64,000 bases of DNA. Origin: an uncultured Prevotellaceae bacterium. Lineage in GTDB: Bacteria > Bacteroidota > Bacteroidia > Bacteroidales > Muribaculaceae. Position numbers and translations under genes: made by a program. Shown here piece after piece: positions 1 through 64,000 of the stretch (position 1 is its first letter; each line of letters begins with the position of its first letter). Location of the stretch: the NCBI GenBank assembly GCA_900320055.1, contig ONQS01000010.1, positions 1 to 64,000 of the forward strand, given 5' to 3'. The notes under the pieces are model-generated. The model was not told the DNA's origin, ran no database searches, and was given only the letters and a program-made list of their open reading frames with translations.

Positions 1-88
1 CCACGGCCACAGCGGCATGATTGAGCCCGGGTTCCACATCCTAGAGACACATCTCAATCAGATGCTGAACAAGCCCGTCAATCCTTGA
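1..88 (+). CDS. C-terminal end of an unidentified protein (partial)
   Basis: The frame starting at base 2 is open into the window edge and ends at TGA 86-88, giving 28 residues that finish in KPVNP. It lies 101 bases upstream of rlmN on the same strand, and rlmN has its own promoter-like box in between, so the two need not be co-transcribed. The visible piece contains HGHSGM and a short helical-looking tail. I do not recognise the family from so little sequence. Confidence 0.5.
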   Translation, partial: HGHSGMIEPGFHILETHLNQMLNKPVNP

Positions 89-150
89 TAAATGAACCTG
101 TCTTGATTAAAAAACGGGCGACTGATGACTGACATCTTATAACAATTTAG

Positions 151-158
151 TAATTTTG
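151..158 (+). promoter_or_regulatory. -7 box of the rlmN promoter
   Basis: TAATTTTG fits the Bacteroidota -7 consensus TAnnTTTG and sits 32 bases before the rlmN ATG. No convincing TTTG -33 element is present at 19-20 bases upstream, so only the -7 element is supported. Confidence 0.5.
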
Positions 159-189
159 CAGTTTGAACAATCATTAAAGCTTTCAAGAC

Positions 190-1290
190 ATGAGCAACGA
201 CAAGATATTACAACCGATGGCAGGCATGACCCTCGAGGAGATGCAGGATGCCGTCACGTCATTGGGTATGCCCCGCTTTGTGGCTAAGCAGTTGGCACAG
301 TGGATCTACCAGAAGCGCGTCAACGACTTTGACCAGATGCAAAACATCTCCAAAGCCAACCGCGAACTGCTGTCCAGCCGCTATTGCGTTGGACTGTATC
401 CTCCCAGCCAGGCGTCTGCCAGCCAGGATGGAACGGTGAAATACCTGTTTGATGCAGGTAACAAACAGGCCGTTGAATCGGTCTTCATCCCTGAGGAGGA
501 CCGGGCTACACTGTGCATCTCGTCGCAGAAGGGCTGCCGCATGAACTGCTACTTCTGCATGACGGGCAAACAGGGTTTCCACGGCAACCTGACGGCAAAC
601 CAGATCATCAATCAGGTGCTGAGCATCCCTGAGAGCGAGAGTCTGACCAACGTCGTGTTTATGGGCATGGGCGAGCCGCTCGACAACCTCGACGAGGTGA
701 TGCGCGTGATCGCCATCCTGACCGAGCCGTGGGGTCTGGCATGGAGTCCTAAGCGTGTGACAGTCTCTACCGTGGGCAAACTGCCAGAACTGAAGATACT
801 GTGCGAGCAGACCAGCGTTCACATCGCCGTGAGTGTACACAATGCGGTGCAGGAAGAGCGGTCGTCGATGATGCCGATAGAGCGCATCTCCCCCATCGAC
901 CGCGTCATGGAAGTGCTGGGCAACTATGACTTTGCCCACCAACGCCGCCTGTCGGTCGAGTACATCTGCTGGCAATGGTTCAACGACGACATCCAGCATG
1001 CCGAGAAACTGCGCGAACTGCTGCCTAACGAGCACGTGCGCGTCAACCTCATCCGCTACCACATGATTCCTGGCATCGAGAAGTTGCGCACCAGCAGCGA
1101 TGAGCGCATGACCTACTTCCGCGACTATCTCAACAGCAAGGGCGTGACCTGCACGATACGCCGCAGTCGTGGCGAGGACATCGCAGCCGCTTGCGGAATG
1201 CTTGCCGGCAAGGTGCGCGACACTCAAGCCGCCAGCGATGCGAAAGCGTCTGCCAAGCAGCCTCGCGGCAATCGGAGCAATAAATCCTAA
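190..1290 (+). CDS. rlmN: 23S rRNA (adenine-2503-C2)-methyltransferase RlmN
   Basis: Radical-SAM methyltransferase that methylates C2 of A2503 in 23S rRNA (and A37 of some tRNAs in the family). The radical-SAM cluster motif CX3CX2C is visible as Cys116, Cys120 and Cys123. Cys109 in TLCISS and Cys335 in AAACGML correspond to the two mechanistic cysteines of E. coli RlmN (Cys118 and Cys355). At 366 residues it has typical length, with a Lys/Arg/Ser-rich C-terminal tail of about 25 residues beyond the family core. The ATG at 190 is the first start after the -7 box. The next gene starts 43 bases downstream on the same strand but is functionally unrelated. Confidence 0.96.
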   Translation: MSNDKILQPMAGMTLEEMQDAVTSLGMPRFVAKQLAQWIYQKRVNDFDQMQNISKANRELLSSRYCVGLYPPSQASASQDGTVKYLFDAGNKQAVESVFIPEEDRATLCISSQKGCRMNCYFCMTGKQGFHGNLTANQIINQVLSIPESESLTNVVFMGMGEPLDNLDEVMRVIAILTEPWGLAWSPKRVTVSTVGKLPELKILCEQTSVHIAVSVHNAVQEERSSMMPIERISPIDRVMEVLGNYDFAHQRRLSVEYICWQWFNDDIQHAEKLRELLPNEHVRVNLIRYHMIPGIEKLRTSSDERMTYFRDYLNSKGVTCTIRRSRGEDIAAACGMLAGKVRDTQAASDAKASAKQPRGNRSNKS

Positions 1291-1333
1291 GTACATCATA
1301 ACACCGTTGGGTGCGGTAAATACAACTCATCAC

Positions 1334-3142
1334 ATGAAACAGTTTATCCGATTCTCCATGACGCTTGCGGCAATGGTTGTTGCCATGCAAGCAGCGCTAG
1401 CCAACGAACCGGCCACCTACTATAAGTCCGCTGTGGGCAAGAGCGACGAGGCTCTGATGAGCGCCTTGAACAATATTATCCACGAGCATAGGGAAGTGTC
1501 CTACAGCGCTGGCCTGCTGAGTGCGTTTGCCACTGCCGACACTGACGAAGATGGCTACATCATCGACATCTACAGCACATGCCGCTACTCTACCAACCAG
1601 AACGGAGCATCGGCCTCGGAACTGGGTGAAGGCTACAATCGCGAGCATAGTTTCCCCAGGAGTTGGTTTGGCGGCGCCGTAGCGCCCATGAACACCGATG
1701 TGTTTCACATCTACCCTACCGACATCCACGTCAATAGCCAGCGCGGCAACAATCCCTATGGAGTGTGCAAAGACGGCACCCGATTGGCCAACGACGGTTA
1801 TGTGGCCAAGGGCAAACTGGGCACCTGCACCTATCCCGGCTATAGCGGCGTTGTGTTTGAGCCCGATGATGAGTATAAGGGTGATCTGGCACGCACCTAT
1901 TTCTATATGGCGACGTGCTACAAAGAGGAGTTGCCCGGCTGGCCTGGCAGCGCACAAATCGACTACAGCAAGAACAAATATCTAGCGTTCTCGACCTGGA
2001 CCATCAACATGCTGATGGAGTGGACCCGCCTCGACCCCGTGAGTGAGAAGGAAATCAACCGCAATGAGGCCGTATATGGCATTCAAGGCAACCGCAACCC
2101 GTTTATCGACCACCCTGAACTGGCCGAGTATATCTGGGGCGACAAGAAGGGTGAGCCCTGGCCCGGTTCAGGCGAAGTCATACCCGCTAGCATCACTCAG
2201 CCTGAGAATCTGTCGGTCTATGACATGGGCACGACCACGGTGGGAACCGAATTGGAATATACCGTGACCATCAAGGGTGTGGGCTTGAGCCAGGGTCTGA
2301 ACATGTCGATGAGCGACAATGAGTTCTTCTATGTGAGCAAGAGCACCTTCAGCGCCGCCGATGTCAATCGCGGCACCACGTTTGTGATTACGTTCACGGC
2401 CGACGAGCAAGGCACCTTCAGCAACGACATCACGCTGCGCAGCGACGAGGTTTCAACCTCGTTCACTATCACTGCCACAGCCACCAAACAGGGCGATGAT
2501 CCAGTCGACCCCGTTGATCCCGTCACCCAATCGGACAGTATTATGGAGGATTGGGAAGGCTGTGAGACAGGCGGTTACTGGAACGAGGCGGTAGTCGGTC
2601 ATGCGTGGATATGGGAATTTGCCAATGCCGGTATCTGGCAGGACAACCTGTGCCATGGCGAGCGTTCGTGCCGCTTGGGCAAGGACAGCAACAGCGCCAT
2701 CACCATGACCCAAGACCAAGAGCACGGCACGAGTGCGATCAGCCTGTGGGCAGGCAGTTTTGGCAACGACGCCGACGCTACGCTCAATGTGGATTACAGC
2801 ACCGACAAGGGCTCGACATGGACCACGCTGGGCAGCATTACGGTCACCAAGGGCGAATTACAGCCATTCAGGTTAGATGCTGATGTGGAAGGCGCTGTGC
2901 GATTCCGCATCGCCCAGACATCAGGCGTGCGCGTCAACATCGACGACATCACCCTGTATAGCCGTCCCCAGTCGGTCAAAGGCGATGCCAATGGCGACGG
3001 TGAAGTCAACATCGCTGATGTGAATGCTATCATCGATGCCATCCTGAAGGATGATAACAACCAAGCGTTTGACACCAATGGTGATGGCGAGGTCAACATA
3101 GCCGACGTCAACATGGTTATCGACATCATTCTGGCTTCATAA
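1334..3142 (+). CDS. Secreted endonuclease I family nuclease with Ig-like, jelly-roll and dockerin-like domains
   Basis: 602-residue exported nuclease. The start is the ATG at 1334, which gives a clean signal peptide (MKQF, hydrophobic core, cleavage near ALA-NEP). Residues about 25-315 form an EndA/NucM-type endonuclease I domain with NREHSFPRSWFGG at 102-114 and the metal-site region N120-TDVFHIYPTD through the VNSQRGNNP segment near 133-141. An Ig-like beta domain (about 330-435), a MAM/jelly-roll-like region (about 450-545) and two dockerin-type Ca-binding repeats (GDANGDGEVNIADVN at 550 and a second DTNGDGEVNIADVN) follow. It is a domain-level paralogue of the gene at 51555-53864. No cohesin is seen. 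The protein ends right after the dockerin. Probable role: extracellular DNA/RNA degradation. Confidence 0.9.
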   Translation: MKQFIRFSMTLAAMVVAMQAALANEPATYYKSAVGKSDEALMSALNNIIHEHREVSYSAGLLSAFATADTDEDGYIIDIYSTCRYSTNQNGASASELGEGYNREHSFPRSWFGGAVAPMNTDVFHIYPTDIHVNSQRGNNPYGVCKDGTRLANDGYVAKGKLGTCTYPGYSGVVFEPDDEYKGDLARTYFYMATCYKEELPGWPGSAQIDYSKNKYLAFSTWTINMLMEWTRLDPVSEKEINRNEAVYGIQGNRNPFIDHPELAEYIWGDKKGEPWPGSGEVIPASITQPENLSVYDMGTTTVGTELEYTVTIKGVGLSQGLNMSMSDNEFFYVSKSTFSAADVNRGTTFVITFTADEQGTFSNDITLRSDEVSTSFTITATATKQGDDPVDPVDPVTQSDSIMEDWEGCETGGYWNEAVVGHAWIWEFANAGIWQDNLCHGERSCRLGKDSNSAITMTQDQEHGTSAISLWAGSFGNDADATLNVDYSTDKGSTWTTLGSITVTKGELQPFRLDADVEGAVRFRIAQTSGVRVNIDDITLYSRPQSVKGDANGDGEVNIADVNAIIDAILKDDNNQAFDTNGDGEVNIADVNMVIDIILAS

Positions 3143-3166
3143 CCAAGTCTGAAGGCCAACAAAACA

Positions 3167-3206
3167 GCAGCCCGCTTGTAGAAGGTTTTTCTACAGGCGG
3201 GCTGTA
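3167..3206. terminator. Bidirectional terminator hairpin between endonuclease gene and rpiB
   Basis: A 15-16 bp stem (3168-3183 with 3189-3204, one G-T pair) with loop GGTTT lies between the convergent ends at 3142 and 3252. On the minus strand a short T-rich run follows it. Confidence 0.7.
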
Positions 3207-3251
3207 ACTTTAGGTCATATCAATGCCACCTCCCATCAGGGATGCTGCAAA

Positions 3252-3710
3252 TCACTTCACAGGAATCTTATCGATGCGGCGCTGGTGGCGTCCGCCCTCG
3301 AACGGGGTCGTCAAGAAAGCCTCGACCATTGAGATGGCCTCCTCGTTGGTGACAAAGCGTCCTGGCATAGCGATCACATTGGCATCGTTGTGCTGACGTG
3401 CCAGACGAGCCACCGCCAAGCGCCAGCATAATGCCGAGCGCACGCCCTGATGCTTGTTGAGGGTGATGTTGATGCCCTCGCCACTGCCACACACGGCAAT
3501 ACCGGGATAGCACTCTCCACGCTCGACGGCGGCGGCACAGAGGTGAGCGAAGTCGGGATAGTCGCAACTCTCCTCACTGTGGGTACCGAAATCCTTGTAA
3601 GCGATGCCTTGGTCATCGAGCCACTGCTTAACAGCCTCCTTGACAGGATATCCAGCATGGTCACTGCATAGTGCCACGGGAAGTCCAGGTTTCAAAATCG
3701 TGTTGTCCAT
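3252..3710 (-). CDS. rpiB: Ribose-5-phosphate isomerase B
   Basis: RpiB interconverts ribose 5-phosphate and ribulose 5-phosphate in the non-oxidative pentose phosphate pathway. The 152-residue protein shows the family signatures SDHAG (16-20), the catalytic-loop CGSGEG with Cys74, and RQHNDANV near 106-112 followed by GR. Length and order of motifs are normal for the RpiB/LacAB family. It starts 60 bases downstream of the valS stop on the same strand, separated by a small hairpin, so partial read-through from valS is possible. Cytoplasmic, housekeeping. Confidence 0.95.
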   Translation of the reverse strand: MDNTILKPGLPVALCSDHAGYPVKEAVKQWLDDQGIAYKDFGTHSEESCDYPDFAHLCAAAVERGECYPGIAVCGSGEGINITLNKHQGVRSALCWRLAVARLARQHNDANVIAMPGRFVTNEEAISMVEAFLTTPFEGGRHQRRIDKIPVK

Positions 3711-3735
3711 AATATCTTATATATGCTAATAATTA

Positions 3736-3754
3736 GCCCTGGCAAAGCCAGGGC
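3736..3754 (-). terminator. Hairpin after valS
   Basis: GCCCTGGC-AAA-GCCAGGGC forms a perfect 8 bp stem just after the valS stop codon (minus strand) and before rpiB. It is followed in the transcript by an A/T-rich stretch but no strong U-tract, so it may be an attenuating or processing hairpin. Confidence 0.5.
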
Positions 3755-3770
3755 ATTGTGTGACGATAAG

Positions 3771-6485
3771 TTACTTTCTCAATTGCTGGAGGGCCTGCTC
3801 CATCGTGGCGATCTTGCTCTCGGCATCGGCCTTCTTTTTACGCTCGTTGGCAACAACGGCCTCTGGCGCATTGGCCACGAAGCGCTCGTTGCTCAACTTC
3901 TTCTCCACGCTGGCCAGGAATCCACGGGTGTACTCCAAGTCGGCCTCCAGTTTCTTGATTTCTTCCTCGACGTCGATGCTTCCTGCCAAAGGCACAGCAA
4001 ACTCGGCAGTGCCTACCATAAAGGCGGCAGCCGTGGCGTCCTTCTCGGAAACCGTTTCAACCTTTTCAAGGCCAGCGAGTTTCACGATAACGGCTTCGAG
4101 AGGGTTGTTGAGTCCGCCCACAGCCTGCAGAGTGAGTTGTTCCTTGTTGGGCAGATTCTTCTGCTTGCGCACATTGCGCACTCCACCCACGATTTCCTTG
4201 ACGTCGGCCATGGCCTTAAGGATAGCGGCATCGGCCTGCTCGGGCTCGGGAATCAGGGCATACATGATGCTCTCGCCCTCGGCCCGCTCGTCGAGGTGCT
4301 GCCACAGTTCCTCGGTGATGAAGGGCATGAACGGATGCAGCAGACGCAACAGCGTGTCGAAGAACTCGAGTGTGGCAGTCATCGTGGCACGATCCATGGG
4401 CTGGCCATAAGCGGGCTTCACCGACTCGAGATACCAAGCCGAGAACTCTTCCCAGAACAGGCGATAGAGCACCATCATGGCATCACTCAAGCGGAATTTG
4501 GCGAAGTGATCCTTGACGGTTGCCAAGGCATCGTTGAGCATGTGCCGGAACCACAACACAGCCTGTCGGCTGGCCTCGGGCTGCTCCACGTCGGCAACCT
4601 CCCAGCCCTTGACGAGGCGGAATGCATTCCATATCTTGTTATTGAAGTTACGTCCTTGCTCACACAGGGCGTCGTCGTAGGGGATATCGTTGCCCGCAGG
4701 GGCGGCAAGCATCAGACCCATGCGCACGCCATCGGCGCCGAAGCGCTCGATCAATTCCAGAGGATCGGGTGAATTACCGAGCGACTTGGACATCTTGCGT
4801 CCCAACTTGTCACGCACGATACCTGTGAAATAGACATTGCGGAAAGGCATATCACCCACATACTCATATCCAGCCATGATCATGCGTGCCACCCAGAAGA
4901 AGATGATGTCCGGACCAGTCACCAGGTCACTAGTGGGATAATAGTACTTGATGTCTTCGTTGCCCGGATTGTTGATGCCGTCAAAGAGTGAGATGGGCCA
5001 TAACCAAGAACTGAACCAAGTGTCGAGGGCGTCCTCGTCGCGACGCAACTGGCTAGCCTCGATATGCTCGTAGCCGGGAATCTTGCGAGCCTTCTCGAGG
5101 GCTTCCTCCTCGTTGAGGGCAACTACATAGACCTCCTTATCCTCATTGTCGCTGGGCAGGAAGTAGGCAGGTATGCGATGTCCCCACCACAGTTGGCGCG
5201 AAATGCACCAGTCCTGAATGCCCTCGAGCCACACCTTGTAGGTGTTTTTGTACTTGGGAGGATAGAACTTGAGTTTGTCTTCCATGACGGGAGGCAGAGC
5301 GATGTCGGCAAAGTGCTGCATCTTCAAGAACCACTGCATGCACAAGCGGGGCTCTACAGCGGTGTCGCTGTTGCGCTCGCTGTAACCCACCTTGTTGTCA
5401 TAGTCCTCGATCTTCTCGACCAGGCCAGCGGCCTGCAGGTCGATGACAATCTGCTTGCGGCAGTCCATACGGTCCATGCCCACATACAGCGGCGACTGGT
5501 CGCTGATGGTGGCATCGGCATTGAAGATGTCGATGGTCTCCAGATTGTGGGTCTTGCCCAGCATATAGTCGTTGGTGTCGTGTGCGGGGGTCACCTTCAA
5601 GCAGCCGGTGCCGAACTCGATATCAACATAGCGGTCCTCGATGACGTTGATGACACGGCCAACGAGGGGCACAATCACCTTGCGGCCCTTGAGCCACTGG
5701 TTTTTGGGATCCTTGGGATTGACACACATGGCAGTATCGCCCATGATGGTCTCGGGGCGCGTGGTAGCCACGACGGCATAGTAGCCCTTCTCATCCTTGT
5801 GGATGATGTTGCCCTCGGCACGCAGTTGTTCCTCGCCCTCGAGTGTCTGCAAGCCATCCACATAGTACTTGAGGTGATAGAGGTGGCTCTTCTCCTCACG
5901 GTAGATTACCTCCTCGTTGCTCAACGCCGTCTGGGCCTTGGGATCCCAGTTGACCATGCGCAGGCCACGATAGATGTAGCCCTTGTCATAGAGGTCAACA
6001 AAGACCTTCATCACACTCTTGCTGCGTGTCTCGTCCATTGTGAATGCTGTGCGGCTCCAATCACAGGAAGCGCCCAACTTGCGCAACTGTTGCAGGATGA
6101 TGCCCCCGTGCTCGTGTGTCCAATCCCAAGCATGCTTGAGGAACTCGTCACGGGTGAGGTCGCGCTTGCGAATGCCCTGCTCGGCCAATCGCTTAACGAC
6201 CTTGGCCTCGGTAGCGATCGACGCATGGTCGGTACCAGGCACCCACAGGGCGTTCTTGCCCTCCATGCGCGCGCGGCGGATGAGGATGTCCTGAATCGTA
6301 TTGTTCAGCATGTGGCCCATGTGCAGCACACCCGTCACATTGGGGGGCGGGATTACGATGCAATAGGGTTCACGCTCATCGGGGACGCTCTTGAACAGGT
6401 CATGCGACTCCCAATACTTGTACCACTTGTCCTCGACCTCTTTAGGGTCATATTTCGTAGCCAGTGTATTCTCTTTCTCGCTCAT
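3771..6485 (-). CDS. valS: Valyl-tRNA synthetase
   Basis: Class I aminoacyl-tRNA synthetase charging tRNA-Val. The 904-residue sequence carries [13 protein letters not shown] with the HIGH-type motif HMGH at 55-58, the CP1 editing region ([12 protein letters not shown]), WWGHRIP and [10 protein letters not shown], and KMSKS at 564-568. The C-terminal about 60 residues form the heptad-rich arm typical of ValRS ([12 protein letters not shown] to the end). The start MSEKEN is the only sensible ATG and lies 38 bases downstream of a -7 box. Length is standard. Confidence 0.97.
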
Positions 6486-6522
6486 TTCTGTTGATTAGTT
6501 GTTTGAGTTTTTATTCAAACTG

Positions 6523-6530
6523 CAAAGTTA
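6523..6530 (-). promoter_or_regulatory. -7 box of the valS promoter
   Basis: The minus strand reads TAACTTTG, matching TAnnTTTG, 38 bases upstream of the valS start. The spacing to any upstream TTTG (about 23) is longer than ideal. Confidence 0.5.
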
Positions 6531-6819
6531 AGAAAAATTTGGCCAAGCCCGTACAAAACCGACACATATTTGTTTCACCTTAATCAAAATCATCACAAAC
6601 GCAAACAAAACAGCGGCAGATTTGTCTGAGGTCAAATCCTCCACTCGAGACCGAAGTGATGCCGGGATGGCCACATTGATTCCGAACAATTAGGTTCATT
6701 TTCAGCATATTGCCAAATAAAAACACATTTGCGGGCTATCTGTACCTGCGATGCGGAAAAAACGCTACTGCTAAGCATGATTTCAAGACTGCACAACTAA
6801 CCGATACGCAGAAAATGAG

Positions 6820-6827
6820 TATCTTTG
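6820..6827 (+). promoter_or_regulatory. -7 box upstream of the MarC-family gene
   Basis: TATCTTTG matches the TAnnTTTG consensus 45 bases upstream of the chosen ATG at 6872. This is one reason for preferring that start over upstream in-frame codons. No clear -33 TTTG. Confidence 0.55.
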
Positions 6828-6871
6828 CATCGCGAAAGACAAAACATCAATTAACACCTCGAAATGATATT

Positions 6872-7450
6872 ATGGGTAAGATTAATTTCACACAGATTCT
6901 GAGTGCAACGTTGGTGTTGCTGAGTATTATCGACATCGTGGGTTCGATTCCTATCATCCTGCAGTTGAGAGAGAAAGGTCGCCATGTGGATGCTCTCAAG
7001 GCCACTATCTACTCTACCCTGCTCATGGTGGGATTCTACTACGGCGGCTACTGGCTGTTGCAGATATTCAACTGCAACATCTACTCGTTTGCCACCGCCG
7101 GCGGATTCCTGATGTTCCTGATGGCGCTTGAAATGATCCTGGATGTGGAGATATTCAAGAACAACACGCCCAACAAGGGCGCGACGATGGTGCCGATGGT
7201 GTTTCCGCTCATCGCGGGCGCAGGTGTGCTGACTACCCTGATTTCGCTCAAGGCGATGTATGACGACATCAACATCTTTATCGGGCTGGCCATCAACATG
7301 CTGTGGGTCTATATCGTGATCAAGAGCACCGACAAGATCGAGCGCTTGCTGGGCGATGGCGGTATGATGTTTTCTCGCAAGTTCTTCGGCATCATTCTGC
7401 TGGCGATGAGCGTGAAGATGATGACCGACAATATCGCTCACCTGTTCTAG
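6872..7450 (+). CDS. MarC-family integral membrane protein
   Basis: 192-residue polytopic membrane protein starting MGKINFTQILSATLVLLSI. The pattern of about six hydrophobic segments, IIDIVGSIPIIL in the first, and FPLIAGAGVLTTLISL in the centre match the MarC (UPF0056) family. The family's transport substrate is unknown; the historical link to multiple antibiotic resistance is not supported. The ATG at 6872 gives a normal family length and follows the promoter box. The open frame extends upstream to 6710 without any membrane or signal logic, so I reject that extension. It stands alone, ending at a shared bidirectional terminator. Confidence 0.85.
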   Translation: MGKINFTQILSATLVLLSIIDIVGSIPIILQLREKGRHVDALKATIYSTLLMVGFYYGGYWLLQIFNCNIYSFATAGGFLMFLMALEMILDVEIFKNNTPNKGATMVPMVFPLIAGAGVLTTLISLKAMYDDINIFIGLAINMLWVYIVIKSTDKIERLLGDGGMMFSRKFFGIILLAMSVKMMTDNIAHLF

Positions 7451-7487
7451 CCAAGTACGGAGATAACGGATGTTACGGAAATAACGT

Positions 7488-7528
7488 AAACAGACAGCCG
7501 GCCTCGATTGGAGGCCGGCTGTCTGTTT
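7488..7528. terminator. Bidirectional terminator, perfect 18 bp stem
   Basis: Positions 7488-7505 and 7511-7528 are perfect inverted complements with a 5-base loop GATTG. The stem starts with AAA and ends in TTT, so it can terminate both the MarC-family gene (ends 7450) and the converging lipoprotein gene (ends 7551). Confidence 0.9.
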
Positions 7529-7550
7529 ACTGGTTGATGGAGAGCAGTGG

Positions 7551-9068
7551 TTATTTCCAGACGGGATCGCTCTCGTTCCAGCAGCGGTCGAGAGCGGTTA
7601 CGGCATAATGCCAGTTGCCCTTGCCGTCATCGGGCAGGACATAGGTGGTCTCTCCCGTGATGGCAAGGATGAAGGCGGAATCATCGAGATGCCCCTTCTT
7701 ACCCTTGGGATAACGGTAGATGACATAGCGTACCGCTTGCTGCATCGGGTCGTCGGTCTCATGAGCACGCCAGGTGAGACACTTCTTGCCGCCCACCTTT
7801 TTGACCTTGAGGTCATGCACATGGTGAGGCTCCTTGCTGTCGATCCAATTATAGGCAGGAATGAGCGCTGGCCGCGCCGTCTGATCATTGGACAGCGAGT
7901 CGAGCACACCCTTGAAGTTGCTGGTGATGGTGTAAGCCGGCCACCAGGTAACGCCGTGCACGTTTTCCATCGATCGCTGTAGGCGCATCTTGTGGTCTAA
8001 CTGGGTGGGGTTGGCGGGATCACCGCCCTCGTCGGCAATATCCTGATGCGTCATGACGTTGTTGAGAGCCTGCCCGTAGTACATGTGGCGCTCATTGGCA
8101 TGGTCGTTCCACCAGTGCATGAGCACGAGATCGCTGGCGGCCTTATGCTCCAGTTCCCAGTAGAGTTGCGGCACCATGTAATCGACCCATCCCTCGGCCG
8201 TCCACTTGAGGCAATCGGCATAAAGGGCGTCGTAGCACTGCAAACCGTTGGTCTGGCTGCCATCAGGGTCGCTGGCACGATTGCGCCAGATGCCGAAGGG
8301 ACTGATGCCAAAGCGCACCCATGGCTTCACTTCCAAAATGGTGTTATGCAACTGCTCGATGAGCAGATCCACGTTGTGACGGCGCCAGTCGTTCTTGTCC
8401 CACCCGATACCATAGGCATTGTAGGAAGCCGTGTCGGGAAACTCTGCCCCCTTGACCGGGTAGGGATAGAAATAATCATCCATGTGCAGGGCATCGATAT
8501 CGTATCGGTTGAGGATGTCGCGCACCACGGTGTCGATGAAGTTCCGGCTTTCGGGCAGACCAGGGTCAAAGTAGAGTTTGCCATCGGCATACTTGAGGAA
8601 CCACTCGGGATGCTCATAATAGATGTGGCCGGGCGCCGGCTGGTCCTCCTCGCTGCTGGTCACGCGATAAGGATTGATCCAGGCGTGCAACTCCATGCCG
8701 CGCTGGTGGGATTGCTCTATCATGAACTGCAAAGGGTCCCACACGGGATCAGGGGCTTTGCCCGCCTCGCCCGTGAGCCATCTAGACCAGGGCTCAATGT
8801 CACTGATATATGCCGCATCGGCCTGGGGTCGAATCTGCCAGATGACGGCATTGCATCCCGCCTGTCGCAGCAGGTCGAGTTGCTGGATGAGATATTGCCT
8901 CGTCTGCTCGGGATTCATCTTGGCATATTGGCCTTGTCCGATAATGTGCATCCAGGCACCACGGAACTCATGTTTGGGCAACGCCCGGCCCGAGGGGACA
9001 TTGTCGGAAGCCGCCAAACAACCTGTCAGCGCCAATACAAGCACCGATAAGAGAAAGAAACGTTTCAT
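7551..9068 (-). CDS. GHL10-type (family 10-like) glycosidase lipoprotein
   Basis: 505-residue lipoprotein: MKRFFLLSVLVLALTGC carries a lipobox with Cys17. The mature protein begins the glycosyl-hydrolase-like GHL10 (PF02638-type, YngK-like) fold with FRGAWMHIIGQGQYAKM, then GCNAVIWQIRPQADAAY, HAWINPYRV, HMDDYFYPYP and GISPFGIWRN. The last about 100 residues form a beta-rich fibronectin-like tail. Family members are thought to act on cell-surface glycans, but substrates are mostly unknown. It is the last minus-strand gene before the terminator at 7488, 29 bases after the beta-helix lipoprotein gene, and may be co-transcribed with it. Confidence 0.85.
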   Translation of the reverse strand: MKRFFLLSVLVLALTGCLAASDNVPSGRALPKHEFRGAWMHIIGQGQYAKMNPEQTRQYLIQQLDLLRQAGCNAVIWQIRPQADAAYISDIEPWSRWLTGEAGKAPDPVWDPLQFMIEQSHQRGMELHAWINPYRVTSSEEDQPAPGHIYYEHPEWFLKYADGKLYFDPGLPESRNFIDTVVRDILNRYDIDALHMDDYFYPYPVKGAEFPDTASYNAYGIGWDKNDWRRHNVDLLIEQLHNTILEVKPWVRFGISPFGIWRNRASDPDGSQTNGLQCYDALYADCLKWTAEGWVDYMVPQLYWELEHKAASDLVLMHWWNDHANERHMYYGQALNNVMTHQDIADEGGDPANPTQLDHKMRLQRSMENVHGVTWWPAYTITSNFKGVLDSLSNDQTARPALIPAYNWIDSKEPHHVHDLKVKKVGGKKCLTWRAHETDDPMQQAVRYVIYRYPKGKKGHLDDSAFILAITGETTYVLPDDGKGNWHYAVTALDRCWNESDPVWK

Positions 9069-9097
9069 TTCGTTGATGTTGTATATATATACAAGAA

Positions 9098-10534
9098 CTA
9101 TTGGTCTTCGTCATGGGGAACGTATTCCCACACATAAGCGCCCAGATCGACGGCACCCGTGGCCAGACGGTCCTTGCCGTAACGGTCGTAGCGCGCCTCA
9201 GGCGGACACAGGGCAGGATTGCCCTTGCCGATGGCCTCACTCTCGTTGTCAAGACGATAGTCGAAGAGGTAGTCGTCGCGTATCGTCAGGAACAGCGGAT
9301 CGCCATCCCACACGCAGTTGATGAAATGGTCATCGTCATGGCCCTCGCTCTTGAGCAGGCAATAGCGCAGATACACGTCGTAGTCATTCAGCACGCCCTC
9401 GTTGATGTCGGAAGTCAGACCATGGATGATGCAGTTGTCGAAATAAGCGCGAATCTTACCGATTGTGCCGTTGTCAAACTTCACATCAAAGATATTGACA
9501 ATAGGCAGCGTTGGGATCTTAAACAGATAATAGTTGGCAAACGTGCACTGGCTGGCCATCACCTTGCCGCCAGCAAAATATACGACCTCCTCGGCAGCGT
9601 CGCTAAACTCGGTGCCTATGGCCTGGACATAGCACATCGCGGTTGCCAGGCATGTCGATGCCGAGTTACTCAGGACGCAGTTGACCAATTTCAAGGCGCA
9701 ACGGGTCGTATCGTAGGCTGTGCAATGCATGCCGATGGTGCTGCCCTTCATGATCACGTGTTTGAGCACATTACCCATTGTTGGTGGAGTGAAAATGACA
9801 CCTCCCCACTGTCCCGACATGATGTCGAAACTGGTTGAGCCCACCACTCGGTCTAGACGGTCGCCGCGGAAGTAGATCGGCTCTTGGACCGTGCCGTTGG
9901 CCAGCATGCGCCCGGCACAGCGTATGGCTGCCTTGTCGTGAAAGAGCAAGGTGGTGCCCGGATCGAGCGTCAACGTAACGCCCTGTGAGACAAACATCGT
10001 GTCGTAGATAAGATAGGGTTTATCCCCTGTGAAATGGGTGCTGCGCGAAATTGTATCTCCATTGATGCGCACCACGTCCTGTCCCCATGCACTGAGCAGC
10101 ACGCTCTGGGTCATGCCATTGGTCACAAATTCCAATCGGTCCTCAAGCAGTGTGGGCTCGTTCTGCTCCATTTCGTCGAGATTGGCCTCAATGAAGATGT
10201 AGATCGAGTCGTTGCCACGGATCTCCACATTCTGGAACTCATCACCTCGGATGCCGTCGACATTCAGGTGGAAGTGGCCCTTGCTGGAAAGTCCCGCCAC
10301 CTTGATCGACGAGATGTTGATCTGCTTCTTGCTACGGTTATAGACCACCATCTGCTTGGTGGCTGTACCCTGGAGTGTGATCACGGTGTCGAACGCCACT
10401 GTATCGGTATTGAACGCCAACACATCGCTGGAGGATGTGGTGAAGCCGTCCTCGATGCAAGAGCCTAACAGCACCGTAAGTGCCATCAAGACAAGTGCCG
10501 TCCATAGGGAATATCTTTTAAGCATCATCTTCAT
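9098..10534 (-). CDS. Lipoprotein with right-handed beta-helix repeat region
   Basis: 478 residues from the ATG at 10534 (MKMMLKRYSLW), giving a signal sequence with lipobox LLGSC. Upstream in-frame codons would place a charged stretch before the signal, so they are rejected. The region from about residue 170 (LTLDPGTTLLFHDKAAIRCAGRML) to 390 has the short repeated strand pattern of parallel beta-helix or choice-of-anchor proteins of Bacteroidota. An N-terminal beta-sandwich precedes it. No catalytic motif was seen. Same strand and close to its neighbours, so a short operon with the EEP and GHL10 genes is likely; a link to the polysaccharide locus is only positional. Confidence 0.7.
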   Translation of the reverse strand: MKMMLKRYSLWTALVLMALTVLLGSCIEDGFTTSSSDVLAFNTDTVAFDTVITLQGTATKQMVVYNRSKKQINISSIKVAGLSSKGHFHLNVDGIRGDEFQNVEIRGNDSIYIFIEANLDEMEQNEPTLLEDRLEFVTNGMTQSVLLSAWGQDVVRINGDTISRSTHFTGDKPYLIYDTMFVSQGVTLTLDPGTTLLFHDKAAIRCAGRMLANGTVQEPIYFRGDRLDRVVGSTSFDIMSGQWGGVIFTPPTMGNVLKHVIMKGSTIGMHCTAYDTTRCALKLVNCVLSNSASTCLATAMCYVQAIGTEFSDAAEEVVYFAGGKVMASQCTFANYYLFKIPTLPIVNIFDVKFDNGTIGKIRAYFDNCIIHGLTSDINEGVLNDYDVYLRYCLLKSEGHDDDHFINCVWDGDPLFLTIRDDYLFDYRLDNESEAIGKGNPALCPPEARYDRYGKDRLATGAVDLGAYVWEYVPHDEDQ

Positions 10535-10587
10535 TGTTTGTCTCGTGTTATCATATAAGTAACGCAAAATCACTATGATTTAGTGTA

Positions 10588-11646
10588 TCATCGGCGTTGG
10601 AAAACGGCCACCACCGGATAATGGTCACTCTCGCCACCCTTGACCCTATTGCATGACAGAGGCTTAAGGTTGCCTCGATACAGGATATGGTCAATCTTGA
10701 CATACAAGTGATTGGCATTGAAGGTGTATGTGGGGCCAAACCCCGTGTCGGCCCAGGCATCGCGCAGATCCTCGCCACAGATGGTGCGATAGGCGAATGA
10801 TCCAGGGGTGTCGTTCATGTCACCCATGACCAGCACGTCACCCGACGTGTCGTCGAGCAGTTGACGCATTGCCCTGGCCTGACGAGCGTGGCTGATAAAG
10901 CCATTATCCAGTTTGCGGGTAACCGACTGGATGCGGCGTTTACGGCCCGATGGCATATTCATCGACTCGATGACGCCGCGCTCGTTATGGGTCAGCCTCA
11001 ACGAACTCAAGTGCATGCTCACGACACGCACATTACCGCCAGGAGCCTCGACATCCCACGCCTTGATAAAGTAACCGAGAGAATCCGTCTCGAGCACAGG
11101 CGACTCCACCTCCTCAAAGGGATATTTGGACAGGATGCCGACGTCAAAGTAATGCTTCTTGCGATAGGGGTACTTCTTGTACAGTTCCTCCAACATCGAT
11201 TTGAGGCGGGGCTGCTTCTCGTATGAGAAATAGACCAGGCCTTCCTGAATGGCCACTATATCGGCGTCCTCGTCGAGGATATACCGCATGTTCTTGCTCG
11301 GCAGGTCGGTGTTTTCCTGCCAGTTAAACTCGGTGACATTCATCGTGAGCACCTTCAGTTGAGGACTGTCAGGATCGGATTTGGGATGAAACACATTGAC
11401 GGGGGATATCAGCCGCAGTGTGGGCCATGACAAACACAGGGCACCAACCAGGATGACCGCCGCGCGCCACTGCCTGAGCAGCGCCAACAGCACAAGCAGA
11501 ACCACGACACCGACCGCGACTGCCGGCAATGCCAGAGTCGCCAGCGAAGGCAGGCTCCACACAGTAGGGTCGACTCGACCGCCATAGGCGGCAAAGAGCA
11601 GCACAAAGGCCGCCACAATCGATAATAGACGAAGGATATACTTCAT
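10588..11646 (-). CDS. Membrane-anchored endonuclease/exonuclease/phosphatase (EEP) family protein
   Basis: 352 residues from the ATG at 11646. Three hydrophobic segments occupy about residues 1-80, followed by an EEP (DNase I-like) domain: LTMNVTEFNWQ, IVAIQEG (catalytic Glu), VRVVSMHLSS, LVMGDMNDTPGS (metal/catalytic Asp and Asn) and GGESDHYPV (catalytic His). These cover the standard EEP active-site set. A close paralogue of the same architecture lies at 62773-63897. The stop of the upstream acyltransferase gene is only 4 bases away, so the two are probably translated from one mRNA. Substrate unknown; outward-facing nuclease or phospholipase/phosphatase are both possible. Confidence 0.85.
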   Translation of the reverse strand: MKYILRLLSIVAAFVLLFAAYGGRVDPTVWSLPSLATLALPAVAVGVVVLLVLLALLRQWRAAVILVGALCLSWPTLRLISPVNVFHPKSDPDSPQLKVLTMNVTEFNWQENTDLPSKNMRYILDEDADIVAIQEGLVYFSYEKQPRLKSMLEELYKKYPYRKKHYFDVGILSKYPFEEVESPVLETDSLGYFIKAWDVEAPGGNVRVVSMHLSSLRLTHNERGVIESMNMPSGRKRRIQSVTRKLDNGFISHARQARAMRQLLDDTSGDVLVMGDMNDTPGSFAYRTICGEDLRDAWADTGFGPTYTFNANHLYVKIDHILYRGNLKPLSCNRVKGGESDHYPVVAVFQRR

Positions 11647-11650
11647 GGAA

Positions 11651-12670
11651 TTACAATTTCCAACCAGGTTTGAAAAACGGCTCCTGAGCGGTAAACCGCG
11701 GTGCATAAGTCTTGAGCGAGGCAATCACTGGCCACATAATTAATATTGTGAGCGCAAACACGATCAAAGAGAGGTCCACACCGGGCTGCATGCCACCGCG
11801 CAGGATGAACCATGAGCGGATGTACTGCATGACCACCATGTGAGTGCCTAAAATAATAAGCGAATAACGGCCGTAATGGCACATAACCGGAATGCGGGGC
11901 AGCGGCTTGCAAGCCCAGAAGAGTGCCAAGATAGCGACAAAGGGCAATGCATAGAGTTTCCAATAGGCAGGCAAAATCATGAAGTGGAGATTCATGAATT
12001 CGCTGAGATAATAGATGGGCAAAGCCACCAATGCCAATACCAACACTCCCCACTTGTCATACCGTGACGGCTCCAGAGCACCTAAGCGCTTCATCCCCCA
12101 CCCCAACACAAAATAGGGAAACGCCACCAGCGAGGTGTCGAGCATGAGGGGCAATTCCACCCGATGATTGCCCAGCCAGCATCCTGCTACCGAAATCATC
12201 ACCGTGGCTATGAGCAACGCCCACACAGGCCTGATGCAGCGGTGCAGCACATAGAAGATGATGTTGACCCAGAACAGGCTCAAGAGAAACCACAGCGGTG
12301 TGGTCATCGGCCAGTATCGCAGATAGAACGGTTCAAGCAGATGCACCGGACTGATGTCGATGGGCTCTGCCCCCATCAGGCAGCGGACCCCATATTCTGC
12401 CAGTTGCACGCCATAGGCCAATACCACAAAGAAAACAAACGGCACAAGGATGTTATTGACCTTGCGCCGCGTGAAATCGGCAAAGCCGCCATAGAGTTTA
12501 AAGAAGATGCCCGATATAAAGTAGTACATCGGCAGGCGGAATGACTGCAATGCATTGTTGAGATTGGGCGCCAAGTAGTTAAAAAACTCATGGTCGATAT
12601 GGTACATCACAATGAGCATGATGCACAGACACTTCATAAAGTCGATGTAGGCAATACGCTGACGAGACAT
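11651..12670 (-). CDS. Acyltransferase 3 family membrane protein
   Basis: 339-residue protein with about ten hydrophobic segments. It opens with RIAYIDFMKCLCIMLIVMYHIDHEF, the acyltransferase_3 (PF01757) signature of an Asp early in the first helix and a His at its end. Members O-acylate sugars, peptidoglycan or lipids using an acyl donor at the membrane. It is placed 46 bases after an ACP and in line with FkbH and KASIII genes, so it is a good candidate for moving the locus-specific acyl group onto the polysaccharide. That assignment is inference from position. A second protein of the family is at 41856-42881. Confidence 0.82.
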   Translation of the reverse strand: MSRQRIAYIDFMKCLCIMLIVMYHIDHEFFNYLAPNLNNALQSFRLPMYYFISGIFFKLYGGFADFTRRKVNNILVPFVFFVVLAYGVQLAEYGVRCLMGAEPIDISPVHLLEPFYLRYWPMTTPLWFLLSLFWVNIIFYVLHRCIRPVWALLIATVMISVAGCWLGNHRVELPLMLDTSLVAFPYFVLGWGMKRLGALEPSRYDKWGVLVLALVALPIYYLSEFMNLHFMILPAYWKLYALPFVAILALFWACKPLPRIPVMCHYGRYSLIILGTHMVVMQYIRSWFILRGGMQPGVDLSLIVFALTILIMWPVIASLKTYAPRFTAQEPFFKPGWKL

Positions 12671-12716
12671 AGCGAAGTGTGCGGCGACCGTGAGAGAGAG
12701 GATGTTATAAAAATAA

Positions 12717-12944
12717 TTACTTCACCTTGGACTCCAGCATGGCGATCACCCGCGAGAAGTCGGTCATCTCGGCGATCTCCTCGGGCTCGAGTTCGATGTC
12801 GAAGGCATCTTCCAGTTCAGACGCTAGAGTCAGGTGATGCAACGAGTCCCACTTGGGGCAATTCTTCTGCGAAGCGTCGGTTGAGACCGTATCCATCTCA
12901 AAGACCTCGCGCATAATCTCTAAAACCTTATCGTTCAGATTCAT
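12717..12944 (-). CDS. Acyl carrier protein (WDS type)
   Basis: 75-residue acidic four-helix protein with KWDSLHHL; Ser34 is the phosphopantetheine attachment site in a canonical Asp-Ser context. Its ATG overlaps the stop of the FkbH-like gene by 4 bases (ATGA), which indicates translational coupling and makes it the likely acceptor of the group handled by FkbH. One of four ACPs in the locus; this one and the ACP at 23640 are of the WDS class, the other two of the WSS class. Confidence 0.9.
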   Translation of the reverse strand: MNLNDKVLEIMREVFEMDTVSTDASQKNCPKWDSLHHLTLASELEDAFDIELEPEEIAEMTDFSRVIAMLESKVK

Positions 12945-14533
12945 TTCACTTTGATATTATAGCAATTATTGACTTGGTACACACTGTCGAGCGACAGTTG
13001 ATAGTGCTTGGCGCCCTCGGCATCGGTCGTTGAGCAGGCCATGCCCATGCGGTCATAGAAGTCGGCCGTCTGTCCATTTTTGGCCGTGGGCAGGTAGTCG
13101 GCGGTGATCCTGCGGTAGCCATCCAGGCGCAACAGGTTGAACACCGTCTTGACAAAGGCCTCCTCGATGCCTTTGCCCAATACCCGGCAACTGAGCAGCA
13201 AGGAGTCGATATGGAGCGTCAGGTCATCGACAGGCTTCAGGCAGATGGTGCCCGTGATACCACTATCGCCAAAGCGGTCGCTCACATTCACGCAATAGAT
13301 CATCCAGCCCTGATCGATGAACTGTCGCAGTTGGTCCTGGGTGTAACGGCGTGTGGTGAGGTTGAACTGGTTGGTCTTCTGCGTCATCTGTGCAATGCGG
13401 GGCAGATTATGCTCGTCGGCCGGCATGATATCCAACTCGATGTCAAGGCTATACAGATAACTCTCGAGATCGGCAAAATGCGCCTGCTCGGCATGGCGTA
13501 ACGCGTTGGCACGGTATTGCTCCGTTTTGGACCGGTCCTCGTCGGTCACCACATAGGCTCGGAAAAAACGCTCAACCAGATCCCGATAGAAGGGCATGAG
13601 CAGATAAGGCTTATCGGGAAAATCGGGCACTTCGACCTGCGGCAACAGTTGCTTGATGAGTTCGCGCTCGGCAGGGTTATCGTCGACAAAGACCATGCTG
13701 TCGAGTCCGATGTTGAGTTCCTCGGCCATCGATTGCAGATTGGAAGCCTTGTCTAGCCAGTTGATGCGCATGGCGGCAAAATGCTCCTGCTTGAGCACCA
13801 TGGCCGGGTTGGCATTCCAGGCCTCGAGCACGTCGTCCAGATTGTTCTTGCTGCACACCGCCAGTATCACGCCTTGTCGAGTGAGTTGCAGCAGCGAGCG
13901 CTGCCAGATGGTGTAGGCCTTGCCGGGATAATCCCCGCCCAATTGTATGCCATCGGGGCCATCCTCGCCGAGCACTCCCCCCCACAGCGTGTTGTCCAAG
14001 TCCAGAACGAGACACTTCTTGCGCTTAAGATCCAACTGATCTTGGATGCGGCTCCACCAGATGTGGAAATCGCTGGCCAACTTAGGGTTGAGCAGCGTCT
14101 GTGACATGAGGTAGAACTTCCAGTTGATCAGCACATCGGTCCCATATCGTGACGTGAACTCTTCCAAGTCGACCCACTTGACGTTGGAGCGCTGACGCGA
14201 CAACTGTGCCACATGGCTGTTAAAACCCATGATGGCCTCTTGCAAAGCAGTGTCTGCCCCCGTGAGCCTAAGACGGGCCAAGTCTACCATCGAAAAGATG
14301 ATGAAGGGCTTGCGCTCGTCGGCGCTGTTGAGCACGAGATCCAGTTTACCACAATAGGACTCCACCTCCTGCGCCAGTTGCTGGACATCGGCATTGACAG
14401 GCACCTGATAGAGCCAGATGTAGCGGTCAACGTCGTGAGGCACGACACTGATATCGTCATAACCCGAGTAGGTCATGCCTTCATAGCCCAGAAAAGGCTC
14501 TACCGTGTGGTTGCGAAAGACAAAGGTCGCCAT
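12941..14533 (-). CDS. FkbH-like HAD-IIIC enzyme with C-terminal GNAT domain
   Basis: 530 residues. The HAD catalytic motif LVLDLDNTLWGGVLGEDG places Asp178, Asp180 and Thr182 as the DxDxT loop; VCSKNN and FVDDNPAERE supply motifs II and III. A SGNH-like region precedes it, and the C-terminal about 150 residues resemble a GNAT acyltransferase fold (VNVSDRFGDSGITG). Known family members load glyceryl units from 1,3-bisphosphoglycerate onto an ACP for tetronate or methoxymalonyl-ACP synthesis. Here it is coupled to an ACP gene and lies near KASIII genes, supporting glyceryl-ACP or a related C3 unit as product (inference). Confidence 0.88.
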   Translation of the reverse strand: MATFVFRNHTVEPFLGYEGMTYSGYDDISVVPHDVDRYIWLYQVPVNADVQQLAQEVESYCGKLDLVLNSADERKPFIIFSMVDLARLRLTGADTALQEAIMGFNSHVAQLSRQRSNVKWVDLEEFTSRYGTDVLINWKFYLMSQTLLNPKLASDFHIWWSRIQDQLDLKRKKCLVLDLDNTLWGGVLGEDGPDGIQLGGDYPGKAYTIWQRSLLQLTRQGVILAVCSKNNLDDVLEAWNANPAMVLKQEHFAAMRINWLDKASNLQSMAEELNIGLDSMVFVDDNPAERELIKQLLPQVEVPDFPDKPYLLMPFYRDLVERFFRAYVVTDEDRSKTEQYRANALRHAEQAHFADLESYLYSLDIELDIMPADEHNLPRIAQMTQKTNQFNLTTRRYTQDQLRQFIDQGWMIYCVNVSDRFGDSGITGTICLKPVDDLTLHIDSLLLSCRVLGKGIEEAFVKTVFNLLRLDGYRRITADYLPTAKNGQTADFYDRMGMACSTTDAEGAKHYQLSLDSVYQVNNCYNIKVK

Positions 14534-14534
14534 G

Positions 14535-15542
14535 TTATTTCCGAATTGCTCGATACACTTTACTTAACAGATTCCACAAGCGGGGACGCATCATCAGGCC
14601 ATGGATGACTTTCCACTTGGCCCCATGATAATTGGCCTCGGGTCCCACACATGGGAAGGGATACAGTCCATGCTGCCTGATACGTTCCAACACCTCTTGC
14701 ACATAACCGCACTCAAGCGCCTTGGTCATGGCGAAGTAGAGATAGACGTTTCTCATACCGGCCACACTGGCAGGCGGAGTCGTGCCGGTTGCGGATTCGA
14801 ACTGAGACATAGCCTCGTTGATCGACGCGGCGGCCTCGACCTGCCCCATCATGCGGTGGCGCAGATGCTTCGGATCGGGGTTATGCATGAAACTATCGCC
14901 ACGGCTCACGTAGCAATAAGCGATGACATCCTCGTAGGCGACCCGATCGGCATTGAGCATAATGCGCGACATGAAGGGACCGTCCTCACAGATGCGCAAT
15001 TCGGGATCGAAGCGGTAACCTGTCCTGTTCAAGTAGTCAGCACTCAACAGATAACGCCACGCATAGGGAATCATCGGATGGTTACTCAGGTACTCTGGGC
15101 CAGTCGCAGGCGAGGTCGAAGGGAAATCGGCCGCCGATGCCGCGGGTATGGGATTGCCGTCGATGTCCACATTCCTGTGGTTGAACAGGAGTATATCAAG
15201 GTTCTGCTCTATAGCACGGCGCAACAGAGCACCAATCTTCCCCACCTCGAGATAGTCGTCGCTGTCGACAAATTGCAGATAACGCCCATGCGCATGCTTA
15301 ATGCCCGTGTTGCGAGCGGCACTCAAGCCAGCATTGGGCTGAGAAATCAGGCGCACCTGGGGATGGGTCGCGATAAAGCCCTCGATGATCGAGCGGCTAT
15401 CGTCGGGAGAGCCGTCATCGACCACAACGACCTCATAATCGTCGACATCAATGCCCTGATCGACAAGCGTCTCCAAGCAGCGCAGCACATAAGGGGCCGT
15501 GTTATAGACAGGAACGATGTATGATAGTAGCATGTGCTTCAT
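14535..15542 (-). CDS. Glycosyltransferase family 2
   Basis: GT-A fold glycosyltransferase, 335 residues from the ATG at 15542. LSYIVPVYNTAPYV opens the fold, VVVDDGSPDDS binds nucleotide, and FVDSDDYLE is the DxD-type metal motif near residue 95. The ATG overlaps the VOC stop by one base (TGATG), a translational-coupling arrangement. An in-frame TTG one codon upstream is unlikely to be used. It sits between the VOC and FkbH genes inside the acyl block, so it may transfer the sugar that receives the unusual acyl group; acceptor and donor are not visible. Confidence 0.88.
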   Translation of the reverse strand: MKHMLLSYIVPVYNTAPYVLRCLETLVDQGIDVDDYEVVVVDDGSPDDSRSIIEGFIATHPQVRLISQPNAGLSAARNTGIKHAHGRYLQFVDSDDYLEVGKIGALLRRAIEQNLDILLFNHRNVDIDGNPIPAASAADFPSTSPATGPEYLSNHPMIPYAWRYLLSADYLNRTGYRFDPELRICEDGPFMSRIMLNADRVAYEDVIAYCYVSRGDSFMHNPDPKHLRHRMMGQVEAAASINEAMSQFESATGTTPPASVAGMRNVYLYFAMTKALECGYVQEVLERIRQHGLYPFPCVGPEANYHGAKWKVIHGLMMRPRLWNLLSKVYRAIRK

Positions 15543-15949
15543 CAATGATGGGCCTCGACCAACTCGATGAGGCCATTATCTTTCTTGAACAAAAAGGCGA
15601 CATGCCTGCCATCGATGGCGCAAGCGGGCACAGGCCCGCTCACCAGCAAGAAGCGCTGGCGGCGCAACGACGTGATGGCCATGGCCATGTCATCGACCTC
15701 ATAACAGAGATGATAGGGCGTCACGCCGACGGTATCGAGCGTTCGAGCCACGGGACTCTGTTCATCCATCGGCTCGAGTAATTCCAGTCGCGGTGCCCCC
15801 TCCATGTCCAGGAAACACACACGCACGTGCTGGATGGGGTCATCGGTCACAGCCGAAGCCTTATACCCCATATCGAGATAGAAGGCCCGCGTGCGCTCAA
15901 TGTTGCGGCAAGCGATGCCGATATGATGGAATTGCAGCAGAGCGTTCAT
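15542..15949 (-). CDS. VOC-family protein, methylmalonyl-CoA epimerase-like
   Basis: 135 residues with the paired beta-alpha-beta-beta-beta modules of the vicinal oxygen chelate superfamily: FHHIGIACRNIERTRAFY at the start (metal His near residue 8-9) and TPYHLCYEVDDM in the second half (metal His near residue 79), then NGLIELVEA. The nearest well-known pattern is methylmalonyl-CoA epimerase, but glyoxalases share it. Positioned directly after KASIII and before GT2, so an epimerase or isomerase acting on an acyl-ACP/CoA intermediate is the preferred inference. Confidence 0.8.
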   Translation of the reverse strand: MNALLQFHHIGIACRNIERTRAFYLDMGYKASAVTDDPIQHVRVCFLDMEGAPRLELLEPMDEQSPVARTLDTVGVTPYHLCYEVDDMAMAITSLRRQRFLLVSGPVPACAIDGRHVAFLFKKDNGLIELVEAHH

Positions 15950-15954
15950 CAGCG

Positions 15955-17004
15955 TCAGTATTCAATCACAGGCGAAACTTTGCAGTCGCGCATGGTCATC
16001 ATAGCCGCCCCCCAACTCAAGCCAGCGCCAAAGGCGCTCATCACCATCTTGTGCTCGCCGCTGAGTGCGCCCGCCAACTCGCTAGAGATGGTCAGAGGCA
16101 CCGATGCACTGCTCGTGTTACCATACTTGCCGATGCAATAAGGCACCCGGTCGGGCGAAATCTTGAGTTTTTTCACAAAGAAGTCCATCATGAAGCGATT
16201 GGCCTGATGAAAGACCAGATAGTCGATGTCCTCGATGGCCGTGTCGGTCTCCTTGAGCAGTCGCTTGATGCTCTTGGGCACCTTGCTGATGGCAAAATTA
16301 AACACGTCCATACCATCCATAAACACCTCAAGATCGCTTCGGATGTTACCGTCCTCACGCTCACGCTCGACACAAGAATCGGGCGTGACGGGATGCCGCA
16401 TGCCGGCATGGATCTTGAGTGTGTCCTCGCCGCTGCCATCGGTATAAAGCATAAACGTAGAGTCGCCGTAGTCACCCTTCTCGACCAGCGTAGCCGTGCC
16501 AGCATCGCCATAGAGCGGCCAATCGACCTTGTCGTGGCGATTGACAATCTTGGAGAAGGTCTCACCATCAAGCAACAACACGCGGTTGATGCCAGGCATC
16601 GAGGCATAGGCAAAGGCGGTGCTCAAAGCAAACAGGTAGCCCGAGCAACCCAGTGAGATATCAAAACACAAGGTTTCCTTGCCCAGTCCCAAACGATGCT
16701 GCAACAGACAAGAGGTGGCTGGAATGCGATAATCAGCCGTCTGACTCATGAACAACAGCACATCAATGCACTCCGGCTCGATGCCATTGTCCTCGAACAA
16801 TCGCAAAGCGGCCTTGTAACACAGATCGCTGGCGGTTACATCGTCTGAAGCGATACGCCGCTCTTGAATGCCAATGTTGTTGATTGTTTTTTCTATTTCT
16901 TCCTCCGGAATGAGATAGCCCAGGTCCTTATTGTAAACGACCTGCTGAGGCACGCATGCGCTCATTGCCTTAATCCCCACCCCCTGAAATGATATTGTAG
17001 CCAT
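15955..17004 (-). CDS. 3-oxoacyl-ACP synthase III (KASIII/FabH-like), copy 1
   Basis: 349-residue thiolase-fold condensing enzyme. The triad is intact: Cys120 in ISLGCSGYL, His266 in VFHQANR and Asn296 in KYGNTSSA. LYGDAGTATLVEK is the conserved GDGA-like segment. This is not the housekeeping fabH context; it follows an ACP gene and precedes VOC, GT2 and FkbH. The locus holds a second KASIII (21115). FabH-like enzymes in tetronate pathways join a glyceryl-ACP to a beta-ketoacyl unit, and others make branched starter units or esters; which applies here cannot be read from sequence. Confidence 0.9.
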   Translation of the reverse strand: MATISFQGVGIKAMSACVPQQVVYNKDLGYLIPEEEIEKTINNIGIQERRIASDDVTASDLCYKAALRLFEDNGIEPECIDVLLFMSQTADYRIPATSCLLQHRLGLGKETLCFDISLGCSGYLFALSTAFAYASMPGINRVLLLDGETFSKIVNRHDKVDWPLYGDAGTATLVEKGDYGDSTFMLYTDGSGEDTLKIHAGMRHPVTPDSCVEREREDGNIRSDLEVFMDGMDVFNFAISKVPKSIKRLLKETDTAIEDIDYLVFHQANRFMMDFFVKKLKISPDRVPYCIGKYGNTSSASVPLTISSELAGALSGEHKMVMSAFGAGLSWGAAMMTMRDCKVSPVIEY

Positions 17005-17112
17005 ATACCAAACGTTTAACCGCTAGCGGGTCATATGCAGTCTTACAAACAAACACATAACAATCAGCCGCCAGCAAATGCTGCGGCCAATAATTATGCC
17101 TTCACTCTGTTA

Positions 17113-17346
17113 TCACTCAACCCGTGACTTGACAATGTTATACAGGTCCTCGACCGTGTTGCTGCCGCGGATATCATCTCCACGGAATTCCACATCATAC
17201 TCCTCGTCGATCATAGCAATGACCGATAAGGCGAGCAGTGACGACCATTCTTCCAAATCCTTGAATCGAGTGGTAGCCGATATAATGTTAGGGTCTGTTT
17301 CATCAAACAGATCCGAAAAATACTCTATGAACTGATTCAAATTCAT
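17113..17346 (-). CDS. Acyl carrier protein (WSS type), copy 1
   Basis: 77 residues, acidic, with LEEWSSLLAL. Ser36 aligns with the phosphopantetheine serine, but the usual preceding Asp is Ser35. Hand alignment to the ACP at 23879 gives 40 identities in 77 positions, so the two are duplicates. It is the first gene after the promoter boxes at 17363-17400 and precedes KASIII copy 1 by 108 bases. Confidence 0.85.
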   Translation of the reverse strand: MNLNQFIEYFSDLFDETDPNIISATTRFKDLEEWSSLLALSVIAMIDEEYDVEFRGDDIRGSNTVEDLYNIVKSRVE

Positions 17347-17362
17347 TATTGCTTTAATAACG

Positions 17363-17400
17363 CAAAAGTAATGCCGTTATTTCAACGGGGTGCAAAATTA
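17363..17400 (-). promoter_or_regulatory. Tandem -7 boxes before the ACP/KASIII/FkbH unit
   Basis: On the minus strand TAATTTTG (17400-17393) and TACTTTTG (17370-17363) both match TAnnTTTG, 54 and 24 bases before the ACP ATG. The TTTG at 17396-17393 lies 22 bases from the proximal box. Either or both could initiate the third transcription unit of the locus. Confidence 0.5.
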
Positions 17401-17479
17401 CATAAAAAACTTTAAAAAAGCATTACTTCAAGCAATATTTGAATTCAAAATGACCGATTGCAGTACAGGGAAAGGCCCT

Positions 17480-17500
17480 TGCTCCCCTAACGGGGAAGCA
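17480..17500 (-). terminator. Possible terminator after the PglD-like gene
   Basis: A stem of TGCT(T)CCCC against GGGGAGCA with a one-base bulge and a 4-base loop follows the stop at 17510 in the minus direction. It lacks a clear U-tract. It would separate the second and third transcription units. Confidence 0.35.
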
Positions 17501-17509
17501 TGAGAAGCC

Positions 17510-18151
17510 TCAGAAATCAAACTTCCGTGCAGGCACACCCAGATAGGTGGCATTGTCCCTAGGCTGCGTCATGAGAACGCTGTTGGCACCCAATGTGACA
17601 CCGTTACCAATCGTCATTCCCTGCAGCACTACACTGGCAACGCCCAGCAGATTGTTGTCGCCGATGGTGATTCCGCCCGACAGATGTGCCGCCGGCATGA
17701 GACCATTGAAATTGCCGATGACATTGTCGTGTCCTACCACCACATGGTCGTTGATCAAGTTAAAGTCTCCGATGGTGACGTCACACGAGATCATGCAGTC
17801 GTTTTGGATAATATTACCTTCACCCATCCTGAATGTCTGCTCGTCGACCATAAACAGTGAGGGATCAATGAGGTTGGGAAATGAGATGTTTGCACGGGTA
17901 ATGCTCTCGCGGATGCGGCGCACCACCTTGTTATCGTTGATGGCAATGGCAATGGCCAAATCCTCGTCGATGCTCAACAGGCACTCCAACCCGCCGAGCA
18001 CCTTGCCATATCTCGAGACAGGAGTGCCTGCCGGCTTAGAGTCGTCAAAAAAACCGATCAATTGCCAATCGCCGCCATTGGCGTTGATTCTGTCGATCAG
18101 GCAAGCGACTTCCTTACCAAATCCGCCAGCGCCATAGATTGCAATATTCAT
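17510..18151 (-). CDS. PglD/NeuD-like sugar O/N-acyltransferase (left-handed beta-helix)
   Basis: 213 residues. N-terminal Rossmann-like domain (MNIAIYGAGGFGKEVACLID) followed by hexapeptide repeats of a left-handed beta-helix (IIQNDCMISCDVTIGDFNLIND and onward), ending in TYLGVPARKFDF. This is the PglD/NeuD architecture that transfers an acetyl or other acyl group to a UDP-amino sugar. It lies 41 bases after a DegT-type aminotransferase, the classic PglE-PglD pairing. The C-terminal half of the fusion protein at 25005 is its close paralogue, so the locus holds at least three domains of this type. Confidence 0.88.
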   Translation of the reverse strand: MNIAIYGAGGFGKEVACLIDRINANGGDWQLIGFFDDSKPAGTPVSRYGKVLGGLECLLSIDEDLAIAIAINDNKVVRRIRESITRANISFPNLIDPSLFMVDEQTFRMGEGNIIQNDCMISCDVTIGDFNLINDHVVVGHDNVIGNFNGLMPAAHLSGGITIGDNNLLGVASVVLQGMTIGNGVTLGANSVLMTQPRDNATYLGVPARKFDF

Positions 18152-18192
18152 AATCTTGCTATTCTAATTTTGGTTAATAATCCTCAAGTAAA

Positions 18193-19332
18193 TCATTTGC
18201 AGCAAGCGATGATCTCGCGAGCCACACGCTCGACGTCCTCATCACTGACCCAAGGTCCACTGGGCAGGCACAATCCCATCGAGAACAAGTCCTCGCTTAC
18301 ACCATTGACATAGGCAGGAGCATCGGCAAACACGGGTTGGGTGTGCATCGGTTTCCACAACGGACGCGACTCGATGTTGCAGGCATCAAGATGCAGCCTT
18401 ACGGTCTCGTAGTCTGTACCGGTCTTCTGGGGGTCAATGAGAATGGTGTTGAGCCAATAGTTGCTGTCGGAACGCTCGTCGATATTGACGTGGACATCGA
18501 TGCCTTCAATGTCAGAGAAGAGTTCCACATACCTGTCACACAAGTGCCTGTGATGAGCCAGATGCTCATCAAGCACCGTCATCTGACCCCGCCCGATGCC
18601 GGCACAGATGTTGCTCATGCGATAGTTGTAACCGATCTCCTTGTGAAGGTAGTAAGGCACTGGTTCGCGCGACTGGGTGGCATAGAACATGGTTTTTTTC
18701 TTCATCTGCTCACTTGAGCAGATCAGGCCACCGCCACCACTGGTTGTAATCATCTTGTTGCCGTTGAAACTCATGATTCCGAAATCGCCGAATGTGCCAC
18801 ACAACTGGCCACGATAACGCGAGCCGAAGGCTTCGGCCGAGTCTTCAATCACAGGAATCTCGTAATGCCGTGCGACCTCCATGATGTCGTCGATCTTGGC
18901 TGGCATGCCGTAGAGATAGACGGGTATGATGGCCTTAGGCTTGCGGCCTGTCTTGGCAATGCGGTCCTTGATGGCCTCTTCAAGCAGGTTGGGGTCGATA
19001 TTCCACGTATCCCGCTCGCTATCGACAAACACAGGAGTCGCCCCCTGATAGACCACAGGATTGGCACTTGCCGAGAACGTCATTGACTGGCAGATCACCT
19101 CGTCGCCCCGGGTCACGCCCAGGTTGACCAGCGCCAGATGAATCGCAGCCGTACCAGAACAGAGGGCCACCACATGCTTGCCCTGTCCGCACAAGCGCTC
19201 AAGGTCCTGTTCAAACGCGTTGACATTAGGTCCCAGAGGCACCACCCAATTGGTATCGAATGCCTCCTGGATATATTTCATTTCTTGGCCACTCATGTGA
19301 GCCAAACAAAGCAGTATTCTATCGTTAGCCAT
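18193..19332 (-). CDS. DegT/DnrJ/EryC1/StrS aminotransferase
   Basis: 379 residues from the ATG at 19332 (a TTG two codons upstream is less likely). PLP-dependent sugar aminotransferase: CSGTAAIHLAL binds the cofactor phosphate, VIEDSAEAFGS contains the Asp that contacts the PLP nitrogen, and FNGNKMITTSGGGGL carries Lys193, the Schiff-base lysine. Length is normal. Family members such as PglE convert UDP-4-keto sugars to 4-amino sugars. With the PglD-like gene directly downstream it probably makes an N-acylated amino sugar. No UDP-GlcNAc 4,6-dehydratase is visible in the window, so its 4-keto substrate must come from elsewhere. Confidence 0.92.
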   Translation of the reverse strand: MANDRILLCLAHMSGQEMKYIQEAFDTNWVVPLGPNVNAFEQDLERLCGQGKHVVALCSGTAAIHLALVNLGVTRGDEVICQSMTFSASANPVVYQGATPVFVDSERDTWNIDPNLLEEAIKDRIAKTGRKPKAIIPVYLYGMPAKIDDIMEVARHYEIPVIEDSAEAFGSRYRGQLCGTFGDFGIMSFNGNKMITTSGGGGLICSSEQMKKKTMFYATQSREPVPYYLHKEIGYNYRMSNICAGIGRGQMTVLDEHLAHHRHLCDRYVELFSDIEGIDVHVNIDERSDSNYWLNTILIDPQKTGTDYETVRLHLDACNIESRPLWKPMHTQPVFADAPAYVNGVSEDLFSMGLCLPSGPWVSDEDVERVAREIIACCK

Positions 19333-19342
19333 AAACAACTAT

Positions 19343-19936
19343 TTATATTAATTCTGAACCATTTACAGATTGCGAGGGATGGCCAGGACAGACTTGGCGT
19401 CCCTGCAGCAATTGTGCGATTGTCTGGAGGCTTTGTGCCGCCAGCCGCTTGTCGGAGTGAGGGAAATTGGTAACCACCCTAACTCCAGGGATATAACTGT
19501 CGCCCGTAAACAGGGCATTATCGACCAACCATGATACACAGCAAGGGCTATGGCCTGGCGTGTAGACAGCCTGGGCTGAGACCTGGTCAAACAGCCTCAC
19601 ACTGGTACCGTCGGGCACAACCCTGACACACTCGGGACGGGCCAGCACGAAGGGTTCTTCGTGATATCTCGAGAAGTTCCATTTGTCATCGGCCAGTCCG
19701 CGCTTTCCGTCCTCGTTAGTATAAATCAAAGCGTCAGGGAAGCGATCGAGCAGGCTGTTGAGGCCATAGATGTGGTCAAAATGGGCATGAGTGAGCAAGA
19801 CGCCACACACCTGCCCCTTGACAAGCGGGATAATCTGTTCGATGTCGCCACAATCCACAATCCATGTAGCACCGTCCTGGGTGAGGACATAACTGCAGGA
19901 GTTAAAGACAGAATTGACGACTTGACTGATGACCAT
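19343..19936 (-). CDS. Metallo-beta-lactamase fold hydrolase
   Basis: 197 residues from the ATG at 19936; a GTG 18 codons upstream is unlikely. THAHFDH (His50, His52, Asp54, His55) is the complete MBL metal motif, with PGHSP and FTGDS supplying the remaining His and bridging Asp. The shape is that of glyoxalase II-like thioester hydrolases, though lactonases share it. Located between the aminotransferase and the ATP-grasp gene inside the acyl block, so hydrolysis or editing of an acyl-ACP or acyl-CoA thioester is a reasonable guess. Confidence 0.85.
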   Translation of the reverse strand: MVISQVVNSVFNSCSYVLTQDGATWIVDCGDIEQIIPLVKGQVCGVLLTHAHFDHIYGLNSLLDRFPDALIYTNEDGKRGLADDKWNFSRYHEEPFVLARPECVRVVPDGTSVRLFDQVSAQAVYTPGHSPCCVSWLVDNALFTGDSYIPGVRVVTNFPHSDKRLAAQSLQTIAQLLQGRQVCPGHPSQSVNGSELI

Positions 19937-19999
19937 TGCTCGCTCGTCTAAATATATTATACTAACGGAAAAACCAGGTAAAAATTGCACCGATTCCGC

Positions 20000-21100
20000 T
20001 TATTGCATGTGCAGATAGAAAGGCATGCCCTTGTCAAAAGTCTTCCTGAACGACTGCATGCGCACACATTCGACCCGACGTGCACGCTCAATCACCTCGT
20101 CGAGAAAATCACCAAACATGGGGCCAGCCATCATCTGCGGTCCCTCGACACTGGGCACGAGATTGAACTCGATGAGCAAGGGTTGTCCATCAGGCAGGAC
20201 CGTCACATCCCACCCCACAAAATCAAAATAGGGCAAGCGCTGGTGCAGTCGCTTAAGCGTTTCGACCACACGAGAATACTCAGGTATGACCAGGTCTGAG
20301 ACACCGGTCTCGCGCTGCAATGACGATACCTGCATGCTCTTGAACCTGAAGACTCTGTCATCCACACGGCCATCCTCATGAATGAGACAAGTGCCCCCAC
20401 CCTGCGACACATTATCCTTGATAGCGCCCTTGCCGCCGAAACGCATGTGCGCAAAAGGATATAAGAACTCGAAGGTGCCGTCTTGACGGCGGTAAGTGTA
20501 GAGGCGCATCGAGTTGAGCGAGGTGGGATTGACACGCTGCAGATCGGGATGCTGGACAACCTTGCGCTGAATGATAAAATTGATGCCGTAGTGTGCAAAA
20601 AGAGCCACGAGCGCATCCTTGCCGAAATCCCGGATTTGCTCCACGCCCTCGCCATTACAAGTCTCGACTGTGGGCTTGATGATGAGTTCACCGCCAGCGC
20701 TAATGACAGCAGCGACGGCATCGCCCAAGGGCACCTCCTCGCCGCCGACGTAGTAGTGACCATGTATGTTCTTGACAATGGTCTCGGGTTGTTTGATGGC
20801 AGGGAAGAGTTCGCTGTAGATGTTCTTATCCAGATAGGCATCCTTAAAGTCATGCCGGTTGAGCGCGGGAATGACGTAGAAGTAGTACAGGTCCATCGAC
20901 AGATAACGGTCGCTATGGATGCCGTTGAGGCGAGAGAAATAGTCGTCAAACATCATCGAGACCTTGAAACCGTGCTGCTGATAGTATAGAGACAACTCAC
21001 GCTTGTGAGCCTTATAGTCAAAGTTCTCGGCCATGACATGGGACTTGAAATACCAGTCACCCCAGTAATACTCCTTGTTGCTGTTGATGAATTGAGCCAT
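20000..21100 (-). CDS. ATP-grasp enzyme of the sugar-transfer-associated type
   Basis: 366 residues from the ATG at 21100 (MAQFINSNKEYYWGDWYF); the extra upstream open frame overlaps the KASIII gene and has no homology character. LIIKPTVETCNGEGV is the ATP-binding lysine/glycine loop, NSMRLYTYR follows, and LLIEFNLVPSVEG supplies the Mg-binding Glu and Asn of ATP-grasp ligases. The overall pattern matches the ATPgrasp_ST group found with polysaccharide genes. Such enzymes form amide-type bonds between a carboxylate and an amine, so linking an acyl or amino acid to an amino sugar is plausible (inference). Confidence 0.82.
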   Translation of the reverse strand: MAQFINSNKEYYWGDWYFKSHVMAENFDYKAHKRELSLYYQQHGFKVSMMFDDYFSRLNGIHSDRYLSMDLYYFYVIPALNRHDFKDAYLDKNIYSELFPAIKQPETIVKNIHGHYYVGGEEVPLGDAVAAVISAGGELIIKPTVETCNGEGVEQIRDFGKDALVALFAHYGINFIIQRKVVQHPDLQRVNPTSLNSMRLYTYRRQDGTFEFLYPFAHMRFGGKGAIKDNVSQGGGTCLIHEDGRVDDRVFRFKSMQVSSLQRETGVSDLVIPEYSRVVETLKRLHQRLPYFDFVGWDVTVLPDGQPLLIEFNLVPSVEGPQMMAGPMFGDFLDEVIERARRVECVRMQSFRKTFDKGMPFYLHMQ

Positions 21101-21114
21101 CGGCAAAGGTAGAA

Positions 21115-22176
21115 TTAATAGGTTATCATATCGCTGATCGTCACATCGCCGGCATAGAATTCCATGCTTGCCCAAGCCAGTCCCACACCGAAGCCACAAG
21201 CCAGGCAGTGACGCTCGGGTCCTGATAACTGCTCGCGGCACCGCGATACCATGGTCAGCGGAATTGAGGCACTGGTGACATTACCGTACTCCTCGAGGCA
21301 ATAGGGGGTCTTCTCTGCCGGAATCTTAACCGACTTCCTGATTTTTTCATCTATAAACTTGTTGGCCTGATGCAGAAGCAAGAGGTCGACACTGTCCACG
21401 TCGATGTTGAAGGTGGCGATGAGTTCCTTGAGCGAGCGGGGCGGTTGCTTGATGGCAAAGCCGAAGACGTCCATACCGTTGACAATCATATCAATGCCAC
21501 GGCGATAAACACCCGGAGCGACCTCTTTCTCCTCGAGGGCTTCGGCAGTGACCGGGTTGCGCATGCCTCCATAGGGAGCCCACACAGCGTCATAGCCACT
21601 ACCATCCACGCCATACATGAAGTTCATGGACTTGGAGCGCTCTGGATCGTAGACTAATGCGGTGGCAGTGGCGGCATCGCCAAAGAGCGGTCGCACAGCC
21701 GTGTCGCGCTGGTTGCGGTTGCGCGTGTTGGTCTCGGCAGCAACCAGAATGGCGCGCTTGAAGGTGCCATGCGACATGAGCGACGAGACGATGCTCATGC
21801 CATAGACCCATCCCGAACATCCAAACGGCAGGTCGAACACACAACAGTCGTTGCGCAACTTCAGACGATCCTGCAGCACGCATGCCGTCTGCGGGGCGAT
21901 AAAGTCGCGTGAGGTGCAGACATAGGCAAAGCAGTCCACCGTCTGCGGCTCCCAGCCTAGGTCTTCGAGCAACTGGTTGACAGCCTTGACAGTAAGGTCA
22001 GATGCCGTGGTTTGCTCATCGACCTTGTGATGTCGCTCGATACCAGTCGAGGCAATCACCTTGAGCGCATCGTTCTCATCCTTGTAGATGGGCAGCGTGC
22101 GGTTGTCCTCGACCGTTGCGGGCACGCAGGCACTCATGCCCGCTATACGCACATTATTGATTGTTAATTGTGACAT
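21115..22176 (-). CDS. 3-oxoacyl-ACP synthase III (KASIII/FabH-like), copy 2
   Basis: 353 residues with an intact condensing triad: Cys120 in LPFGCSGWV, His269 in LLHQANK and Asn299 in EYGNVTSA. LFGDAATATALVYD is the conserved central segment. It shares the opening pattern GMSACVPA and general layout with copy 1 but is well diverged, so the two probably act on different substrates. Its start lies one base from the stop of the acyl ligase gene, so the ligase, ACP and KASIII are probably made together. Confidence 0.9.
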   Translation of the reverse strand: MSQLTINNVRIAGMSACVPATVEDNRTLPIYKDENDALKVIASTGIERHHKVDEQTTASDLTVKAVNQLLEDLGWEPQTVDCFAYVCTSRDFIAPQTACVLQDRLKLRNDCCVFDLPFGCSGWVYGMSIVSSLMSHGTFKRAILVAAETNTRNRNQRDTAVRPLFGDAATATALVYDPERSKSMNFMYGVDGSGYDAVWAPYGGMRNPVTAEALEEKEVAPGVYRRGIDMIVNGMDVFGFAIKQPPRSLKELIATFNIDVDSVDLLLLHQANKFIDEKIRKSVKIPAEKTPYCLEEYGNVTSASIPLTMVSRCREQLSGPERHCLACGFGVGLAWASMEFYAGDVTISDMITY

Positions 22177-22177
22177 A

Positions 22178-23647
22178 TTATTGTTGTAGTTTAAGTCGTT
22201 GGATTTTACCAGACGCCGTGCGCGGAATCTTGTCGATCCACTCCCACTCGACGGGAATCTCGTGAGGGGGCAGAATGCCTATCAGACCCTGCTTGACCCG
22301 TTCGATCGCAGGCTGGTTGTCGCCACGCTGCAGATAGGCTTTAGGCACTTCGCCCAAGACACCTTTGGGATCCGGTATAGCGACACACGCGCAATCTGTT
22401 ATGCCAAGCGACCTGATGGCTTGCTCGATGGTAGCCGGACTGACTTTCTCACCACCGATGTTGATAAGTTCCTTTTTGCGTCCCGTGAGATAGAAAAAGC
22501 CACGAGCATCACGGTGTCCCCAATCGCCGGTACGGAACCAGTCGCCATGGAATGCATCCTGATTGTCGGCGTCGAGGAAGTAGGAACGCGTCACCATATT
22601 GCCCCGCACACAGATTTCGCCATCCTCGCCATCGGGTAACTGCCGGCCTGCCTCGTCGAGGACAATCGCCTGCACCTGATCGGAGGCAGGACGGCCCACG
22701 GTATCAAGATTGTCGGCACAGGCATGAAACTCGCAGAACATGGCGCGCGAGGCTTCTGTCAGGCCGTAATGCATGCACAAACGGGTCGTTGGGAAAAGTT
22801 CCATCAGCAGGCGCTTGTCGTCAACCGACAAAGCCGCGCTTCCCATCTCGATATACCTCAACTGGTCGGCAAAACGGGCTATCCGCCTGCCACTGAATCG
22901 CTTGATATATTGCCACACGGCAGGAACCATGCCAAATCCTGTCACGCGCTCGGTCTCTAAGACATGGAAGAATGACTTAAGGTTGGCAAAGTTACTGACC
23001 AGAACAAGCGTCGCTCCAGCCATGAGCACACAGCGCAAACGCCCCAAACCAAAGGAATGGCTCAAGGGCAGGGCCAGGGCTTCAACGTCGCTGGCATCGG
23101 TTCCGATAAAGCCGTTGGTATTGCGGGCCGACCCGGCTATATTGGCGTGCGAGAGGCAAACCCCCTTGGGCGCGCCTGTGGTGCCTGTGGTAAACATCAC
23201 ATCGGCCACTGAATCGGTGCTGACTTGAGGAACGTGGATCGGTACAGCGCTGACATCGTCAGCAGCCAAGACGTCATGGAAAGATATGCAAGTCAAGCCC
23301 GGCAGAATGATGCCGTCGCCCAGCGCAATGGCCGGCGATGTCACCTTGCGGATATAATCAAGCCGCTCATTAGGTGATGAACTATCGACCACAACATTGA
23401 CCACGCCCAACAGATGCGCAGCAAAATAGAGGTAGATGAAGTCGGCCTCCTTGTTAGCGGCCAGCAGGATGCGGTCGCCAGGTTTGATGCCCTGTGACTG
23501 CAGAAACGCTGCCACGCGAAGGATGCGCTCTTGCAGTTGGGCATAACTAATACGTGCCTCCCCCGCAACCAGAGCGATTTTGCCTGGCGTAGAAGAGGCA
23601 TGTGTAAAGATGTCGCACAGCACAGGGCTGTGGGATGCGTTAATCAT
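22178..23647 (-). CDS. AMP-binding acyl-CoA/acyl-ACP synthetase
   Basis: 489-residue adenylate-forming enzyme. FTTGTTGAPKG at 152-162 is the P-loop, HYGLTEAS is motif A5, DWFRTGDWG carries the conserved Asp, and Lys481 in TASGKIQR is the catalytic lysine. Length matches free-standing acyl ligases without an attached carrier domain. Its start overlaps the ACP gene at 23640 by 8 bases, so the most likely reaction is ATP-dependent loading of a carboxylic acid onto that ACP. The acid itself cannot be identified. Confidence 0.9.
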   Translation of the reverse strand: MINASHSPVLCDIFTHASSTPGKIALVAGEARISYAQLQERILRVAAFLQSQGIKPGDRILLAANKEADFIYLYFAAHLLGVVNVVVDSSSPNERLDYIRKVTSPAIALGDGIILPGLTCISFHDVLAADDVSAVPIHVPQVSTDSVADVMFTTGTTGAPKGVCLSHANIAGSARNTNGFIGTDASDVEALALPLSHSFGLGRLRCVLMAGATLVLVSNFANLKSFFHVLETERVTGFGMVPAVWQYIKRFSGRRIARFADQLRYIEMGSAALSVDDKRLLMELFPTTRLCMHYGLTEASRAMFCEFHACADNLDTVGRPASDQVQAIVLDEAGRQLPDGEDGEICVRGNMVTRSYFLDADNQDAFHGDWFRTGDWGHRDARGFFYLTGRKKELINIGGEKVSPATIEQAIRSLGITDCACVAIPDPKGVLGEVPKAYLQRGDNQPAIERVKQGLIGILPPHEIPVEWEWIDKIPRTASGKIQRLKLQQ

Positions 23648-23870
23648 TTTTCAGCATAATGACCTCATCGACGATGGATTGGACCGAGGTCAAGTCAAAT
23701 AAGTCTTCGAGAGGGAACTCAACATCAAGTTCTTGCTCTATGGTGCTGATAATCGCCAGATTGCCCACCGAGTCCCACTCTGGGATGTCGCCCGATGAAA
23801 GTTGGTCGGTAACGACAGCGAGGTCGACATTCAGCACACGCGCTATGATTTCTCTAATCTGTGATTTCAC
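23640..23870 (-). CDS. Acyl carrier protein (WDS type), overlapping the acyl ligase
   Basis: 76 residues with PEWDSVGNL; Ser34 is the phosphopantetheine site. No ATG is available at the N terminus: the frame opens with GTG at 23870, 8 bases after the stop of the preceding ACP. Its 3' end overlaps the acyl ligase by 8 bases. Two adjacent ACP genes of different classes (WSS then WDS) are unusual and suggest that each serves a different enzyme. Confidence 0.85.
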   Translation of the reverse strand: MKSQIREIIARVLNVDLAVVTDQLSSGDIPEWDSVGNLAIISTIEQELDVEFPLEDLFDLTSVQSIVDEVIMLKND

Positions 23871-23878
23871 GATAGTGA

Positions 23879-24112
23879 TCAGTGCACTTGCTTCTCAACG
23901 ACATTGAACAAGTCCTGAATTGTCTCGGAATTGATGATATCATTGCCCTTGATAATCACGTCATATTCATCGTCGACCATGGCAATAATGGACAATGCAG
24001 TCAACGAGGACCACTCGTCCAACTGCTTGAACTTGGTTTCAGCGGTAAATACAGTCTCATCTGTATCGTCAAATTGCGAAGCAAAATTGTCGATAAAATC
24101 CTGAATATTCAT
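23879..24112 (-). CDS. Acyl carrier protein (WSS type), copy 2
   Basis: 77 residues from the ATG at 24112. LDEWSSLTAL places Ser36 at the phosphopantetheine position with Ser instead of Asp before it. It is the duplicate of the ACP at 17113 and, like it, is the first gene behind a promoter. The following GTG-start ACP is 8 bases away. Confidence 0.85.
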   Translation of the reverse strand: MNIQDFIDNFASQFDDTDETVFTAETKFKQLDEWSSLTALSIIAMVDDEYDVIIKGNDIINSETIQDLFNVVEKQVH

Positions 24113-24183
24113 CGTAATAATATATCCGTTATTCACTTATGGTTGTTTTAGTTGGAATTAGTAATCAAATTAATTCCAATGGG

Positions 24184-24214
24184 CAAAAATACATACAATT
24201 TTAAAACCGACAAA
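24184..24214 (-). promoter_or_regulatory. Promoter of the second acyl unit (TTTG-N19-TATTTTTG)
   Basis: On the minus strand TTTG (24214-24211), 19 bases and TATTTTTG (24191-24184) match the Bacteroidota consensus exactly. It lies between the SDR stop (24230) and the ACP start (24112), with a leader of about 65 bases. Confidence 0.75.
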
Positions 24215-24229
24215 AAATTTCGACAAAAA

Positions 24230-24982
24230 CTATATCGAAAAGCCGCCGTCGATGACCAAATCGTGTCCCGTCAGCCAGCACGAGGCGTCACTCAAGAGAT
24301 AGATGGCACCATTGGCGATATCGTCGGGCAAGCCATAGCGGCCCAAGGGGTATCGCTTGGCGTCCTCGGCCAACTGCTCCTCGGTGATCGTGCCACGGTG
24401 AATGAGAGGCGTGTCGACCATGCCGGGGCAGATGCTGTTGACGCGCACCTTGCGGGCGGCATACTCGCGGGCGGCATACTTCATGACGGAGTTGAGGGCG
24501 GCCTTGGAAGCGCCATAGACGCCATTGCCAGGCATGAAACTGTGGGTGCCGCCAATCGATGCGATGAGCACCACCGATCCCCCCTTGTTGAGCACTTTCT
24601 TCTTGTAAAGCAAGCGCAGCAACTCTACCGGCGCAAAGAAGTTGACGTCGAACATGCCGTCAAATTTCTCTCTAGAACCGAATTGCAGAGGCAGCGTTGT
24701 TGAATTGCCCGCACACAGCACAGCGCCATCCAGGGCCGGCATGGCTGCCACCAGGCGTTTCAGGTCGTCGGGATTGGTCAAGTCGGCAACCTCTTGTGAT
24801 TTCGCCCCGTTGGGCATCATGTCGCTGGTGCGCTGCAAGCGCTCGGCATTGCGGCCTGTAATCACCACATCAGCCCCCATGCGCGCGCAGGCCACTGCTG
24901 TTGCCTGACCGATGCCCGATGATGCTCCGGTCACCAGAATCGTCTTGTTCTCGAGCGAGAACGGATTAAAGACATTGTCCAT
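24230..24982 (-). CDS. Short-chain dehydrogenase/reductase (SDR)
   Basis: 250 residues from the ATG at 24982. TGASSGIGQ (18-26) is the nucleotide-binding turn, and Ser142, Tyr156 and Lys160 (YGASK) form the catalytic set of classical SDRs. CPGMVDTP and the C-terminal LVIDGG are typical of FabG-like members. The ATG is 22 bases past the stop of the double acetyltransferase, so both belong to the first transcription unit. Either a sugar ketone or a beta-ketoacyl-ACP is a possible substrate. With KASIII enzymes next door, beta-ketoacyl reduction is attractive but unproven. Confidence 0.88.
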   Translation of the reverse strand: MDNVFNPFSLENKTILVTGASSGIGQATAVACARMGADVVITGRNAERLQRTSDMMPNGAKSQEVADLTNPDDLKRLVAAMPALDGAVLCAGNSTTLPLQFGSREKFDGMFDVNFFAPVELLRLLYKKKVLNKGGSVVLIASIGGTHSFMPGNGVYGASKAALNSVMKYAAREYAARKVRVNSICPGMVDTPLIHRGTITEEQLAEDAKRYPLGRYGLPDDIANGAIYLLSDASCWLTGHDLVIDGGFSI

Positions 24983-25004
24983 GTTACTCAGTTTTGTCAG
25001 TCTA

Positions 25005-26270
25005 CTATTCAAAATCAAACTTCTTGGCCGGCACACCGATGTAGGTGTTTCCATCTTTGGGCTTGGTCATGAGCACACTGCCAGCGCCAAGGGTAACGTT
25101 GCTGCCAATCTTAACACGCTGCAGCACCACGCTGTCGACGCCCAGCAGGTTGCAATTGCCTGTCGTTACCTCGCCAGAGAGCCGCACGCCCGGCATGAGC
25201 ACATTGTAGTCGCCCACCTTCACGTCGTGTCCCATAGCATTGGAGCCGTTGAAGACATTAAAGTTGCCGATCTCGACATCGCACGTCACGCTGCAATTGT
25301 CTTGGATAATATTGCCTTGACCGATCTTGAAGGTGCTGGGATCCAAAATCCTGAATGACGGCGCGATCAGGTTGGGGAACGTGATGTTAGGATTAGTGAT
25401 GCGCTCAAAGATGCGCTTACGCGTGGCCGGTGCCCCGACTGCGATTGCCAGAGCCAAGGGCTCCTCGACAGCATTCAACTCATCCATACCGCCCAAGACC
25501 TTCCCATAATGAGAGACAGAGGTACCGACAGGCAGCCTATCGTCGTAGAAACCAACAAATTCCCAATGCTCATGACCTGCATGATTAATACGACATATGC
25601 CACCAGCCACCTCACGACCGAGACCGCCAGCACCATAGATTGCGATCCGGTTAGTTCGACAGACGCGCTCACCTTCTTGGTTAACACCGACGAATGAGCG
25701 CACCCTGCATGGATTGCCATAAGCGATTGTTCCATCAGGGATATCACTAACTACCACGCTGCCAGCGCCAATGGTGCACCAACGACCGATTTTAACTCCA
25801 GGTATTACGACCGCAGCAGCACCAATCCATGAGCCCTCCCCTACTTGGACATTACCACAAAGCGTAGCCTGAGGAGAGATATGAACATAATCTCCTACAC
25901 AGCACTCATGGTCAATCGATGCGCCTGTGTTTAAGATGCAATGACGACCGATTTTTGCACAACTTTGAATTATCGCACCTTGCATTACAACCGTTCCTTC
26001 ACCCACCTTGGCATAATCCGAAACGATTGCTGACGGATGGAAGATAGTTCCAAACTCACAGCCCAATTTTTCGACAATCTGTTTACGATAGATATTATTG
26101 CCCACACTAACGATAACAGGAGATTCGCCCTGCCATTCGTGAAGCACTGGGATCGATAACAACTCATTAATCGACGGATCATCGTCAAAGAGAGCGTCTA
26201 CCTTGATATTTAATGCATTAAGTAAGTCAATAATGACTTTTGCGTGCCCGCTTGCTCCGTAAAGATACAT
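25005..26270 (-). CDS. Tandem fusion of two PglD/NeuD-like acyltransferases
   Basis: 421 residues containing two complete copies of the PglD architecture. Residues 1-195 begin MYLYGASGHAKVIIDLL, contain the hexapeptide helix (ASIDHECCVGDYVHISP, the catalytic His region) and end GNPCRVRSF. After a linker of about 15 residues the second copy starts RIAIYGAGGLGREVAGG and ends TYIGVPAKKFDFE. The second half is paralogous to the separate gene at 17510. No ATG exists at the junction (codons ACT AAC CGG ATC), so the halves cannot be two ordinary genes unless the sequence is wrong. The ATG shares one base with the PglC-like stop (TGATG), the standard PglC-PglD order. Confidence 0.85.
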   Translation of the reverse strand: MYLYGASGHAKVIIDLLNALNIKVDALFDDDPSINELLSIPVLHEWQGESPVIVSVGNNIYRKQIVEKLGCEFGTIFHPSAIVSDYAKVGEGTVVMQGAIIQSCAKIGRHCILNTGASIDHECCVGDYVHISPQATLCGNVQVGEGSWIGAAAVVIPGVKIGRWCTIGAGSVVVSDIPDGTIAYGNPCRVRSFVGVNQEGERVCRTNRIAIYGAGGLGREVAGGICRINHAGHEHWEFVGFYDDRLPVGTSVSHYGKVLGGMDELNAVEEPLALAIAVGAPATRKRIFERITNPNITFPNLIAPSFRILDPSTFKIGQGNIIQDNCSVTCDVEIGNFNVFNGSNAMGHDVKVGDYNVLMPGVRLSGEVTTGNCNLLGVDSVVLQRVKIGSNVTLGAGSVLMTKPKDGNTYIGVPAKKFDFE

Positions 26271-26887
26271 CAGTTGTTTCCGTTAAATTTTTCCATTGTA
26301 ACTTGACCCTCCTGGGATATTCCCTCCCGAACGATCACTTTTCTTATCGTTGTAGCAATCACTTTCATATCTGTCAAAAATGAGCAGTGATCCACATACC
26401 AAACATCTAGTTTAAATTTCTCTTGCCACGATAGAGCGTTACGCCCATGGCACTGCGCCCAACCCGTTATACCGGGACGAACATCATGCCGTCTAGCCTG
26501 TTGCGGAGAATAAAGGGGCAGATACTCTACCAATAGAGGCCTAGGGCCAATCAGCGCCATATCACCTATCAGCACATTCATCAACTGTGGCAGTTCATCG
26601 ATACTCGTTGACCTGACAAAACGTCCTACCTTAGTTAATCGTTGCGCGTCAGGCAACAACTTTCCACTGGAATCCCGTTCGTCGGTCATCGTTTTGAACT
26701 TAATGATTTTGAATATCTTGGCATCCTTGCCTGGGCGCTCCTGGAAAAAGAAGGCGCCCGCCCCCTTGTTGGCAAAGTGGAGCCAGATGGTTACCACAAT
26801 GAGCAACGGTGAGAGGCAAATCAATGCGACAAGCGCAATCAAGAAGCCCAAACACCGCTTAATATAGTCACGATAGAGATTCTTCAT
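26270..26887 (-). CDS. Initiating phosphoglycosyl transferase (PglC/WcaJ-type sugar transferase)
   Basis: 205 residues, the short monotopic form. A membrane-inserting hydrophobic segment at about 12-35 is followed by FFFQERPGKDAKIFKIIKFKTM, the bacterial sugar transferase signature, with RSTSIDELPQLMNVL carrying the catalytic Asp-Glu pair, then MALIGPRPLL and GITGWAQ. It transfers phospho-sugar from a UDP-sugar to undecaprenyl phosphate, starting the repeat unit. Directly followed by a PglD-like domain, so the first sugar may be an N-acetylated diamino sugar (inference). Confidence 0.93.
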   Translation of the reverse strand: MKNLYRDYIKRCLGFLIALVALICLSPLLIVVTIWLHFANKGAGAFFFQERPGKDAKIFKIIKFKTMTDERDSSGKLLPDAQRLTKVGRFVRSTSIDELPQLMNVLIGDMALIGPRPLLVEYLPLYSPQQARRHDVRPGITGWAQCHGRNALSWQEKFKLDVWYVDHCSFLTDMKVIATTIRKVIVREGISQEGQVTMEKFNGNN

Positions 26888-26919
26888 TTCTTCAACACTT
26901 CATCTGATTAAAAGAAATA

Positions 26920-27993
26920 TCACAATGAAGCCAAGATTCGTTTATATAATTGTTTGCATTTGTATAATGTCGATCCACAACGTTTAGCCATTAATCCATA
27001 AGCATAGTCATACATGCCATCATAGTCTTTTGCTTCAATCAGTTCAACACTTTTTTTATTGATTCGATTCTCTTTAAACCATGAAAGCATCCTTGGCAAA
27101 AGTGCTCTCCGGCTTAACTCTTCTTCAAAAAATGACAAAACACCCTGCTTATCTGCCTGTTTGAATTCTATCATTTGTTGCGCATGATAATAAAAACTAT
27201 TGATGTACTCTTGGAATAAAGGCCCATAACCCTTTGTGTAGTTGTAGTTATCCAATAACTTCAGACGGATATCTGATAAAAAGAACACTTCTGGGAAAAA
27301 ACGATTATATCCATCAACCGTTCCGCCGTACCGATAATAATAGACGGGCTCATCTGTTATGAACATTGAATTCAAATACGGAAAGAGTTTCAGATTAAAA
27401 TACTCATCACCAGCCATGCATGGCATTTCCGAAGAAAAAAGTTCTGTGTCATCAAAAGCCCTGTCTATTACACTTTTTCGATAAAGACGCCCCCACATAG
27501 ACACTAAAAAATAATTCATGCCGAAGAAGCCCAAGTAGTAGTCATTAAATAATGTCGGTTGAGTTACTACTTTATTTATCGGAAAAGCGCCCATTTTTGA
27601 AGAAATATTAATAACACCAAGTTTGCGTATTACAGAACCTATTACCAAGTCAACATTATTTTCTTCGAGAATACAGACAAGTTTTTCTATTGCATTTTTG
27701 GGCAATTTATCATCATTGTCTACAAAAGTAACATATTCTCCCGTAGCATTCAGATAACCATCTCGTCGTGCGAATGCTGTTCCCTCATTTTCTTTATTTA
27801 TAACTTTAATTCTATCATCAATCGAAGGCCACTTCTGTGCGATTTGCGAATTGTCTTCTGTTGAGCCATCATTAACAATAATAATCTCTATATTCTCATA
27901 TGACTGCTTTCTAATAGATTGAATACAACCATCGAAATATCTTTTTTGGTTATAAAAAGGGACGACCACACTAACCTTTGCCTTCTTGCCCAT
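26920..27993 (-). CDS. Glycosyltransferase family 2, paralogue A
   Basis: 357-residue GT-A enzyme. VSVVVPFYNQKRYFDGC opens it, IIIVNDGSTEDNS is the nucleotide site and FVDNDDKLP the DxD-type motif (here DNDD). It shares the unusual arrangement QxRYFxxCIxSIxKQSY and a similar long C-terminal region with the next gene upstream at 28012, so the two arose by duplication. The DNA is clearly more AT-rich than the flanking genes, as in other transferred or fast-evolving polysaccharide genes. Donor and acceptor sugars unknown. Confidence 0.88.
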   Translation of the reverse strand: MGKKAKVSVVVPFYNQKRYFDGCIQSIRKQSYENIEIIIVNDGSTEDNSQIAQKWPSIDDRIKVINKENEGTAFARRDGYLNATGEYVTFVDNDDKLPKNAIEKLVCILEENNVDLVIGSVIRKLGVINISSKMGAFPINKVVTQPTLFNDYYLGFFGMNYFLVSMWGRLYRKSVIDRAFDDTELFSSEMPCMAGDEYFNLKLFPYLNSMFITDEPVYYYRYGGTVDGYNRFFPEVFFLSDIRLKLLDNYNYTKGYGPLFQEYINSFYYHAQQMIEFKQADKQGVLSFFEEELSRRALLPRMLSWFKENRINKKSVELIEAKDYDGMYDYAYGLMAKRCGSTLYKCKQLYKRILASL

Positions 27994-28011
27994 ATTCCTA
28001 TAATATTACTA

Positions 28012-29103
28012 TTAAAATATTCTGAGTAATTTTGAATATAATCTCACAAATTTATTCTTCGCCGTTCCACAACGCTTTCTCATCAATGCGTCAGCATGCT
28101 GATACATTCCTTCATAATCTTCTAAAATCATCAACTGAAGACCGTAATCATTTGTGCGAACTTTTGAATAGTAGTCTATTAACCGGTGGGCGATCGTTCG
28201 GCTACTAAATTCTTCTTTAAAGAAAGTAATGACCCCATTCTTATCCGCCTTGTTAAATTGAAGCAATTGTTGCGCATGATAGTAAACACAATGCGCATAT
28301 TCTTGGAACAAATACGGATAGCCCTCATCCAGCCCCTTTTCATCAAGAATCGATAAGCGAAAGTCAGAAAACTTGAGCAAATCTGTATATCCGGGACTGA
28401 AATGGCTCGAAGACAAGCCTCCGTATCGATAGAAATAGATATTTTCATCTGTTCTATACATGGAACGCAAATAAGGGAATACCTTCATATTAAAAAAATG
28501 ATCTTCTCCAACAAAAGGAAATTCATCTGAAATCAGATCGGTTTCCATCATGGCTTTTTTGATCATGCTCATTCTGAAAAGTCGACTACACATCATTATT
28601 GGAAAACAGAACTTTCCAAAAAAGCCAAGATAATACTCATCAAAGAGTTCTGGTTGTGAAACGACTTTATGGAAAGGAAAATTACCATAATCATAATGAT
28701 TTTTGCTCTTTATCCACCCTAAGACCTTGGTCATTGACCCGAGCACTACGTCTACATTCTTACCAATCATATGATTCACTAGAATTTCTATCGCGTCTTT
28801 TGGTAAATAATCATCACTATCAACTGGAAAGTAAAATTCTCCAGCACAATAGTTTAAACCATCTAAACGCGCTTTTGCAGCACCTTCATTCCTTTCTTTA
28901 TCAATCAGTTTGATGCGACTATCTTTGGCCATCCATCGCTTAACAATCGATAGACTTTTATCTGTAGAAGCATCATTGACAATAATGATTTCCAAATTAC
29001 TATATGACTGTTTACAAATAGAACGTATGCAAGAGCCAAAATATCGCTCTTGATTATATAATGGGACTATTACACTAACTAATGGTAAAGAAGAATTTTC
29101 CAT
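28012..29103 (-). CDS. Glycosyltransferase family 2, paralogue B
   Basis: 363 residues from the ATG at 29103 (MENSSLPLVSVIVPLYN); an in-frame TTG three codons earlier is less likely. IIIVNDASTDKS and FPVDSDDYLP are the nucleotide and DxD-type motifs. It resembles the neighbouring gene at 26920 over its whole length, including a C-terminal stretch of alternating aromatic and basic residues ending near KRCGTAKNKF. AT-rich like its twin. Two related enzymes in a row often add similar sugars in succession, but this is not shown by sequence. Confidence 0.88.
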   Translation of the reverse strand: MENSSLPLVSVIVPLYNQERYFGSCIRSICKQSYSNLEIIIVNDASTDKSLSIVKRWMAKDSRIKLIDKERNEGAAKARLDGLNYCAGEFYFPVDSDDYLPKDAIEILVNHMIGKNVDVVLGSMTKVLGWIKSKNHYDYGNFPFHKVVSQPELFDEYYLGFFGKFCFPIMMCSRLFRMSMIKKAMMETDLISDEFPFVGEDHFFNMKVFPYLRSMYRTDENIYFYRYGGLSSSHFSPGYTDLLKFSDFRLSILDEKGLDEGYPYLFQEYAHCVYYHAQQLLQFNKADKNGVITFFKEEFSSRTIAHRLIDYYSKVRTNDYGLQLMILEDYEGMYQHADALMRKRCGTAKNKFVRLYSKLLRIF

Positions 29104-29149
29104 AATATTCAAACTTATCAGGTATATAGGGACAAAACTATCACACTAT

Positions 29150-30268
29150 CTACGACAACACTTCATGATAGAAATCATAGAGACACTGACGCACATAGCC
29201 CTGCTCATATCGGGATGCGATGAGCGGACGGGCCTGCGCAGCCAGAGAGGCGACAACGTCGGGATGCTCCACAAAACGCTTCATGGCCTGGTAGAGCGCT
29301 TCTTCATCCCTTGGAGGGACAATGACACCATTCTTACCATCGATAATGATTTCACGCGAGCCGTTGATGTCAGTCACAATGCTTGCCAGCCCCATCGCGC
29401 CTGCCTCGATAACCACATTAGGGAATCCTTCACGGTAACTCGGGAACACCAACGCATCGGCTTGCGCATAATAGGGACGCACATCGCTCTGTCGCCCCAC
29501 GGCCTCAATGCCATCGCCACGATTGATGCGCTCGATTGTCGCTGACGATACAGGATCCAGTTTGTCTTCCCGGCCGCCGACAAGAACGAGACGAGTCTGA
29601 TTGCACTCTCGGTGCAGCCTATCGAATGCCGACACCAGTTCATTGATGCCCTTATCCCTAACGATGCGGCCCACAAACACAAACGTGAAACCCTCGTTAT
29701 GATTGTAATTGAAATGCTCCGGATTATAATTGTCCAGATTGATGCCCATCACATTGCCATGTCCCAACACCTTGATGGGCTTGCGGGTGATGTGATGGCT
29801 GAGCAGATCGTTCTTGACGCCTTCCCCTTCCGGAATGACATGTGTGGCGCAGGCACAAGTCAGCCAGTCGGTGGCCATCAGGATGCGGCGTTTCAGCCCC
29901 GTTGAGGTGGGCCACACCAGGCCCGTGAACGTATGCACCCGCACAGGCACACCAGTCAACCAGCCAGCCACCATCGTGATGAGTCCAGCCTTTGGCGTCA
30001 TGGAGTGGACCATGTCGGGCTTCTCTCGTCTCAGCACTTTCCACATCTGCCATAGCGACTTCAGGTCTTTACGCAAAGAGATGTGCCGCTCCATCGGCAC
30101 TGCGATTGCTCTCACCCCTTCGCGCTCGACAATCTCGTCCAGCGCATATCCATACGATGATACTGCAACCACCTCATACTCTTGGGACAACTCCTTGAGC
30201 ATCCCCTTGCAAAACGTGTTCAACGACTGCGGCACCGTCGACGTCCTAACAATCTTTTTCATTTTCAT
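29150..30268 (-). CDS. Glycosyltransferase family 4
   Basis: 372-residue GT-B enzyme. The N-terminal half has MVHSMTPKAGLITMVAGWL and VRVHTFTGLVWPTSTG. The C-terminal half has FVFVGRIVRDKGINEL and the EX7E region FPSYREGFPNVVIEAGAMGLA. This form with HSMTPKAG is common for the second sugar transfer after PglC in Bacteroidota and Campylobacter-type pathways. Its base composition is markedly GC-richer than the AT-rich genes on either side, suggesting a mosaic history. Acts on the cytoplasmic face of the membrane. Confidence 0.9.
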   Translation of the reverse strand: MKMKKIVRTSTVPQSLNTFCKGMLKELSQEYEVVAVSSYGYALDEIVEREGVRAIAVPMERHISLRKDLKSLWQMWKVLRREKPDMVHSMTPKAGLITMVAGWLTGVPVRVHTFTGLVWPTSTGLKRRILMATDWLTCACATHVIPEGEGVKNDLLSHHITRKPIKVLGHGNVMGINLDNYNPEHFNYNHNEGFTFVFVGRIVRDKGINELVSAFDRLHRECNQTRLVLVGGREDKLDPVSSATIERINRGDGIEAVGRQSDVRPYYAQADALVFPSYREGFPNVVIEAGAMGLASIVTDINGSREIIIDGKNGVIVPPRDEEALYQAMKRFVEHPDVVASLAAQARPLIASRYEQGYVRQCLYDFYHEVLS

Positions 30269-30301
30269 CTTATTAAATGTAACATCCTCTAAGACAATTA
30301 A

Positions 30302-30868
30302 TTACTCAATTGGATAGACAATGTATTTCTTTGTTGGTGAACTATCTCTGCTTATTATTCTGCCTGGATTCCCTATGACTATCGAATTATCTGGCACATC
30401 AAAATTGATGAAAGCGCCAGGAGCAATCAACACATCATTACCTATGTGCACACCACCCACAATGATCGAATTGGCATTCATACACACATTGTCGCCAATC
30501 GTCGGTGCTCCTGCGGATTTACCCTGAGAATTACCTATTAAACACCCTTGTGAAATATTGAAATTCTTGCCTATAACAGCATCAGGATTTACCACAATAT
30601 GGCCAAAATGCACTATTCTAAAGCCTCTACCAATCTTAGTTCGAGGCGGTATCTGGATATGTGTGATAATCTTTGTAATGTGAAGTAGAATCGACCAAAA
30701 ATATCGAAGAAAAGTGTTTTTGCTTCTTGAGACTTGACGAAAAAAGAAGATATAGGTAAAGCCCGGCACACAGAAGACGTATTTGAGTTTTACCAAAAAC
30801 TTTTTACTTAAATGTCCCTCATAACGATAAAGGTCATCGCTCAATTCATTGTTAAAAATAAAGCCCAT
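30302..30868 (-). CDS. Serine acetyltransferase-like O-acetyltransferase
   Basis: 188 residues. The C-terminal 110 form a hexapeptide left-handed beta-helix (IGRGFRIVHFGHIVVNPDAVIG, with the catalytic His, then NSIIVGGVHIGNDVLIAPGAFIN) ending VIGNPGRII, typical of CysE/LacA-type acetyltransferases in capsule loci. An N-terminal hydrophobic amphipathic part suggests membrane association. Probable acetyl-CoA-dependent O-acetylation of a repeat-unit sugar. The housekeeping cysteine pathway enzyme is unlikely because of the locus and the short N-terminal domain. Confidence 0.85.
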   Translation of the reverse strand: MGFIFNNELSDDLYRYEGHLSKKFLVKLKYVFCVPGFTYIFFFRQVSRSKNTFLRYFWSILLHITKIITHIQIPPRTKIGRGFRIVHFGHIVVNPDAVIGKNFNISQGCLIGNSQGKSAGAPTIGDNVCMNANSIIVGGVHIGNDVLIAPGAFINFDVPDNSIVIGNPGRIISRDSSPTKKYIVYPIE

Positions 30869-30886
30869 CAGAATTTCACATTTGGA

Positions 30887-31975
30887 TTAAACAATAGAAC
30901 ATTGTGTTTCTGTGATTCTTTGATATAACTCCAAGTAGTTGCTTGCCATGACGGAAATATCATACTTTTTTGCGCGCTTTTGACACCGTTGCGCAACTTC
31001 CTGATATTCCTTTGGATGCTCACATAGGTACTGAATCTGTTTTGCCAGTTCCTGATCATCGCCATGCGGGAACAAGACGCCTGCACCACTGACCATCTCA
31101 CGCAATCCATCCACATCGCTCGCAATGAACGGACGGCCAGAAGCCATACCTTCGATGCTGGACAAAGAAAGTCCTTCCCAATGTGAAGAAAGAACAATCA
31201 CATCACTATCCTCAAGTATTTGAGGGATATCCATGCGAGCGCCTAAAAACATAACACGGTTATCCAGTTCCAGTTCATGACACAAAGCCCTGAGTTCATC
31301 TTCCCTTTCACCTACTCCTACGATCTGTAAACGGTAATGACTGGGGATTCGCCTCATGGCCTTAATTAAGGTATCATGATCCTTCTCCTTGCGCAAGCCC
31401 GCAACCATAGTTACCACAAACGCCTGATTAGAAGACACGTCTTTAACAGGATTGATGAATCGCTTTGTGTCGACTCCATTCGTTATGGTATATATATTAG
31501 TTAACGGACCAATATACTGTTCTAAATTCTTACGTGCTTTATCAGCAATACAGATAATTGCATTATACCTGCTATACATCCATTTATCAAGGGGTCTAAA
31601 CCATCGTTTAGTTCTCCGGCGATTATTTGAACTGTGCTCAGTTGTCACCAACTTAGATTTAACCCTTTTGATGGATGCCGACAATGGAACATAAAACTGA
31701 CAGGGCGTATTATGAGTATGAATGATATCGTAACCATCCAAAAAACGCAACAACTTAATCACCATCCAAGGGCTATAGACATTTCCACGATTTGAGATAC
31801 TATGAATTGTAATGCCCTTAGTTTTAAGTTCTTCTGTTAGCAGTGTTCTTTGTCCATCAAATAATAATAATTCCACTTCATTTTTACCCGAATCCCTCAA
31901 CAGCGGCAGCAAATCGAGCATTAATCGCTCTGCCCCGCCAATATGAAGTGATGTAATAACGTGTAATATCCTCAT
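30887..31975 (-). CDS. Glycosyltransferase family 4
   Basis: 362-residue GT-B enzyme. MRILHVITSLHIGGAERLMLDLLPLL is the standard GT4 opening with the GGAE loop; TTEHSSN, VVTMVAGLRKEKDHDTLI and the EX7E region LSSHWEGLSLSSIEGMASG follow. Ends close to the acetyltransferase gene (18 bases). AT-rich. Role: adds one sugar of the repeat unit; linkage unknown. Confidence 0.9.
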   Translation of the reverse strand: MRILHVITSLHIGGAERLMLDLLPLLRDSGKNEVELLLFDGQRTLLTEELKTKGITIHSISNRGNVYSPWMVIKLLRFLDGYDIIHTHNTPCQFYVPLSASIKRVKSKLVTTEHSSNNRRRTKRWFRPLDKWMYSRYNAIICIADKARKNLEQYIGPLTNIYTITNGVDTKRFINPVKDVSSNQAFVVTMVAGLRKEKDHDTLIKAMRRIPSHYRLQIVGVGEREDELRALCHELELDNRVMFLGARMDIPQILEDSDVIVLSSHWEGLSLSSIEGMASGRPFIASDVDGLREMVSGAGVLFPHGDDQELAKQIQYLCEHPKEYQEVAQRCQKRAKKYDISVMASNYLELYQRITETQCSIV

Positions 31976-32048
31976 ATATCCATTAAAACGGATTCATCAC
32001 CCATAAAAGACAGGTAATGAATCGGTTTATAAAACCCCAATATGATAA

Positions 32049-32948
32049 TTATCTGAATTTCATTTGGGAATCAGATTTCACTTTATGTCTGATGACCCAA
32101 TATAATAACAGCCCAGAGGGCACGCAAATGATTGTCAACAGTTTCTTCGGACTCTCTTGAACAAAGCGCCAATTGCGGCTTCTGATGCTACTCGACACAT
32201 AGTGTGTACAAACCATCAGTTTTCGCTTCAAACCCTTAGCAGTTTGCATTTCCGTTTTCCTGAAGAAGGCAAAGCCCTTGGGATTATTCCAGTATTGCTT
32301 ATACATGCTGAAACTCGATCCGTCTTGCTGGTACTCTACCACAACTAGAGGCTCGTTGAGGGTAATGAGTTCATAGTCTTGGTCGATAAGCATATACTTA
32401 TAGGCAAGCCCCACATAACGCTCACCCTCAAATAGCGGATACTCCGGGTAGCGCTTTATCACATCGGTGCGATACACGAGTTTTTTATCCCCTTTGCCCC
32501 CTCGCTGATAAAAGCCTTGCAGGGTCGTCGTTGCCATGCTATCATTAAACCGGGTACCGATAACTTGACCATCCTCCGTCACATCCAGACCAATTATTCC
32601 GGCGAATTGATCTGACCCGTGATCTTTCCAACAAGCCAATATTTTCTCGACAGCATCATCAGGCATATAATCGTCACTGTCGATGCAAGTATTTAAGGGG
32701 GTGTCTATGTTGCGGTATGCGGTGTTGTGGGCGCCATGCATGCCTTGATTCTCTTGATAGATATAACGAATCGGTATCTTGTTCTCAGCCATCCAGCCCT
32801 CAACCAGTTGCTGAGTGCCATCGGTAGATCCATCATCTACAACCAACCACTCAAAATCCTTGCAGGTCTGATGGCAAAGGCTTTGGTAGGTGCGGCCAAT
32901 GGTGTGAGCCCTGTTATAGGCGGGAGTAAAAATCGTGAGCGTTTTCAT
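32049..32948 (-). CDS. Glycosyltransferase family 2
   Basis: 299-residue GT-A enzyme with LTIFTPAYNRAHTIGRTYQSL, LVVDDGSTDGTQ and the DxD-type CIDSDDYMPDDA. The form with FTPAYNRAxTIxRxYxSL is common in Bacteroidota and Firmicutes capsule loci. Located between the Wzy candidate and a GT4 gene on the same strand. The C-terminal about 40 residues include a hydrophobic segment (LLTIICVPSGLLLYWVI), suggesting membrane contact. Confidence 0.9.
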   Translation of the reverse strand: MKTLTIFTPAYNRAHTIGRTYQSLCHQTCKDFEWLVVDDGSTDGTQQLVEGWMAENKIPIRYIYQENQGMHGAHNTAYRNIDTPLNTCIDSDDYMPDDAVEKILACWKDHGSDQFAGIIGLDVTEDGQVIGTRFNDSMATTTLQGFYQRGGKGDKKLVYRTDVIKRYPEYPLFEGERYVGLAYKYMLIDQDYELITLNEPLVVVEYQQDGSSFSMYKQYWNNPKGFAFFRKTEMQTAKGLKRKLMVCTHYVSSSIRSRNWRFVQESPKKLLTIICVPSGLLLYWVIRHKVKSDSQMKFR

Positions 32949-32978
32949 CTAATAAGGATTCATGATTTAAACAACTAA

Positions 32979-34160
32979 CTATTTCCACCAGTATTGGTTA
33001 AAGCCTCGGAAACCATTACCTGTACCAAAGTAATAAATAAAGAACATGAAAAGTGTAAATCCCGAATATAAGAAAAAAATGATCGCCGTTTTGCGATCTT
33101 GGTCTTTCCAAAGGTTCATTCTTAACAGCGGATAGGCTATAACGACTGGATAGAGGAACCATGACAAATATGCGAAGCGATTGGAGAACGCTGATCGGAT
33201 CACCATAATCCAGAATGCGTTACAGAAAATATAAGTATTAGCAAAGACGTTAAACACTCGATCGTTAAACTTGCGAACGCGTGTAACATACCATGTCATA
33301 ATAACCGGAAACATACTGTAGAACAGGAAGTCCCAACGGAAACCCGACTGAGAGAACTGAGACATAGATTGTTCACTTTGACCCACACTGGCATAATCAC
33401 TTATGCGGTCATCAAAACCCATAGCAGCGAAAAAACTCTCCACCATAGGTCCTGCGACCAACGAGATGCCAATAGAAGCGATCCAGAAACGGATAGCCGT
33501 CTTTGTATCTTTGATCACAAAGGTCGAAGCGATGGCTGCGGCACTGGGAAGCATCGTCGAACGATGAAGGCCCAAAGCGAGAAGCATCAGCACAAAAGAC
33601 AATGGACGCTTTATACCACCCTCAGCAAGAAGGCAGATAGCAACTAACTCTATGCTACATGCCATGCCATTGCGAATGCCATTGGTCGCAAACGAATAGC
33701 AAGAGAATGAGACAAAAAAGAAGAGCATGGCTATCCACAGATTCTTTCGCATCAACAAGAGTGCGCAAATCAGCATACCTGCATAATAGAGAAAACTAAT
33801 AGCCAAAAAATATTCATTTGCATTCAGACCCAGCGACTTACAGAAAAAGGCAAAATTATCCCAAAACCATTCAGTGCTAAAACTGATCGGAGAATAATGA
33901 TCCAGCACATTTACATACCAATGGGTGTACATCTTCATATCACCAAAAAAGCCAGAAACTGGTCGAAGGCCTATGAAGAAGATCAGAACTATCGTCAACA
34001 ACAAAGCAGCGCCTTGCATAGGGTTACTACCCTCAACCAATAATAACTTTTGGTTATTGGAGCCGATATAATATAGTACGGTCATCCAACTTAATAGTAG
34101 AAACAGGATGTAATAGGCCGTAGAGTAAAACCAAGGTTCTATAAAGTCAATCGGATTCAT
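32979..34160 (-). CDS. EpsG/Wzy-type polysaccharide polymerase candidate
   Basis: 393-residue protein with about ten to eleven transmembrane segments and a large central loop, the usual shape of Wzy/EpsG polymerases. LIFFIGLRPVSGFFGDMKMYTHWY shows the R-x-x-x-GxD-Y-type pattern of the EpsG family. SFATNGIRNGMACSIELVAICLL and GLHRSTMLPSA carry the family's Asn-Arg-Asn and His-Arg elements. It would join repeat units in the periplasm. It is the only polymerase-like gene in the locus, which supports the assignment. Confidence 0.8.
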   Translation of the reverse strand: MNPIDFIEPWFYSTAYYILFLLLSWMTVLYYIGSNNQKLLLVEGSNPMQGAALLLTIVLIFFIGLRPVSGFFGDMKMYTHWYVNVLDHYSPISFSTEWFWDNFAFFCKSLGLNANEYFLAISFLYYAGMLICALLLMRKNLWIAMLFFFVSFSCYSFATNGIRNGMACSIELVAICLLAEGGIKRPLSFVLMLLALGLHRSTMLPSAAAIASTFVIKDTKTAIRFWIASIGISLVAGPMVESFFAAMGFDDRISDYASVGQSEQSMSQFSQSGFRWDFLFYSMFPVIMTWYVTRVRKFNDRVFNVFANTYIFCNAFWIMVIRSAFSNRFAYLSWFLYPVVIAYPLLRMNLWKDQDRKTAIIFFLYSGFTLFMFFIYYFGTGNGFRGFNQYWWK

Positions 34161-34201
34161 ATTGTAATTACCGTTATTTTTTCAATATGTATGTATGGTG
34201 G

Positions 34202-34942
34202 TTATTTCTTGCAAAGGCGCTTCTTGATGTTATGCAGGCGTAGGCCGAAAAGGCGGTGAGAGAGGCGGGAGAGCCATTTCTTGAAGGGATGGGTCTCTTG
34301 CCAAGAGGCCATGAACCAGTGAATGGAACGCGTGTTCTCGGTCTTGCGCAGCCAGCCCGTCAGATCGTCGAGGGGATTGAAGTAATCCCACGGATAAATC
34401 CAGATGCCGGCCACTTGCTGCAGGTCGTTGTGTGGCTGCAAGCCTGACTCAATCAGGATGCGGGTGGTGCGGGGCACGACCGTCTCATGATCGAGTTGGC
34501 CGTTCTCGCCCATGAAGTGGACACTGGTATAGTAATCCACCATCTTCTTGTAGACCTCATGACCCGGTTCTACAGCGATGCCCAGGCCCGGCGCTACCAT
34601 CGGGTGAGACTTACCTGGAACGCCATCCACTTCGATGCCCATGAAGGGGCCACGCTCGATGATATCACCCATCGGCTTGATGACCTCGACATCGGTGTCG
34701 AAATAAACGCCGCCGTGATGGTAGAGAATCCAGAAGCGGGCATAGTCGCTCACAAACGCGTATTTCCGGGCCTGATAGGCCTCGGCTGTATATGGAATGC
34801 TGTTGACATCGAAGTTGTCCTCGTTCCACTCCTTGATCTCGTAATCAGGAAAGAACTTGCGCCAACTCTCGATGCACTTGACGGCGCTCTCCGGCAACGG
34901 ATTGCGGCCAAACCAGCAATAATGTATCGTCTTAGGAATCAT
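34202..34942 (-). CDS. Glycosyltransferase family 32 (DXD type)
   Basis: 246 residues beginning IPKTIHYCWFGRNPLPE, the classic opening of capsular GT32 enzymes. YAFVSDYARFWILYHHGGVYFDTDVEV contains the SDxxR and DTD (DXD) nucleotide-sugar/metal motifs. The body is that of a small soluble GT-A enzyme with a basic C terminus. GC-richer than the AT-rich genes around it. Located between the Wzy candidate and the QueC-like/GT4 fusion; sugar specificity unknown. Confidence 0.92.
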   Translation of the reverse strand: MIPKTIHYCWFGRNPLPESAVKCIESWRKFFPDYEIKEWNEDNFDVNSIPYTAEAYQARKYAFVSDYARFWILYHHGGVYFDTDVEVIKPMGDIIERGPFMGIEVDGVPGKSHPMVAPGLGIAVEPGHEVYKKMVDYYTSVHFMGENGQLDHETVVPRTTRILIESGLQPHNDLQQVAGIWIYPWDYFNPLDDLTGWLRKTENTRSIHWFMASWQETHPFKKWLSRLSHRLFGLRLHNIKKRLCKK

Positions 34943-34963
34943 TTATACTCCAACTCTCAGCAG

Positions 34964-37387
34964 TTACTCGCCTAGCAATTGATAGATCTTTTCCACTTCA
35001 CGCTCGTTGCCGTAGTCATGGGTCGAGAGATAGGTGGATAGGGAGTTCAACAAATGGGCGTCTCCGATCACACGGGCCATGCCCTGGGCGCAGCCCTCAT
35101 TGTCCTGTGGAACAATCACGCCGTCCACGCCATCCTGGATCTGGCTCTTGGCCGTCGTGTAATTGGCGACAATCACGGGCTTGCACAGCACCTGCGCCTC
35201 ACGCACGGTCACGCTCTTGCCCTCGTAGCGGCTGGGCTGTGCATAGACGTCACAAGCCTTGATGTAGGGATAGGGATTGGTCTTTTTGCCCAATAGGATA
35301 ACATGGTCCTGCATGCCAGCCTCGGCGATCTTTTGACGGATCTCATCCCCGCCCATACCATAGCCGATGATGTACCACCTTAAATCGTTAAAGCCTGCCT
35401 CAACAATGCGTCGCGCGATATCGGGCACGTTGTCATAATTTTTGGCATGGTGGTAGCGACCTATCGATAGCAGGCGTAATCCCGTTGCGGGCATCTCGCT
35501 TGACACGTCCTGCAAATCTGCTTGCTGGCGGATGAAATCGGTGGAAAGTATGTTCTCCATCTCAATGATTTTGCTCTCCAGCGAAGGAAACGTCTTTAAG
35601 AAAGAGCGGGTGCATTCGGGCGAAATCGACGCGATATAGTCATAGCCATCCCAAACGGGCAATTCCATCGGGGCATTGACATGGATGGCCGAATAGTCGG
35701 TATGGATCCAGGCGATCCTCTTTTTGGCCCTGACCTTGTTGAGCACAATGTGATGCGGCTGCAGAAAACTGATGGCCAGGTCATACTCACCCAAATCGTC
35801 GAGCGATGGCAGATAGGGCTGCACGCAATGAGACACATAATGGAATCCGCTATTGTCAAGGGATTTAGCCTGATCTCTGAGCGACTCGTGATACTTCTTA
35901 TTGAGGCGCCTTGCCTTGAGGCGGCCCAATGCGACGCCCAGTTGTCCTTCTCGCAGAATCTGCTTCATAGGGCGCTCGATGGCATTATAGCCCCTGCGCT
36001 CTGGCAGCAGGTTGATCTTCTTGGGTATCAGCGGCATAAAGTCGCCCGTGTGCTGATTCAAGAACAGATCAACATCCACCCGGCTGGTGTCGAACGCATT
36101 AAGGAGACCCAGCAAGGCTCTCTCCGCCCCGCCGAGTTCCATATAGTGCATGTTGATGAATATGCGTGGTTTTGTCATGTAATACCTTAGTTTCGCCTTG
36201 TGATTAGCCTTAGTAAAGTCGAAATTAAGAAACCAATCCACAAACTCTTTGTCCTTAATCGATAAATAGTTCTCTCTCATCCGTTGCTTGGCCAGTGAAT
36301 GATAATACGCCTCTTTGCCGATACCCCAAAATGCAGCATCGCGTTTAAGGACCGATTCCCAATGGGTCTTCATATCTCCATTGATGTGAAAGCCGAAATC
36401 CTTTGGATCTCCTCCCTCTGCGATAATGGCTATGATCGACCTGAAACATTTTTCGCATTTGCAGCAATTGTGGTCATTAAAAGAACATACCTGAATTGGA
36501 TAGGGCTTACCCAGAGATTTCTGATATTCGACCAGTACCTTCACTTTGGCTTGGCGATCCAGATTGAATCCATCATGATCGACGACGCCATTTCCAGCAA
36601 AACGAAACTCACTATCTGTTGTTATATAGGATCCACATTTCACGTTTGTGCGTCCTTTTGTAAATGAACTGCCTATAATAATATTTGACATGCCATTCTC
36701 GTAACAGAGAGGCACTGATATAGATATAAAGGCCAAAGAATGGAGAAAACTATACCAATAACTCATCTGATACTCAAATTTGAATGTTTGTTTTATTAAA
36801 GTGTCGTTAAACAAAAATGCAAAATTCGATCTCACATGATCGGCTTTAATTCCCTCCTTTGCAGCAAATGCTTCAACTAATTGTTTATCTGATTCATCCA
36901 CTTTGCTATTGGCATCCATAGTCGGCAACCAGCCATATATATTACACAGGCTTTTAATTCGTTCTTTATTATTCACATAGGAACAATGGCAATCAACACC
37001 TCCTCCAAACAATAGGAGGGCTTCACTAGATTGCGCCATATTATTATTCCTCAATATGGACGGCACAAGAACACCTTTAAGCGTATAATTATAAAATAAT
37101 TCTTGATACGCCCGTTTAATCCTGAAGAATGAATCATAAAATGACCGATCAATCTCGTCAACAAACAACATGCTATTAGATAGCCAACTCAACCCAGCCA
37201 TGCATGACACAAAAGGTATTGTCAAAATAGAAAGGGGGACAGTACTCATGTCATGTTCATACTCGAGGAACATGACATCAGCATTAAAGTAGCGTTTTAG
37301 TCCTTCAGATACAGAATAGTAGAACTTTACAAGATTCCTGTTTACCTCTACTCTGTTTAAACAAATCGATTCTGCTACTAATCCCAT
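34964..37387 (-). CDS. Fusion of a QueC/PP-loop-like domain and a GT4 glycosyltransferase
   Basis: 807 residues. Residues 1-403 match the separate protein at 37441 and show FGGGVDC (127-133), resembling the SGGxDS loop of PP-loop ATPases, plus Cys301-x6-Cys308-x2-Cys311-x2-Cys314, resembling the zinc site of QueC. Residues 404-807 are a GT4 enzyme (MTKPRIFINMHYMELGGAERALLGLL, RLLSIGRYHHAKNYDNVP, QPSRYEGKSVTVREAQ). Met404 (ATG at 36178) falls exactly where a free-standing GT4 would start, so the fusion probably arose by loss of a stop codon. The first half is AT-rich and the second GC-richer. The PP-loop assignment is mine and moderate; the GT4 part is secure. Confidence 0.78.
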   Translation of the reverse strand: MGLVAESICLNRVEVNRNLVKFYYSVSEGLKRYFNADVMFLEYEHDMSTVPLSILTIPFVSCMAGLSWLSNSMLFVDEIDRSFYDSFFRIKRAYQELFYNYTLKGVLVPSILRNNNMAQSSEALLLFGGGVDCHCSYVNNKERIKSLCNIYGWLPTMDANSKVDESDKQLVEAFAAKEGIKADHVRSNFAFLFNDTLIKQTFKFEYQMSYWYSFLHSLAFISISVPLCYENGMSNIIIGSSFTKGRTNVKCGSYITTDSEFRFAGNGVVDHDGFNLDRQAKVKVLVEYQKSLGKPYPIQVCSFNDHNCCKCEKCFRSIIAIIAEGGDPKDFGFHINGDMKTHWESVLKRDAAFWGIGKEAYYHSLAKQRMRENYLSIKDKEFVDWFLNFDFTKANHKAKLRYYMTKPRIFINMHYMELGGAERALLGLLNAFDTSRVDVDLFLNQHTGDFMPLIPKKINLLPERRGYNAIERPMKQILREGQLGVALGRLKARRLNKKYHESLRDQAKSLDNSGFHYVSHCVQPYLPSLDDLGEYDLAISFLQPHHIVLNKVRAKKRIAWIHTDYSAIHVNAPMELPVWDGYDYIASISPECTRSFLKTFPSLESKIIEMENILSTDFIRQQADLQDVSSEMPATGLRLLSIGRYHHAKNYDNVPDIARRIVEAGFNDLRWYIIGYGMGGDEIRQKIAEAGMQDHVILLGKKTNPYPYIKACDVYAQPSRYEGKSVTVREAQVLCKPVIVANYTTAKSQIQDGVDGVIVPQDNEGCAQGMARVIGDAHLLNSLSTYLSTHDYGNEREVEKIYQLLGE
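37098..37368. repeat. 271 bp direct repeat, copy A
   Basis: Matches 38420-38690 without gaps and with 21 differences by hand count (about 92 percent identity). It covers codons for roughly residues 7-96 of the fusion protein. Outside this block the paralogues are far more diverged. Confidence 0.9.
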
Positions 37388-37440
37388 GTCGAAGATTCAA
37401 TTAAATGAACTTTGTTAATTTAGCAACACTCCAATTGCCA

Positions 37441-38697
37441 TCAGCACTTTGACGAGAAACATTTAATGTGAAAGAATTTTCTTAGAATGATGGGAAAAAA
37501 ATTCTTTTTATAATAGTTAATAACCCCTATTTTCTTTAACCGTTGTAAATCTAGTGCCAAGAACCAATCTGCAAAATCTTTATCTTGAATATTATCATAA
37601 TTCTGATTCATTCTTTTCCGAGTGAAATAATAATAATAATAATCCTCTTTCTCAACGCCCCACAAACCGATTTCACGCTCAAGTATTGCCGCCCAATGCT
37701 CTTTCAATGGAATATCACAATTAAAGCCAAAATCCCTTGGGTCACCGCCCTCTGCTACTATTGCCAATACTGTGCGGAAACATTTTTCGCACTCATTACA
37801 ATTCTTATCATGGAAAGAACAAACATTTATTGGATATGGCTTTTGGGATTCTTTCTGGTAATTCACAAGCAATCCAACTTTCTGCTGGCGATTAAGTTCG
37901 TAACCATCATGAATAACACATCCATTAGTTGAAAATGCGAACTCACTATCCGTAGTGATAAGTGAAGAGCACATGACGTCTATTCTGTTCTTTGTGAAAG
38001 AACTCGCAATAATAATGTTTGAAATATTATTTGCATAACACAATGGTATCGAAATCGAAATAAACGCCATTGAATGAAGAAACACATACCAATAACTGGT
38101 TTTAAACACTTTGTTTACAACAGCATTATTAAATTGTGCGGAAAAGTTTGTTCGAACATATGAACAATCCACATTATTTGCTTTAGCAAAATCTCCTGCA
38201 GCCTTTTTATTTAATATATCAACATCATTAATATCTGTCGGAGAATTCAGCCATCCGTTAATACTACAAATACGACATATACTATCTTGATTTCTCAAAA
38301 ATGAGCAATGACAGTCAACTCCGCCACCGAAAAGCAATAAAGAATTGTTGGATTTGGCTACCACATTGTTTGTAAACTTGGAGGGGACTAATAGACCCAG
38401 CAGTGACAAGTCATAATGCAATTCTTGATACGCCCGTTTAATCCTAAAGAATGAATCATAAAATGACCTATCAATCTCGTCAACAAACAACATGCTATTA
38501 GATAGCCAACTTAGACCCGCCATGCATGACACAAAAGGTATTGTTAAAATCGAGAGAGGTACAGCGCTCATGTCCTGTTCGTATTCGAGGAACATTACAT
38601 CAGAATTGAAGTAGCGTTTTAGTCCTTCAGATACAGAATAGTAGAACTTTACAAGATTCCTGTTTACCTCTACTCTGTCTAAGCAAATCGAATCCAT
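37441..38697 (-). CDS. QueC/PP-loop-like protein of the polysaccharide locus
   Basis: 418 residues, paralogous to the first half of the neighbouring fusion protein. FGGGVDC at 123-129 is a degenerate version of the ATP-pyrophosphatase loop SGGxDS. Cys293-x6-Cys300-x2-Cys303-x2-Cys306 resembles the four-Cys zinc site of QueC (7-cyano-7-deazaguanine synthase). TTDSEFAFSTNG and AEGGDPRDFGF are conserved in both copies. Function unknown; amide- or nitrile-forming chemistry on a sugar, as for PP-loop amidotransferases of the WbpG/PseA type, is a hypothesis. The first 90 codons are nearly identical in DNA to those of the fusion gene. Strongly AT-rich. Confidence 0.7.
   Translation of the reverse strand: MDSICLDRVEVNRNLVKFYYSVSEGLKRYFNSDVMFLEYEQDMSAVPLSILTIPFVSCMAGLSWLSNSMLFVDEIDRSFYDSFFRIKRAYQELHYDLSLLGLLVPSKFTNNVVAKSNNSLLLFGGGVDCHCSFLRNQDSICRICSINGWLNSPTDINDVDILNKKAAGDFAKANNVDCSYVRTNFSAQFNNAVVNKVFKTSYWYVFLHSMAFISISIPLCYANNISNIIIASSFTKNRIDVMCSSLITTDSEFAFSTNGCVIHDGYELNRQQKVGLLVNYQKESQKPYPINVCSFHDKNCNECEKCFRTVLAIVAEGGDPRDFGFNCDIPLKEHWAAILEREIGLWGVEKEDYYYYYFTRKRMNQNYDNIQDKDFADWFLALDLQRLKKIGVINYYKKNFFPIILRKFFHIKCFSSKC
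38420..38690. repeat. 271 bp direct repeat, copy B
   Basis: Second copy of the block at 37098-37368, offset 1322 bases, in the same orientation, covering the start of the QueC-like gene. The sharp end of similarity suggests recent duplication or gene conversion. Confidence 0.9.
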
Positions 38698-38728
38698 GTA
38701 TTTAGTTAAATATTAACGAAGAGGGAAG

Positions 38729-39703
38729 TCAATAATTCTGAAATTGTGATTTCCACTTTATAATTGCGTCGAAATCCATAACTACGTTAGTCTCAAAAGT
38801 AGAGTTTATGAGGCTTGGTAATTTATCGATTTCGTCTTTTTCTATGCAGTTAAGGTGATTGCCCTTGTGAATCTCACGGGCTCGCTCATCTATGGCAATA
38901 ATAATCGTACGACGCCCATGGCGCATGGCGTAGATTCCACCATGAAGGCGAGTTCCCACATAATCCGTCTCATTCTGAGTCAGAAACTGGTCATAAGCAT
39001 CTTTGCTCGGTGGCAGTACCTTGATGGCATCCACATGATCAAACTGCTTGAAGTAATCATAATCGCCAACACCTTGAGGCCAAAAATAAACCTCCGCATA
39101 ATTCTCAACAAGAGAGTCAATTAGGAACTGGTCTTTTTCATCTTTGTCAAGTCGGCGAGTCAAAGTGAATACGACTTTATTTGATTTTTGATCCGGTATG
39201 GACTTGCAAAATTCCGGCGTAAGTTTCCACATCGTTACACAGCCTGTATTAATGGCTTTCAGACCAAGGCTCTCGACAAAACGCTTAGTGCGTTCGTCTC
39301 GCACACTATGGTAAAAGTCATGACTTAATACACGCTGATACATTTTGCGGGTGTACCAATTGGTTTTATCGCCAGCACCGGCTCCGACGCCAACGCCGAT
39401 ACTGCCCTCAATCGGTCTGCAATTAAACCAATTGATATTCCACTGAGGGTAGTGAGTCAATAAGTCCTTGCACAATATGTTTGAACCACCGATGAACTTC
39501 AAGGGGCAATTTGAATACGATCGAACACGGCTTGAATTTCTCCAAACTTGATACCAGTGAAAAGGACTCACATGAGTAGGCAACGAATACTCATAATTCT
39601 CCTCAAACAGGAATTTCAATTCCTCACGAACGCATTCCATGATAATATCATCGCCTTTATTTTGAGAGCCGACTGACGTATCAAGCAAAAGAATTGTATT
39701 CAT
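38729..39703 (-). CDS. Polysaccharide pyruvyltransferase family protein
   Basis: 324 residues of the PF04230 type. NTILLLDTSVGSQNKGDDIIMECV is the N-terminal GT-B-like turn and GTRLHGGIYAMRHGRRTIIIAIDERAREI is the diagnostic C-terminal motif with the conserved Arg-Leu-His-Gly. Enzymes of this family add a pyruvate ketal from phosphoenolpyruvate to a sugar, although some members have other roles. The first gene after Wzx, overlapping it by 4 bases (ATGA), so translation is coupled. Confidence 0.85.
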   Translation of the reverse strand: MNTILLLDTSVGSQNKGDDIIMECVREELKFLFEENYEYSLPTHVSPFHWYQVWRNSSRVRSYSNCPLKFIGGSNILCKDLLTHYPQWNINWFNCRPIEGSIGVGVGAGAGDKTNWYTRKMYQRVLSHDFYHSVRDERTKRFVESLGLKAINTGCVTMWKLTPEFCKSIPDQKSNKVVFTLTRRLDKDEKDQFLIDSLVENYAEVYFWPQGVGDYDYFKQFDHVDAIKVLPPSKDAYDQFLTQNETDYVGTRLHGGIYAMRHGRRTIIIAIDERAREIHKGNHLNCIEKDEIDKLPSLINSTFETNVVMDFDAIIKWKSQFQNY

Positions 39704-41235
39704 CTCAGATGTAATTTTTTCAGAACAAAATTTGATGCATATATGCGCTGTTCGGCATTAAAGCATAACATGAAGTAACCGATAGTCACAAGAAGGATTG
39801 ATATCAATGCATTGACCAGCATATATGCATAAGATGACGGCATCAGTGACTTTATGTAATGACAAGCCACTAATACAGTCGCACTGACGAATAAGACCTT
39901 AACGATCGAGACAATGAATGGGAAAACGCTGATTGCAACATAATGCCTAACAAGAACGACATTGACCGCACAAAGCATCGCATTGGCTAAAATAATTACA
40001 ACGAACGCCATATTCACATTCATACCCGCATAAAAGCAAACGTATGTCACGAAAGGGACCAACAGGAACAATGAGCCCGAAAAGAAACTAACATACTTCA
40101 CATTACCAGTGGCATGGATGTCAATGATTAGCAGGTACCTGATTGTCTCAAAAAAGACACTAATGAGCAAAAGCCGACAAAATGTAGCAGCATGCTCAGG
40201 CACTTTGACCAGCCATAGTTGAAGCAGATTATGAATCTCAATAAAGACTGGTATTGCTACTAGACTGTAGATAAACATGATGACCTTGATTGCCAGAATC
40301 GTCAAATCCCTCATACGATCTTTCTCCCCTTGCGAGTAATATTTGATAATCTGAGGCCTAAAAGCGACCATCACATTCGAGGCAAACATGTTAACAGTAT
40401 TGGCGACAGTTAAACCGACATTAACAGCAGCATTCATCACCACTCCAAAGAAGAAATTAATAACAAAATTGGAGCCTTGCTGCTGGAAAACGCCACCCAA
40501 ATTACCATAGAGATTCCATCCACTGAAACTGACGAGAGGTTTGAGAATTGATTTTTCCCAGATCCAATGGAAACGGGATTCAGTAAAATGGCGGATGCAA
40601 TAGATGCGATACACGAGCATCGTCGTCAAACTCACCGCACATAGTAGGACAGCGTATAGTATGAGTTTGTCAAAACTGCCAATGGTGAGCAGAAATACTA
40701 TAAGCAACTTGAGTGAGGCATGTAGAATCTCGACGTAGGCATACACGTCCATCTTCTCGTGGGCAATGATGGTTGCGTTGTAGGGCACCTGGGTAATGCC
40801 AAAAAGGGTGCTGAGAATACTCAACTGAAAGACCCAGTGTGCGGCAGGCATACGCCCTGCCGGGATGACCAGTTTGTGGGTCAAGAACCATAGTCCCACC
40901 GTCTCGGCTACCAGCAAGACAATGAGGGCAATGATCATGTGCACAATCAGAGCGCTGGAGAACGTATCGGCCAGGCGCTTCTGATCTCCCCGACCCAACT
41001 CGAACGTCAGGAAGCGGCTTGTGGCACCGCTCATCGAAGCGTTCAGGAAGCCCATCATAGCGACGATGCCACCCACCACGCCATAGATGCCATAGTCCTC
41101 TACGCCCAGCACATTGAGCACCACCCGCGAGGTGTACAGCCCCACAATCATGGTCAAGAACATGCGGATGTAGAGCATCACGGCGTTCCTGGCAATCCGC
41201 TTGTTCGTGCTGGTTATATCTTTCTGCGAGGTCAT
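39700..41235 (-). CDS. Wzx-type oligosaccharide flippase
   Basis: 511-residue membrane protein with about 14 hydrophobic segments. NAVMLYIRMFLTMIVGLYTSRVVLNVLGVEDYGIYGVVGGIVAM is the typical opening of MATE/MOP-superfamily polysaccharide flippases in Bacteroidota. It would move the lipid-linked repeat unit to the periplasm. It is the promoter-proximal gene of the locus, preceded by a leader of about 245 bases. Its first third is GC-richer than the rest, where the AT-rich polysaccharide genes begin. This may mark a recombination boundary around 40600-40800. Confidence 0.9.
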   Translation of the reverse strand: MTSQKDITSTNKRIARNAVMLYIRMFLTMIVGLYTSRVVLNVLGVEDYGIYGVVGGIVAMMGFLNASMSGATSRFLTFELGRGDQKRLADTFSSALIVHMIIALIVLLVAETVGLWFLTHKLVIPAGRMPAAHWVFQLSILSTLFGITQVPYNATIIAHEKMDVYAYVEILHASLKLLIVFLLTIGSFDKLILYAVLLCAVSLTTMLVYRIYCIRHFTESRFHWIWEKSILKPLVSFSGWNLYGNLGGVFQQQGSNFVINFFFGVVMNAAVNVGLTVANTVNMFASNVMVAFRPQIIKYYSQGEKDRMRDLTILAIKVIMFIYSLVAIPVFIEIHNLLQLWLVKVPEHAATFCRLLLISVFFETIRYLLIIDIHATGNVKYVSFFSGSLFLLVPFVTYVCFYAGMNVNMAFVVIILANAMLCAVNVVLVRHYVAISVFPFIVSIVKVLFVSATVLVACHYIKSLMPSSYAYMLVNALISILLVTIGYFMLCFNAEQRIYASNFVLKKLHLR

Positions 41236-41340
41236 CTGTTGGGTGAAAAGAATGCCATCTAATCACATCCCCGTCAAGCGGCTCTTAAAGAGGGCACGAT
41301 GCCACTGAATGGCGAGAAAACGGGGAGGGTCACCGTCTCT

Positions 41341-41384
41341 TGGGGAGGCGGCGGCTGGGGTGGAGAGCGGGTAAGGCTGGGGAC
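41341..41384 (-). promoter_or_regulatory. C-rich, G-poor leader segment (rut-like)
   Basis: Read as RNA from the minus strand, this 44-base segment has 27 C and 6 G by hand count and little self-pairing potential. That is the profile of a Rho utilisation site, placed within the untranslated leader about 100-145 bases after the predicted start of transcription and before the Wzx gene. Confidence 0.4.
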
Positions 41385-41443
41385 ACTATCACAGTAGTCA
41401 TTTACAACCAGTTACCTAAGGTATGTCTCGCGTCGTCGTGGAC

Positions 41444-41467
41444 GCGCGCACGTGTGAACGTGCGCGC
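41444..41467 (-). promoter_or_regulatory. GC-rich hairpin in the polysaccharide-locus leader
   Basis: GCGCGCACGT and ACGTGCGCGC pair perfectly over 10 bp with a 4-base loop, about 20 bases after the predicted transcription start on the minus strand. No U-tract follows, so it is more likely a pausing, stability or antitermination element than a terminator. Confidence 0.6.
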
Positions 41468-41488
41468 CTGACGCATACATTTGAATTG

Positions 41489-41520
41489 CAAAAGTAAGTT
41501 TTTTCTGCGATGTACACAAG
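41489..41520 (-). promoter_or_regulatory. Main promoter of the polysaccharide locus
   Basis: The minus strand has CTTG (41520-41517), 20 bases, then TACTTTTG (41496-41489), close to TTTG-N19-TAnnTTTG. No flanking inverted repeats that would make it an invertible promoter were found. Confidence 0.6.
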
Positions 41521-41792
41521 TTTGTCGGCAAAAATGATAGCGGTAAAAAACACATTTTTTCGGCGGTCAATCGGTCCTGGACGGCCTAACGTGTTGGAAA
41601 TGAAAAGAGCAGTCACTGCTGAGGAAACGCTAATCGCGCGGCGAAAAAAAGTTGAAATTCTTGATTTGCTTCGATGAAATGGGGAGTTTTGGCATTTTCC
41701 GGAACTTGTGATCGGGGCTTGTCGGCCTTATGGATAATGGGGGCCTGTTTGGCATTTTGTCCCCGGTTGGCGCAAAAAATGTGCGGCAGGCT

Positions 41793-41823
41793 TTTGCCGA
41801 TGTGGGATTTATCACTAATTTTG
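41793..41823 (+). promoter_or_regulatory. Promoter TTTG-N19-TAATTTTG of the plus-strand acyltransferase
   Basis: TTTG at 41793-41796 and TAATTTTG at 41816-41823 with exactly 19 bases between match the consensus. The ATG at 41856 lies about 25 bases from the predicted start, which supports that start codon. Confidence 0.75.
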
Positions 41824-41855
41824 TGTATCGAAACGCTGTTGCGAAACCTGAAGAT

Positions 41856-42881
41856 ATGAACCTGACCAAAGAACAAAGCCTGAACCTGAAGGGGTATGCC
41901 ATCACGCTGATCATGATCCACAACTATGTGGACCATGTGTTGAGCAGTTACTGCAACGAGATGGGATACCATCAGGCCTATACCGACGCGTTTCTGTCGC
42001 GGTTGTGGCCAGTGCCGTCGGTGTGGCACTGCTTCGCGTTTGCGGGATGGATTGGCGTGGCTGTGTTCCTGATGCTGAGCGGCTACGGCTTGACACGGAA
42101 ATATGGCGGGCAGCCCATCGACCAGAGGCTTTATGTCAAGCGCCATGCCACGAAGTTGTGGTTGCTGCTTATTCCTGTATATTTATTATTTGTGCTGATC
42201 TATCATTTTGGCTATGGCGAGCCTCACAATCTGCTCTCGGTGATTGCCCAGTGCTCGTTTACGATCAACCTGTTCAGTTACGGGGATAATGGCTTGATTA
42301 TGGAGCCTGGGGTGTATTGGTTTTTTGGCGTGATTCTGCAACTGTACCTGCTGTTTGTGGCGCTTCGCAGGGTCAAGACCGACCACCTGTGGATGCTGCT
42401 GGCAGCGTTTATCGGCTTCCAGTACTTCACACTCTACTGCACAAATGACGACTTCATGTGGTGGGCCAGGCAGAACTTTATGGGATGGGGGGCGCCGTTT
42501 GTCCTGGGCATGATCATGGCCAGGACGCCCCAGTCCGACGGCATCGGCAAGCGCTGGTTGCTGCTAGGACTGCCGCTGTTGCTAGCGGGCCTGCTGCTGT
42601 GCCTGACGGTCAAGTGGCTGACTCCGCTAACGGAGGTTGTCACCGCGCTGGCCGGCATCTGCGTCGTCAGGCTGTTCACCCTGCGGGTCATCGCATGGCT
42701 GGGCGTGTTATCGCCGAGCATCTTTGTCATCCACCCGCTCGTGAGGATGGTGTGCTATCACTCGTTTGTGGGCAGCAGTCTCCCGTTTGCCATGACGGTT
42801 GCCATCTATTTCGTCATCGCATTGGCCCTGAGCATGGCTCATCACTACCTGTTGAATCGGGTTGCGTCCGCAAAGAAATAG
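41856..42881 (+). CDS. Acyltransferase 3 family membrane protein
   Basis: 341 residues from the ATG at 41856; the open frame extends upstream to 41730 but crosses the promoter. MNLTKEQSLNLKGYAITLIMIHNYVDHV gives the acyltransferase_3 pattern of a conserved His at the end of helix 1, and GWIGVAVFLMLSGYGLTRKY is the second diagnostic segment (FxxSGY). About ten hydrophobic segments. Divergent from the polysaccharide locus and possibly modifying its product. It resembles the O-antigen acetylase group more than the gene at 11651. Confidence 0.85.
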   Translation: MNLTKEQSLNLKGYAITLIMIHNYVDHVLSSYCNEMGYHQAYTDAFLSRLWPVPSVWHCFAFAGWIGVAVFLMLSGYGLTRKYGGQPIDQRLYVKRHATKLWLLLIPVYLLFVLIYHFGYGEPHNLLSVIAQCSFTINLFSYGDNGLIMEPGVYWFFGVILQLYLLFVALRRVKTDHLWMLLAAFIGFQYFTLYCTNDDFMWWARQNFMGWGAPFVLGMIMARTPQSDGIGKRWLLLGLPLLLAGLLLCLTVKWLTPLTEVVTALAGICVVRLFTLRVIAWLGVLSPSIFVIHPLVRMVCYHSFVGSSLPFAMTVAIYFVIALALSMAHHYLLNRVASAKK

Positions 42882-42956
42882 GGCATTTTATTTCGGCCTT
42901 CATTAATATTTATTCTAAATAAAATTACGGTCACATGATGCCAATTCGGGCATGAT

Positions 42957-42988
42957 GTTGCAAGGATGGGAATAAATGCTTATCTTTG
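42957..42988 (+). promoter_or_regulatory. pdxA promoter
   Basis: GTTG at 42957-42960, 20 bases, then TATCTTTG at 42981-42988. The predicted start is about 60 bases before the pdxA ATG. Confidence 0.6.
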
Positions 42989-43057
42989 CAAGTTGAAACT
43001 ATAAGAGCAAGCATATTAATCACATAGAAACGACATTAATAAGATATTAATAAGATA

Positions 43058-44164
43058 ATGAGCGAAAACAATAACAGCAACCGACTCAAAGTCGGCATCA
43101 CCATTGGTGACACCAACGGCATCGGCATTGAAGTGGCACTGAAAGCCGTGGGCATACCAGAGATGATGGACCTGTGCATACCTGTCATCTATGGTTCGAG
43201 CAAGGTTGTGAGTTATCACCGTAACGCCTGCAACCTGCCGGGCTTCCAGATCAACCACACCAAGAGCGCCCGCAACCTCAAGGAGAACATGCCCAATCTG
43301 GTAGAATGCATCGATCAGGAAATCAAGGTGGAACTGGGTCATCCCAGCAAGCAAGCAGGCCAAGCCGCCTTTTTGGCGCTCGAAAGTGCCGTGCGTGACC
43401 TAAAGTCAGGCCTTATCGACGCGCTGGTAACCGCCCCCATCAGCAAGGAAAACATCCAGAGCGACCAATTCCATTTCCCGGGCCATACCGAGTACCTGGA
43501 AAGCGCCGCCGGCGAGGGCAACAGGGCATTGATGATCTTGTGCACCAGCGGCCTGCGTGTTGCCTTAGCCACCATCCACGTGCCCCTGTCGCAAGTCGCC
43601 ACGTCGCTCACCGTCGAAGGCATCCGCGAGAAACTGCGCCTGTTTAACGCATCGCTCAAGCGCGACTTCAACATCGACGGCCCCCGCATTGCCGTATTGT
43701 CCGTCAACCCTCACGCTGGTGAGAACGGGATCCTCGGCACCGAGGAACATGACATCATCCTGCCCGCCATGCAGCAATCGCTCGACGAGGATGGCGTGCA
43801 ATGTTTTGGCCCCTATGCCGCCGACGGCTTCTTTGGCGCGCGCCATTACAGGCGCTTCGACGGTGTGCTCGCCATGTATCACGACCAAGGTTTAGCCCCC
43901 TTCAAGACCATAGCGATGGACGAGGGCGTTAACTTCACCGCAGGTCTGCCCATCGTGCGCACCAGTCCCGACCACGGCACCGGCTATGACATCGCCGGCC
44001 AAGGCATCGCCAACGAGTCATCGATGCGCCATGCGATATACACGGCCATCGACGTGTGCCGCAACCGCGTCCGCTATGACGAGGCCCACCAGAATCCACT
44101 GCCCAAACTGTTCCAGGACCGCGGCCGCGACAACGTGAAACTCGATCTGACCAAGAGCGAATAA
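43058..44164 (+). CDS. pdxA: 4-hydroxythreonine-4-phosphate dehydrogenase PdxA
   Basis: 368-residue enzyme of pyridoxal 5-phosphate synthesis (DXP-dependent route), oxidising 4-phosphohydroxy-L-threonine. GITIGDTNGIGIEVALKA opens the family; metal-binding histidines are in FPGHTEYL and MYHDQGLAPFKT; NPHAGENGILGTEE and TSPDHGTGYDIAG are diagnostic. Length agrees with the family. The PLP-dependent aminotransferase in the polysaccharide locus uses the pathway's product, but the genes are transcribed separately. First gene of a run with the HAD and nucleotidyltransferase genes. Confidence 0.96.
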   Translation: MSENNNSNRLKVGITIGDTNGIGIEVALKAVGIPEMMDLCIPVIYGSSKVVSYHRNACNLPGFQINHTKSARNLKENMPNLVECIDQEIKVELGHPSKQAGQAAFLALESAVRDLKSGLIDALVTAPISKENIQSDQFHFPGHTEYLESAAGEGNRALMILCTSGLRVALATIHVPLSQVATSLTVEGIREKLRLFNASLKRDFNIDGPRIAVLSVNPHAGENGILGTEEHDIILPAMQQSLDEDGVQCFGPYAADGFFGARHYRRFDGVLAMYHDQGLAPFKTIAMDEGVNFTAGLPIVRTSPDHGTGYDIAGQGIANESSMRHAIYTAIDVCRNRVRYDEAHQNPLPKLFQDRGRDNVKLDLTKSE

Positions 44165-44180
44165 CCGCAAGACGACAGCC

Positions 44181-44882
44181 ATGATCGAGGGAATCATCTT
44201 TGACTACGGCGGCACACTAGACAGCCGCGGCGTACACTGGAGCGAGGTGCTGTGGCAAGGTTACCAGCACGCTCAAGTGCCTATCGACAAAGCGACCTTC
44301 CGCAACGCATACGTTGAGGGCGAACGCGCCCTTGCCCGCGAGCGCATCATCTTGCCTCAAGACAACTTCCACACCCTGCTGCGCAAGAAGGTGGCCCTGG
44401 AAATCGACTATCTGCCCGAGCACTACGACCACGACCTGCGCCAACAATGGGTCGACGCGATCGCCGCCTACTGCGACCAAGCCGCACGCGGCTGCATCGA
44501 CGAGGCACGGCCCATGCTCGAGAGGCTGCATGAGCGCTATCCGCTGATGCTGGTGAGCAACTTCTACGGCAACATCGACGAGGTGCTGCGCGATTACGGC
44601 ATCCGGCACCTGTTCAAGGGCATCATCGAGAGCGCCGTGGTGGGAGTGCGCAAGCCCAACCCCACCCTGTTCCGACTCGGCGTAGACGCTCTGGAACTCA
44701 CCCCGGACCACGTGCTCGTGGTGGGCGACAGCCTGCGCAAGGACATTGAGCCAGCAGAGCGCCTCGGTTGTCACGCCCTGTGGCTCAAAGGCAAGGGATG
44801 GACCGACGAGGAGGACCAGCAGACCCATCCCCACACCATCACACGGGTCACCCAAGTCACAGACTGGCTGGACCAATTCTAA
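44181..44882 (+). CDS. HAD-superfamily hydrolase (subfamily IA)
   Basis: 233 residues. Motif I is IIFDYGGTLDSRG with nucleophile Asp8; motif II LMLVSNFYGN, motif III around VGVRKPNP, and motif IV VLVVGDSLRKDIEPAERLG. A helical cap lies between motifs I and II. The residue two after the nucleophile, normally the general acid Asp in phosphatases, is Gly10. That may alter or slow phosphatase activity, or indicate a different reaction. It is 16 bases after pdxA and 37 bases before a nucleotidyltransferase, so the three are probably one operon. Substrate unknown. Confidence 0.85.
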   Translation: MIEGIIFDYGGTLDSRGVHWSEVLWQGYQHAQVPIDKATFRNAYVEGERALARERIILPQDNFHTLLRKKVALEIDYLPEHYDHDLRQQWVDAIAAYCDQAARGCIDEARPMLERLHERYPLMLVSNFYGNIDEVLRDYGIRHLFKGIIESAVVGVRKPNPTLFRLGVDALELTPDHVLVVGDSLRKDIEPAERLGCHALWLKGKGWTDEEDQQTHPHTITRVTQVTDWLDQF

Positions 44883-44919
44883 CAGACAACATCATTACAC
44901 ATTATAATATCTCTACAAC

Positions 44920-45618
44920 ATGAATTATGCGATAATCGCCGCTGGCGAAGGTTCACGACTGGCCCAAGAAGGCGTGGCCAAGCCCAAACCGCTCGTTGAA
45001 CTCCAGGGTGAGCCCATGATCGGGCGCTTGATCAACGTGATGATTCGCTGCAATGCCGAGAGCATCAGCATCATCGTCAACGAACACATGAGCGAAGTGC
45101 GCCAGTATCTCGAGAGCCTGGAACTGCCGATTCCCCTCAACCTGGTGGTGAAGACCACACCGAGTTCGATGCACAGTTTCTGGCATCTGAGCCAGGTGAT
45201 ACCCGAGGGCAAATTCTGCCTGACCACCGTCGACACCATCTTCCGCGAGCAGGATTTCAAAGCATACATTGACGCCTTTGAGGCCGATAAGACCCACGAC
45301 GGCATGTGGGCCGTGACCCCGTTTGTCGACGACGAGAAGCCCCTGTGGGTCGACGTGGACGACGAGATGAGCATCACCGCCTTCCGCGACAAGCGATGGG
45401 ACGGAGCGAAATACGTCTCAGGCGGCATCTACGCCATGACCGACAAGGCCTTTGATGTGCTTGACCAATGCATCGAGCAAGGAATCAGCCGCATGCGCAA
45501 CTTCCAGCGAGCGCTTGTCGACGCCGGCCATCGTCTCCAGGCTTATAGCATCGACAAGATTGTGGACGTGGATCACGCCGACGACATCGCTACCGCCGAG
45601 GCTTTTCTTGCATCGTGA
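44920..45618 (+). CDS. Nucleotidyltransferase (NTP_transferase, sugar or inositol phosphate type)
   Basis: 232 residues with the Rossmann-like nucleotidyltransferase signature MNYAIIAAGEGSRLAQEG followed by the Lys-containing KPKPLVEL and EPMIGRLI. TTVDTIF carries the metal Asp, and VDVDHADDIATAEAFL closes the fold. The family transfers a nucleotidyl group to a sugar 1-phosphate or, in archaeal and some bacterial enzymes, to inositol 1-phosphate. The next gene is myo-inositol-1-phosphate synthase, so a CTP:inositol-1-phosphate role is possible, but a 514-base gap with its own promoter separates them. Substrate uncertain. Confidence 0.85.
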   Translation: MNYAIIAAGEGSRLAQEGVAKPKPLVELQGEPMIGRLINVMIRCNAESISIIVNEHMSEVRQYLESLELPIPLNLVVKTTPSSMHSFWHLSQVIPEGKFCLTTVDTIFREQDFKAYIDAFEADKTHDGMWAVTPFVDDEKPLWVDVDDEMSITAFRDKRWDGAKYVSGGIYAMTDKAFDVLDQCIEQGISRMRNFQRALVDAGHRLQAYSIDKIVDVDHADDIATAEAFLAS

Positions 45619-45650
45619 CGTCACACCAGCATCCCATTCAACAACAACAC

Positions 45651-45682
45651 AGGACCGCCCCATCAAGCCGATGGGCGGCCCT
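45651..45682 (+). terminator. Probable terminator of the pdxA-HAD-nucleotidyltransferase operon
   Basis: An imperfect stem of about 12 bp (AGGACCGCCCCATC with GATGGGCGGCCCT) with loop AAGCC lies 32 bases after the stop. No U-tract follows, so confidence is moderate. Confidence 0.45.
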
Positions 45683-45994
45683 GCCTGTAATAGTGCAGGC
45701 GCCGAAGCCTCATCAGGCGGACATTGCAGCAGGCACAGATGACGACTCACGTTGACAAAAACGCAGCATTCAGCACGCGACCAAGCCCAACGCCCCACAC
45801 CAATCGCTAAAAAATGTTATCAAGGCGACTCAAACGCACAAAGATCGAAAAAAATCGCATTTTCGCGCTTTTTTTACGAGGGGTAGCATTAACATATGTT
45901 TGCTTTTCGAGTACTCAAATGGTGTGAATTTAACATATATTATCCAATTCGGCTAATTATTATATTTTTTAAAGCATTTTTACAATACGTTTAG

Positions 45995-46025
45995 TTTCGG
46001 AATTCAAAAAAAGGGTGTAATTTAG
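45995..46025 (+). promoter_or_regulatory. Promoter of the myo-inositol-phosphate synthase gene
   Basis: TTTC at 45995, 19 bases, then TAATTTAG at 46018-46025, one mismatch each from TTTG and TAnnTTTG. The sequence around it (GTGTAATTTAGCGCCG) resembles the promoter at 54462 (GTGTAATTTCGCACGG). Leader of about 100 bases. Confidence 0.45.
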
Positions 46026-46132
46026 CGCCGTTTTTTTGTGAGAGGAATCTTCACGACAAGCATTCAGCCCCGTCGCCAACGGGACAAAACAAAACATTGA
46101 AATCAACGTAAACATTTAACTGTAATAAAATT

Positions 46133-47440
46133 ATGGCAAAAGAAATCGTTAAGCCCGCTACCGGCAAGTTAGGTATTATGGTAGTAGGATTGGGTGCAGT
46201 AAGCACCACCTTCATGACTGGTGTTATGATGACCCGCAAGGGTCTTGCAAAGCCTGTAGGCAGCATGACACAGTATGACAAGATTCGCGTAGGAAAAGGC
46301 GAGAACAAGAAGTATTTACATTATAATGAAATCGTCTCGATGCCCAGCCTCGATGACATCGTGTTTGCCGCATGGGACGTATACCCCGCTAACGCATATG
46401 AGAGCGCCATCAATGCCGAGGTATTGAAGGAGAAGGACATTGAGCCCGTTAAGGACGAGTTGCTGAAGATCAAGCCCATGAAGGCTGCTTTTGACAAGAA
46501 CTACGCCAAGCGTCTTGACGGCGACAACGTGAAGCAGTGCAAGGACCGCTGGGACATGACCGAGCAGGTTCGCGAGGATATCCGCAACTTCAAGAAGGAG
46601 ACCGGTGTTGACCGCGTGGTTGTTCTGTGGGCCGCATCGACCGAGATCTACGTAGAGCCCGACATGAAGTACCACGGCACCATCGCTGCCCTGGAGCAGG
46701 CCATGAAGGACAACGTAGTTGACAAGGTTGCTCCCTCGATGTGCTATGCCTATGCAGCACTGATGGAGGACTGCCCCTTCATCATGGGTGCCCCCAACAC
46801 CACCGTCGACATTCCCGCCATGTGGGAACTCTCAGAGAAGACCCAGGTGCCCATCGCAGGTAAGGACTTCAAGACTGGCCAGACTCTGGTGAAGAGCGGT
46901 TTTGCTCCCATCATCGGCACCCGCATGCTGGGTCTGAACGGTTGGTTCTCGACCAACATCCTGGGCAACCGTGACGGTCTCGTCCTCGATGAGCCCGCCA
47001 ACTTCCGCACCAAGGAGGTCAGCAAACTGTCGACGCTCGAGTCGATTCTCGTTGCCGACAATCAGCCCGACCTGTACAGCAACTACTACCACAAGGTACG
47101 TATCAACTACTATCCTCCCCGCAACGATAACAAGGAGGGTTGGGACAACATCGACATCTTCGGCTGGATGGGCTATCCCATGCAGATCAAGATCAACTTC
47201 CTGTGCCGCGACTCTATCCTCGCTGCTCCCTTGTGCCTCGACCTGTGTCTGCTCATGGACCTGGCTCACCGTGCTGGCCGCTACGGCATTCAGCGCTTCC
47301 TGAGTTTCTTCCTGAAGAGCCCGATGCACGACTACACCAAGGACGAAATCCCCGTAAACCACCTGTTCCAGCAGTATGTGATGCTGAAGAACGCCATCCG
47401 TGAGATGGGCGGCTATCCTGCAGACGAGGAGATCGACTAA
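46133..47440 (+). CDS. ino1: myo-Inositol-1-phosphate synthase
   Basis: 435 residues of the archaeal/bacterial MIPS type that converts glucose 6-phosphate to L-myo-inositol 1-phosphate using NAD. MVVGLGAVSTTFMTG is the NAD-binding turn. VVVLWAASTEIY and GTRMLGLNGWFSTNILGNRDG are conserved core segments, and SPMHDYTKDEIP lies in the C-terminal catalytic domain. In gut Bacteroidota this enzyme supplies phosphatidylinositol and inositol sphingolipid synthesis. The partner lipid genes are not in this window, although a nucleotidyltransferase and a HAD gene lie directly upstream. Codon use is strongly biased toward frequent codons, suggesting high expression. Followed by a strong terminator. Confidence 0.95.
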   Translation: MAKEIVKPATGKLGIMVVGLGAVSTTFMTGVMMTRKGLAKPVGSMTQYDKIRVGKGENKKYLHYNEIVSMPSLDDIVFAAWDVYPANAYESAINAEVLKEKDIEPVKDELLKIKPMKAAFDKNYAKRLDGDNVKQCKDRWDMTEQVREDIRNFKKETGVDRVVVLWAASTEIYVEPDMKYHGTIAALEQAMKDNVVDKVAPSMCYAYAALMEDCPFIMGAPNTTVDIPAMWELSEKTQVPIAGKDFKTGQTLVKSGFAPIIGTRMLGLNGWFSTNILGNRDGLVLDEPANFRTKEVSKLSTLESILVADNQPDLYSNYYHKVRINYYPPRNDNKEGWDNIDIFGWMGYPMQIKINFLCRDSILAAPLCLDLCLLMDLAHRAGRYGIQRFLSFFLKSPMHDYTKDEIPVNHLFQQYVMLKNAIREMGGYPADEEID

Positions 47441-47477
47441 TCCTATACCAGTCGTAACATAACGACACCACAACATA

Positions 47478-47513
47478 AGCGGGGCGGAGACCTGATGAGG
47501 TTTCCGCCCCGCT
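47478..47513 (+). terminator. Terminator of the myo-inositol-phosphate synthase gene
   Basis: AGCGGGGCGGA and TCCGCCCCGCT pair perfectly (47478-47488 with 47503-47513), extended inward by four or five more pairs to a GATG loop. It ends 73 bases after the stop codon. Confidence 0.8.
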
Positions 47514-47563
47514 CAATTACATTAAAACTATGGCATTGTTTATATTTTTTTATTATTGATAAA

Positions 47564-47594
47564 TTTGTTGTTTTTGATAATTACACTAAATTTG
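47564..47594 (+). promoter_or_regulatory. Promoter TTTG-N19-TAAATTTG of the Wzc-like gene
   Basis: TTTG at 47564-47567 and TAAATTTG at 47587-47594 with exactly 19 bases between. The predicted start leaves a leader of about 75 bases before the ATG at 47676. Confidence 0.75.
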
Positions 47595-47675
47595 CAGCGA
47601 ATTATGCAGTAATGTGTAGTCTCGCTATCGGAAAAGCATCGATAGCCTCCATATTTAGAACAAAATTAGCAAATT

Positions 47676-50117
47676 ATGCAACAAATAATCCAAGAAGATC
47701 TGGCTGCAAAAAATGCCGCCATCGAAAAGAAGAAAAAACGCGCACGTACCGGCATTAAGTGGGACCGCCTGTTTATGGCCTGTGCCTACAACTGGTATTG
47801 GTTCATCCTGTCGATGATTGTCTGCGCAAGTATTGCCTATCTGTATGCCAAGACCCAGCCCCAGTACTTTATCGCTAGGTCTTCTATCCTGATCCGTTCC
47901 AAGGACAGCGCCCAAGGCACACCGTCGATGACATTCAGCGACCTGGGCCTGAACACGGTTAACTACATCCCCAACGAGCCCTACAAACTGCGTTCTTCCA
48001 GAGTCATGGAAATCGTTGTCAATTCGTTGGGACTCAATGTTCAGTACTACGGACATATGTTCCTGCGCGATGTCAACATCTACAAGAACACGCCAGTCCA
48101 GGTCACCCCGCTCAAGGAAGTGACCCGCGGCTTCTCGATGACCATCGTGCCCAAGAGCAACGATGAGTTTGAGTTCAGAGTCAATGACGGCGATTGGAAG
48201 AAAGCGCACTTTGGCAACAAGGTGAGCACCGATTTTGGTCCCGTTGCCATCACCAAGACCAAGAAGTTTGGCGAGAACTTTATCGACTACACCGTCATTG
48301 TCAACATCACCAACCCCTCGAGCATGGCCCGCTCGCTGGCGTCATCGCTCATGGTCGAGAATGCCGACCAACACAGTGATGTGCTCAACCTCGCCATCCG
48401 CGGCCAGAACGCCGAAATGTGCGCCGACATCCTCAATGCCCTGGTAGTGGCATATAACCAAGAGGGTATCAACGATATGAACCAGGTGGCCCGCAACACC
48501 GAGGCGTTTATCGCCGAGCGCGTTGCCGATCTGTCAAAGGACCTGAGTGGCGTGGACAACGAGGTGGCAGTGCTGACCGCCGGCTCAGTCAACTCACGCA
48601 TGTGGGGCAGCGAGGGCGTCGCGATGGCACAGATCAACAACAACGAGGATGTGACACTGGAAATCAACCTGGCTTCTCAGATTCGCCGCTTCATCGCCAA
48701 TATGGGTAATGGCGAGTTGATTCCCGCCAACACGGGTATGAACAACGCTGGTATCATGAACCAGATCCAGCAATACAACGAGGCCATGCAGGAGTATCAG
48801 AAGATTGCCGCTACCTCGAGTTCGGAGAACCCCGTCATGAAGGAACTCATCAACTCACTGGCTAGCCAGAAGAAAACGATTCTGGCCAGCCTTGATAACT
48901 ACATGGGATCACTTCGCACCCGTCAGGGTCAGGCACAACGCCTGCAGAACCATGCTCAGAGCAGCATGACGGCCAACCCGTCGCATGAGAAGGCCATCAC
49001 CGAGGTTACCCGTCAGCAGAAAATCAAGGAGCAACTGTACCTCTACCTGCTGAACAAGCGTGAGGAGAACGCCCTGCAGATGGTCATCACCGAGCCCAAC
49101 GCCAAGGTGATGGAACCTGCCATCCCCAACCCTGCTCCCGTTACCGCACCGCTGACGCGTATCGTGCTCACCGGTATGATTATCGGTCTGCTGATTCCCG
49201 CGTTTATCCTGTATGGTGTATTCTGGTACTTCTCACTTGACAAGACAATCCACACCCGCCGCGAGATTGAGGAAGTGTGCGACATTCCCATCTTGGGTGA
49301 GTTGCCCGCCAAGAAGAGCAACGTCACCGGTGAGATTGTTGTTAACGAGACCTCTAACGACCGCATGAACGAGGCCTTCCGCATCGTCAGGAGCAACCTT
49401 GACTTTGTCACCGATCAGAACAAGCCCGAAGGCGAGGCGACCGTGATCCAGTTTACCTCGACCATGTCTGGTGAAGGTAAGAGTTTCGTGGCCGTCAATC
49501 TGGCATTGTCATATTGCTTCGTGAACAAGAAGGTCATCGTAGTCGACCTCGACTTGCGTAAAGGTAAGTTCTCAGAGTATGTCGGCGTGCAGGACGGTAT
49601 CGGCGCATCGGCCTACCTGTCAGGCAAGGTGACCGACATCGACAAGGTGATCCACCACGATGCCTTGCACGAAGGCTTCGACATCATCAGTGTCGGTGCC
49701 ATTCCTCCCAACCCCACTGCTCTGTTGCTGAGCGAGAACATGAACAAGATGGTCGAGGAATTGAAGAAACGCTACGACTTCGTCATCCTCGATACCGTGC
49801 CGTTCAACCTGATTGCCGACGCCGCTGTTGTCAACCGCCACGTTGACCTGACCATCTACGTCGTGCGCGACGGCAGGGTTGAGCAGACGTTCATGTACGA
49901 ACTCGAGCGCCTGTCCGAGGAAGGCAAGATCAAGAACTTGACCATCCTTGTCAACGACATCAAGGTGAGCAAGACCCGCTACAACTACTCCTATGCCTAC
50001 GGTTATGGTAAGGGCTATGGTTATGGTTACGGTTACGGCTATGGCTACGGCTACGGTGGTGACAGTGGCGGCTATTATGTTGACGACACTCCCAAGGAGA
50101 AACCCACCAAGGGATAA
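47676..50117 (+). CDS. Wzc-like polysaccharide co-polymerase and tyrosine autokinase
   Basis: 813 residues. A Wzz-type chain-length domain is framed by a transmembrane segment at about 35-55 (WYWFILSMIVCASIAYLYA) and another near 500-520 (LTGMIIGLLIPAFILYGVFW) just after PNPAPVTAPLT. Coiled-coil-rich sequence fills the periplasmic part. The C-terminal BY-kinase domain has Walker A SGEGKS at 598-603, VVVDLDLRKG as Walker A' and VILDTVPF as Walker B. The tail from about 775 is a run of Gly-Tyr dipeptides, the probable autophosphorylation cluster, followed by DDTPKEKPTKG. It sets polymer length and couples synthesis to export. No wza gene is adjacent; ugd follows. Confidence 0.93.
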   Translation: MQQIIQEDLAAKNAAIEKKKKRARTGIKWDRLFMACAYNWYWFILSMIVCASIAYLYAKTQPQYFIARSSILIRSKDSAQGTPSMTFSDLGLNTVNYIPNEPYKLRSSRVMEIVVNSLGLNVQYYGHMFLRDVNIYKNTPVQVTPLKEVTRGFSMTIVPKSNDEFEFRVNDGDWKKAHFGNKVSTDFGPVAITKTKKFGENFIDYTVIVNITNPSSMARSLASSLMVENADQHSDVLNLAIRGQNAEMCADILNALVVAYNQEGINDMNQVARNTEAFIAERVADLSKDLSGVDNEVAVLTAGSVNSRMWGSEGVAMAQINNNEDVTLEINLASQIRRFIANMGNGELIPANTGMNNAGIMNQIQQYNEAMQEYQKIAATSSSENPVMKELINSLASQKKTILASLDNYMGSLRTRQGQAQRLQNHAQSSMTANPSHEKAITEVTRQQKIKEQLYLYLLNKREENALQMVITEPNAKVMEPAIPNPAPVTAPLTRIVLTGMIIGLLIPAFILYGVFWYFSLDKTIHTRREIEEVCDIPILGELPAKKSNVTGEIVVNETSNDRMNEAFRIVRSNLDFVTDQNKPEGEATVIQFTSTMSGEGKSFVAVNLALSYCFVNKKVIVVDLDLRKGKFSEYVGVQDGIGASAYLSGKVTDIDKVIHHDALHEGFDIISVGAIPPNPTALLLSENMNKMVEELKKRYDFVILDTVPFNLIADAAVVNRHVDLTIYVVRDGRVEQTFMYELERLSEEGKIKNLTILVNDIKVSKTRYNYSYAYGYGKGYGYGYGYGYGYGYGGDSGGYYVDDTPKEKPTKG
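49998..50056 (+). repeat. Hexanucleotide Gly-Tyr coding repeat
   Basis: Nine to ten tandem degenerate units of GGT/C-TAT/C encode the alternating Gly-Tyr tail of the Wzc-like kinase. Third positions alternate between C and T, which reduces but does not abolish slippage potential. Confidence 0.8.
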
Positions 50118-50139
50118 ATAACAAAAACAATTACGACAC

Positions 50140-51459
50140 ATGAAGATCGCGGTTGTAGGAACCGGATATGTCGGACTAGTCACGGGCACCTGTTTCAGCG
50201 AAATGGGTGTCCATGTGACATGTATAGACGTGGATAAGCGCAAGATCGACGCGCTCAACCAAGGCATCATTCCCATCTATGAGCCCGGGCTGGAGACTCT
50301 CGTACACAAGAACATGAAGTCGGGCCGTCTGCACTTCACCACCCGGCTTGAAGACGTTCTTGACGATGTGAATATCGTCTTCAGCGCCGTGGGCACCCCA
50401 CCCGACGAAGACGGCAGTGCCGACTTGAAATATGTGCTGGAGGTGGCCCGCACCATCGGCCAACACCTCAATCACTACATTGTGGTGGTCACTAAGAGCA
50501 CCGTGCCCGTCGGCACCGCCCGCAAGGTTAAAGATGCCATACAGCAGGAATTGGACCGCCGAGGAGCGCAGGTTGAGTTTGACGTGGCCAGCAATCCAGA
50601 GTTCCTCAAGGAGGGAAATGCCGTGAAGGACTTTATGAGTCCCGACCGCGTGGTTGTGGGCGTTGAGAGTGACCGAGCACGCAAACTGATGGCCAGGCTG
50701 TACAAGCCATTTATGATCGTGAGCGATCGACTCATCTTCACCGACATCCCATCGGCCGAAATGATCAAGTATGCCGCCAACTCGATGCTAGCGACCCGCA
50801 TCAGTTTTATGAACGACATTGCCAATCTGTGTGAACTGGTGGGTGCCGACGTGAATATGGTACGCAAGGGCATCGGCAGCGACACCCGCATCGGCAAGAA
50901 ATTCCTTTATGCCGGATGCGGCTATGGCGGATCATGCTTCCCCAAGGACGTTAAAGCGCTGATCAAGACAGCCTCGGACATGGGCTACACGATGCGCGTG
51001 CTGCGCGCAGTCGAGGAGGTCAATGCCGAGCAGAAACTGGTGCTGTATCACAAGTTGGTCAAGTACTACGGCGATGAGACAGCCATCCAGGGCAAGGCCA
51101 TCGGCATGTGGGGACTGGCCTTCAAACCCGAGACCGACGATATGCGTGAAGCGCCATCGCTGGTGCTCATCGACTTGCTGCTCAAGGCTGGCGCCACAGT
51201 CAAGGTCTATGACCCCGTTGCCATGGATGAGTGCCGCCGCAGAATCGGCGACAGTGTCACCTACTGCAAGAACATGTATGAGGCCGCTCAGGACTGCGAT
51301 GCCCTGATGCTGGTGACCGAATGGAAGGAACTGCGCATGCCCAATATGGAGACCCTGTCACATGCGATGAAGGGCCGTCTGATTCTGGATGGGCGCAACA
51401 TTCTCGATGCCGAAGAACTCCAGCAGGCCGGCTTTGAATACCACTGCATCGGCCGGTAA
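50140..51459 (+). CDS. ugd: UDP-glucose 6-dehydrogenase
   Basis: 439-residue UDP-sugar dehydrogenase. MKIAVVGTGYVGLVTGTCFSEMG is the NAD-binding fold; STVPVGTA and NPEFLKEGNAV are conserved; Cys266 in GYGGSCFPKD is the catalytic cysteine; GLAFKPETDDMREAPS opens the C-terminal UDP-binding domain. It oxidises UDP-glucose to UDP-glucuronate, a common precursor for acidic capsules. It starts 22 bases after the Wzc-like gene, so the two are co-transcribed. This suggests uronic acid in the exported polymer (inference). Confidence 0.95.
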   Translation: MKIAVVGTGYVGLVTGTCFSEMGVHVTCIDVDKRKIDALNQGIIPIYEPGLETLVHKNMKSGRLHFTTRLEDVLDDVNIVFSAVGTPPDEDGSADLKYVLEVARTIGQHLNHYIVVVTKSTVPVGTARKVKDAIQQELDRRGAQVEFDVASNPEFLKEGNAVKDFMSPDRVVVGVESDRARKLMARLYKPFMIVSDRLIFTDIPSAEMIKYAANSMLATRISFMNDIANLCELVGADVNMVRKGIGSDTRIGKKFLYAGCGYGGSCFPKDVKALIKTASDMGYTMRVLRAVEEVNAEQKLVLYHKLVKYYGDETAIQGKAIGMWGLAFKPETDDMREAPSLVLIDLLLKAGATVKVYDPVAMDECRRRIGDSVTYCKNMYEAAQDCDALMLVTEWKELRMPNMETLSHAMKGRLILDGRNILDAEELQQAGFEYHCIGR

Positions 51460-51486
51460 CGCTCCACGCATCAATAAACCCATCAA

Positions 51487-51525
51487 ATTAAGGGGCTGTG
51501 TCATAATGAGACGCAGCCCCTTAAT
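51487..51525. terminator. Bidirectional terminator between ugd and the second endonuclease gene
   Basis: A 16 bp stem (ATTAAGGGGCTGTGTC with GACGCAGCCCCTTAAT, one G-T pair) lies between the convergent stops at 51459 and 51555. Confidence 0.8.
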
Positions 51526-51554
51526 CGATCAATCAGGTAAATCTTGATATCAGT

Positions 51555-53864
51555 CTATTTGACCACAACCTTGCGCGAGCAGATATCGCCCGCCACCACA
51601 TAGGTACCTGCAGGCAACTTCACCGTCTGGTCGCCAGGCTTGGATACGGTGGCACGCAATTCCGCATCCATATCGTAGATTTCCAAGACCTCTCCGTCGC
51701 TCAGATGCTCCACGAGGATGCCACCTGCGGTCGGCACGGCGTCCCACATCATGGACATCGATGACGGAGCCGACAGCAGCAGGTCGATCAGTGCAGTCAC
51801 ATCGGTAATGCTGACCGTATGGTCGCCATTGACGTCGGCAGCCGACGGGTCGACCGCAGAACCGCCATCGTTCAACAGATAGTCGATCAGCGAGGTCACA
51901 TCGGTAATACTGATGGTTCCGTCACCGTTCACATCGCCCTGCAAGTGAGGCTTGGCAGTAACGGTACCATTCACATCGGCATAGGCGCTTGCCTTGCCCG
52001 TTGTGGCCGAAACCAAGCCCTCGAAGTCGCCGACAGCGCTTGTAGCAGCCAAGCGTACGTAGAACACTTCTCCTGAGGGATCGAGTGTGAGCGTGCGGCT
52101 CCAACTGCGTTTGTCCAGGCTTAACAAGAAGTTGCCCTCAACGCTCAATGTGATGTTCTCGGTATTGTTCTCGGAGGTAACCGTTGCCGACACGACTGTC
52201 GATTCACCATCCTGCTCAGCGGTAATGGCCGGAATCGAAGTGATGGCAAGCGACGGCTCGGCAGGCACTACAGGATTGCTCGTGATAGCGATATCATCAA
52301 TGTTGAGACGCGCTCCAGCGGTTTGCAGGATTTTGAAGCGCACCCGGCCCGTTACATTCACGTTGAAGATGTACTGTTGCCATGTCGCGTTAGGCTTGCA
52401 TGTGGCAGCGGGCGTCCAGGTGCTGCCGCCATTGGTGCTGTATTGCAGTTGCAGAGTAGGCGCCGTCTCACTGCTGCTCCAGTTAGCGGCATAGAAGGTC
52501 ACCTTGCTGGCGCCATCGTCCAAATCCTCGGCCATCTCGATATAGGAATCCGATGTCTTGCCGAAGCGGCAACTCAACTTGTCATTACAATTGGCATCGC
52601 CACTCCAGATGCCTACATCAGAAGTGTTCCACTTGAAAGCATGGCCCTGAATCGAGGTCGTCGCGTAACTATCATATCCCGTGCATCCTTCCCATGTCTC
52701 AACAACCTCGGTGCCACCAGTCTGTCCGCCAGCGTTGTAGGTAGCGGTAAGGGTGACGTTGCTCGAGACCTCGGTGCTGGAGATGGTCAGTCGGCCCGTC
52801 GCATTGGCAGCGGTGCCGTTATAGGTGACCGTTACACTTGAGCCGGCATTGACAGCAGCGGCCGTCAGCGTCGCTGGCGACACACTGAAACCCGTACCAG
52901 AAACCGAGACTGTAACAGCCTTGGTGAGGTAAACGCCCTTGACGGTGACAGTCTTGCTCACCCCAGAGCCGGTGTTGGTTCCCACGTTGATGGTCGAGCC
53001 ATTGGCCGGCGACGAGAGTGTGGGCGTATTGGCCGTGCCGCCATTCCAAGTGTTACCCGTCTGATTGCCCCAGAGGTACTCGGCCAATTCGGGATGATCG
53101 ATAAAGGGGTTACGGTTATGCTGAATGCCATAGACGGCTTCGTTGCGGTTAGACTCGAGGGTGCTCACCGGATCGTTGCGGTGCCATTCCAGCAACTGGC
53201 TTATGGCCCACGGCGTGAGATGCTTGTATGACGAGTTGGTAAACACTGCAGAGCCTTCAGTCTTAGTCCACGAGCCCACACGATCCATATAGCGCACTAC
53301 CATATAGAAATAGGTGCGGGCAAAATCTCCCTTATACTCATCGGCAACCTCAAACACCGTTCCCGAGTATCCGTTATGGGTGCAAGTTCCCAACTTGCCA
53401 GTGCCCCAAGTGGTTCCACGATCACAGTCGCCAAAGGGGTAATTACCGCGTTTGCTGTTCACAAAGCCATCAACGGGATACATGTGATACAAATCTGTAT
53501 ACATGGTGTCAGTCTCACCGTTATTACCGCCCCACCAACTGTTGGGCACCGAGTGCTCACGATTGTAACAGTTGCCTACGTCACTATATGTTCCGCACTG
53601 ATCGGTACTGTAAGTGAATTGGGAGTTGGAGTAGCGGTCGATGATGGTTGTACCATTACAGTCCGTTGTCTTGAACTTTTCCCACAGTTTGTTATAATAG
53701 ATCATGTAGTGACCCTTAATCTTCTGATGGAGGCTGAGCATCAGTTCCCGATCAGCCTTGCCCATAGCGGTGCTGTAATAACCATTGGGGATTGCCGCTG
53801 ATGACTGAAGGCCGATGAACAGGGCCATAACTATCAACAGCAAGTAGTGCAGATTCTTCTTCAT
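51555..53864 (-). CDS. Secreted endonuclease I family nuclease with dockerin-like repeats and a type IX-like C-terminal domain
   Basis: 769 residues with a signal peptide (MKKNLHYLLLIVMALF to about SSA-AIP). The endonuclease I domain shows NREHSVPNSWWGG at 101-113 and TDLYHMYPVDGFVNSKRGN near 123-141. Ig-like and MAM/jelly-roll domains like those of the paralogue at 1334 follow, then another beta domain. Two dockerin-type repeats (GDVNGDGTISITDVT at 643 and ADVNGDHTVSITDVT) come next, and a C-terminal module with LEIYDMDAEL, LPAGTYVVAG and a final RKVVVK. This last module resembles the sorting domain of the type IX secretion system. The paralogue lacks it and ends at the dockerin. Confidence 0.88.
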   Translation of the reverse strand: MKKNLHYLLLIVMALFIGLQSSAAIPNGYYSTAMGKADRELMLSLHQKIKGHYMIYYNKLWEKFKTTDCNGTTIIDRYSNSQFTYSTDQCGTYSDVGNCYNREHSVPNSWWGGNNGETDTMYTDLYHMYPVDGFVNSKRGNYPFGDCDRGTTWGTGKLGTCTHNGYSGTVFEVADEYKGDFARTYFYMVVRYMDRVGSWTKTEGSAVFTNSSYKHLTPWAISQLLEWHRNDPVSTLESNRNEAVYGIQHNRNPFIDHPELAEYLWGNQTGNTWNGGTANTPTLSSPANGSTINVGTNTGSGVSKTVTVKGVYLTKAVTVSVSGTGFSVSPATLTAAAVNAGSSVTVTYNGTAANATGRLTISSTEVSSNVTLTATYNAGGQTGGTEVVETWEGCTGYDSYATTSIQGHAFKWNTSDVGIWSGDANCNDKLSCRFGKTSDSYIEMAEDLDDGASKVTFYAANWSSSETAPTLQLQYSTNGGSTWTPAATCKPNATWQQYIFNVNVTGRVRFKILQTAGARLNIDDIAITSNPVVPAEPSLAITSIPAITAEQDGESTVVSATVTSENNTENITLSVEGNFLLSLDKRSWSRTLTLDPSGEVFYVRLAATSAVGDFEGLVSATTGKASAYADVNGTVTAKPHLQGDVNGDGTISITDVTSLIDYLLNDGGSAVDPSAADVNGDHTVSITDVTALIDLLLSAPSSMSMMWDAVPTAGGILVEHLSDGEVLEIYDMDAELRATVSKPGDQTVKLPAGTYVVAGDICSRKVVVK

Positions 53865-53914
53865 GATGAGTTTTGATATAAGAAATAATTGATTTGACGT
53901 CGTTTAGAAGGCTG

Positions 53915-53922
53915 CAAAGTTA
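53915..53922 (-). promoter_or_regulatory. -7 box of the second endonuclease gene
   Basis: The minus strand reads TAACTTTG, 50 bases before the ATG at 53864. The tandem repeat begins 4 bases upstream of it, so the repeat occupies the -33 region and beyond. Confidence 0.5.
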
Positions 53923-53925
53923 GGC

Positions 53926-54057
53926 AAAATTTGCGCAAGTCGAACACAATACCAAATTTATTTGAGTATTGTTGAGACGAAGCCAAATTTATCTAAAATT
54001 TGCGCAAGTCGAACACAATACCAAATTTATTTGAGTATTGTTGAGACGAAGCCAAAT
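53926..54057. repeat. Two-copy tandem repeat, period 69
   Basis: Positions 53926-53988 and 53995-54057 are identical over 63 bases. Each copy contains the inverted repeat ACAATAC...GTATTGT around an AT-rich loop, so each can form a small hairpin or bind a dimeric protein. Located directly upstream of a promoter. Confidence 0.95.
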
Positions 54058-54279
54058 ATACACAAATAAAATTTTGAGTCTATAGTCTCATGATTCTTAT
54101 TTTTAGAAATTTTGCATAACCTCAATCACCCCCTCCATCGCACCTGTAATGGCTCGAACAGCCATATAATGCGGTATGAAGAGAGATTTTAGTGCTCCAA
54201 ACAGTCCACAAAAGTGGATAAAATTACCTTTTTAATATTTCTTAACAGATTTTTTTTATTCTAGTCCATTTTATGGCAG

Positions 54280-54287
54280 TAATTTTG
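54280..54287 (+). promoter_or_regulatory. -7 box of the candidate small RNA
   Basis: TAATTTTG matches TAnnTTTG and is followed, within about 60 bases, by a terminator hairpin with no gene in between. No good -33 TTTG is present. Confidence 0.45.
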
Positions 54288-54292
54288 CAGCA

Positions 54293-54380
54293 CATTTTTA
54301 AGGTAATAATTTTTTTCATAAGGTAAAGATTTAAGAGATTGGATTAGACTCGCCGGGATGGCGAGTCTATTTTCATTTTA
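54293..54380 (+). ncRNA. Candidate small RNA of about 85-90 nt
   Basis: The interval runs from the expected start after the TAATTTTG box to the T-rich end of a perfect 10 bp hairpin (TAGACTCGCC/GGCGAGTCTA). It has no start codon with a meaningful frame. The 5' part is AT-rich and carries two copies of TAAGGTAA. The 3' part is a strong intrinsic terminator. I do not recognise a known RNA family. Confidence 0.4.
54345..54380 (+). terminator. Intrinsic terminator of the candidate small RNA
   Basis: A 10 bp perfect stem (54345-54354 with 54360-54369), loop GGGAT, followed by TTTTCATTTTA. Confidence 0.8.
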
Positions 54381-54437
54381 ATCACGTCTATTGTCTTAAC
54401 CCGATGGGGGGATAGAAGTCCATTTTTCATGTCGCGA

Positions 54438-54469
54438 TTTGGCAGGATGAGAAAAAAGGTGTAATTTCG
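54438..54469 (+). promoter_or_regulatory. Promoter TTTG-N20-TAATTTCG of the thioredoxin-like lipoprotein gene
   Basis: TTTG at 54438-54441, 20 bases, TAATTTCG at 54462-54469 (one mismatch in the -7 box). The ATG is at 54510. Confidence 0.6.
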
Positions 54470-54509
54470 CACGGTTTTTCAATATAGCAATATTCACAAC
54501 ACAGATACA

Positions 54510-55592
54510 ATGAAGAAGATCATCCTGATGATGGTTGCCATAGCCCTGCTGACGGCATGTGACGGCAACAAATTTCAAGTCGAAGGCACTGTGGAGGGCG
54601 CCAACGACTCTACGACCCTGATTCTCGAGCAATCGAGCAATGGCGAGTGGTTCATCCTTGACTCGGTGAAGGTGGACAAGAACGGACACTTCAGCGTAAG
54701 CGCTCCCGCTCCCGAAGTTCCCAACATCTTCCAGTTGAGACTGGGAGGCCAGACCATCTGTTTTCCCATCGACAGCCTGGATCACCTGACCATCAAGAGC
54801 AACCTGGCCAACTTTGGCAGTGATTACACCATCAGCGGCAGCGAGCACGCCGAGCAGGTCATGAAGATAGACAAAGAGGCGATGCAATTGGCTGGCGGCA
54901 AGGGCACTGCTGCCCAACTCCAGTCGTGGAAAGACCAATTGGCTCGCCAGATCGTTGCCGACCCGAGCGGTATCGTGGCCTACTACACTATCAACAAGTA
55001 TATCGACGGCAAGCCGCTGTTTGATCCCACCAACGACAACGACCTGCGCATCATCGGAGCCGTAGCCAACGCGTTCAACTCGTTCCGTCCCGATGATCCC
55101 CGCACAGACTATCTGGTCAATCTGCTGCTGAACGGGCAGCGCCGTCGCCGCGCGATGAGCGCCCCGAGCGACACCGTCTATGCCGACGTGGCCAGCATCA
55201 TTGACATCAAGTTGCAGGACTACGACGGCAAGGAGTACAGCCTGTCGAAAGTGGCAGCCGACAACCGCGTCGTCCTGCTCGACTTCACGGCCTACACAAT
55301 CGACATCTCGCCCCGCCTGAACAAACTGCTCAACGACATCTACCAGCAGTATCACAGCCGCGGCCTGACCATCTATCAGGTGAGTGTTGACCAGGACAAC
55401 GTCGCCTGGCGCCAATCGGCACAGAACCTGCCTTGGATCACCGTGTTTGATCCCCTCAGCATCAATTCCCAGAATGTGGGCGCCTATAACGTAACAGGCA
55501 TTCCCACCACATTCATCATCAAGAACGGTGAAATCGTGGAGCGTGTCGAGGACGCCTCGCAGTTGAAGACTGCCGTTGCCAAGTATATGTGA
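54510..55592 (+). CDS. Thioredoxin-fold lipoprotein (DUF4369/AhpC-TSA type) lacking the CXXC motif
   Basis: 360 residues. MKKIILMMVAIALLTAC has a lipobox with Cys17, so it is predicted to be anchored at a membrane surface. An N-terminal beta domain of the DUF4369 type (FQVEGTVEGANDSTTLILEQ) precedes a thioredoxin/TlpA-like domain from about residue 225 (YDGKEYSLSKVAADNRVVLLDFTAYTIDISPRLN). Where TlpA proteins have WCxxC the sequence is AYTIDIS, so the redox cysteines are missing. The cis-Pro loop GIPTTFII is kept. Disulfide exchange is therefore unlikely; a binding or structural role is possible. Confidence 0.85.
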   Translation: MKKIILMMVAIALLTACDGNKFQVEGTVEGANDSTTLILEQSSNGEWFILDSVKVDKNGHFSVSAPAPEVPNIFQLRLGGQTICFPIDSLDHLTIKSNLANFGSDYTISGSEHAEQVMKIDKEAMQLAGGKGTAAQLQSWKDQLARQIVADPSGIVAYYTINKYIDGKPLFDPTNDNDLRIIGAVANAFNSFRPDDPRTDYLVNLLLNGQRRRRAMSAPSDTVYADVASIIDIKLQDYDGKEYSLSKVAADNRVVLLDFTAYTIDISPRLNKLLNDIYQQYHSRGLTIYQVSVDQDNVAWRQSAQNLPWITVFDPLSINSQNVGAYNVTGIPTTFIIKNGEIVERVEDASQLKTAVAKYM

Positions 55593-55620
55593 TCGGCAGG
55601 CATAGCAACCGGAATAAAAT

Positions 55621-55660
55621 GCCGGCAGCAGAATGTTGATAAATCCATTCTGCTGCCGGT
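55621..55660. terminator. Bidirectional terminator between the thioredoxin-like and glycosyltransferase genes
   Basis: GCCGGCAGCAGAATG pairs with CATTCTGCTGCCGGT (one G-T pair), loop of 10 bases, between convergent stops at 55592 and 55690. Confidence 0.75.
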
Positions 55661-55689
55661 ATTGTTATTAATATCCTGCTCTGGCGCTG

Positions 55690-56805
55690 TTACAGCAACG
55701 ACTGCCAGAAGTCCAGGTAACGCTGAGCCACCACCGCGGCGGCATTATGCTTCTCGACAAAGATGCGGCTGGCACGTGCCATCTGCGGCATCTGATCGCG
55801 ATGCTCTACCAGCCAGGCCAGTTTGCGGTCGATGTCTCCCTCGACCAGAGGCGACACATTGACGATAGGCTTGTTGGCTGTTTCGCCAATCAGGTCATAG
55901 TACTCAGGCTCAGCCCCCGAGACGGCCACGAGCCCTTGAGCCATTGCAATCAAGGCATTAGTACCCGGCGTGTAACTATAGAGTTGATCCAGTATCACGT
56001 GAGCATCACGCATGCGTCGCGTGTATTCGTCATAGGGCAGGTTCTCGACCACCTCCAGTTCGGTAATGCCTGGATAACGGTCGTGCACACGCTTCATCGC
56101 AGCCAGCAAGCGGTCGGTCCCCTTGATGACGTGGCGGTCGCGCTGGATGCCGATAAAGAGCCTCAACTTGTCGGGCGCCTGTTCCAGCGGACGGTATTTG
56201 AGCGACTCCACATCGATGGGAATGCCACCATAGGCCACACGGTCGCCCAGTACGGGCTTGTAGGCCGCATAGTACTCGTAGAGGCATGCCACGGCACCAT
56301 CGATGCCGGACAGGATGTGGTCGCTGTGCTCCCGCATGAATGGCTGCTGCCAGTTGTCCTGCTGCTGCGCCACATACTCCGACGACCCCACGTAGGGTGA
56401 AGGCTCGTCGCCCAGCATATAATCACTGTAACGGAAAGTGTGCCCATCATGGCAGGCATCGTAATAAACCATATCGGTAGCCAGTGCCGACAGCACCACC
56501 CGGCGATTGTTCTGCTTGAGGTAGTCAAACACCCGTGCCACACGATGCGGCTTGAGACGCAGAAAGATGGGCGATGCGATCTCGACGATGTCATAGCCCG
56601 TCATCAGCGGCAAAGCCCGCTTGATGTCCATCAGGTAACGAAAGGTTCCCAGCAAGCCCGGACGGCGCAGCAGGTTGATGTCGCGATGTGTGTCCATCCA
56701 ACGAGAACCGTCGGATGCCACTGTCGCCTCATGTCCCATGCGCCTCAATTCCTGAGCGAGGCAATTGTGCATATTGCTTGCGTCTCCAGCAAATAATATC
56801 TTCAT
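55690..56805 (-). CDS. GT-B fold glycosyltransferase (GT4-like)
   Basis: 371 residues from the ATG at 56805 (MKILFAGDASNMHNCLAQELRRMGHEAT). The C-terminal half has LFIGIQRDRHVIKGTDRLLAAM, LPYDEYTRRMRDAHVILDQLYSYTPGTNALIAMAQGLVAVSGAEPEYY, which is the donor-binding region of GT4-like enzymes. In-frame codons further upstream cross the promoter and are rejected. The predicted transcription start is only a few bases before this ATG, so the message may be leaderless. Divergent from a GT2 gene 86 bases away. Substrate unknown, possibly lipopolysaccharide or a surface glycan. Confidence 0.82.
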   Translation of the reverse strand: MKILFAGDASNMHNCLAQELRRMGHEATVASDGSRWMDTHRDINLLRRPGLLGTFRYLMDIKRALPLMTGYDIVEIASPIFLRLKPHRVARVFDYLKQNNRRVVLSALATDMVYYDACHDGHTFRYSDYMLGDEPSPYVGSSEYVAQQQDNWQQPFMREHSDHILSGIDGAVACLYEYYAAYKPVLGDRVAYGGIPIDVESLKYRPLEQAPDKLRLFIGIQRDRHVIKGTDRLLAAMKRVHDRYPGITELEVVENLPYDEYTRRMRDAHVILDQLYSYTPGTNALIAMAQGLVAVSGAEPEYYDLIGETANKPIVNVSPLVEGDIDRKLAWLVEHRDQMPQMARASRIFVEKHNAAAVVAQRYLDFWQSLL

Positions 56806-56813
56806 AGCGGGTG

Positions 56814-56845
56814 CAAAAGTAGGACTTATTTTGCACTTTATCAAA
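56814..56845 (-). promoter_or_regulatory. Promoter TTTG-N20-TACTTTTG of the GT-B gene
   Basis: On the minus strand TTTG (56845-56842), 20 bases, TACTTTTG (56821-56814). The box ends 8 bases before the ATG, so the leader would be about 4 bases or less. Confidence 0.6.
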
Positions 56846-56891
56846 AAAAGCACTACCTTTACCCCGATAAACCGAGCAATCAAGCATCGAT

Positions 56892-57872
56892 ATGGAGGTC
56901 ACAATCATCATCCCCGTCTATAACCGCGCGACGGTCGTCGGCGCCACATTGCAGAGCGTTGTGGATCAAACACACCGCCCGCTGCAGGTGGTGCTGGTGG
57001 ACAATGACAGTACCGACGACACCATGCAGGTGCTGGAAACCTTCAAGCGGGAACACCCTGGTGCCGACATGAGCATCGTCATCACCAGCGAGTCACACCA
57101 CACTGCCGGCGCAGCACGTAACAAGGGATTTGAGCAGGCCACCGGCGAATGGGTCCTCTTCTATGACAGCGACGACATCATGGCTCCAGATCTGGTATCC
57201 TCCTATGTGCGCATCATCGAGCGGGCCCAGAAGCACGGCAGGTCGCTGGACCTGATCAGCGCCCGCTCTACCCTCGTCTTTCCCGACGGCAGCCGCCGTC
57301 CCGCCCCATTTCACCGTCACGACCTGTTTGCCAACCACATCCTGCACGGTCAACTGGCAACGCAGCGCTATGCCGTGCGACGCGCCTACTTTGCCGACAG
57401 CGATGGCTGGAACATCGATCTGCCCGGATGGAATGACTGGGAACTGGGATTGAGGCTGCTGCTGGGCAACCCTCACGTGGCCTATATGGGCGGCAGGTCC
57501 CGCATCATCATCTACCACAACGGTAACGACTCGATTACAGGCACCGAGTTCCACAGCCGCCAGGGACAGTGGGAACACGTCATCGACATCATGAAGGGGG
57601 AAGTGGCATGCTCAAGACTGAAACCCCGCCTGAAACAGCGTTTCGGACGACTGCTGGAGTACCGCCGCATGGTCCTTGCCGCACAGTATGAGCGTGAAGG
57701 ATATCCTCAACTGGCCAAACCCTTATGCCAGCAAGCCTATCAATCCCTCAAGGACTCTTACCGCGACTCGCGGCGATGGCGCTGGCTGGTGGCTCCTGTC
57801 ACGAGGCGCCTGTTTGCCCGCATCGCTGCCGGCAAGCGGGGCTCGGCTCGCATCGCCCGTCTCCTGTACTAG
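56892..57872 (+). CDS. Glycosyltransferase family 2
   Basis: 326-residue GT-A enzyme: VTIIIPVYNRATVVGATLQSV, VLVDNDSTDDT and LFYDSDDIMAPDL as the DxD-type motif. The C-terminal 70 residues are rich in Arg and Lys (SRRWRWLVAPVTRRLFARIAAGKRGSARIA is the basic tail region), which may hold it at the membrane. A weak -7 box TACCTTTA lies at 56854-56861. Divergent from the GT-B gene; both may act on the same glycan. It ends at its own terminator. Confidence 0.88.
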   Translation: MEVTIIIPVYNRATVVGATLQSVVDQTHRPLQVVLVDNDSTDDTMQVLETFKREHPGADMSIVITSESHHTAGAARNKGFEQATGEWVLFYDSDDIMAPDLVSSYVRIIERAQKHGRSLDLISARSTLVFPDGSRRPAPFHRHDLFANHILHGQLATQRYAVRRAYFADSDGWNIDLPGWNDWELGLRLLLGNPHVAYMGGRSRIIIYHNGNDSITGTEFHSRQGQWEHVIDIMKGEVACSRLKPRLKQRFGRLLEYRRMVLAAQYEREGYPQLAKPLCQQAYQSLKDSYRDSRRWRWLVAPVTRRLFARIAAGKRGSARIARLLY

Positions 57873-57897
57873 GTCGCAACGATTCCACAAGACACGA

Positions 57898-57932
57898 CAA
57901 TGGCTTGCAGACACGATGCCTGCAAGCCATTG
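57898..57932. terminator. Bidirectional terminator after the GT2 gene
   Basis: CAATGGCTTGCAG and CTGCAAGCCATTG are perfect complements (13 bp) around a 9-base loop, between convergent stops at 57872 and 57960. Confidence 0.8.
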
Positions 57933-57959
57933 ATTGATAAACCTGAAAAAAAACCTTAG

Positions 57960-58253
57960 TTACCTGATATATCCTGCTACAACATATACGATGCCGGTGC
58001 GCGTAGGAATCATCCGATACAGTACACCGTTGGCAGTCCAGAGGCGTTCGCGGTTGATGATGATGAACTTACCGCCAGCGGGACGATGGGTGAAGCGTTT
58101 GCCAACCTCCGGACGATGAGCGATGTGCATTCTGCGCTCGATACGGTGCTTGGGCTTAGCCACGTGACGATGCTTGTGATTGGCCGCCATAGCAGTGCTA
58201 GGCATGAGTAACGCGATAGTCGCGATTACACTCATTAAAATTTTCGTTTTCAT
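57960..58253 (-). CDS. Small secreted His/Arg-rich protein
   Basis: 97 residues from the ATG at 58253 with a clear signal peptide (MKTKILMSVIATIALLMPSTAMA, cleavage before ANHKHR). The mature part is very basic and histidine-rich (HKHRHVAKPKHRIERRMHIAHRP) and ends in a short beta-rich stretch, ANGVLYRMIPTRTGIVYVVAGY. I do not recognise the family. It is divergent from a zinc/cadmium ATPase gene whose product also has a His-rich N terminus, so a metal-binding periplasmic role is a thought. It has its own -7 box. Confidence 0.75.
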   Translation of the reverse strand: MKTKILMSVIATIALLMPSTAMAANHKHRHVAKPKHRIERRMHIAHRPEVGKRFTHRPAGGKFIIINRERLWTANGVLYRMIPTRTGIVYVVAGYIR

Positions 58254-58343
58254 AATCGTCTGCGTTTTATGCTTTGGCCAGTTGTGCGACCTCGGCTGGT
58301 GAAACAATTTGTGGTTATCTGTCTATTAGACCCCAAAGCATGC

Positions 58344-58351
58344 CAAAAGTA
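58344..58351 (-). promoter_or_regulatory. -7 box of the small secreted protein gene
   Basis: The minus strand reads TACTTTTG, about 90 bases before the ATG. No -33 TTTG at the expected distance. Confidence 0.4.
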
Positions 58352-58483
58352 AAATGCCGCATCTTGAGTTATCGACGCTCGAGGAGATTTCACCGATAAA
58401 ACCACCATTTCGACAGATGTTCCATCAGAGGTGTTCAGCATCCAGCAAGCGCAATTTGCAACCCGGTTGCACAGGATTGTGCG

Positions 58484-58491
58484 TACCTTTG
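58484..58491 (+). promoter_or_regulatory. -7 box of the P-type ATPase gene
   Basis: TACCTTTG matches TAnnTTTG, 35 bases before the ATG at 58527. This supports rejecting the upstream in-frame codons from 58431, which lie before the promoter. Confidence 0.55.
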
Positions 58492-58526
58492 TCACAACAA
58501 AAAACAATCAAAACACAGATAACGCT

Positions 58527-60494
58527 ATGATACACAGTCATGAGCACAAAGATCACTGCCAGTGCCACACGCATGAGCACGGCTGTGCCTGCTGCACCGA
58601 CGCGCACAAACAAGCGCATGGCGTTGAAGAAGAGACCAGCATCTGGCAGCCCGCTTTGTCGATGGCCATGCTTGTCGCTGGCATCGTCATGACGGCGATG
58701 AACGTGCAATGGTTCAGCCACCCGTGGGTGAAAGCCGCCTGGTATATTGCCGCCTGGCTGCCCACAGGCCTAGGCGTGCTGCGCGAGGCCATCGAGGCGA
58801 CCAGAGACGGCGACTTGTTCAGTGAGTTCCTGCTGATGTCGGTGGCCAGCATCGGCGCAATGGCCATCGGAGAGTTTCCCGAGGCCGTGGCCGTGATGAC
58901 GCTCTACTGCATCGGCGAGGCGTTGCAAAATCATGCTGTGGGCCGTGCCCGAAGCAATATCACGTCACTCATCGCCTTCAGGCCCGACCATGCGGTGGTC
59001 GTACGCCAGGGTGAGCATATCCCAGTCGATCCCGCCGACGTGAAGGTGGGCGACCTGGTCGAGGTCAAGCCGGGCGAGCGCGTTCCCGTGGACGGCACCC
59101 TCACAGGCCGAGCGTCAGCACTCGACACCGCTGCGCTGACCGGCGAGAGCATGCCCCGGGTGATTGAGGCGGGCGAGGAAGTGCTGGCCGGAATGATCGC
59201 CACCGAGAGCACCGTGACGCTCATCGCCAAGCGCCCCGCCAGCGAGAGCGCGATGTCACGCATCCTGCACCTGGTCGAAGAGGCCACCGAGCGCAAGGCT
59301 CCTGCCGAACAGTTTATCCGCCGCTTCGCCAGGATTTATACACCCATCGTGGTGGGAATGGCGATACTGGTAGTCGCATTGCCCTGGCTATACTCGATAC
59401 TGGCGCCGGCATTCAACTACCAATTTACCGAGTGGCTGCATCGCGCACTCATCTTCCTAGTCATCTCGTGCCCCTGCGCATTGGTCATCAGCATTCCGCT
59501 GAGTTACTATGCAGGTATTGGAGCCGCCTCACGTCGCGGCATCCTGTTCAAGGGCAGCAACTATCTGGATGCCATAGCCCGGACCGATACCGTCGTGTTC
59601 GATAAGACCGGGACACTCACCACAGGGCGCTTTGCCGTGAGCCATGTCGAGTCGCTGACCGATGCGCAGGTCGCCAGCGTGGCCGCCATTGAGCAAGCCA
59701 GTCCCCACCCCATCGCCCAGGCCATTATCTCCTATAGCCAGCCTGCTCCAGTGGCAATCGACGACCTGAAAAATATCGCCGGCTATGGCTTGAGTGCCGT
59801 AATCGACGGAGAGACTTGGCTGGTGGGTACAACACGCCTGCTGGAGCAGCATGGAGTGGACTATCCCACTGGCCTGAATCACATTCCCGAGACGATGGTC
59901 GCCGTTGCTGTCGGAGGCCAGTATCAAGGCCACATCGTGATGAGCGACCAAGTCAAAGCCGACGCGGCCGACGCCGTAGCAGCACTGCATCGCCAGGGAA
60001 TAGAGACCGTGATGCTCTCGGGCGACAAGCAGGTACTTGCCGACCAGGTGGCTAATAGCCTGGGCATCGACAGCGCCCATGGCGATCTTCTGCCTCAGGA
60101 CAAGGTAGAGCACATCGAGCGCTTGAGGGAAGGCAAGGGCCTTAAGAGGCTGCAAGTGGCCTTTGTGGGCGACGGCATCAACGATGCCCCTGTGCTCGCC
60201 ATGAGCGATGTGGGCATCGCCATGGGAGCCCTGGGCAGTGATATGGCCATTGAAACCGCCGACGTCGTTATCCAGACCGACCAGCCCTCTCGTGTAGCCA
60301 ATGCTATCGATATCGGGCAGCGCACGCGCCGCATTGTCACACAGAACATCGCCTTTGCCATCGCCATCAAGGTGCTGGTAATGATATTGGGCGTGATCGG
60401 AATCGCCAACATGTGGGAAGCCGTGTTTGCCGATGTGGGCGTTGCCCTGCTATGCGTGCTCAACTCGTTACGCCTCATGCGCTCTGGTCAATAA
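58527..60494 (+). CDS. P1B-type heavy-metal ATPase (Zn/Cd/Pb exporter, ZntA/CadA-like)
   Basis: 655 residues from the ATG at 58527. The N terminus is a short His/Cys-rich tail (HSHEHKDHCQCHTHEHGCACC) in place of a full heavy-metal-associated domain. Motifs: LTGESMP in the actuator domain, CPC at 315-317 in VISCPCALVIS within the membrane, phosphorylation site DKTGTLTTG with Asp359, HP locus in QASPHPIAQ, and GDGINDAPVLAMSDVG in the hinge. The CPC plus His-rich leader favour zinc or cadmium over copper. It exports metal from the cytoplasm. It stands alone with its own promoter and terminator; no metal-sensing regulator gene is adjacent. Confidence 0.93.
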   Translation: MIHSHEHKDHCQCHTHEHGCACCTDAHKQAHGVEEETSIWQPALSMAMLVAGIVMTAMNVQWFSHPWVKAAWYIAAWLPTGLGVLREAIEATRDGDLFSEFLLMSVASIGAMAIGEFPEAVAVMTLYCIGEALQNHAVGRARSNITSLIAFRPDHAVVVRQGEHIPVDPADVKVGDLVEVKPGERVPVDGTLTGRASALDTAALTGESMPRVIEAGEEVLAGMIATESTVTLIAKRPASESAMSRILHLVEEATERKAPAEQFIRRFARIYTPIVVGMAILVVALPWLYSILAPAFNYQFTEWLHRALIFLVISCPCALVISIPLSYYAGIGAASRRGILFKGSNYLDAIARTDTVVFDKTGTLTTGRFAVSHVESLTDAQVASVAAIEQASPHPIAQAIISYSQPAPVAIDDLKNIAGYGLSAVIDGETWLVGTTRLLEQHGVDYPTGLNHIPETMVAVAVGGQYQGHIVMSDQVKADAADAVAALHRQGIETVMLSGDKQVLADQVANSLGIDSAHGDLLPQDKVEHIERLREGKGLKRLQVAFVGDGINDAPVLAMSDVGIAMGALGSDMAIETADVVIQTDQPSRVANAIDIGQRTRRIVTQNIAFAIAIKVLVMILGVIGIANMWEAVFADVGVALLCVLNSLRLMRSGQ

Positions 60495-60517
60495 CCAGAC
60501 CCCGCCTGTAAACAACA

Positions 60518-60556
60518 TTATCGGGATCGTGCCTGCTGTGGGCACGGTCCCGATAA
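60518..60556. terminator. Bidirectional terminator between the ATPase and M3 peptidase genes
   Basis: TTATCGGGATCGTGCC pairs with GGCACGGTCCCGATAA (one G-T pair, 16 bp) with a 7-base loop. Confidence 0.8.
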
Positions 60557-60589
60557 ATGGTTGATGGGTAACGGCTAGCGCCGTATGTC

Positions 60590-62716
60590 TTACTTCAGAC
60601 CGCGGTTGCGCAACAGAGCGTCGGCAGTGGGAGCCTGGCCACGGAAACGCTTGTAGAGTACCATAGCGTCCTCGGTGTCACCAGCCTCGAGGATGTTGGT
60701 GCGGTAACTGTCGGCAGTAGCCTTGTCAAATGCACCAGCCTTCTCAAATGCCATGTAGCCGTCGGCCTCGAGCACCTGTGACCACAGATAGGTATAGTAA
60801 CCGCAAGCATACTGGTCATCGGCAAAGATGTGCTTGAAGTAGGGGCTACGATAGCGGAACTCAACCAGGGCGGGCATGTTCAGTTGGGTCTTCACCTCCT
60901 GCTCAAACGCCTTGACGTCGACGTTCTTCAACTCCTCGGCAGTCCAAGCCTTTTTGTGCCAATACATATCCAAAAGGGCAGCGCCCACGAGTTCGGTGGT
61001 CATGAAGCCCATGTTGAACTGAGCACTTTCGTTCAGTTTCTGCACCAGGGTGTCGGGGATCACCTCGCCAGTCTTGTAGTGACGCGCATAGTTCTTGAGC
61101 ACCTCAGGCTCAAATGCCCAGTGCTCGTTGATCTGCGAGGGCATCTCCACCAGGTCGCGGTCCACGTTGGTACCTGCCAGGCCACGATAAGCCACGCGGG
61201 TGAGCATTCCGTGCAGGGCATGGCCAAACTCATGGAATACGGTCTGCACCTCGTCCCAGGTGAGCAGCGAGGGGGTATCGCCAGCGGGAGGTGTCATGCT
61301 AGCCACATTATAAATAATAGGACGGATGTTCTCGCCATTGTAGGCGTAGGCTTCCTGCATGGCTTCCATCCAAGCGCCCTGTGCCTTAACGGGACGCGGC
61401 AGGTAGTCGGTCATAAAGACGGCGAGGTGCTTGCCCTCGGCATCCTTCACGTCATAGACCTTAACCTCGGGGTGATACTTGGGAGCATCGGGCATTTCCT
61501 CAAAGGTAAGGCCATAGAGTTTGTTGGCGCAGAAGAAGATACCATTCTTAACCACGCTGTCGAGGGCGAAGTAGGGACGCACGTCATCCTCACTGAAGTT
61601 GAATTTCTCCTTCTTCACCTTCTCGGCATAGTAATAGTAGTCACAAGCCTCGATCTGAGCGGTATCGCCATGGGCTGCGGCATACTTCTGCATGTCGGCA
61701 ACTTCCTCGTCAACCTTCTTGATAGCGGGACGCCAGAGCGACATCAGCAGGTCTTCGGCAGCCTTGGGAGTCTTAGCCATGTAAGGATTGGTAGCATAGT
61801 CGGCATAGGTGTTAAAGCCGAGCAGGTTGGCCTTCTGTTGGCGCAGGAGCAGGATGTTGCGGATGTTCTCGCTGTTGTCCCACTGGTCGCCATGGCTGGC
61901 AGTTGTGGTATAGGTCTCATACATCTGACGGCGCAGGTCACGGCTCTCGGCATAGGTGAGGACGGCCAGGCGTGTCGAGGCGGTAGCGGTGAAAGCCCAC
62001 TGACCCTTCTTGCCCTTGTCGGCAGCCAGTTTTGCGGCATTGTCGATGATACCCTGGGGCAGGCCCTTGAGTTGCTCTTCCTTGTCGACAAAGAAGACGC
62101 AGTTGTCCATGTCGTGCATCACGTTGTTACCAAACTTGAGTTTGAACTCACCGAGTTTGCGGTTGATCTCCTTGAGGGTGTCCTTCTGAGCAGCGGTCAG
62201 CAAAGCGCCATTGCGGACAAACTCCTTGTAGTACTTCTCGGTAAGACGCTTCTGGATGGGATCCATACCGAGTTTGTCGGCATTGTCATAGACGGCCTTA
62301 ACTTTGGCAAAGAGGCTGTCGTTCATGTACATGCCATCGCTCTGGGCGGTGAGTTTGGGCAACAGGGTCTCCGAGAGTTTCTGCATCTCGGGGGTGTTGT
62401 CACTGCTGCTCAGGGCATTGAATACTCTCGACACCTTGTCCAGAATGCGGCCGCTGTTGTCCAGAGCCAGGATGGTGTTCTCGAAATTGGGCTCAGCCGT
62501 GTTCTTGATGATGGAATCAATCTCGGCGTTCTGCTGCTCGATACCAGCGTCAACAGCGGGCTCATAGTCAGCATAGGTGATCTTGTCAAACGGCGGGATG
62601 CCGTACTCGTTAGCATACTCCGACATAAACGGATTGTTCTCAATTGATTTTTTCTCGCTACAGCCCACCAGCATGATGGCTGCTAGGGCGAGAACGGTGA
62701 ATAAAACTTTCTTCAT
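60590..62716 (-). CDS. M3 family metallopeptidase lipoprotein (oligopeptidase/Dcp-like)
   Basis: 708 residues. MKKVLFTVLALAAIMLVGC is a lipoprotein signal with the lipobox Cys at position 19. The zinc motif HEFGH is at 495-499 in VFHEFGHALHGML, the family's HExGH form; the downstream Glu is in the DLVEMPSQINEHWAFEPEV region. The long helical N-terminal part and the ending FRGQAPTADALLRNRG fit the M3A peptidases (peptidyl-dipeptidase Dcp and oligopeptidase A). Export as a lipoprotein suggests breakdown of peptides in the periplasm or at the surface. No -7 box was found in the 56 bases before it. Confidence 0.93.
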   Translation of the reverse strand: MKKVLFTVLALAAIMLVGCSEKKSIENNPFMSEYANEYGIPPFDKITYADYEPAVDAGIEQQNAEIDSIIKNTAEPNFENTILALDNSGRILDKVSRVFNALSSSDNTPEMQKLSETLLPKLTAQSDGMYMNDSLFAKVKAVYDNADKLGMDPIQKRLTEKYYKEFVRNGALLTAAQKDTLKEINRKLGEFKLKFGNNVMHDMDNCVFFVDKEEQLKGLPQGIIDNAAKLAADKGKKGQWAFTATASTRLAVLTYAESRDLRRQMYETYTTTASHGDQWDNSENIRNILLLRQQKANLLGFNTYADYATNPYMAKTPKAAEDLLMSLWRPAIKKVDEEVADMQKYAAAHGDTAQIEACDYYYYAEKVKKEKFNFSEDDVRPYFALDSVVKNGIFFCANKLYGLTFEEMPDAPKYHPEVKVYDVKDAEGKHLAVFMTDYLPRPVKAQGAWMEAMQEAYAYNGENIRPIIYNVASMTPPAGDTPSLLTWDEVQTVFHEFGHALHGMLTRVAYRGLAGTNVDRDLVEMPSQINEHWAFEPEVLKNYARHYKTGEVIPDTLVQKLNESAQFNMGFMTTELVGAALLDMYWHKKAWTAEELKNVDVKAFEQEVKTQLNMPALVEFRYRSPYFKHIFADDQYACGYYTYLWSQVLEADGYMAFEKAGAFDKATADSYRTNILEAGDTEDAMVLYKRFRGQAPTADALLRNRGLK

Positions 62717-62772
62717 AATGCTAGATGATTAAACAATGTATGTAATATTATATATATAATGTCATTATCATT

Positions 62773-63897
62773 CTAATCGACATCAAAGGTGACCACGAGC
62801 GGATAGTGGTCACTGCTGCCGCCCAGGATGCGCTTAGCAAACAGGGCCTGCAAGTCGCCTTTGTACAGCATGTGGTCGATGCGATAGCGCAGTCCATGCC
62901 TATTGTAGGTGCTGGCATAACCGCGGCCCACAGTGGCCCAAGCATCGATCATGTCTTCGCCACAGATGACACGATACACGTGCGATCCAGGCACATCGTT
63001 CATGTCACCGCACACGATCAGGTTGGCGGGCGATTTGTCGATAGCCTCACGCAGCGTCGTGGCATTGTCGCTACGCAGGGCAAATGAGCGGCGCATGCGC
63101 TCGAGCGGAGCGGGCTTCACATCAGGCGATACGCGCACATTGGGATTCTTGCCGAAACTCAAGTGGTAGGACTGCAGTCTGAAGTCGATAATTCTCAACT
63201 GCTTGCCATGTGGCAGGCGCATGTCATAGGCACGAGCCAGATAGCCCGTCTGATCCCGATTGAAGCCCAATGGCGACCTGGCATGCTGAGGCTGACCGAT
63301 GGGCTGCGTGGTGAATGGGTATTTCGACATGATGCTCAAGCCCTCGCTGCCATGATAACAATAGGGATACCTGGAGCGCATCTCGTCGAGATACGGGATG
63401 AGCGACGGCACCTCGCTCCAGTCAAACCCTCTCACACTGCCCTCCTGCAAGAGCACCACGTCGGGATTAGTGTCTAAGATCAGACGCATCGTGGCCGATG
63501 GTTGGCTGCTTAACTTGGGCTCATGGTAATTAAAAGCGAGCACATTATAGGTCATCACCTTCAGCATCTTGGTTGTGTCGGCGGGCACAGGCGGATGCAT
63601 CGATGGTGCATTCAGCGGAACAAAGAGTTTAAACACCGGCAGCACGGCCACCAGCGCGACAATCATCAGCAGGATCGCCAGCCAGCGCCGCTTTAATGCC
63701 ACGACGAGCAGCACGCCGAGGGCCACAATGAGCATGGGGACAAAAGCCAAGGTCAAAAACGGTGCGGGGAAAAACCGCAACGGGTCAATCTTGCCCGCAT
63801 AGGCACAAAGCACAAGCAAGGCTCCGGTTATCAGAGCCAAGATTTCAAAAGTCTTTCTCTTATGTTTCCTTCTCCTATGTCTGTAATAGTAACTCAT
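62773..63897 (-). CDS. Membrane-anchored endonuclease/exonuclease/phosphatase family protein, paralogue
   Basis: 374 residues. A basic start (MSYYYRHRRRKHKRK) and three hydrophobic segments (to about residue 90) precede an EEP domain: MTYNVLAFNYHEP, VVLLQEGS (catalytic Glu), LRIIDFRLQSYHLS, LIVCGDMNDVPGS and GGSSDHYPLV (catalytic His). Same architecture as the gene at 10588 and probably derived from a common ancestor. Here it follows another gene 42 bases upstream whose visible end may be a rhomboid-family protein, a common partner in Bacteroidales. Substrate unknown. Confidence 0.87.
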   Translation of the reverse strand: MSYYYRHRRRKHKRKTFEILALITGALLVLCAYAGKIDPLRFFPAPFLTLAFVPMLIVALGVLLVVALKRRWLAILLMIVALVAVLPVFKLFVPLNAPSMHPPVPADTTKMLKVMTYNVLAFNYHEPKLSSQPSATMRLILDTNPDVVLLQEGSVRGFDWSEVPSLIPYLDEMRSRYPYCYHGSEGLSIMSKYPFTTQPIGQPQHARSPLGFNRDQTGYLARAYDMRLPHGKQLRIIDFRLQSYHLSFGKNPNVRVSPDVKPAPLERMRRSFALRSDNATTLREAIDKSPANLIVCGDMNDVPGSHVYRVICGEDMIDAWATVGRGYASTYNRHGLRYRIDHMLYKGDLQALFAKRILGGSSDHYPLVVTFDVD

Positions 63898-63939
63898 TAT
63901 TAAGGAGTGATTCTAATATTAATGTGTATGTGTTTAAGG

Positions 63940-64000
63940 TCATGCATTGCGGCGACGCGAAGCCTTGAAGAGTTGATCCTTCTCCTCATCGGTGAGCGCG
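63940..64000 (-). CDS. C-terminal end of an unidentified protein, possibly rhomboid-family (partial)
   Basis: The minus-strand frame enters at the window edge and ends at TGA 63942-63940. Its last residues read LTDEEKDQLFKASRRRNA. A charged tail of this kind is seen at the end of rhomboid-family proteases that neighbour EEP genes in Bacteroidales, but 19 residues cannot prove it. Confidence 0.45.
   Translation of the reverse strand, partial: ALTDEEKDQLFKASRRRNA

What the first reader, a model, noticed from the sequence alone, without database searches (positions are those of the whole stretch)
11651..24112. An ACP/KASIII/FkbH acyl-assembly module inside a surface-polysaccharide locus
Seen: four ACP genes, two KASIII enzymes with intact Cys-His-Asn triads, an acyl-adenylate ligase overlapping an ACP, an FkbH-like enzyme overlapping another ACP, a VOC epimerase-like protein, an MBL hydrolase, an ATP-grasp ligase and an acyltransferase. 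They are interleaved with an aminotransferase, a PglD-like enzyme and a GT2, downstream of Wzx, Wzy and PglC. Known: FkbH-like enzyme plus ACP plus FabH-like enzyme is the core of tetronate (glyceryl-ACP) pathways. Inference: the cluster builds an unusual acyl, possibly tetronate-like, group and transfers it to an amino sugar of the capsule or O-antigen.
Basis: partly seen in the sequence, partly recalled or inferred. Interest (0 to 1): 0.87.

Follow-up and report, generated by a model that had tools for sequence, protein, structure and literature searches.

The report
FkbH-primed acyl line for capsule sugar
A surface-polysaccharide gene cluster of a bacterium that is probably a Bacteroidales carries a gene set, recurring in many related bacteria, for a small fatty-acid-style assembly line that is predicted to start from a three-carbon intermediate of sugar breakdown, would lengthen it into a short hydroxylated chain, and likely hangs that chain on an amino sugar of the cell coat.

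Summary
The genes are there with intact motifs: four carrier proteins, two KASIII enzymes (Cys-His-Asn), FkbH, AMP ligase, VOC protein, MBL hydrolase, ATP-grasp, PglE-like aminotransferase. A scan with KASIII-1 alone finds FkbH within 3 kb in 77 of 80 kept loci, usually with VOC, two ACPs, SDR and PglD, often PglE/PglC. A distant family repeats the set (2 of 35 genomes). KASIII cassettes without FkbH (33 of 35) show no VOC and at most one ACP, and resemble the Flavobacterium psychrophilum O-antigen genes whose product is Qui2NAc4N-(3,5-dihydroxyhexanoyl). Reading: FkbH loads glyceryl (or similar) on one ACP, KASIII extends it with malonyl on another, SDR reduces, PglD forms an amide on a PglE-made 4-amino sugar, PglC puts that on the lipid carrier. 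A second unit (AMP ligase, ACP, KASIII, ACP) sits beside it; Parabacteroides carries that unit alone. Tetronate chemistry is not supported. Starter, product and every reaction are untested. New variant of a known kind.

The parts
26270..26887 (-). PglC-like initiating sugar-phosphate transferase
   Evidence: PF02397, 200 bits; next to PglD in many related loci
25005..26270 (-). Fused PglD-PglD: N-half canonical acetyl-CoA type (best PDB hit perosamine N-acetyltransferase), C-half of the class found in acyl cassettes
   Evidence: His in DHE (120) and GHD (347) motifs
24230..24982 (-). SDR ketoreductase (FabG-like); ORF opens to 25054, homologue lengths point to 24982
   Evidence: PF13561 183 bits; TGASSGIG, ASIGG, YGASK motifs; within 12 kb of KASIII-1 in 74 of 80 loci
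23879..24136 (-). ACPd, partner carrier, WSS class
   Evidence: PF00550 18.1 bits, below cut-off; conserved class
23640..23870 (-). ACPc, loader carrier, WDS class
   Evidence: PF00550 34.7 bits; WDS in 32 of 32 homologues
22178..23647 (-). AMP-dependent acyl ligase (predicted loader of ACPc)
   Evidence: PF00501 236 bits; overlaps ACPc by 8 bases
21115..22176 (-). KASIII-2 (KS2), Cys120-His269-Asn299
   Evidence: 19-row clade of second KASIIIs, support 100/100
20000..21100 (-). ATP-grasp, sugar-transfer-associated family
   Evidence: PF14397 89.9 bits; homologue lengths 366-368 aa
19343..19936 (-). Metallo-beta-lactamase-fold hydrolase (possible thioesterase)
   Evidence: PF00753 71.9 bits
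18193..19338 (-). DegT aminotransferase, PglE-like
   Evidence: PF01041 314 bits; best PDB hit 1o61, 306 bits (that 1o61 is Campylobacter PglE is recalled)
17510..18151 (-). PglD of the acyl-cassette class (predicted N-acyltransferase)
   Evidence: His of GHD at 140 aligns with the His-Asp of 4m98 and 4ea7
17113..17346 (-). ACPb, partner carrier, WSS class
   Evidence: PF00550 24.1 bits
15955..17004 (-). KASIII-1 (KS1), FkbH-linked, Cys120-His266-Asn296
   Evidence: 50-row clade, support 91/91
15542..15949 (-). VOC metalloprotein, epimerase-like
   Evidence: PF13669 80 bits; below the methylmalonyl-CoA epimerase cut-off (68.5 vs 114.95); H9, E56, H80, E129 invariant in 9 sequences (their role as metal ligands is recalled)
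14535..15545 (-). GT2 glycosyltransferase inside the module
   Evidence: PF00535 115 bits
12941..14533 (-). FkbH-like enzyme (predicted glyceryl-ACP loader)
   Evidence: TIGR01686 289.7 bits; DLDNT from 178, SKN from 228, DDNP from 284 and SCR from 448 invariant in 12 sequences; Cys227 is not invariant
12717..12944 (-). ACPa, loader carrier, WDS class, overlapping FkbH
   Evidence: PF00550 20.6 bits, just under cut-off; WDS 71, WNS 5 of 76 homologues
11651..12670 (-). AT3 membrane acyltransferase at the end of the locus (association with the module uncertain)
   Evidence: PF01757 105 bits; not found in L032/L064 (same contig by length), L048, L052, L065

Best explanation
The locus encodes the gene set of a two-unit, type II fatty-acid-synthase-like assembly line that likely makes short hydroxylated acyl chains on dedicated carrier proteins and is predicted to transfer them by an amide bond to the 4-amino group of a bacillosamine-type sugar, which would be the first sugar of a capsule or O-antigen repeat. 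Unit 1 (core, conserved): FkbH loads a C3 acid, most likely glyceryl from 1,3-bisphosphoglycerate, onto ACPa; KASIII-1 takes it and condenses it with malonyl on ACPb; the SDR reduces the beta-keto group (3,4,5-trihydroxypentanoyl if the starter is glyceryl); the VOC metalloprotein acts on the FkbH product, probably as an epimerase at C2. Unit 2 (optional): the AMP ligase loads another acid onto ACPc, and KASIII-2 extends it with malonyl on ACPd. PglE-like DegT, with a PglF-like dehydratase encoded elsewhere, makes the UDP-4-amino sugar; PglD of the cassette class acylates it; PglC puts it on the lipid carrier. Shown: gene content, order, intact motifs, co-conservation, two carrier classes. Inferred: every reaction, the starter and the product.
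For: A scan of genome contigs with KASIII-1 alone kept the best 80 of 463 loci. On the same strand: FkbH within 3 kb in 77 of 80, VOC within 2 kb in 73, ACPa 76 and ACPss 70 within 6 kb, SDR 74, cassette PglD 62, DegT 54, PglC 36 within 12 kb. Minimal cassette PglC-PglD-ACP-SDR-KASIII-VOC-FkbH-ACP-PglE in L030 and L033. Distant repeat (KASIII 35%, FkbH 38-39% identity) in 2 of 35 other genomes, both of one genus. The single PglD of FkbH cassettes is clearly of the class of PglDs/C-half in 23 of 26 loci, undecided in L023, L088, L113. In the other 33 of 35 KASIII cassettes no VOC and no ACPa belongs to the cassette (L221 and L222 seen over 3 kb only). F. psychrophilum: two ketoacyl-ACP synthases, ACP, ketoreductase, PglD-like acyltransferase, PglE/PglF, and an NMR-based 3,5-dihydroxyhexanamido sugar (PMC6519341). 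P. distasonis has unit 2 alone, L204: PglD-ACP-ACP-AMP ligase-KASIII-SDR. Partner ACPs lack Asp/Asn before the Ser in 25 of 27 clusters with a loader, in 3 of 22 without. PF02719 protein, 400 bits, on contig C56.
Against: No activity or polysaccharide has been measured. FkbH's substrate is taken from other pathways; lactyl or another starter is possible. KASIII-1 could prime with acetyl-CoA and FkbH's product be used elsewhere. The carrier signature has exceptions (L212 and L213 have Asp beside an FkbH; three single-carrier clusters have Ser). DegT was not found in 26 of 80 loci and the cassette PglD in 18 of 80 (short contigs explain some, not all). VOC is missing in 7 of 80 loci and in L023, and 24 of 29 FkbH loci of the phylum sample have no VOC within about 1.5 kb. 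L088 keeps ACPa without FkbH. Next to FkbH, the KASIIIs of L116 and L120 fall outside the KASIII-1 clade. Two acyl units but one aminotransferase: how the second chain is used is unclear; L053 and L086 keep both PglD copies without unit 2. Seeds of the scan all came from FkbH neighbours, so linkage is favoured among close relatives; of the 29 phylum-sample FkbH loci outside the window, only L137 and L139 (seen whole as L212, L213) proved to be in a KASIII cassette, and L129 (L217) has one about 5 kb away.
Confidence: 0.6

Rival explanations
1. Acetyl-primed F. psychrophilum-type line: the KASIIIs make 3-hydroxybutyryl or 3,5-dihydroxyhexanoyl from acetyl-CoA, and FkbH/ACPa/VOC serve a separate glyceryl transfer in the same locus.
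For: KASIII cassettes without FkbH are the rule in the phylum sample (33 of 35) and the F. psychrophilum product is known; FkbH with an ACP also occurs without KASIII, in 3 of 4 scanned same-family loci beside an MBOAT.
Against: KASIII-1 is nearly always close to FkbH (77 of 80) and the minimal cassettes L030 and L033 hold no separate acyltransferase for a second product between PglC and PglE.
Confidence: 0.22
2. KASIII-1 does not elongate: like CerJ-type KASIII homologues it only moves the FkbH-derived acyl group from ACPa to ACPb or to the sugar, giving a plain N-glyceroyl sugar.
For: N-glyceroyl sugars are known, e.g. Tannerella forsythia Pse5Am7Gra, whose glyceroyl gene 'remains elusive' (PMC6120980, passage). 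Acyl-transferring KASIIIs are known (recalled).
Against: Cys-His-Asn triads intact in both KASIIIs; an SDR, of little use without a beta-keto group, within 12 kb in 74 of 80 loci.
Confidence: 0.12
3. Tetronate-like ring formed from glyceryl-ACP and a beta-ketoacyl chain.
For: FkbH, ACP and FabH-type enzyme together.
Against: No Agg4/Agg5-like protein and no PKS among the 20 locus proteins scanned, and a ketoreductase in the set.
Confidence: 0.03

Closest known systems
Flavobacterium psychrophilum O-PS genes wfpC-wfpG with pglE/pglF (PMC6519341; abstract and passages seen)
   Same: ketoacyl-ACP synthases, ACP, ketoreductase, PglD-like acyltransferase, PglE; acyl chain amide-linked to C4 of a Qui2NAc4N
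   Different: no FkbH mentioned in the passages seen, one ACP named instead of four, no AMP ligase or VOC mentioned; its sequences were not compared here
Tetronate glycerate-utilisation operon (PMC7489565; passages seen)
   Same: FkbH-like enzyme, stand-alone ACP and FabH-type enzyme
   Different: no Agg4/Agg5 pair and no PKS found in the locus, ketoreductase present, lies in a Wzx/Wzy polysaccharide locus
Campylobacter jejuni flagellar glycosylation island with fkbH-domain gene cj1302 and 'epimerase' cj1301 (PMC7099621; one section and passages seen), di-O-methylglyceroyl pseudaminic acid (PMC3068675; abstract seen)
   Same: FkbH-domain and epimerase genes in a glycan locus; strains 12664 (cj1302 a pseudogene) and 12661 (cj1301 missing) lack the di-O-methylglyceroyl sugars that 11168 has
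   Different: nonulosonic acid on flagellin; the parts I read draw no such link, and the strains differ in other genes too; that fabH2 and ACP genes lie next to cj1302 is recalled, as is any kinship of cj1301 with VOC
Parabacteroides distasonis capsule records L204, L205
   Same: PglD, two ACPs (one WSS/YSS, one WDS), AMP ligase, KASIII, SDR, i.e. unit 2
   Different: no FkbH, VOC or ATP-grasp found; L205 has another gene order and two SDRs

Membership tests
F. psychrophilum-type N-acylation of Qui2NAc4N | ketoacyl-ACP synthase(s) with intact triad | tested here: met
F. psychrophilum-type N-acylation of Qui2NAc4N | dedicated ACP and ketoreductase in the locus | tested here: met
F. psychrophilum-type N-acylation of Qui2NAc4N | PglD-like acyltransferase and PglE-like aminotransferase in the locus | tested here: met
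F. psychrophilum-type N-acylation of Qui2NAc4N | PglF-type dehydratase | tested here: inconclusive
   none among the module proteins; a PF02719 protein with 400 bits on another contig of the own genome
F. psychrophilum-type N-acylation of Qui2NAc4N | acylamido-Qui2NAc in the polysaccharide | not testable with these tools
   needs NMR/MS
F. psychrophilum-type N-acylation of Qui2NAc4N | sequence kinship of the enzymes with WfpC-WfpG | not tested
Tetronate (glycerate-utilisation operon) | FkbH-like enzyme with stand-alone ACP | tested here: met
   ACPa overlaps FkbH
Tetronate (glycerate-utilisation operon) | FabH-like tetronate-forming enzyme | tested here: inconclusive
   KASIII present, but no tetronate-type reference was compared
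Tetronate (glycerate-utilisation operon) | Agg4-type acyltransferase and Agg5-type dehydratase | tested here: not met
   no such domain among the 20 locus proteins scanned; the domains expected for Agg4/Agg5 are recalled
Methoxymalonyl-ACP operon | two dehydrogenases and an O-methyltransferase beside FkbH and ACP | tested here: not met
   one SDR, no methyltransferase among the 20 proteins scanned; operon content
FkbH family | TIGR01686 over cut-off with HAD DxDxT and the Cys of SCR | tested here: met
FkbH family | loads glyceryl from 1,3-bisphosphoglycerate on ACP | not testable with these tools
   needs an enzyme assay
CerJ-type acyl-transferring KASIII | Asp in place of the triad Asn (recalled) | tested here: not met
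   Asn296 and Asn299

The most novel reading that the evidence does not exclude
A self-contained, swappable acyl-assembly cassette in which a glycolytic intermediate is turned by FkbH into the starter of a mini fatty-acid synthase, and two classes of carrier protein (Asp-Ser loader, Ser-Ser partner) keep starter and extender apart; it makes sugar-like polyhydroxyacyl chains for the first sugar of bacterial surface polysaccharides, and the window joins an FkbH-started and an AMP-ligase-started cassette in one locus to give a doubly unusual coat.
Probability: 0.4. Interest if true: 0.75.

Novelty: new variant of a known kind. Interest (0 to 1): 0.62.

Why it matters
It gives a concrete, testable gene set for unusual N-acyl groups on bacterial surface sugars, ties FkbH enzymes (known from antibiotics) to polysaccharides, and offers a candidate lead on the open question of how glyceroyl groups of Tannerella and Campylobacter glycans are made. 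The loader/partner carrier signature, if it holds, would let one read from sequence whether such a cassette is loader-started or acetyl-started.

Tried and rejected
Tetronate and methoxymalonyl readings set aside for missing genes. VOC as the cell's methylmalonyl-CoA epimerase rejected: a true one lies on contig C35 (143 bits, over cut-off) while the VOC scores 67.8. A viral-contig scan with KASIII-2 found no relative. FkbH on plasmids (119 records) mostly leads to Sinorhizobium (40) and Streptomyces (37) records; the Niveispirillum and Subdoligranulum regions added little. Structure prediction of the ATP-grasp from a single sequence failed (mean pLDDT 34.8) and was dropped; by sequence its only PDB matches are three weak ones (E about 0.03) to an unrelated phosphoesterase. 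Papers: (FkbH, acyl carrier protein, O-antigen) found 0; (viosamine flagellin glycan terms) 0; one search listed 25 of 286, one of them with FkbH (a gene-cluster software paper); on Campylobacter gene names listed 3, not opened; one search listed 15 of 45, none with HAD-IIIC; one search was badly put (24,945 papers, 10 listed, none with FkbH); (FkbH and polysaccharide) found 3, of which I opened only the Campylobacter one, the others being natural-product papers by title. So 'FkbH-KASIII-PglD cassettes not found in print' rests in an open-licence library. PMC6388019 and PMC7874193 were seen in passages only and not used for the argument. The first carrier-motif count (Asp/Asn in 1 of 26 against 13 of 15 clusters) used 20 of the 35 loci; adding the other 15 changed it to 2 of 27 against 19 of 22 and brought the L212/L213 exceptions.


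Full report
1. What is there. The window lies at G000:C37:1-64000 of a 2.63-Mb, 73-contig genome. From 41235 down to 11651 the genes of the polysaccharide locus run on the - strand: a Wzx-like protein (below Pfam cut-off), glycosyltransferase-region genes that I named by eye only, Wzy/EpsG, PglC, then the module. The own genome has one further KASIII, on contig C51, so both window KASIIIs are extra.

2. The module is kept together. In 198 genomes of the same family FkbH occurs in 17, the own included (15 over cut-off). Seventeen stretches of up to 20 kb from the 16 others (L022-L038) show the full order of the window in L029, L031 and L032; a form without ACPd-ACPc-AMP ligase-KASIII-2-ATP-grasp and without the separate PglDs in L025; the minimal cassette in L030 and L033; the same without VOC in L023; a two-KASIII form in L027 and, without VOC and PglE, in L035; FkbH-VOC-ACPa without KASIII in L024; FkbH without KASIII in L022, L026, L028 and L034; and weak, unrelated-looking matches in L036-L038. 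A scan with a KASIII-1 alignment alone (A3) gave 463 relatives, best 80 kept. On the same strand as KASIII-1 in those 80: FkbH 77 (3 kb), VOC 73 (2 kb), ACPa 76 and ACPss 70 (6 kb), SDR 74, cassette PglD 62, DegT 54, KASIII-2-like 38, PglC 36, AMP ligase 32 (12 kb). For the 66 with more than 2 kb upstream and 4 kb downstream: FkbH 64, ACPa 65, ACPss 65, SDR 64, VOC 59, PglD 56, DegT 51. The three without FkbH are L088 (ACPa kept), L106 and the short L090. Carriers include named Bergeyella, Chryseobacterium, Flavobacterium and Prevotella strains and MAGs labelled Treponema, Opitutia and Sedimentibacter.

3. Two units. A tree of 74 KASIIIs (all rows over 300 aa from 7 full-type loci and from L075-L120, the window's two and the own FabH) puts KASIII-1 in a 50-row clade (91/91) and KASIII-2 in a 19-row clade (100/100) with the second KASIII of loci of the order ACP-KASIII-SDR-KASIII-VOC-FkbH-ACP (the outgroup branch is long, and the FkbH-side KASIIIs of L116 and L120 fall outside the 50-row clade). 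So loci differ in one or two KASIIIs and in the loader: FkbH with ACPa, AMP ligase with ACPc, or none. Of the 80 loci, 45 have two KASIIIs, 32 of them with the AMP ligase. Two Parabacteroides distasonis records hold an AMP-ligase unit without FkbH.

4. Natural comparison without FkbH. KASIII relatives (alignment A1, E at most 1e-75) occur in 36 of 395 Bacteroidota genomes including the own. I fetched one stretch from each of the 35 others. In 33 the KASIII cassette has no FkbH, VOC or loader ACP; a single ACP beside the KASIII was found in 31 of the 33, an SDR in 28, a PglD over 50 bits in 22. Limits: L221 and L222 were seen over 3 kb only, and L217 has an FkbH with its own ACP about 5 kb away in what looks like another unit. 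In the two others, L212 and L213 (one genus), a distant FkbH (38-39%) and KASIII (35%) sit with PglD, two ACPs, SDR and PglC, L212 also with a VOC (34%): an independent or very old pairing of the same families. In the wider FkbH sample (33 of 395 genomes, 28 over cut-off) none of the 29 loci examined besides the window has a KASIII of this type within about 1.5 kb, and most have an ACP; L137 and L139 turned out to be L212 and L213. A VOC adjoins FkbH on the same strand in L125 and L135, on the other strand in L133, and weakly or cut off in L137 and L147; 24 of 29 have none. VOC with FkbH but without KASIII (L024, L028, L034; L125, L135) and its absence from the 33 FkbH-less cassettes are my reason to place it on the FkbH product. 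Its four presumed metal ligands are invariant in nine sequences.

5. Two carrier classes. Loader carriers keep the usual Asp before the pantetheine Ser (ACPc 32 of 32 WDS; ACPa 71 WDS and 5 WNS of 76). Partner carriers of cassettes with a loader have Asp or Asn there in 2 of 27 clusters (70% identity), those of cassettes without a loader in 19 of 22 (Fisher 2e-8; relatedness above the clusters is not removed). L212 and L213 are exceptions. I read the lost Asp as a device that keeps the extender carrier from being loaded by FkbH or the AMP ligase; this is inference.

6. The acceptor. DegT is closest to 1o61 (recalled to be PglE). In FkbH cassettes with one PglD it is clearly of the class of window PglDs and the C-half of the fused protein in 23 of 26 loci and undecided in L023, L088 and L113; the N-half is the acetyl-CoA type. 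PglC lies within 12 kb in 36 of 80 loci, directly beside PglD in many, so the acylated sugar is probably the first of the repeat. F. psychrophilum supplies the chemical precedent: D-Qui2NAc4N with a 3,5-dihydroxyhexanoyl amide, genes wfpC and wfpE for 3-ketoacyl-ACP synthases, wfpD ACP, wfpF reductase and wfpG a PglD homologue (PMC6519341: abstract and passages read; that route is itself predicted there).

7. The starter. [quoted passage not shown] In Campylobacter jejuni, strain 12664 has the fkbH-domain gene cj1302 as a pseudogene and 12661 lacks cj1301 ('epimerase'), and both lack the di-O-methylglyceroyl sugars seen in 11168 (PMC7099621, section 28 and passages); cj1295 is also required (PMC3068675, abstract) and the strains differ in other genes, so the correlation is only suggestive. 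For Tannerella forsythia the glyceroyl gene 'remains elusive' (PMC6120980, passage). Hence glyceryl is the likeliest starter; lactyl or others remain open.

8. Verdict. New variant of the F. psychrophilum kind, marked by the FkbH starter, paired carriers, and two units in one locus. The role of the ATP-grasp, MBL and AT3 proteins, and how the second acyl unit is used with one aminotransferase, are unsolved.

Noticed in passing
L022:1600-3063, L028:2695-4155, L034:3724-5151: In KASIII-less FkbH loci of the same family, FkbH and an ACP sit beside an MBOAT O-acyltransferase (3 of 4 scanned; the fourth, L026, has a Wzx-like protein), suggesting a second use of FkbH-loaded carriers: O-acylation.
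   Followed up: partly
L204, L205 (Parabacteroides distasonis records of 250,795 and 19,350 bases): Capsule loci lie on circular records called plasmids; these may be real mobile circles or assembly products.
   Followed up: no
window 34964-37387 and 37441-38697: Two neighbouring proteins share a similar N-terminal part of about 400 residues; the first is fused to a glycosyltransferase-like part (by eye).
   Followed up: no
window 1169-3142 and 51555-53864: Two similar secreted nuclease-like proteins with dockerin-like repeats flank the region (by eye).
   Followed up: no
window 10588-11724 and 62773-63897: Two similar endonuclease/exonuclease/phosphatase-type proteins, one at each end (by eye); unidentified neighbours of about 350, 477 and 505 aa follow the module in many related loci, so the locus seems to sit at a fixed site.
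   Followed up: no
L100, L118, L097: Cassette in MAGs labelled Treponema, Opitutia and Sedimentibacter: transfer between phyla or misbinned contigs.
   Followed up: no
C. jejuni strains in PMC7099621: Loss of fkbH-domain cj1302 or epimerase cj1301 goes with absence of di-O-methylglyceroyl pseudaminic acid in two strains; the parts of the paper I read do not connect them.
   Followed up: partly
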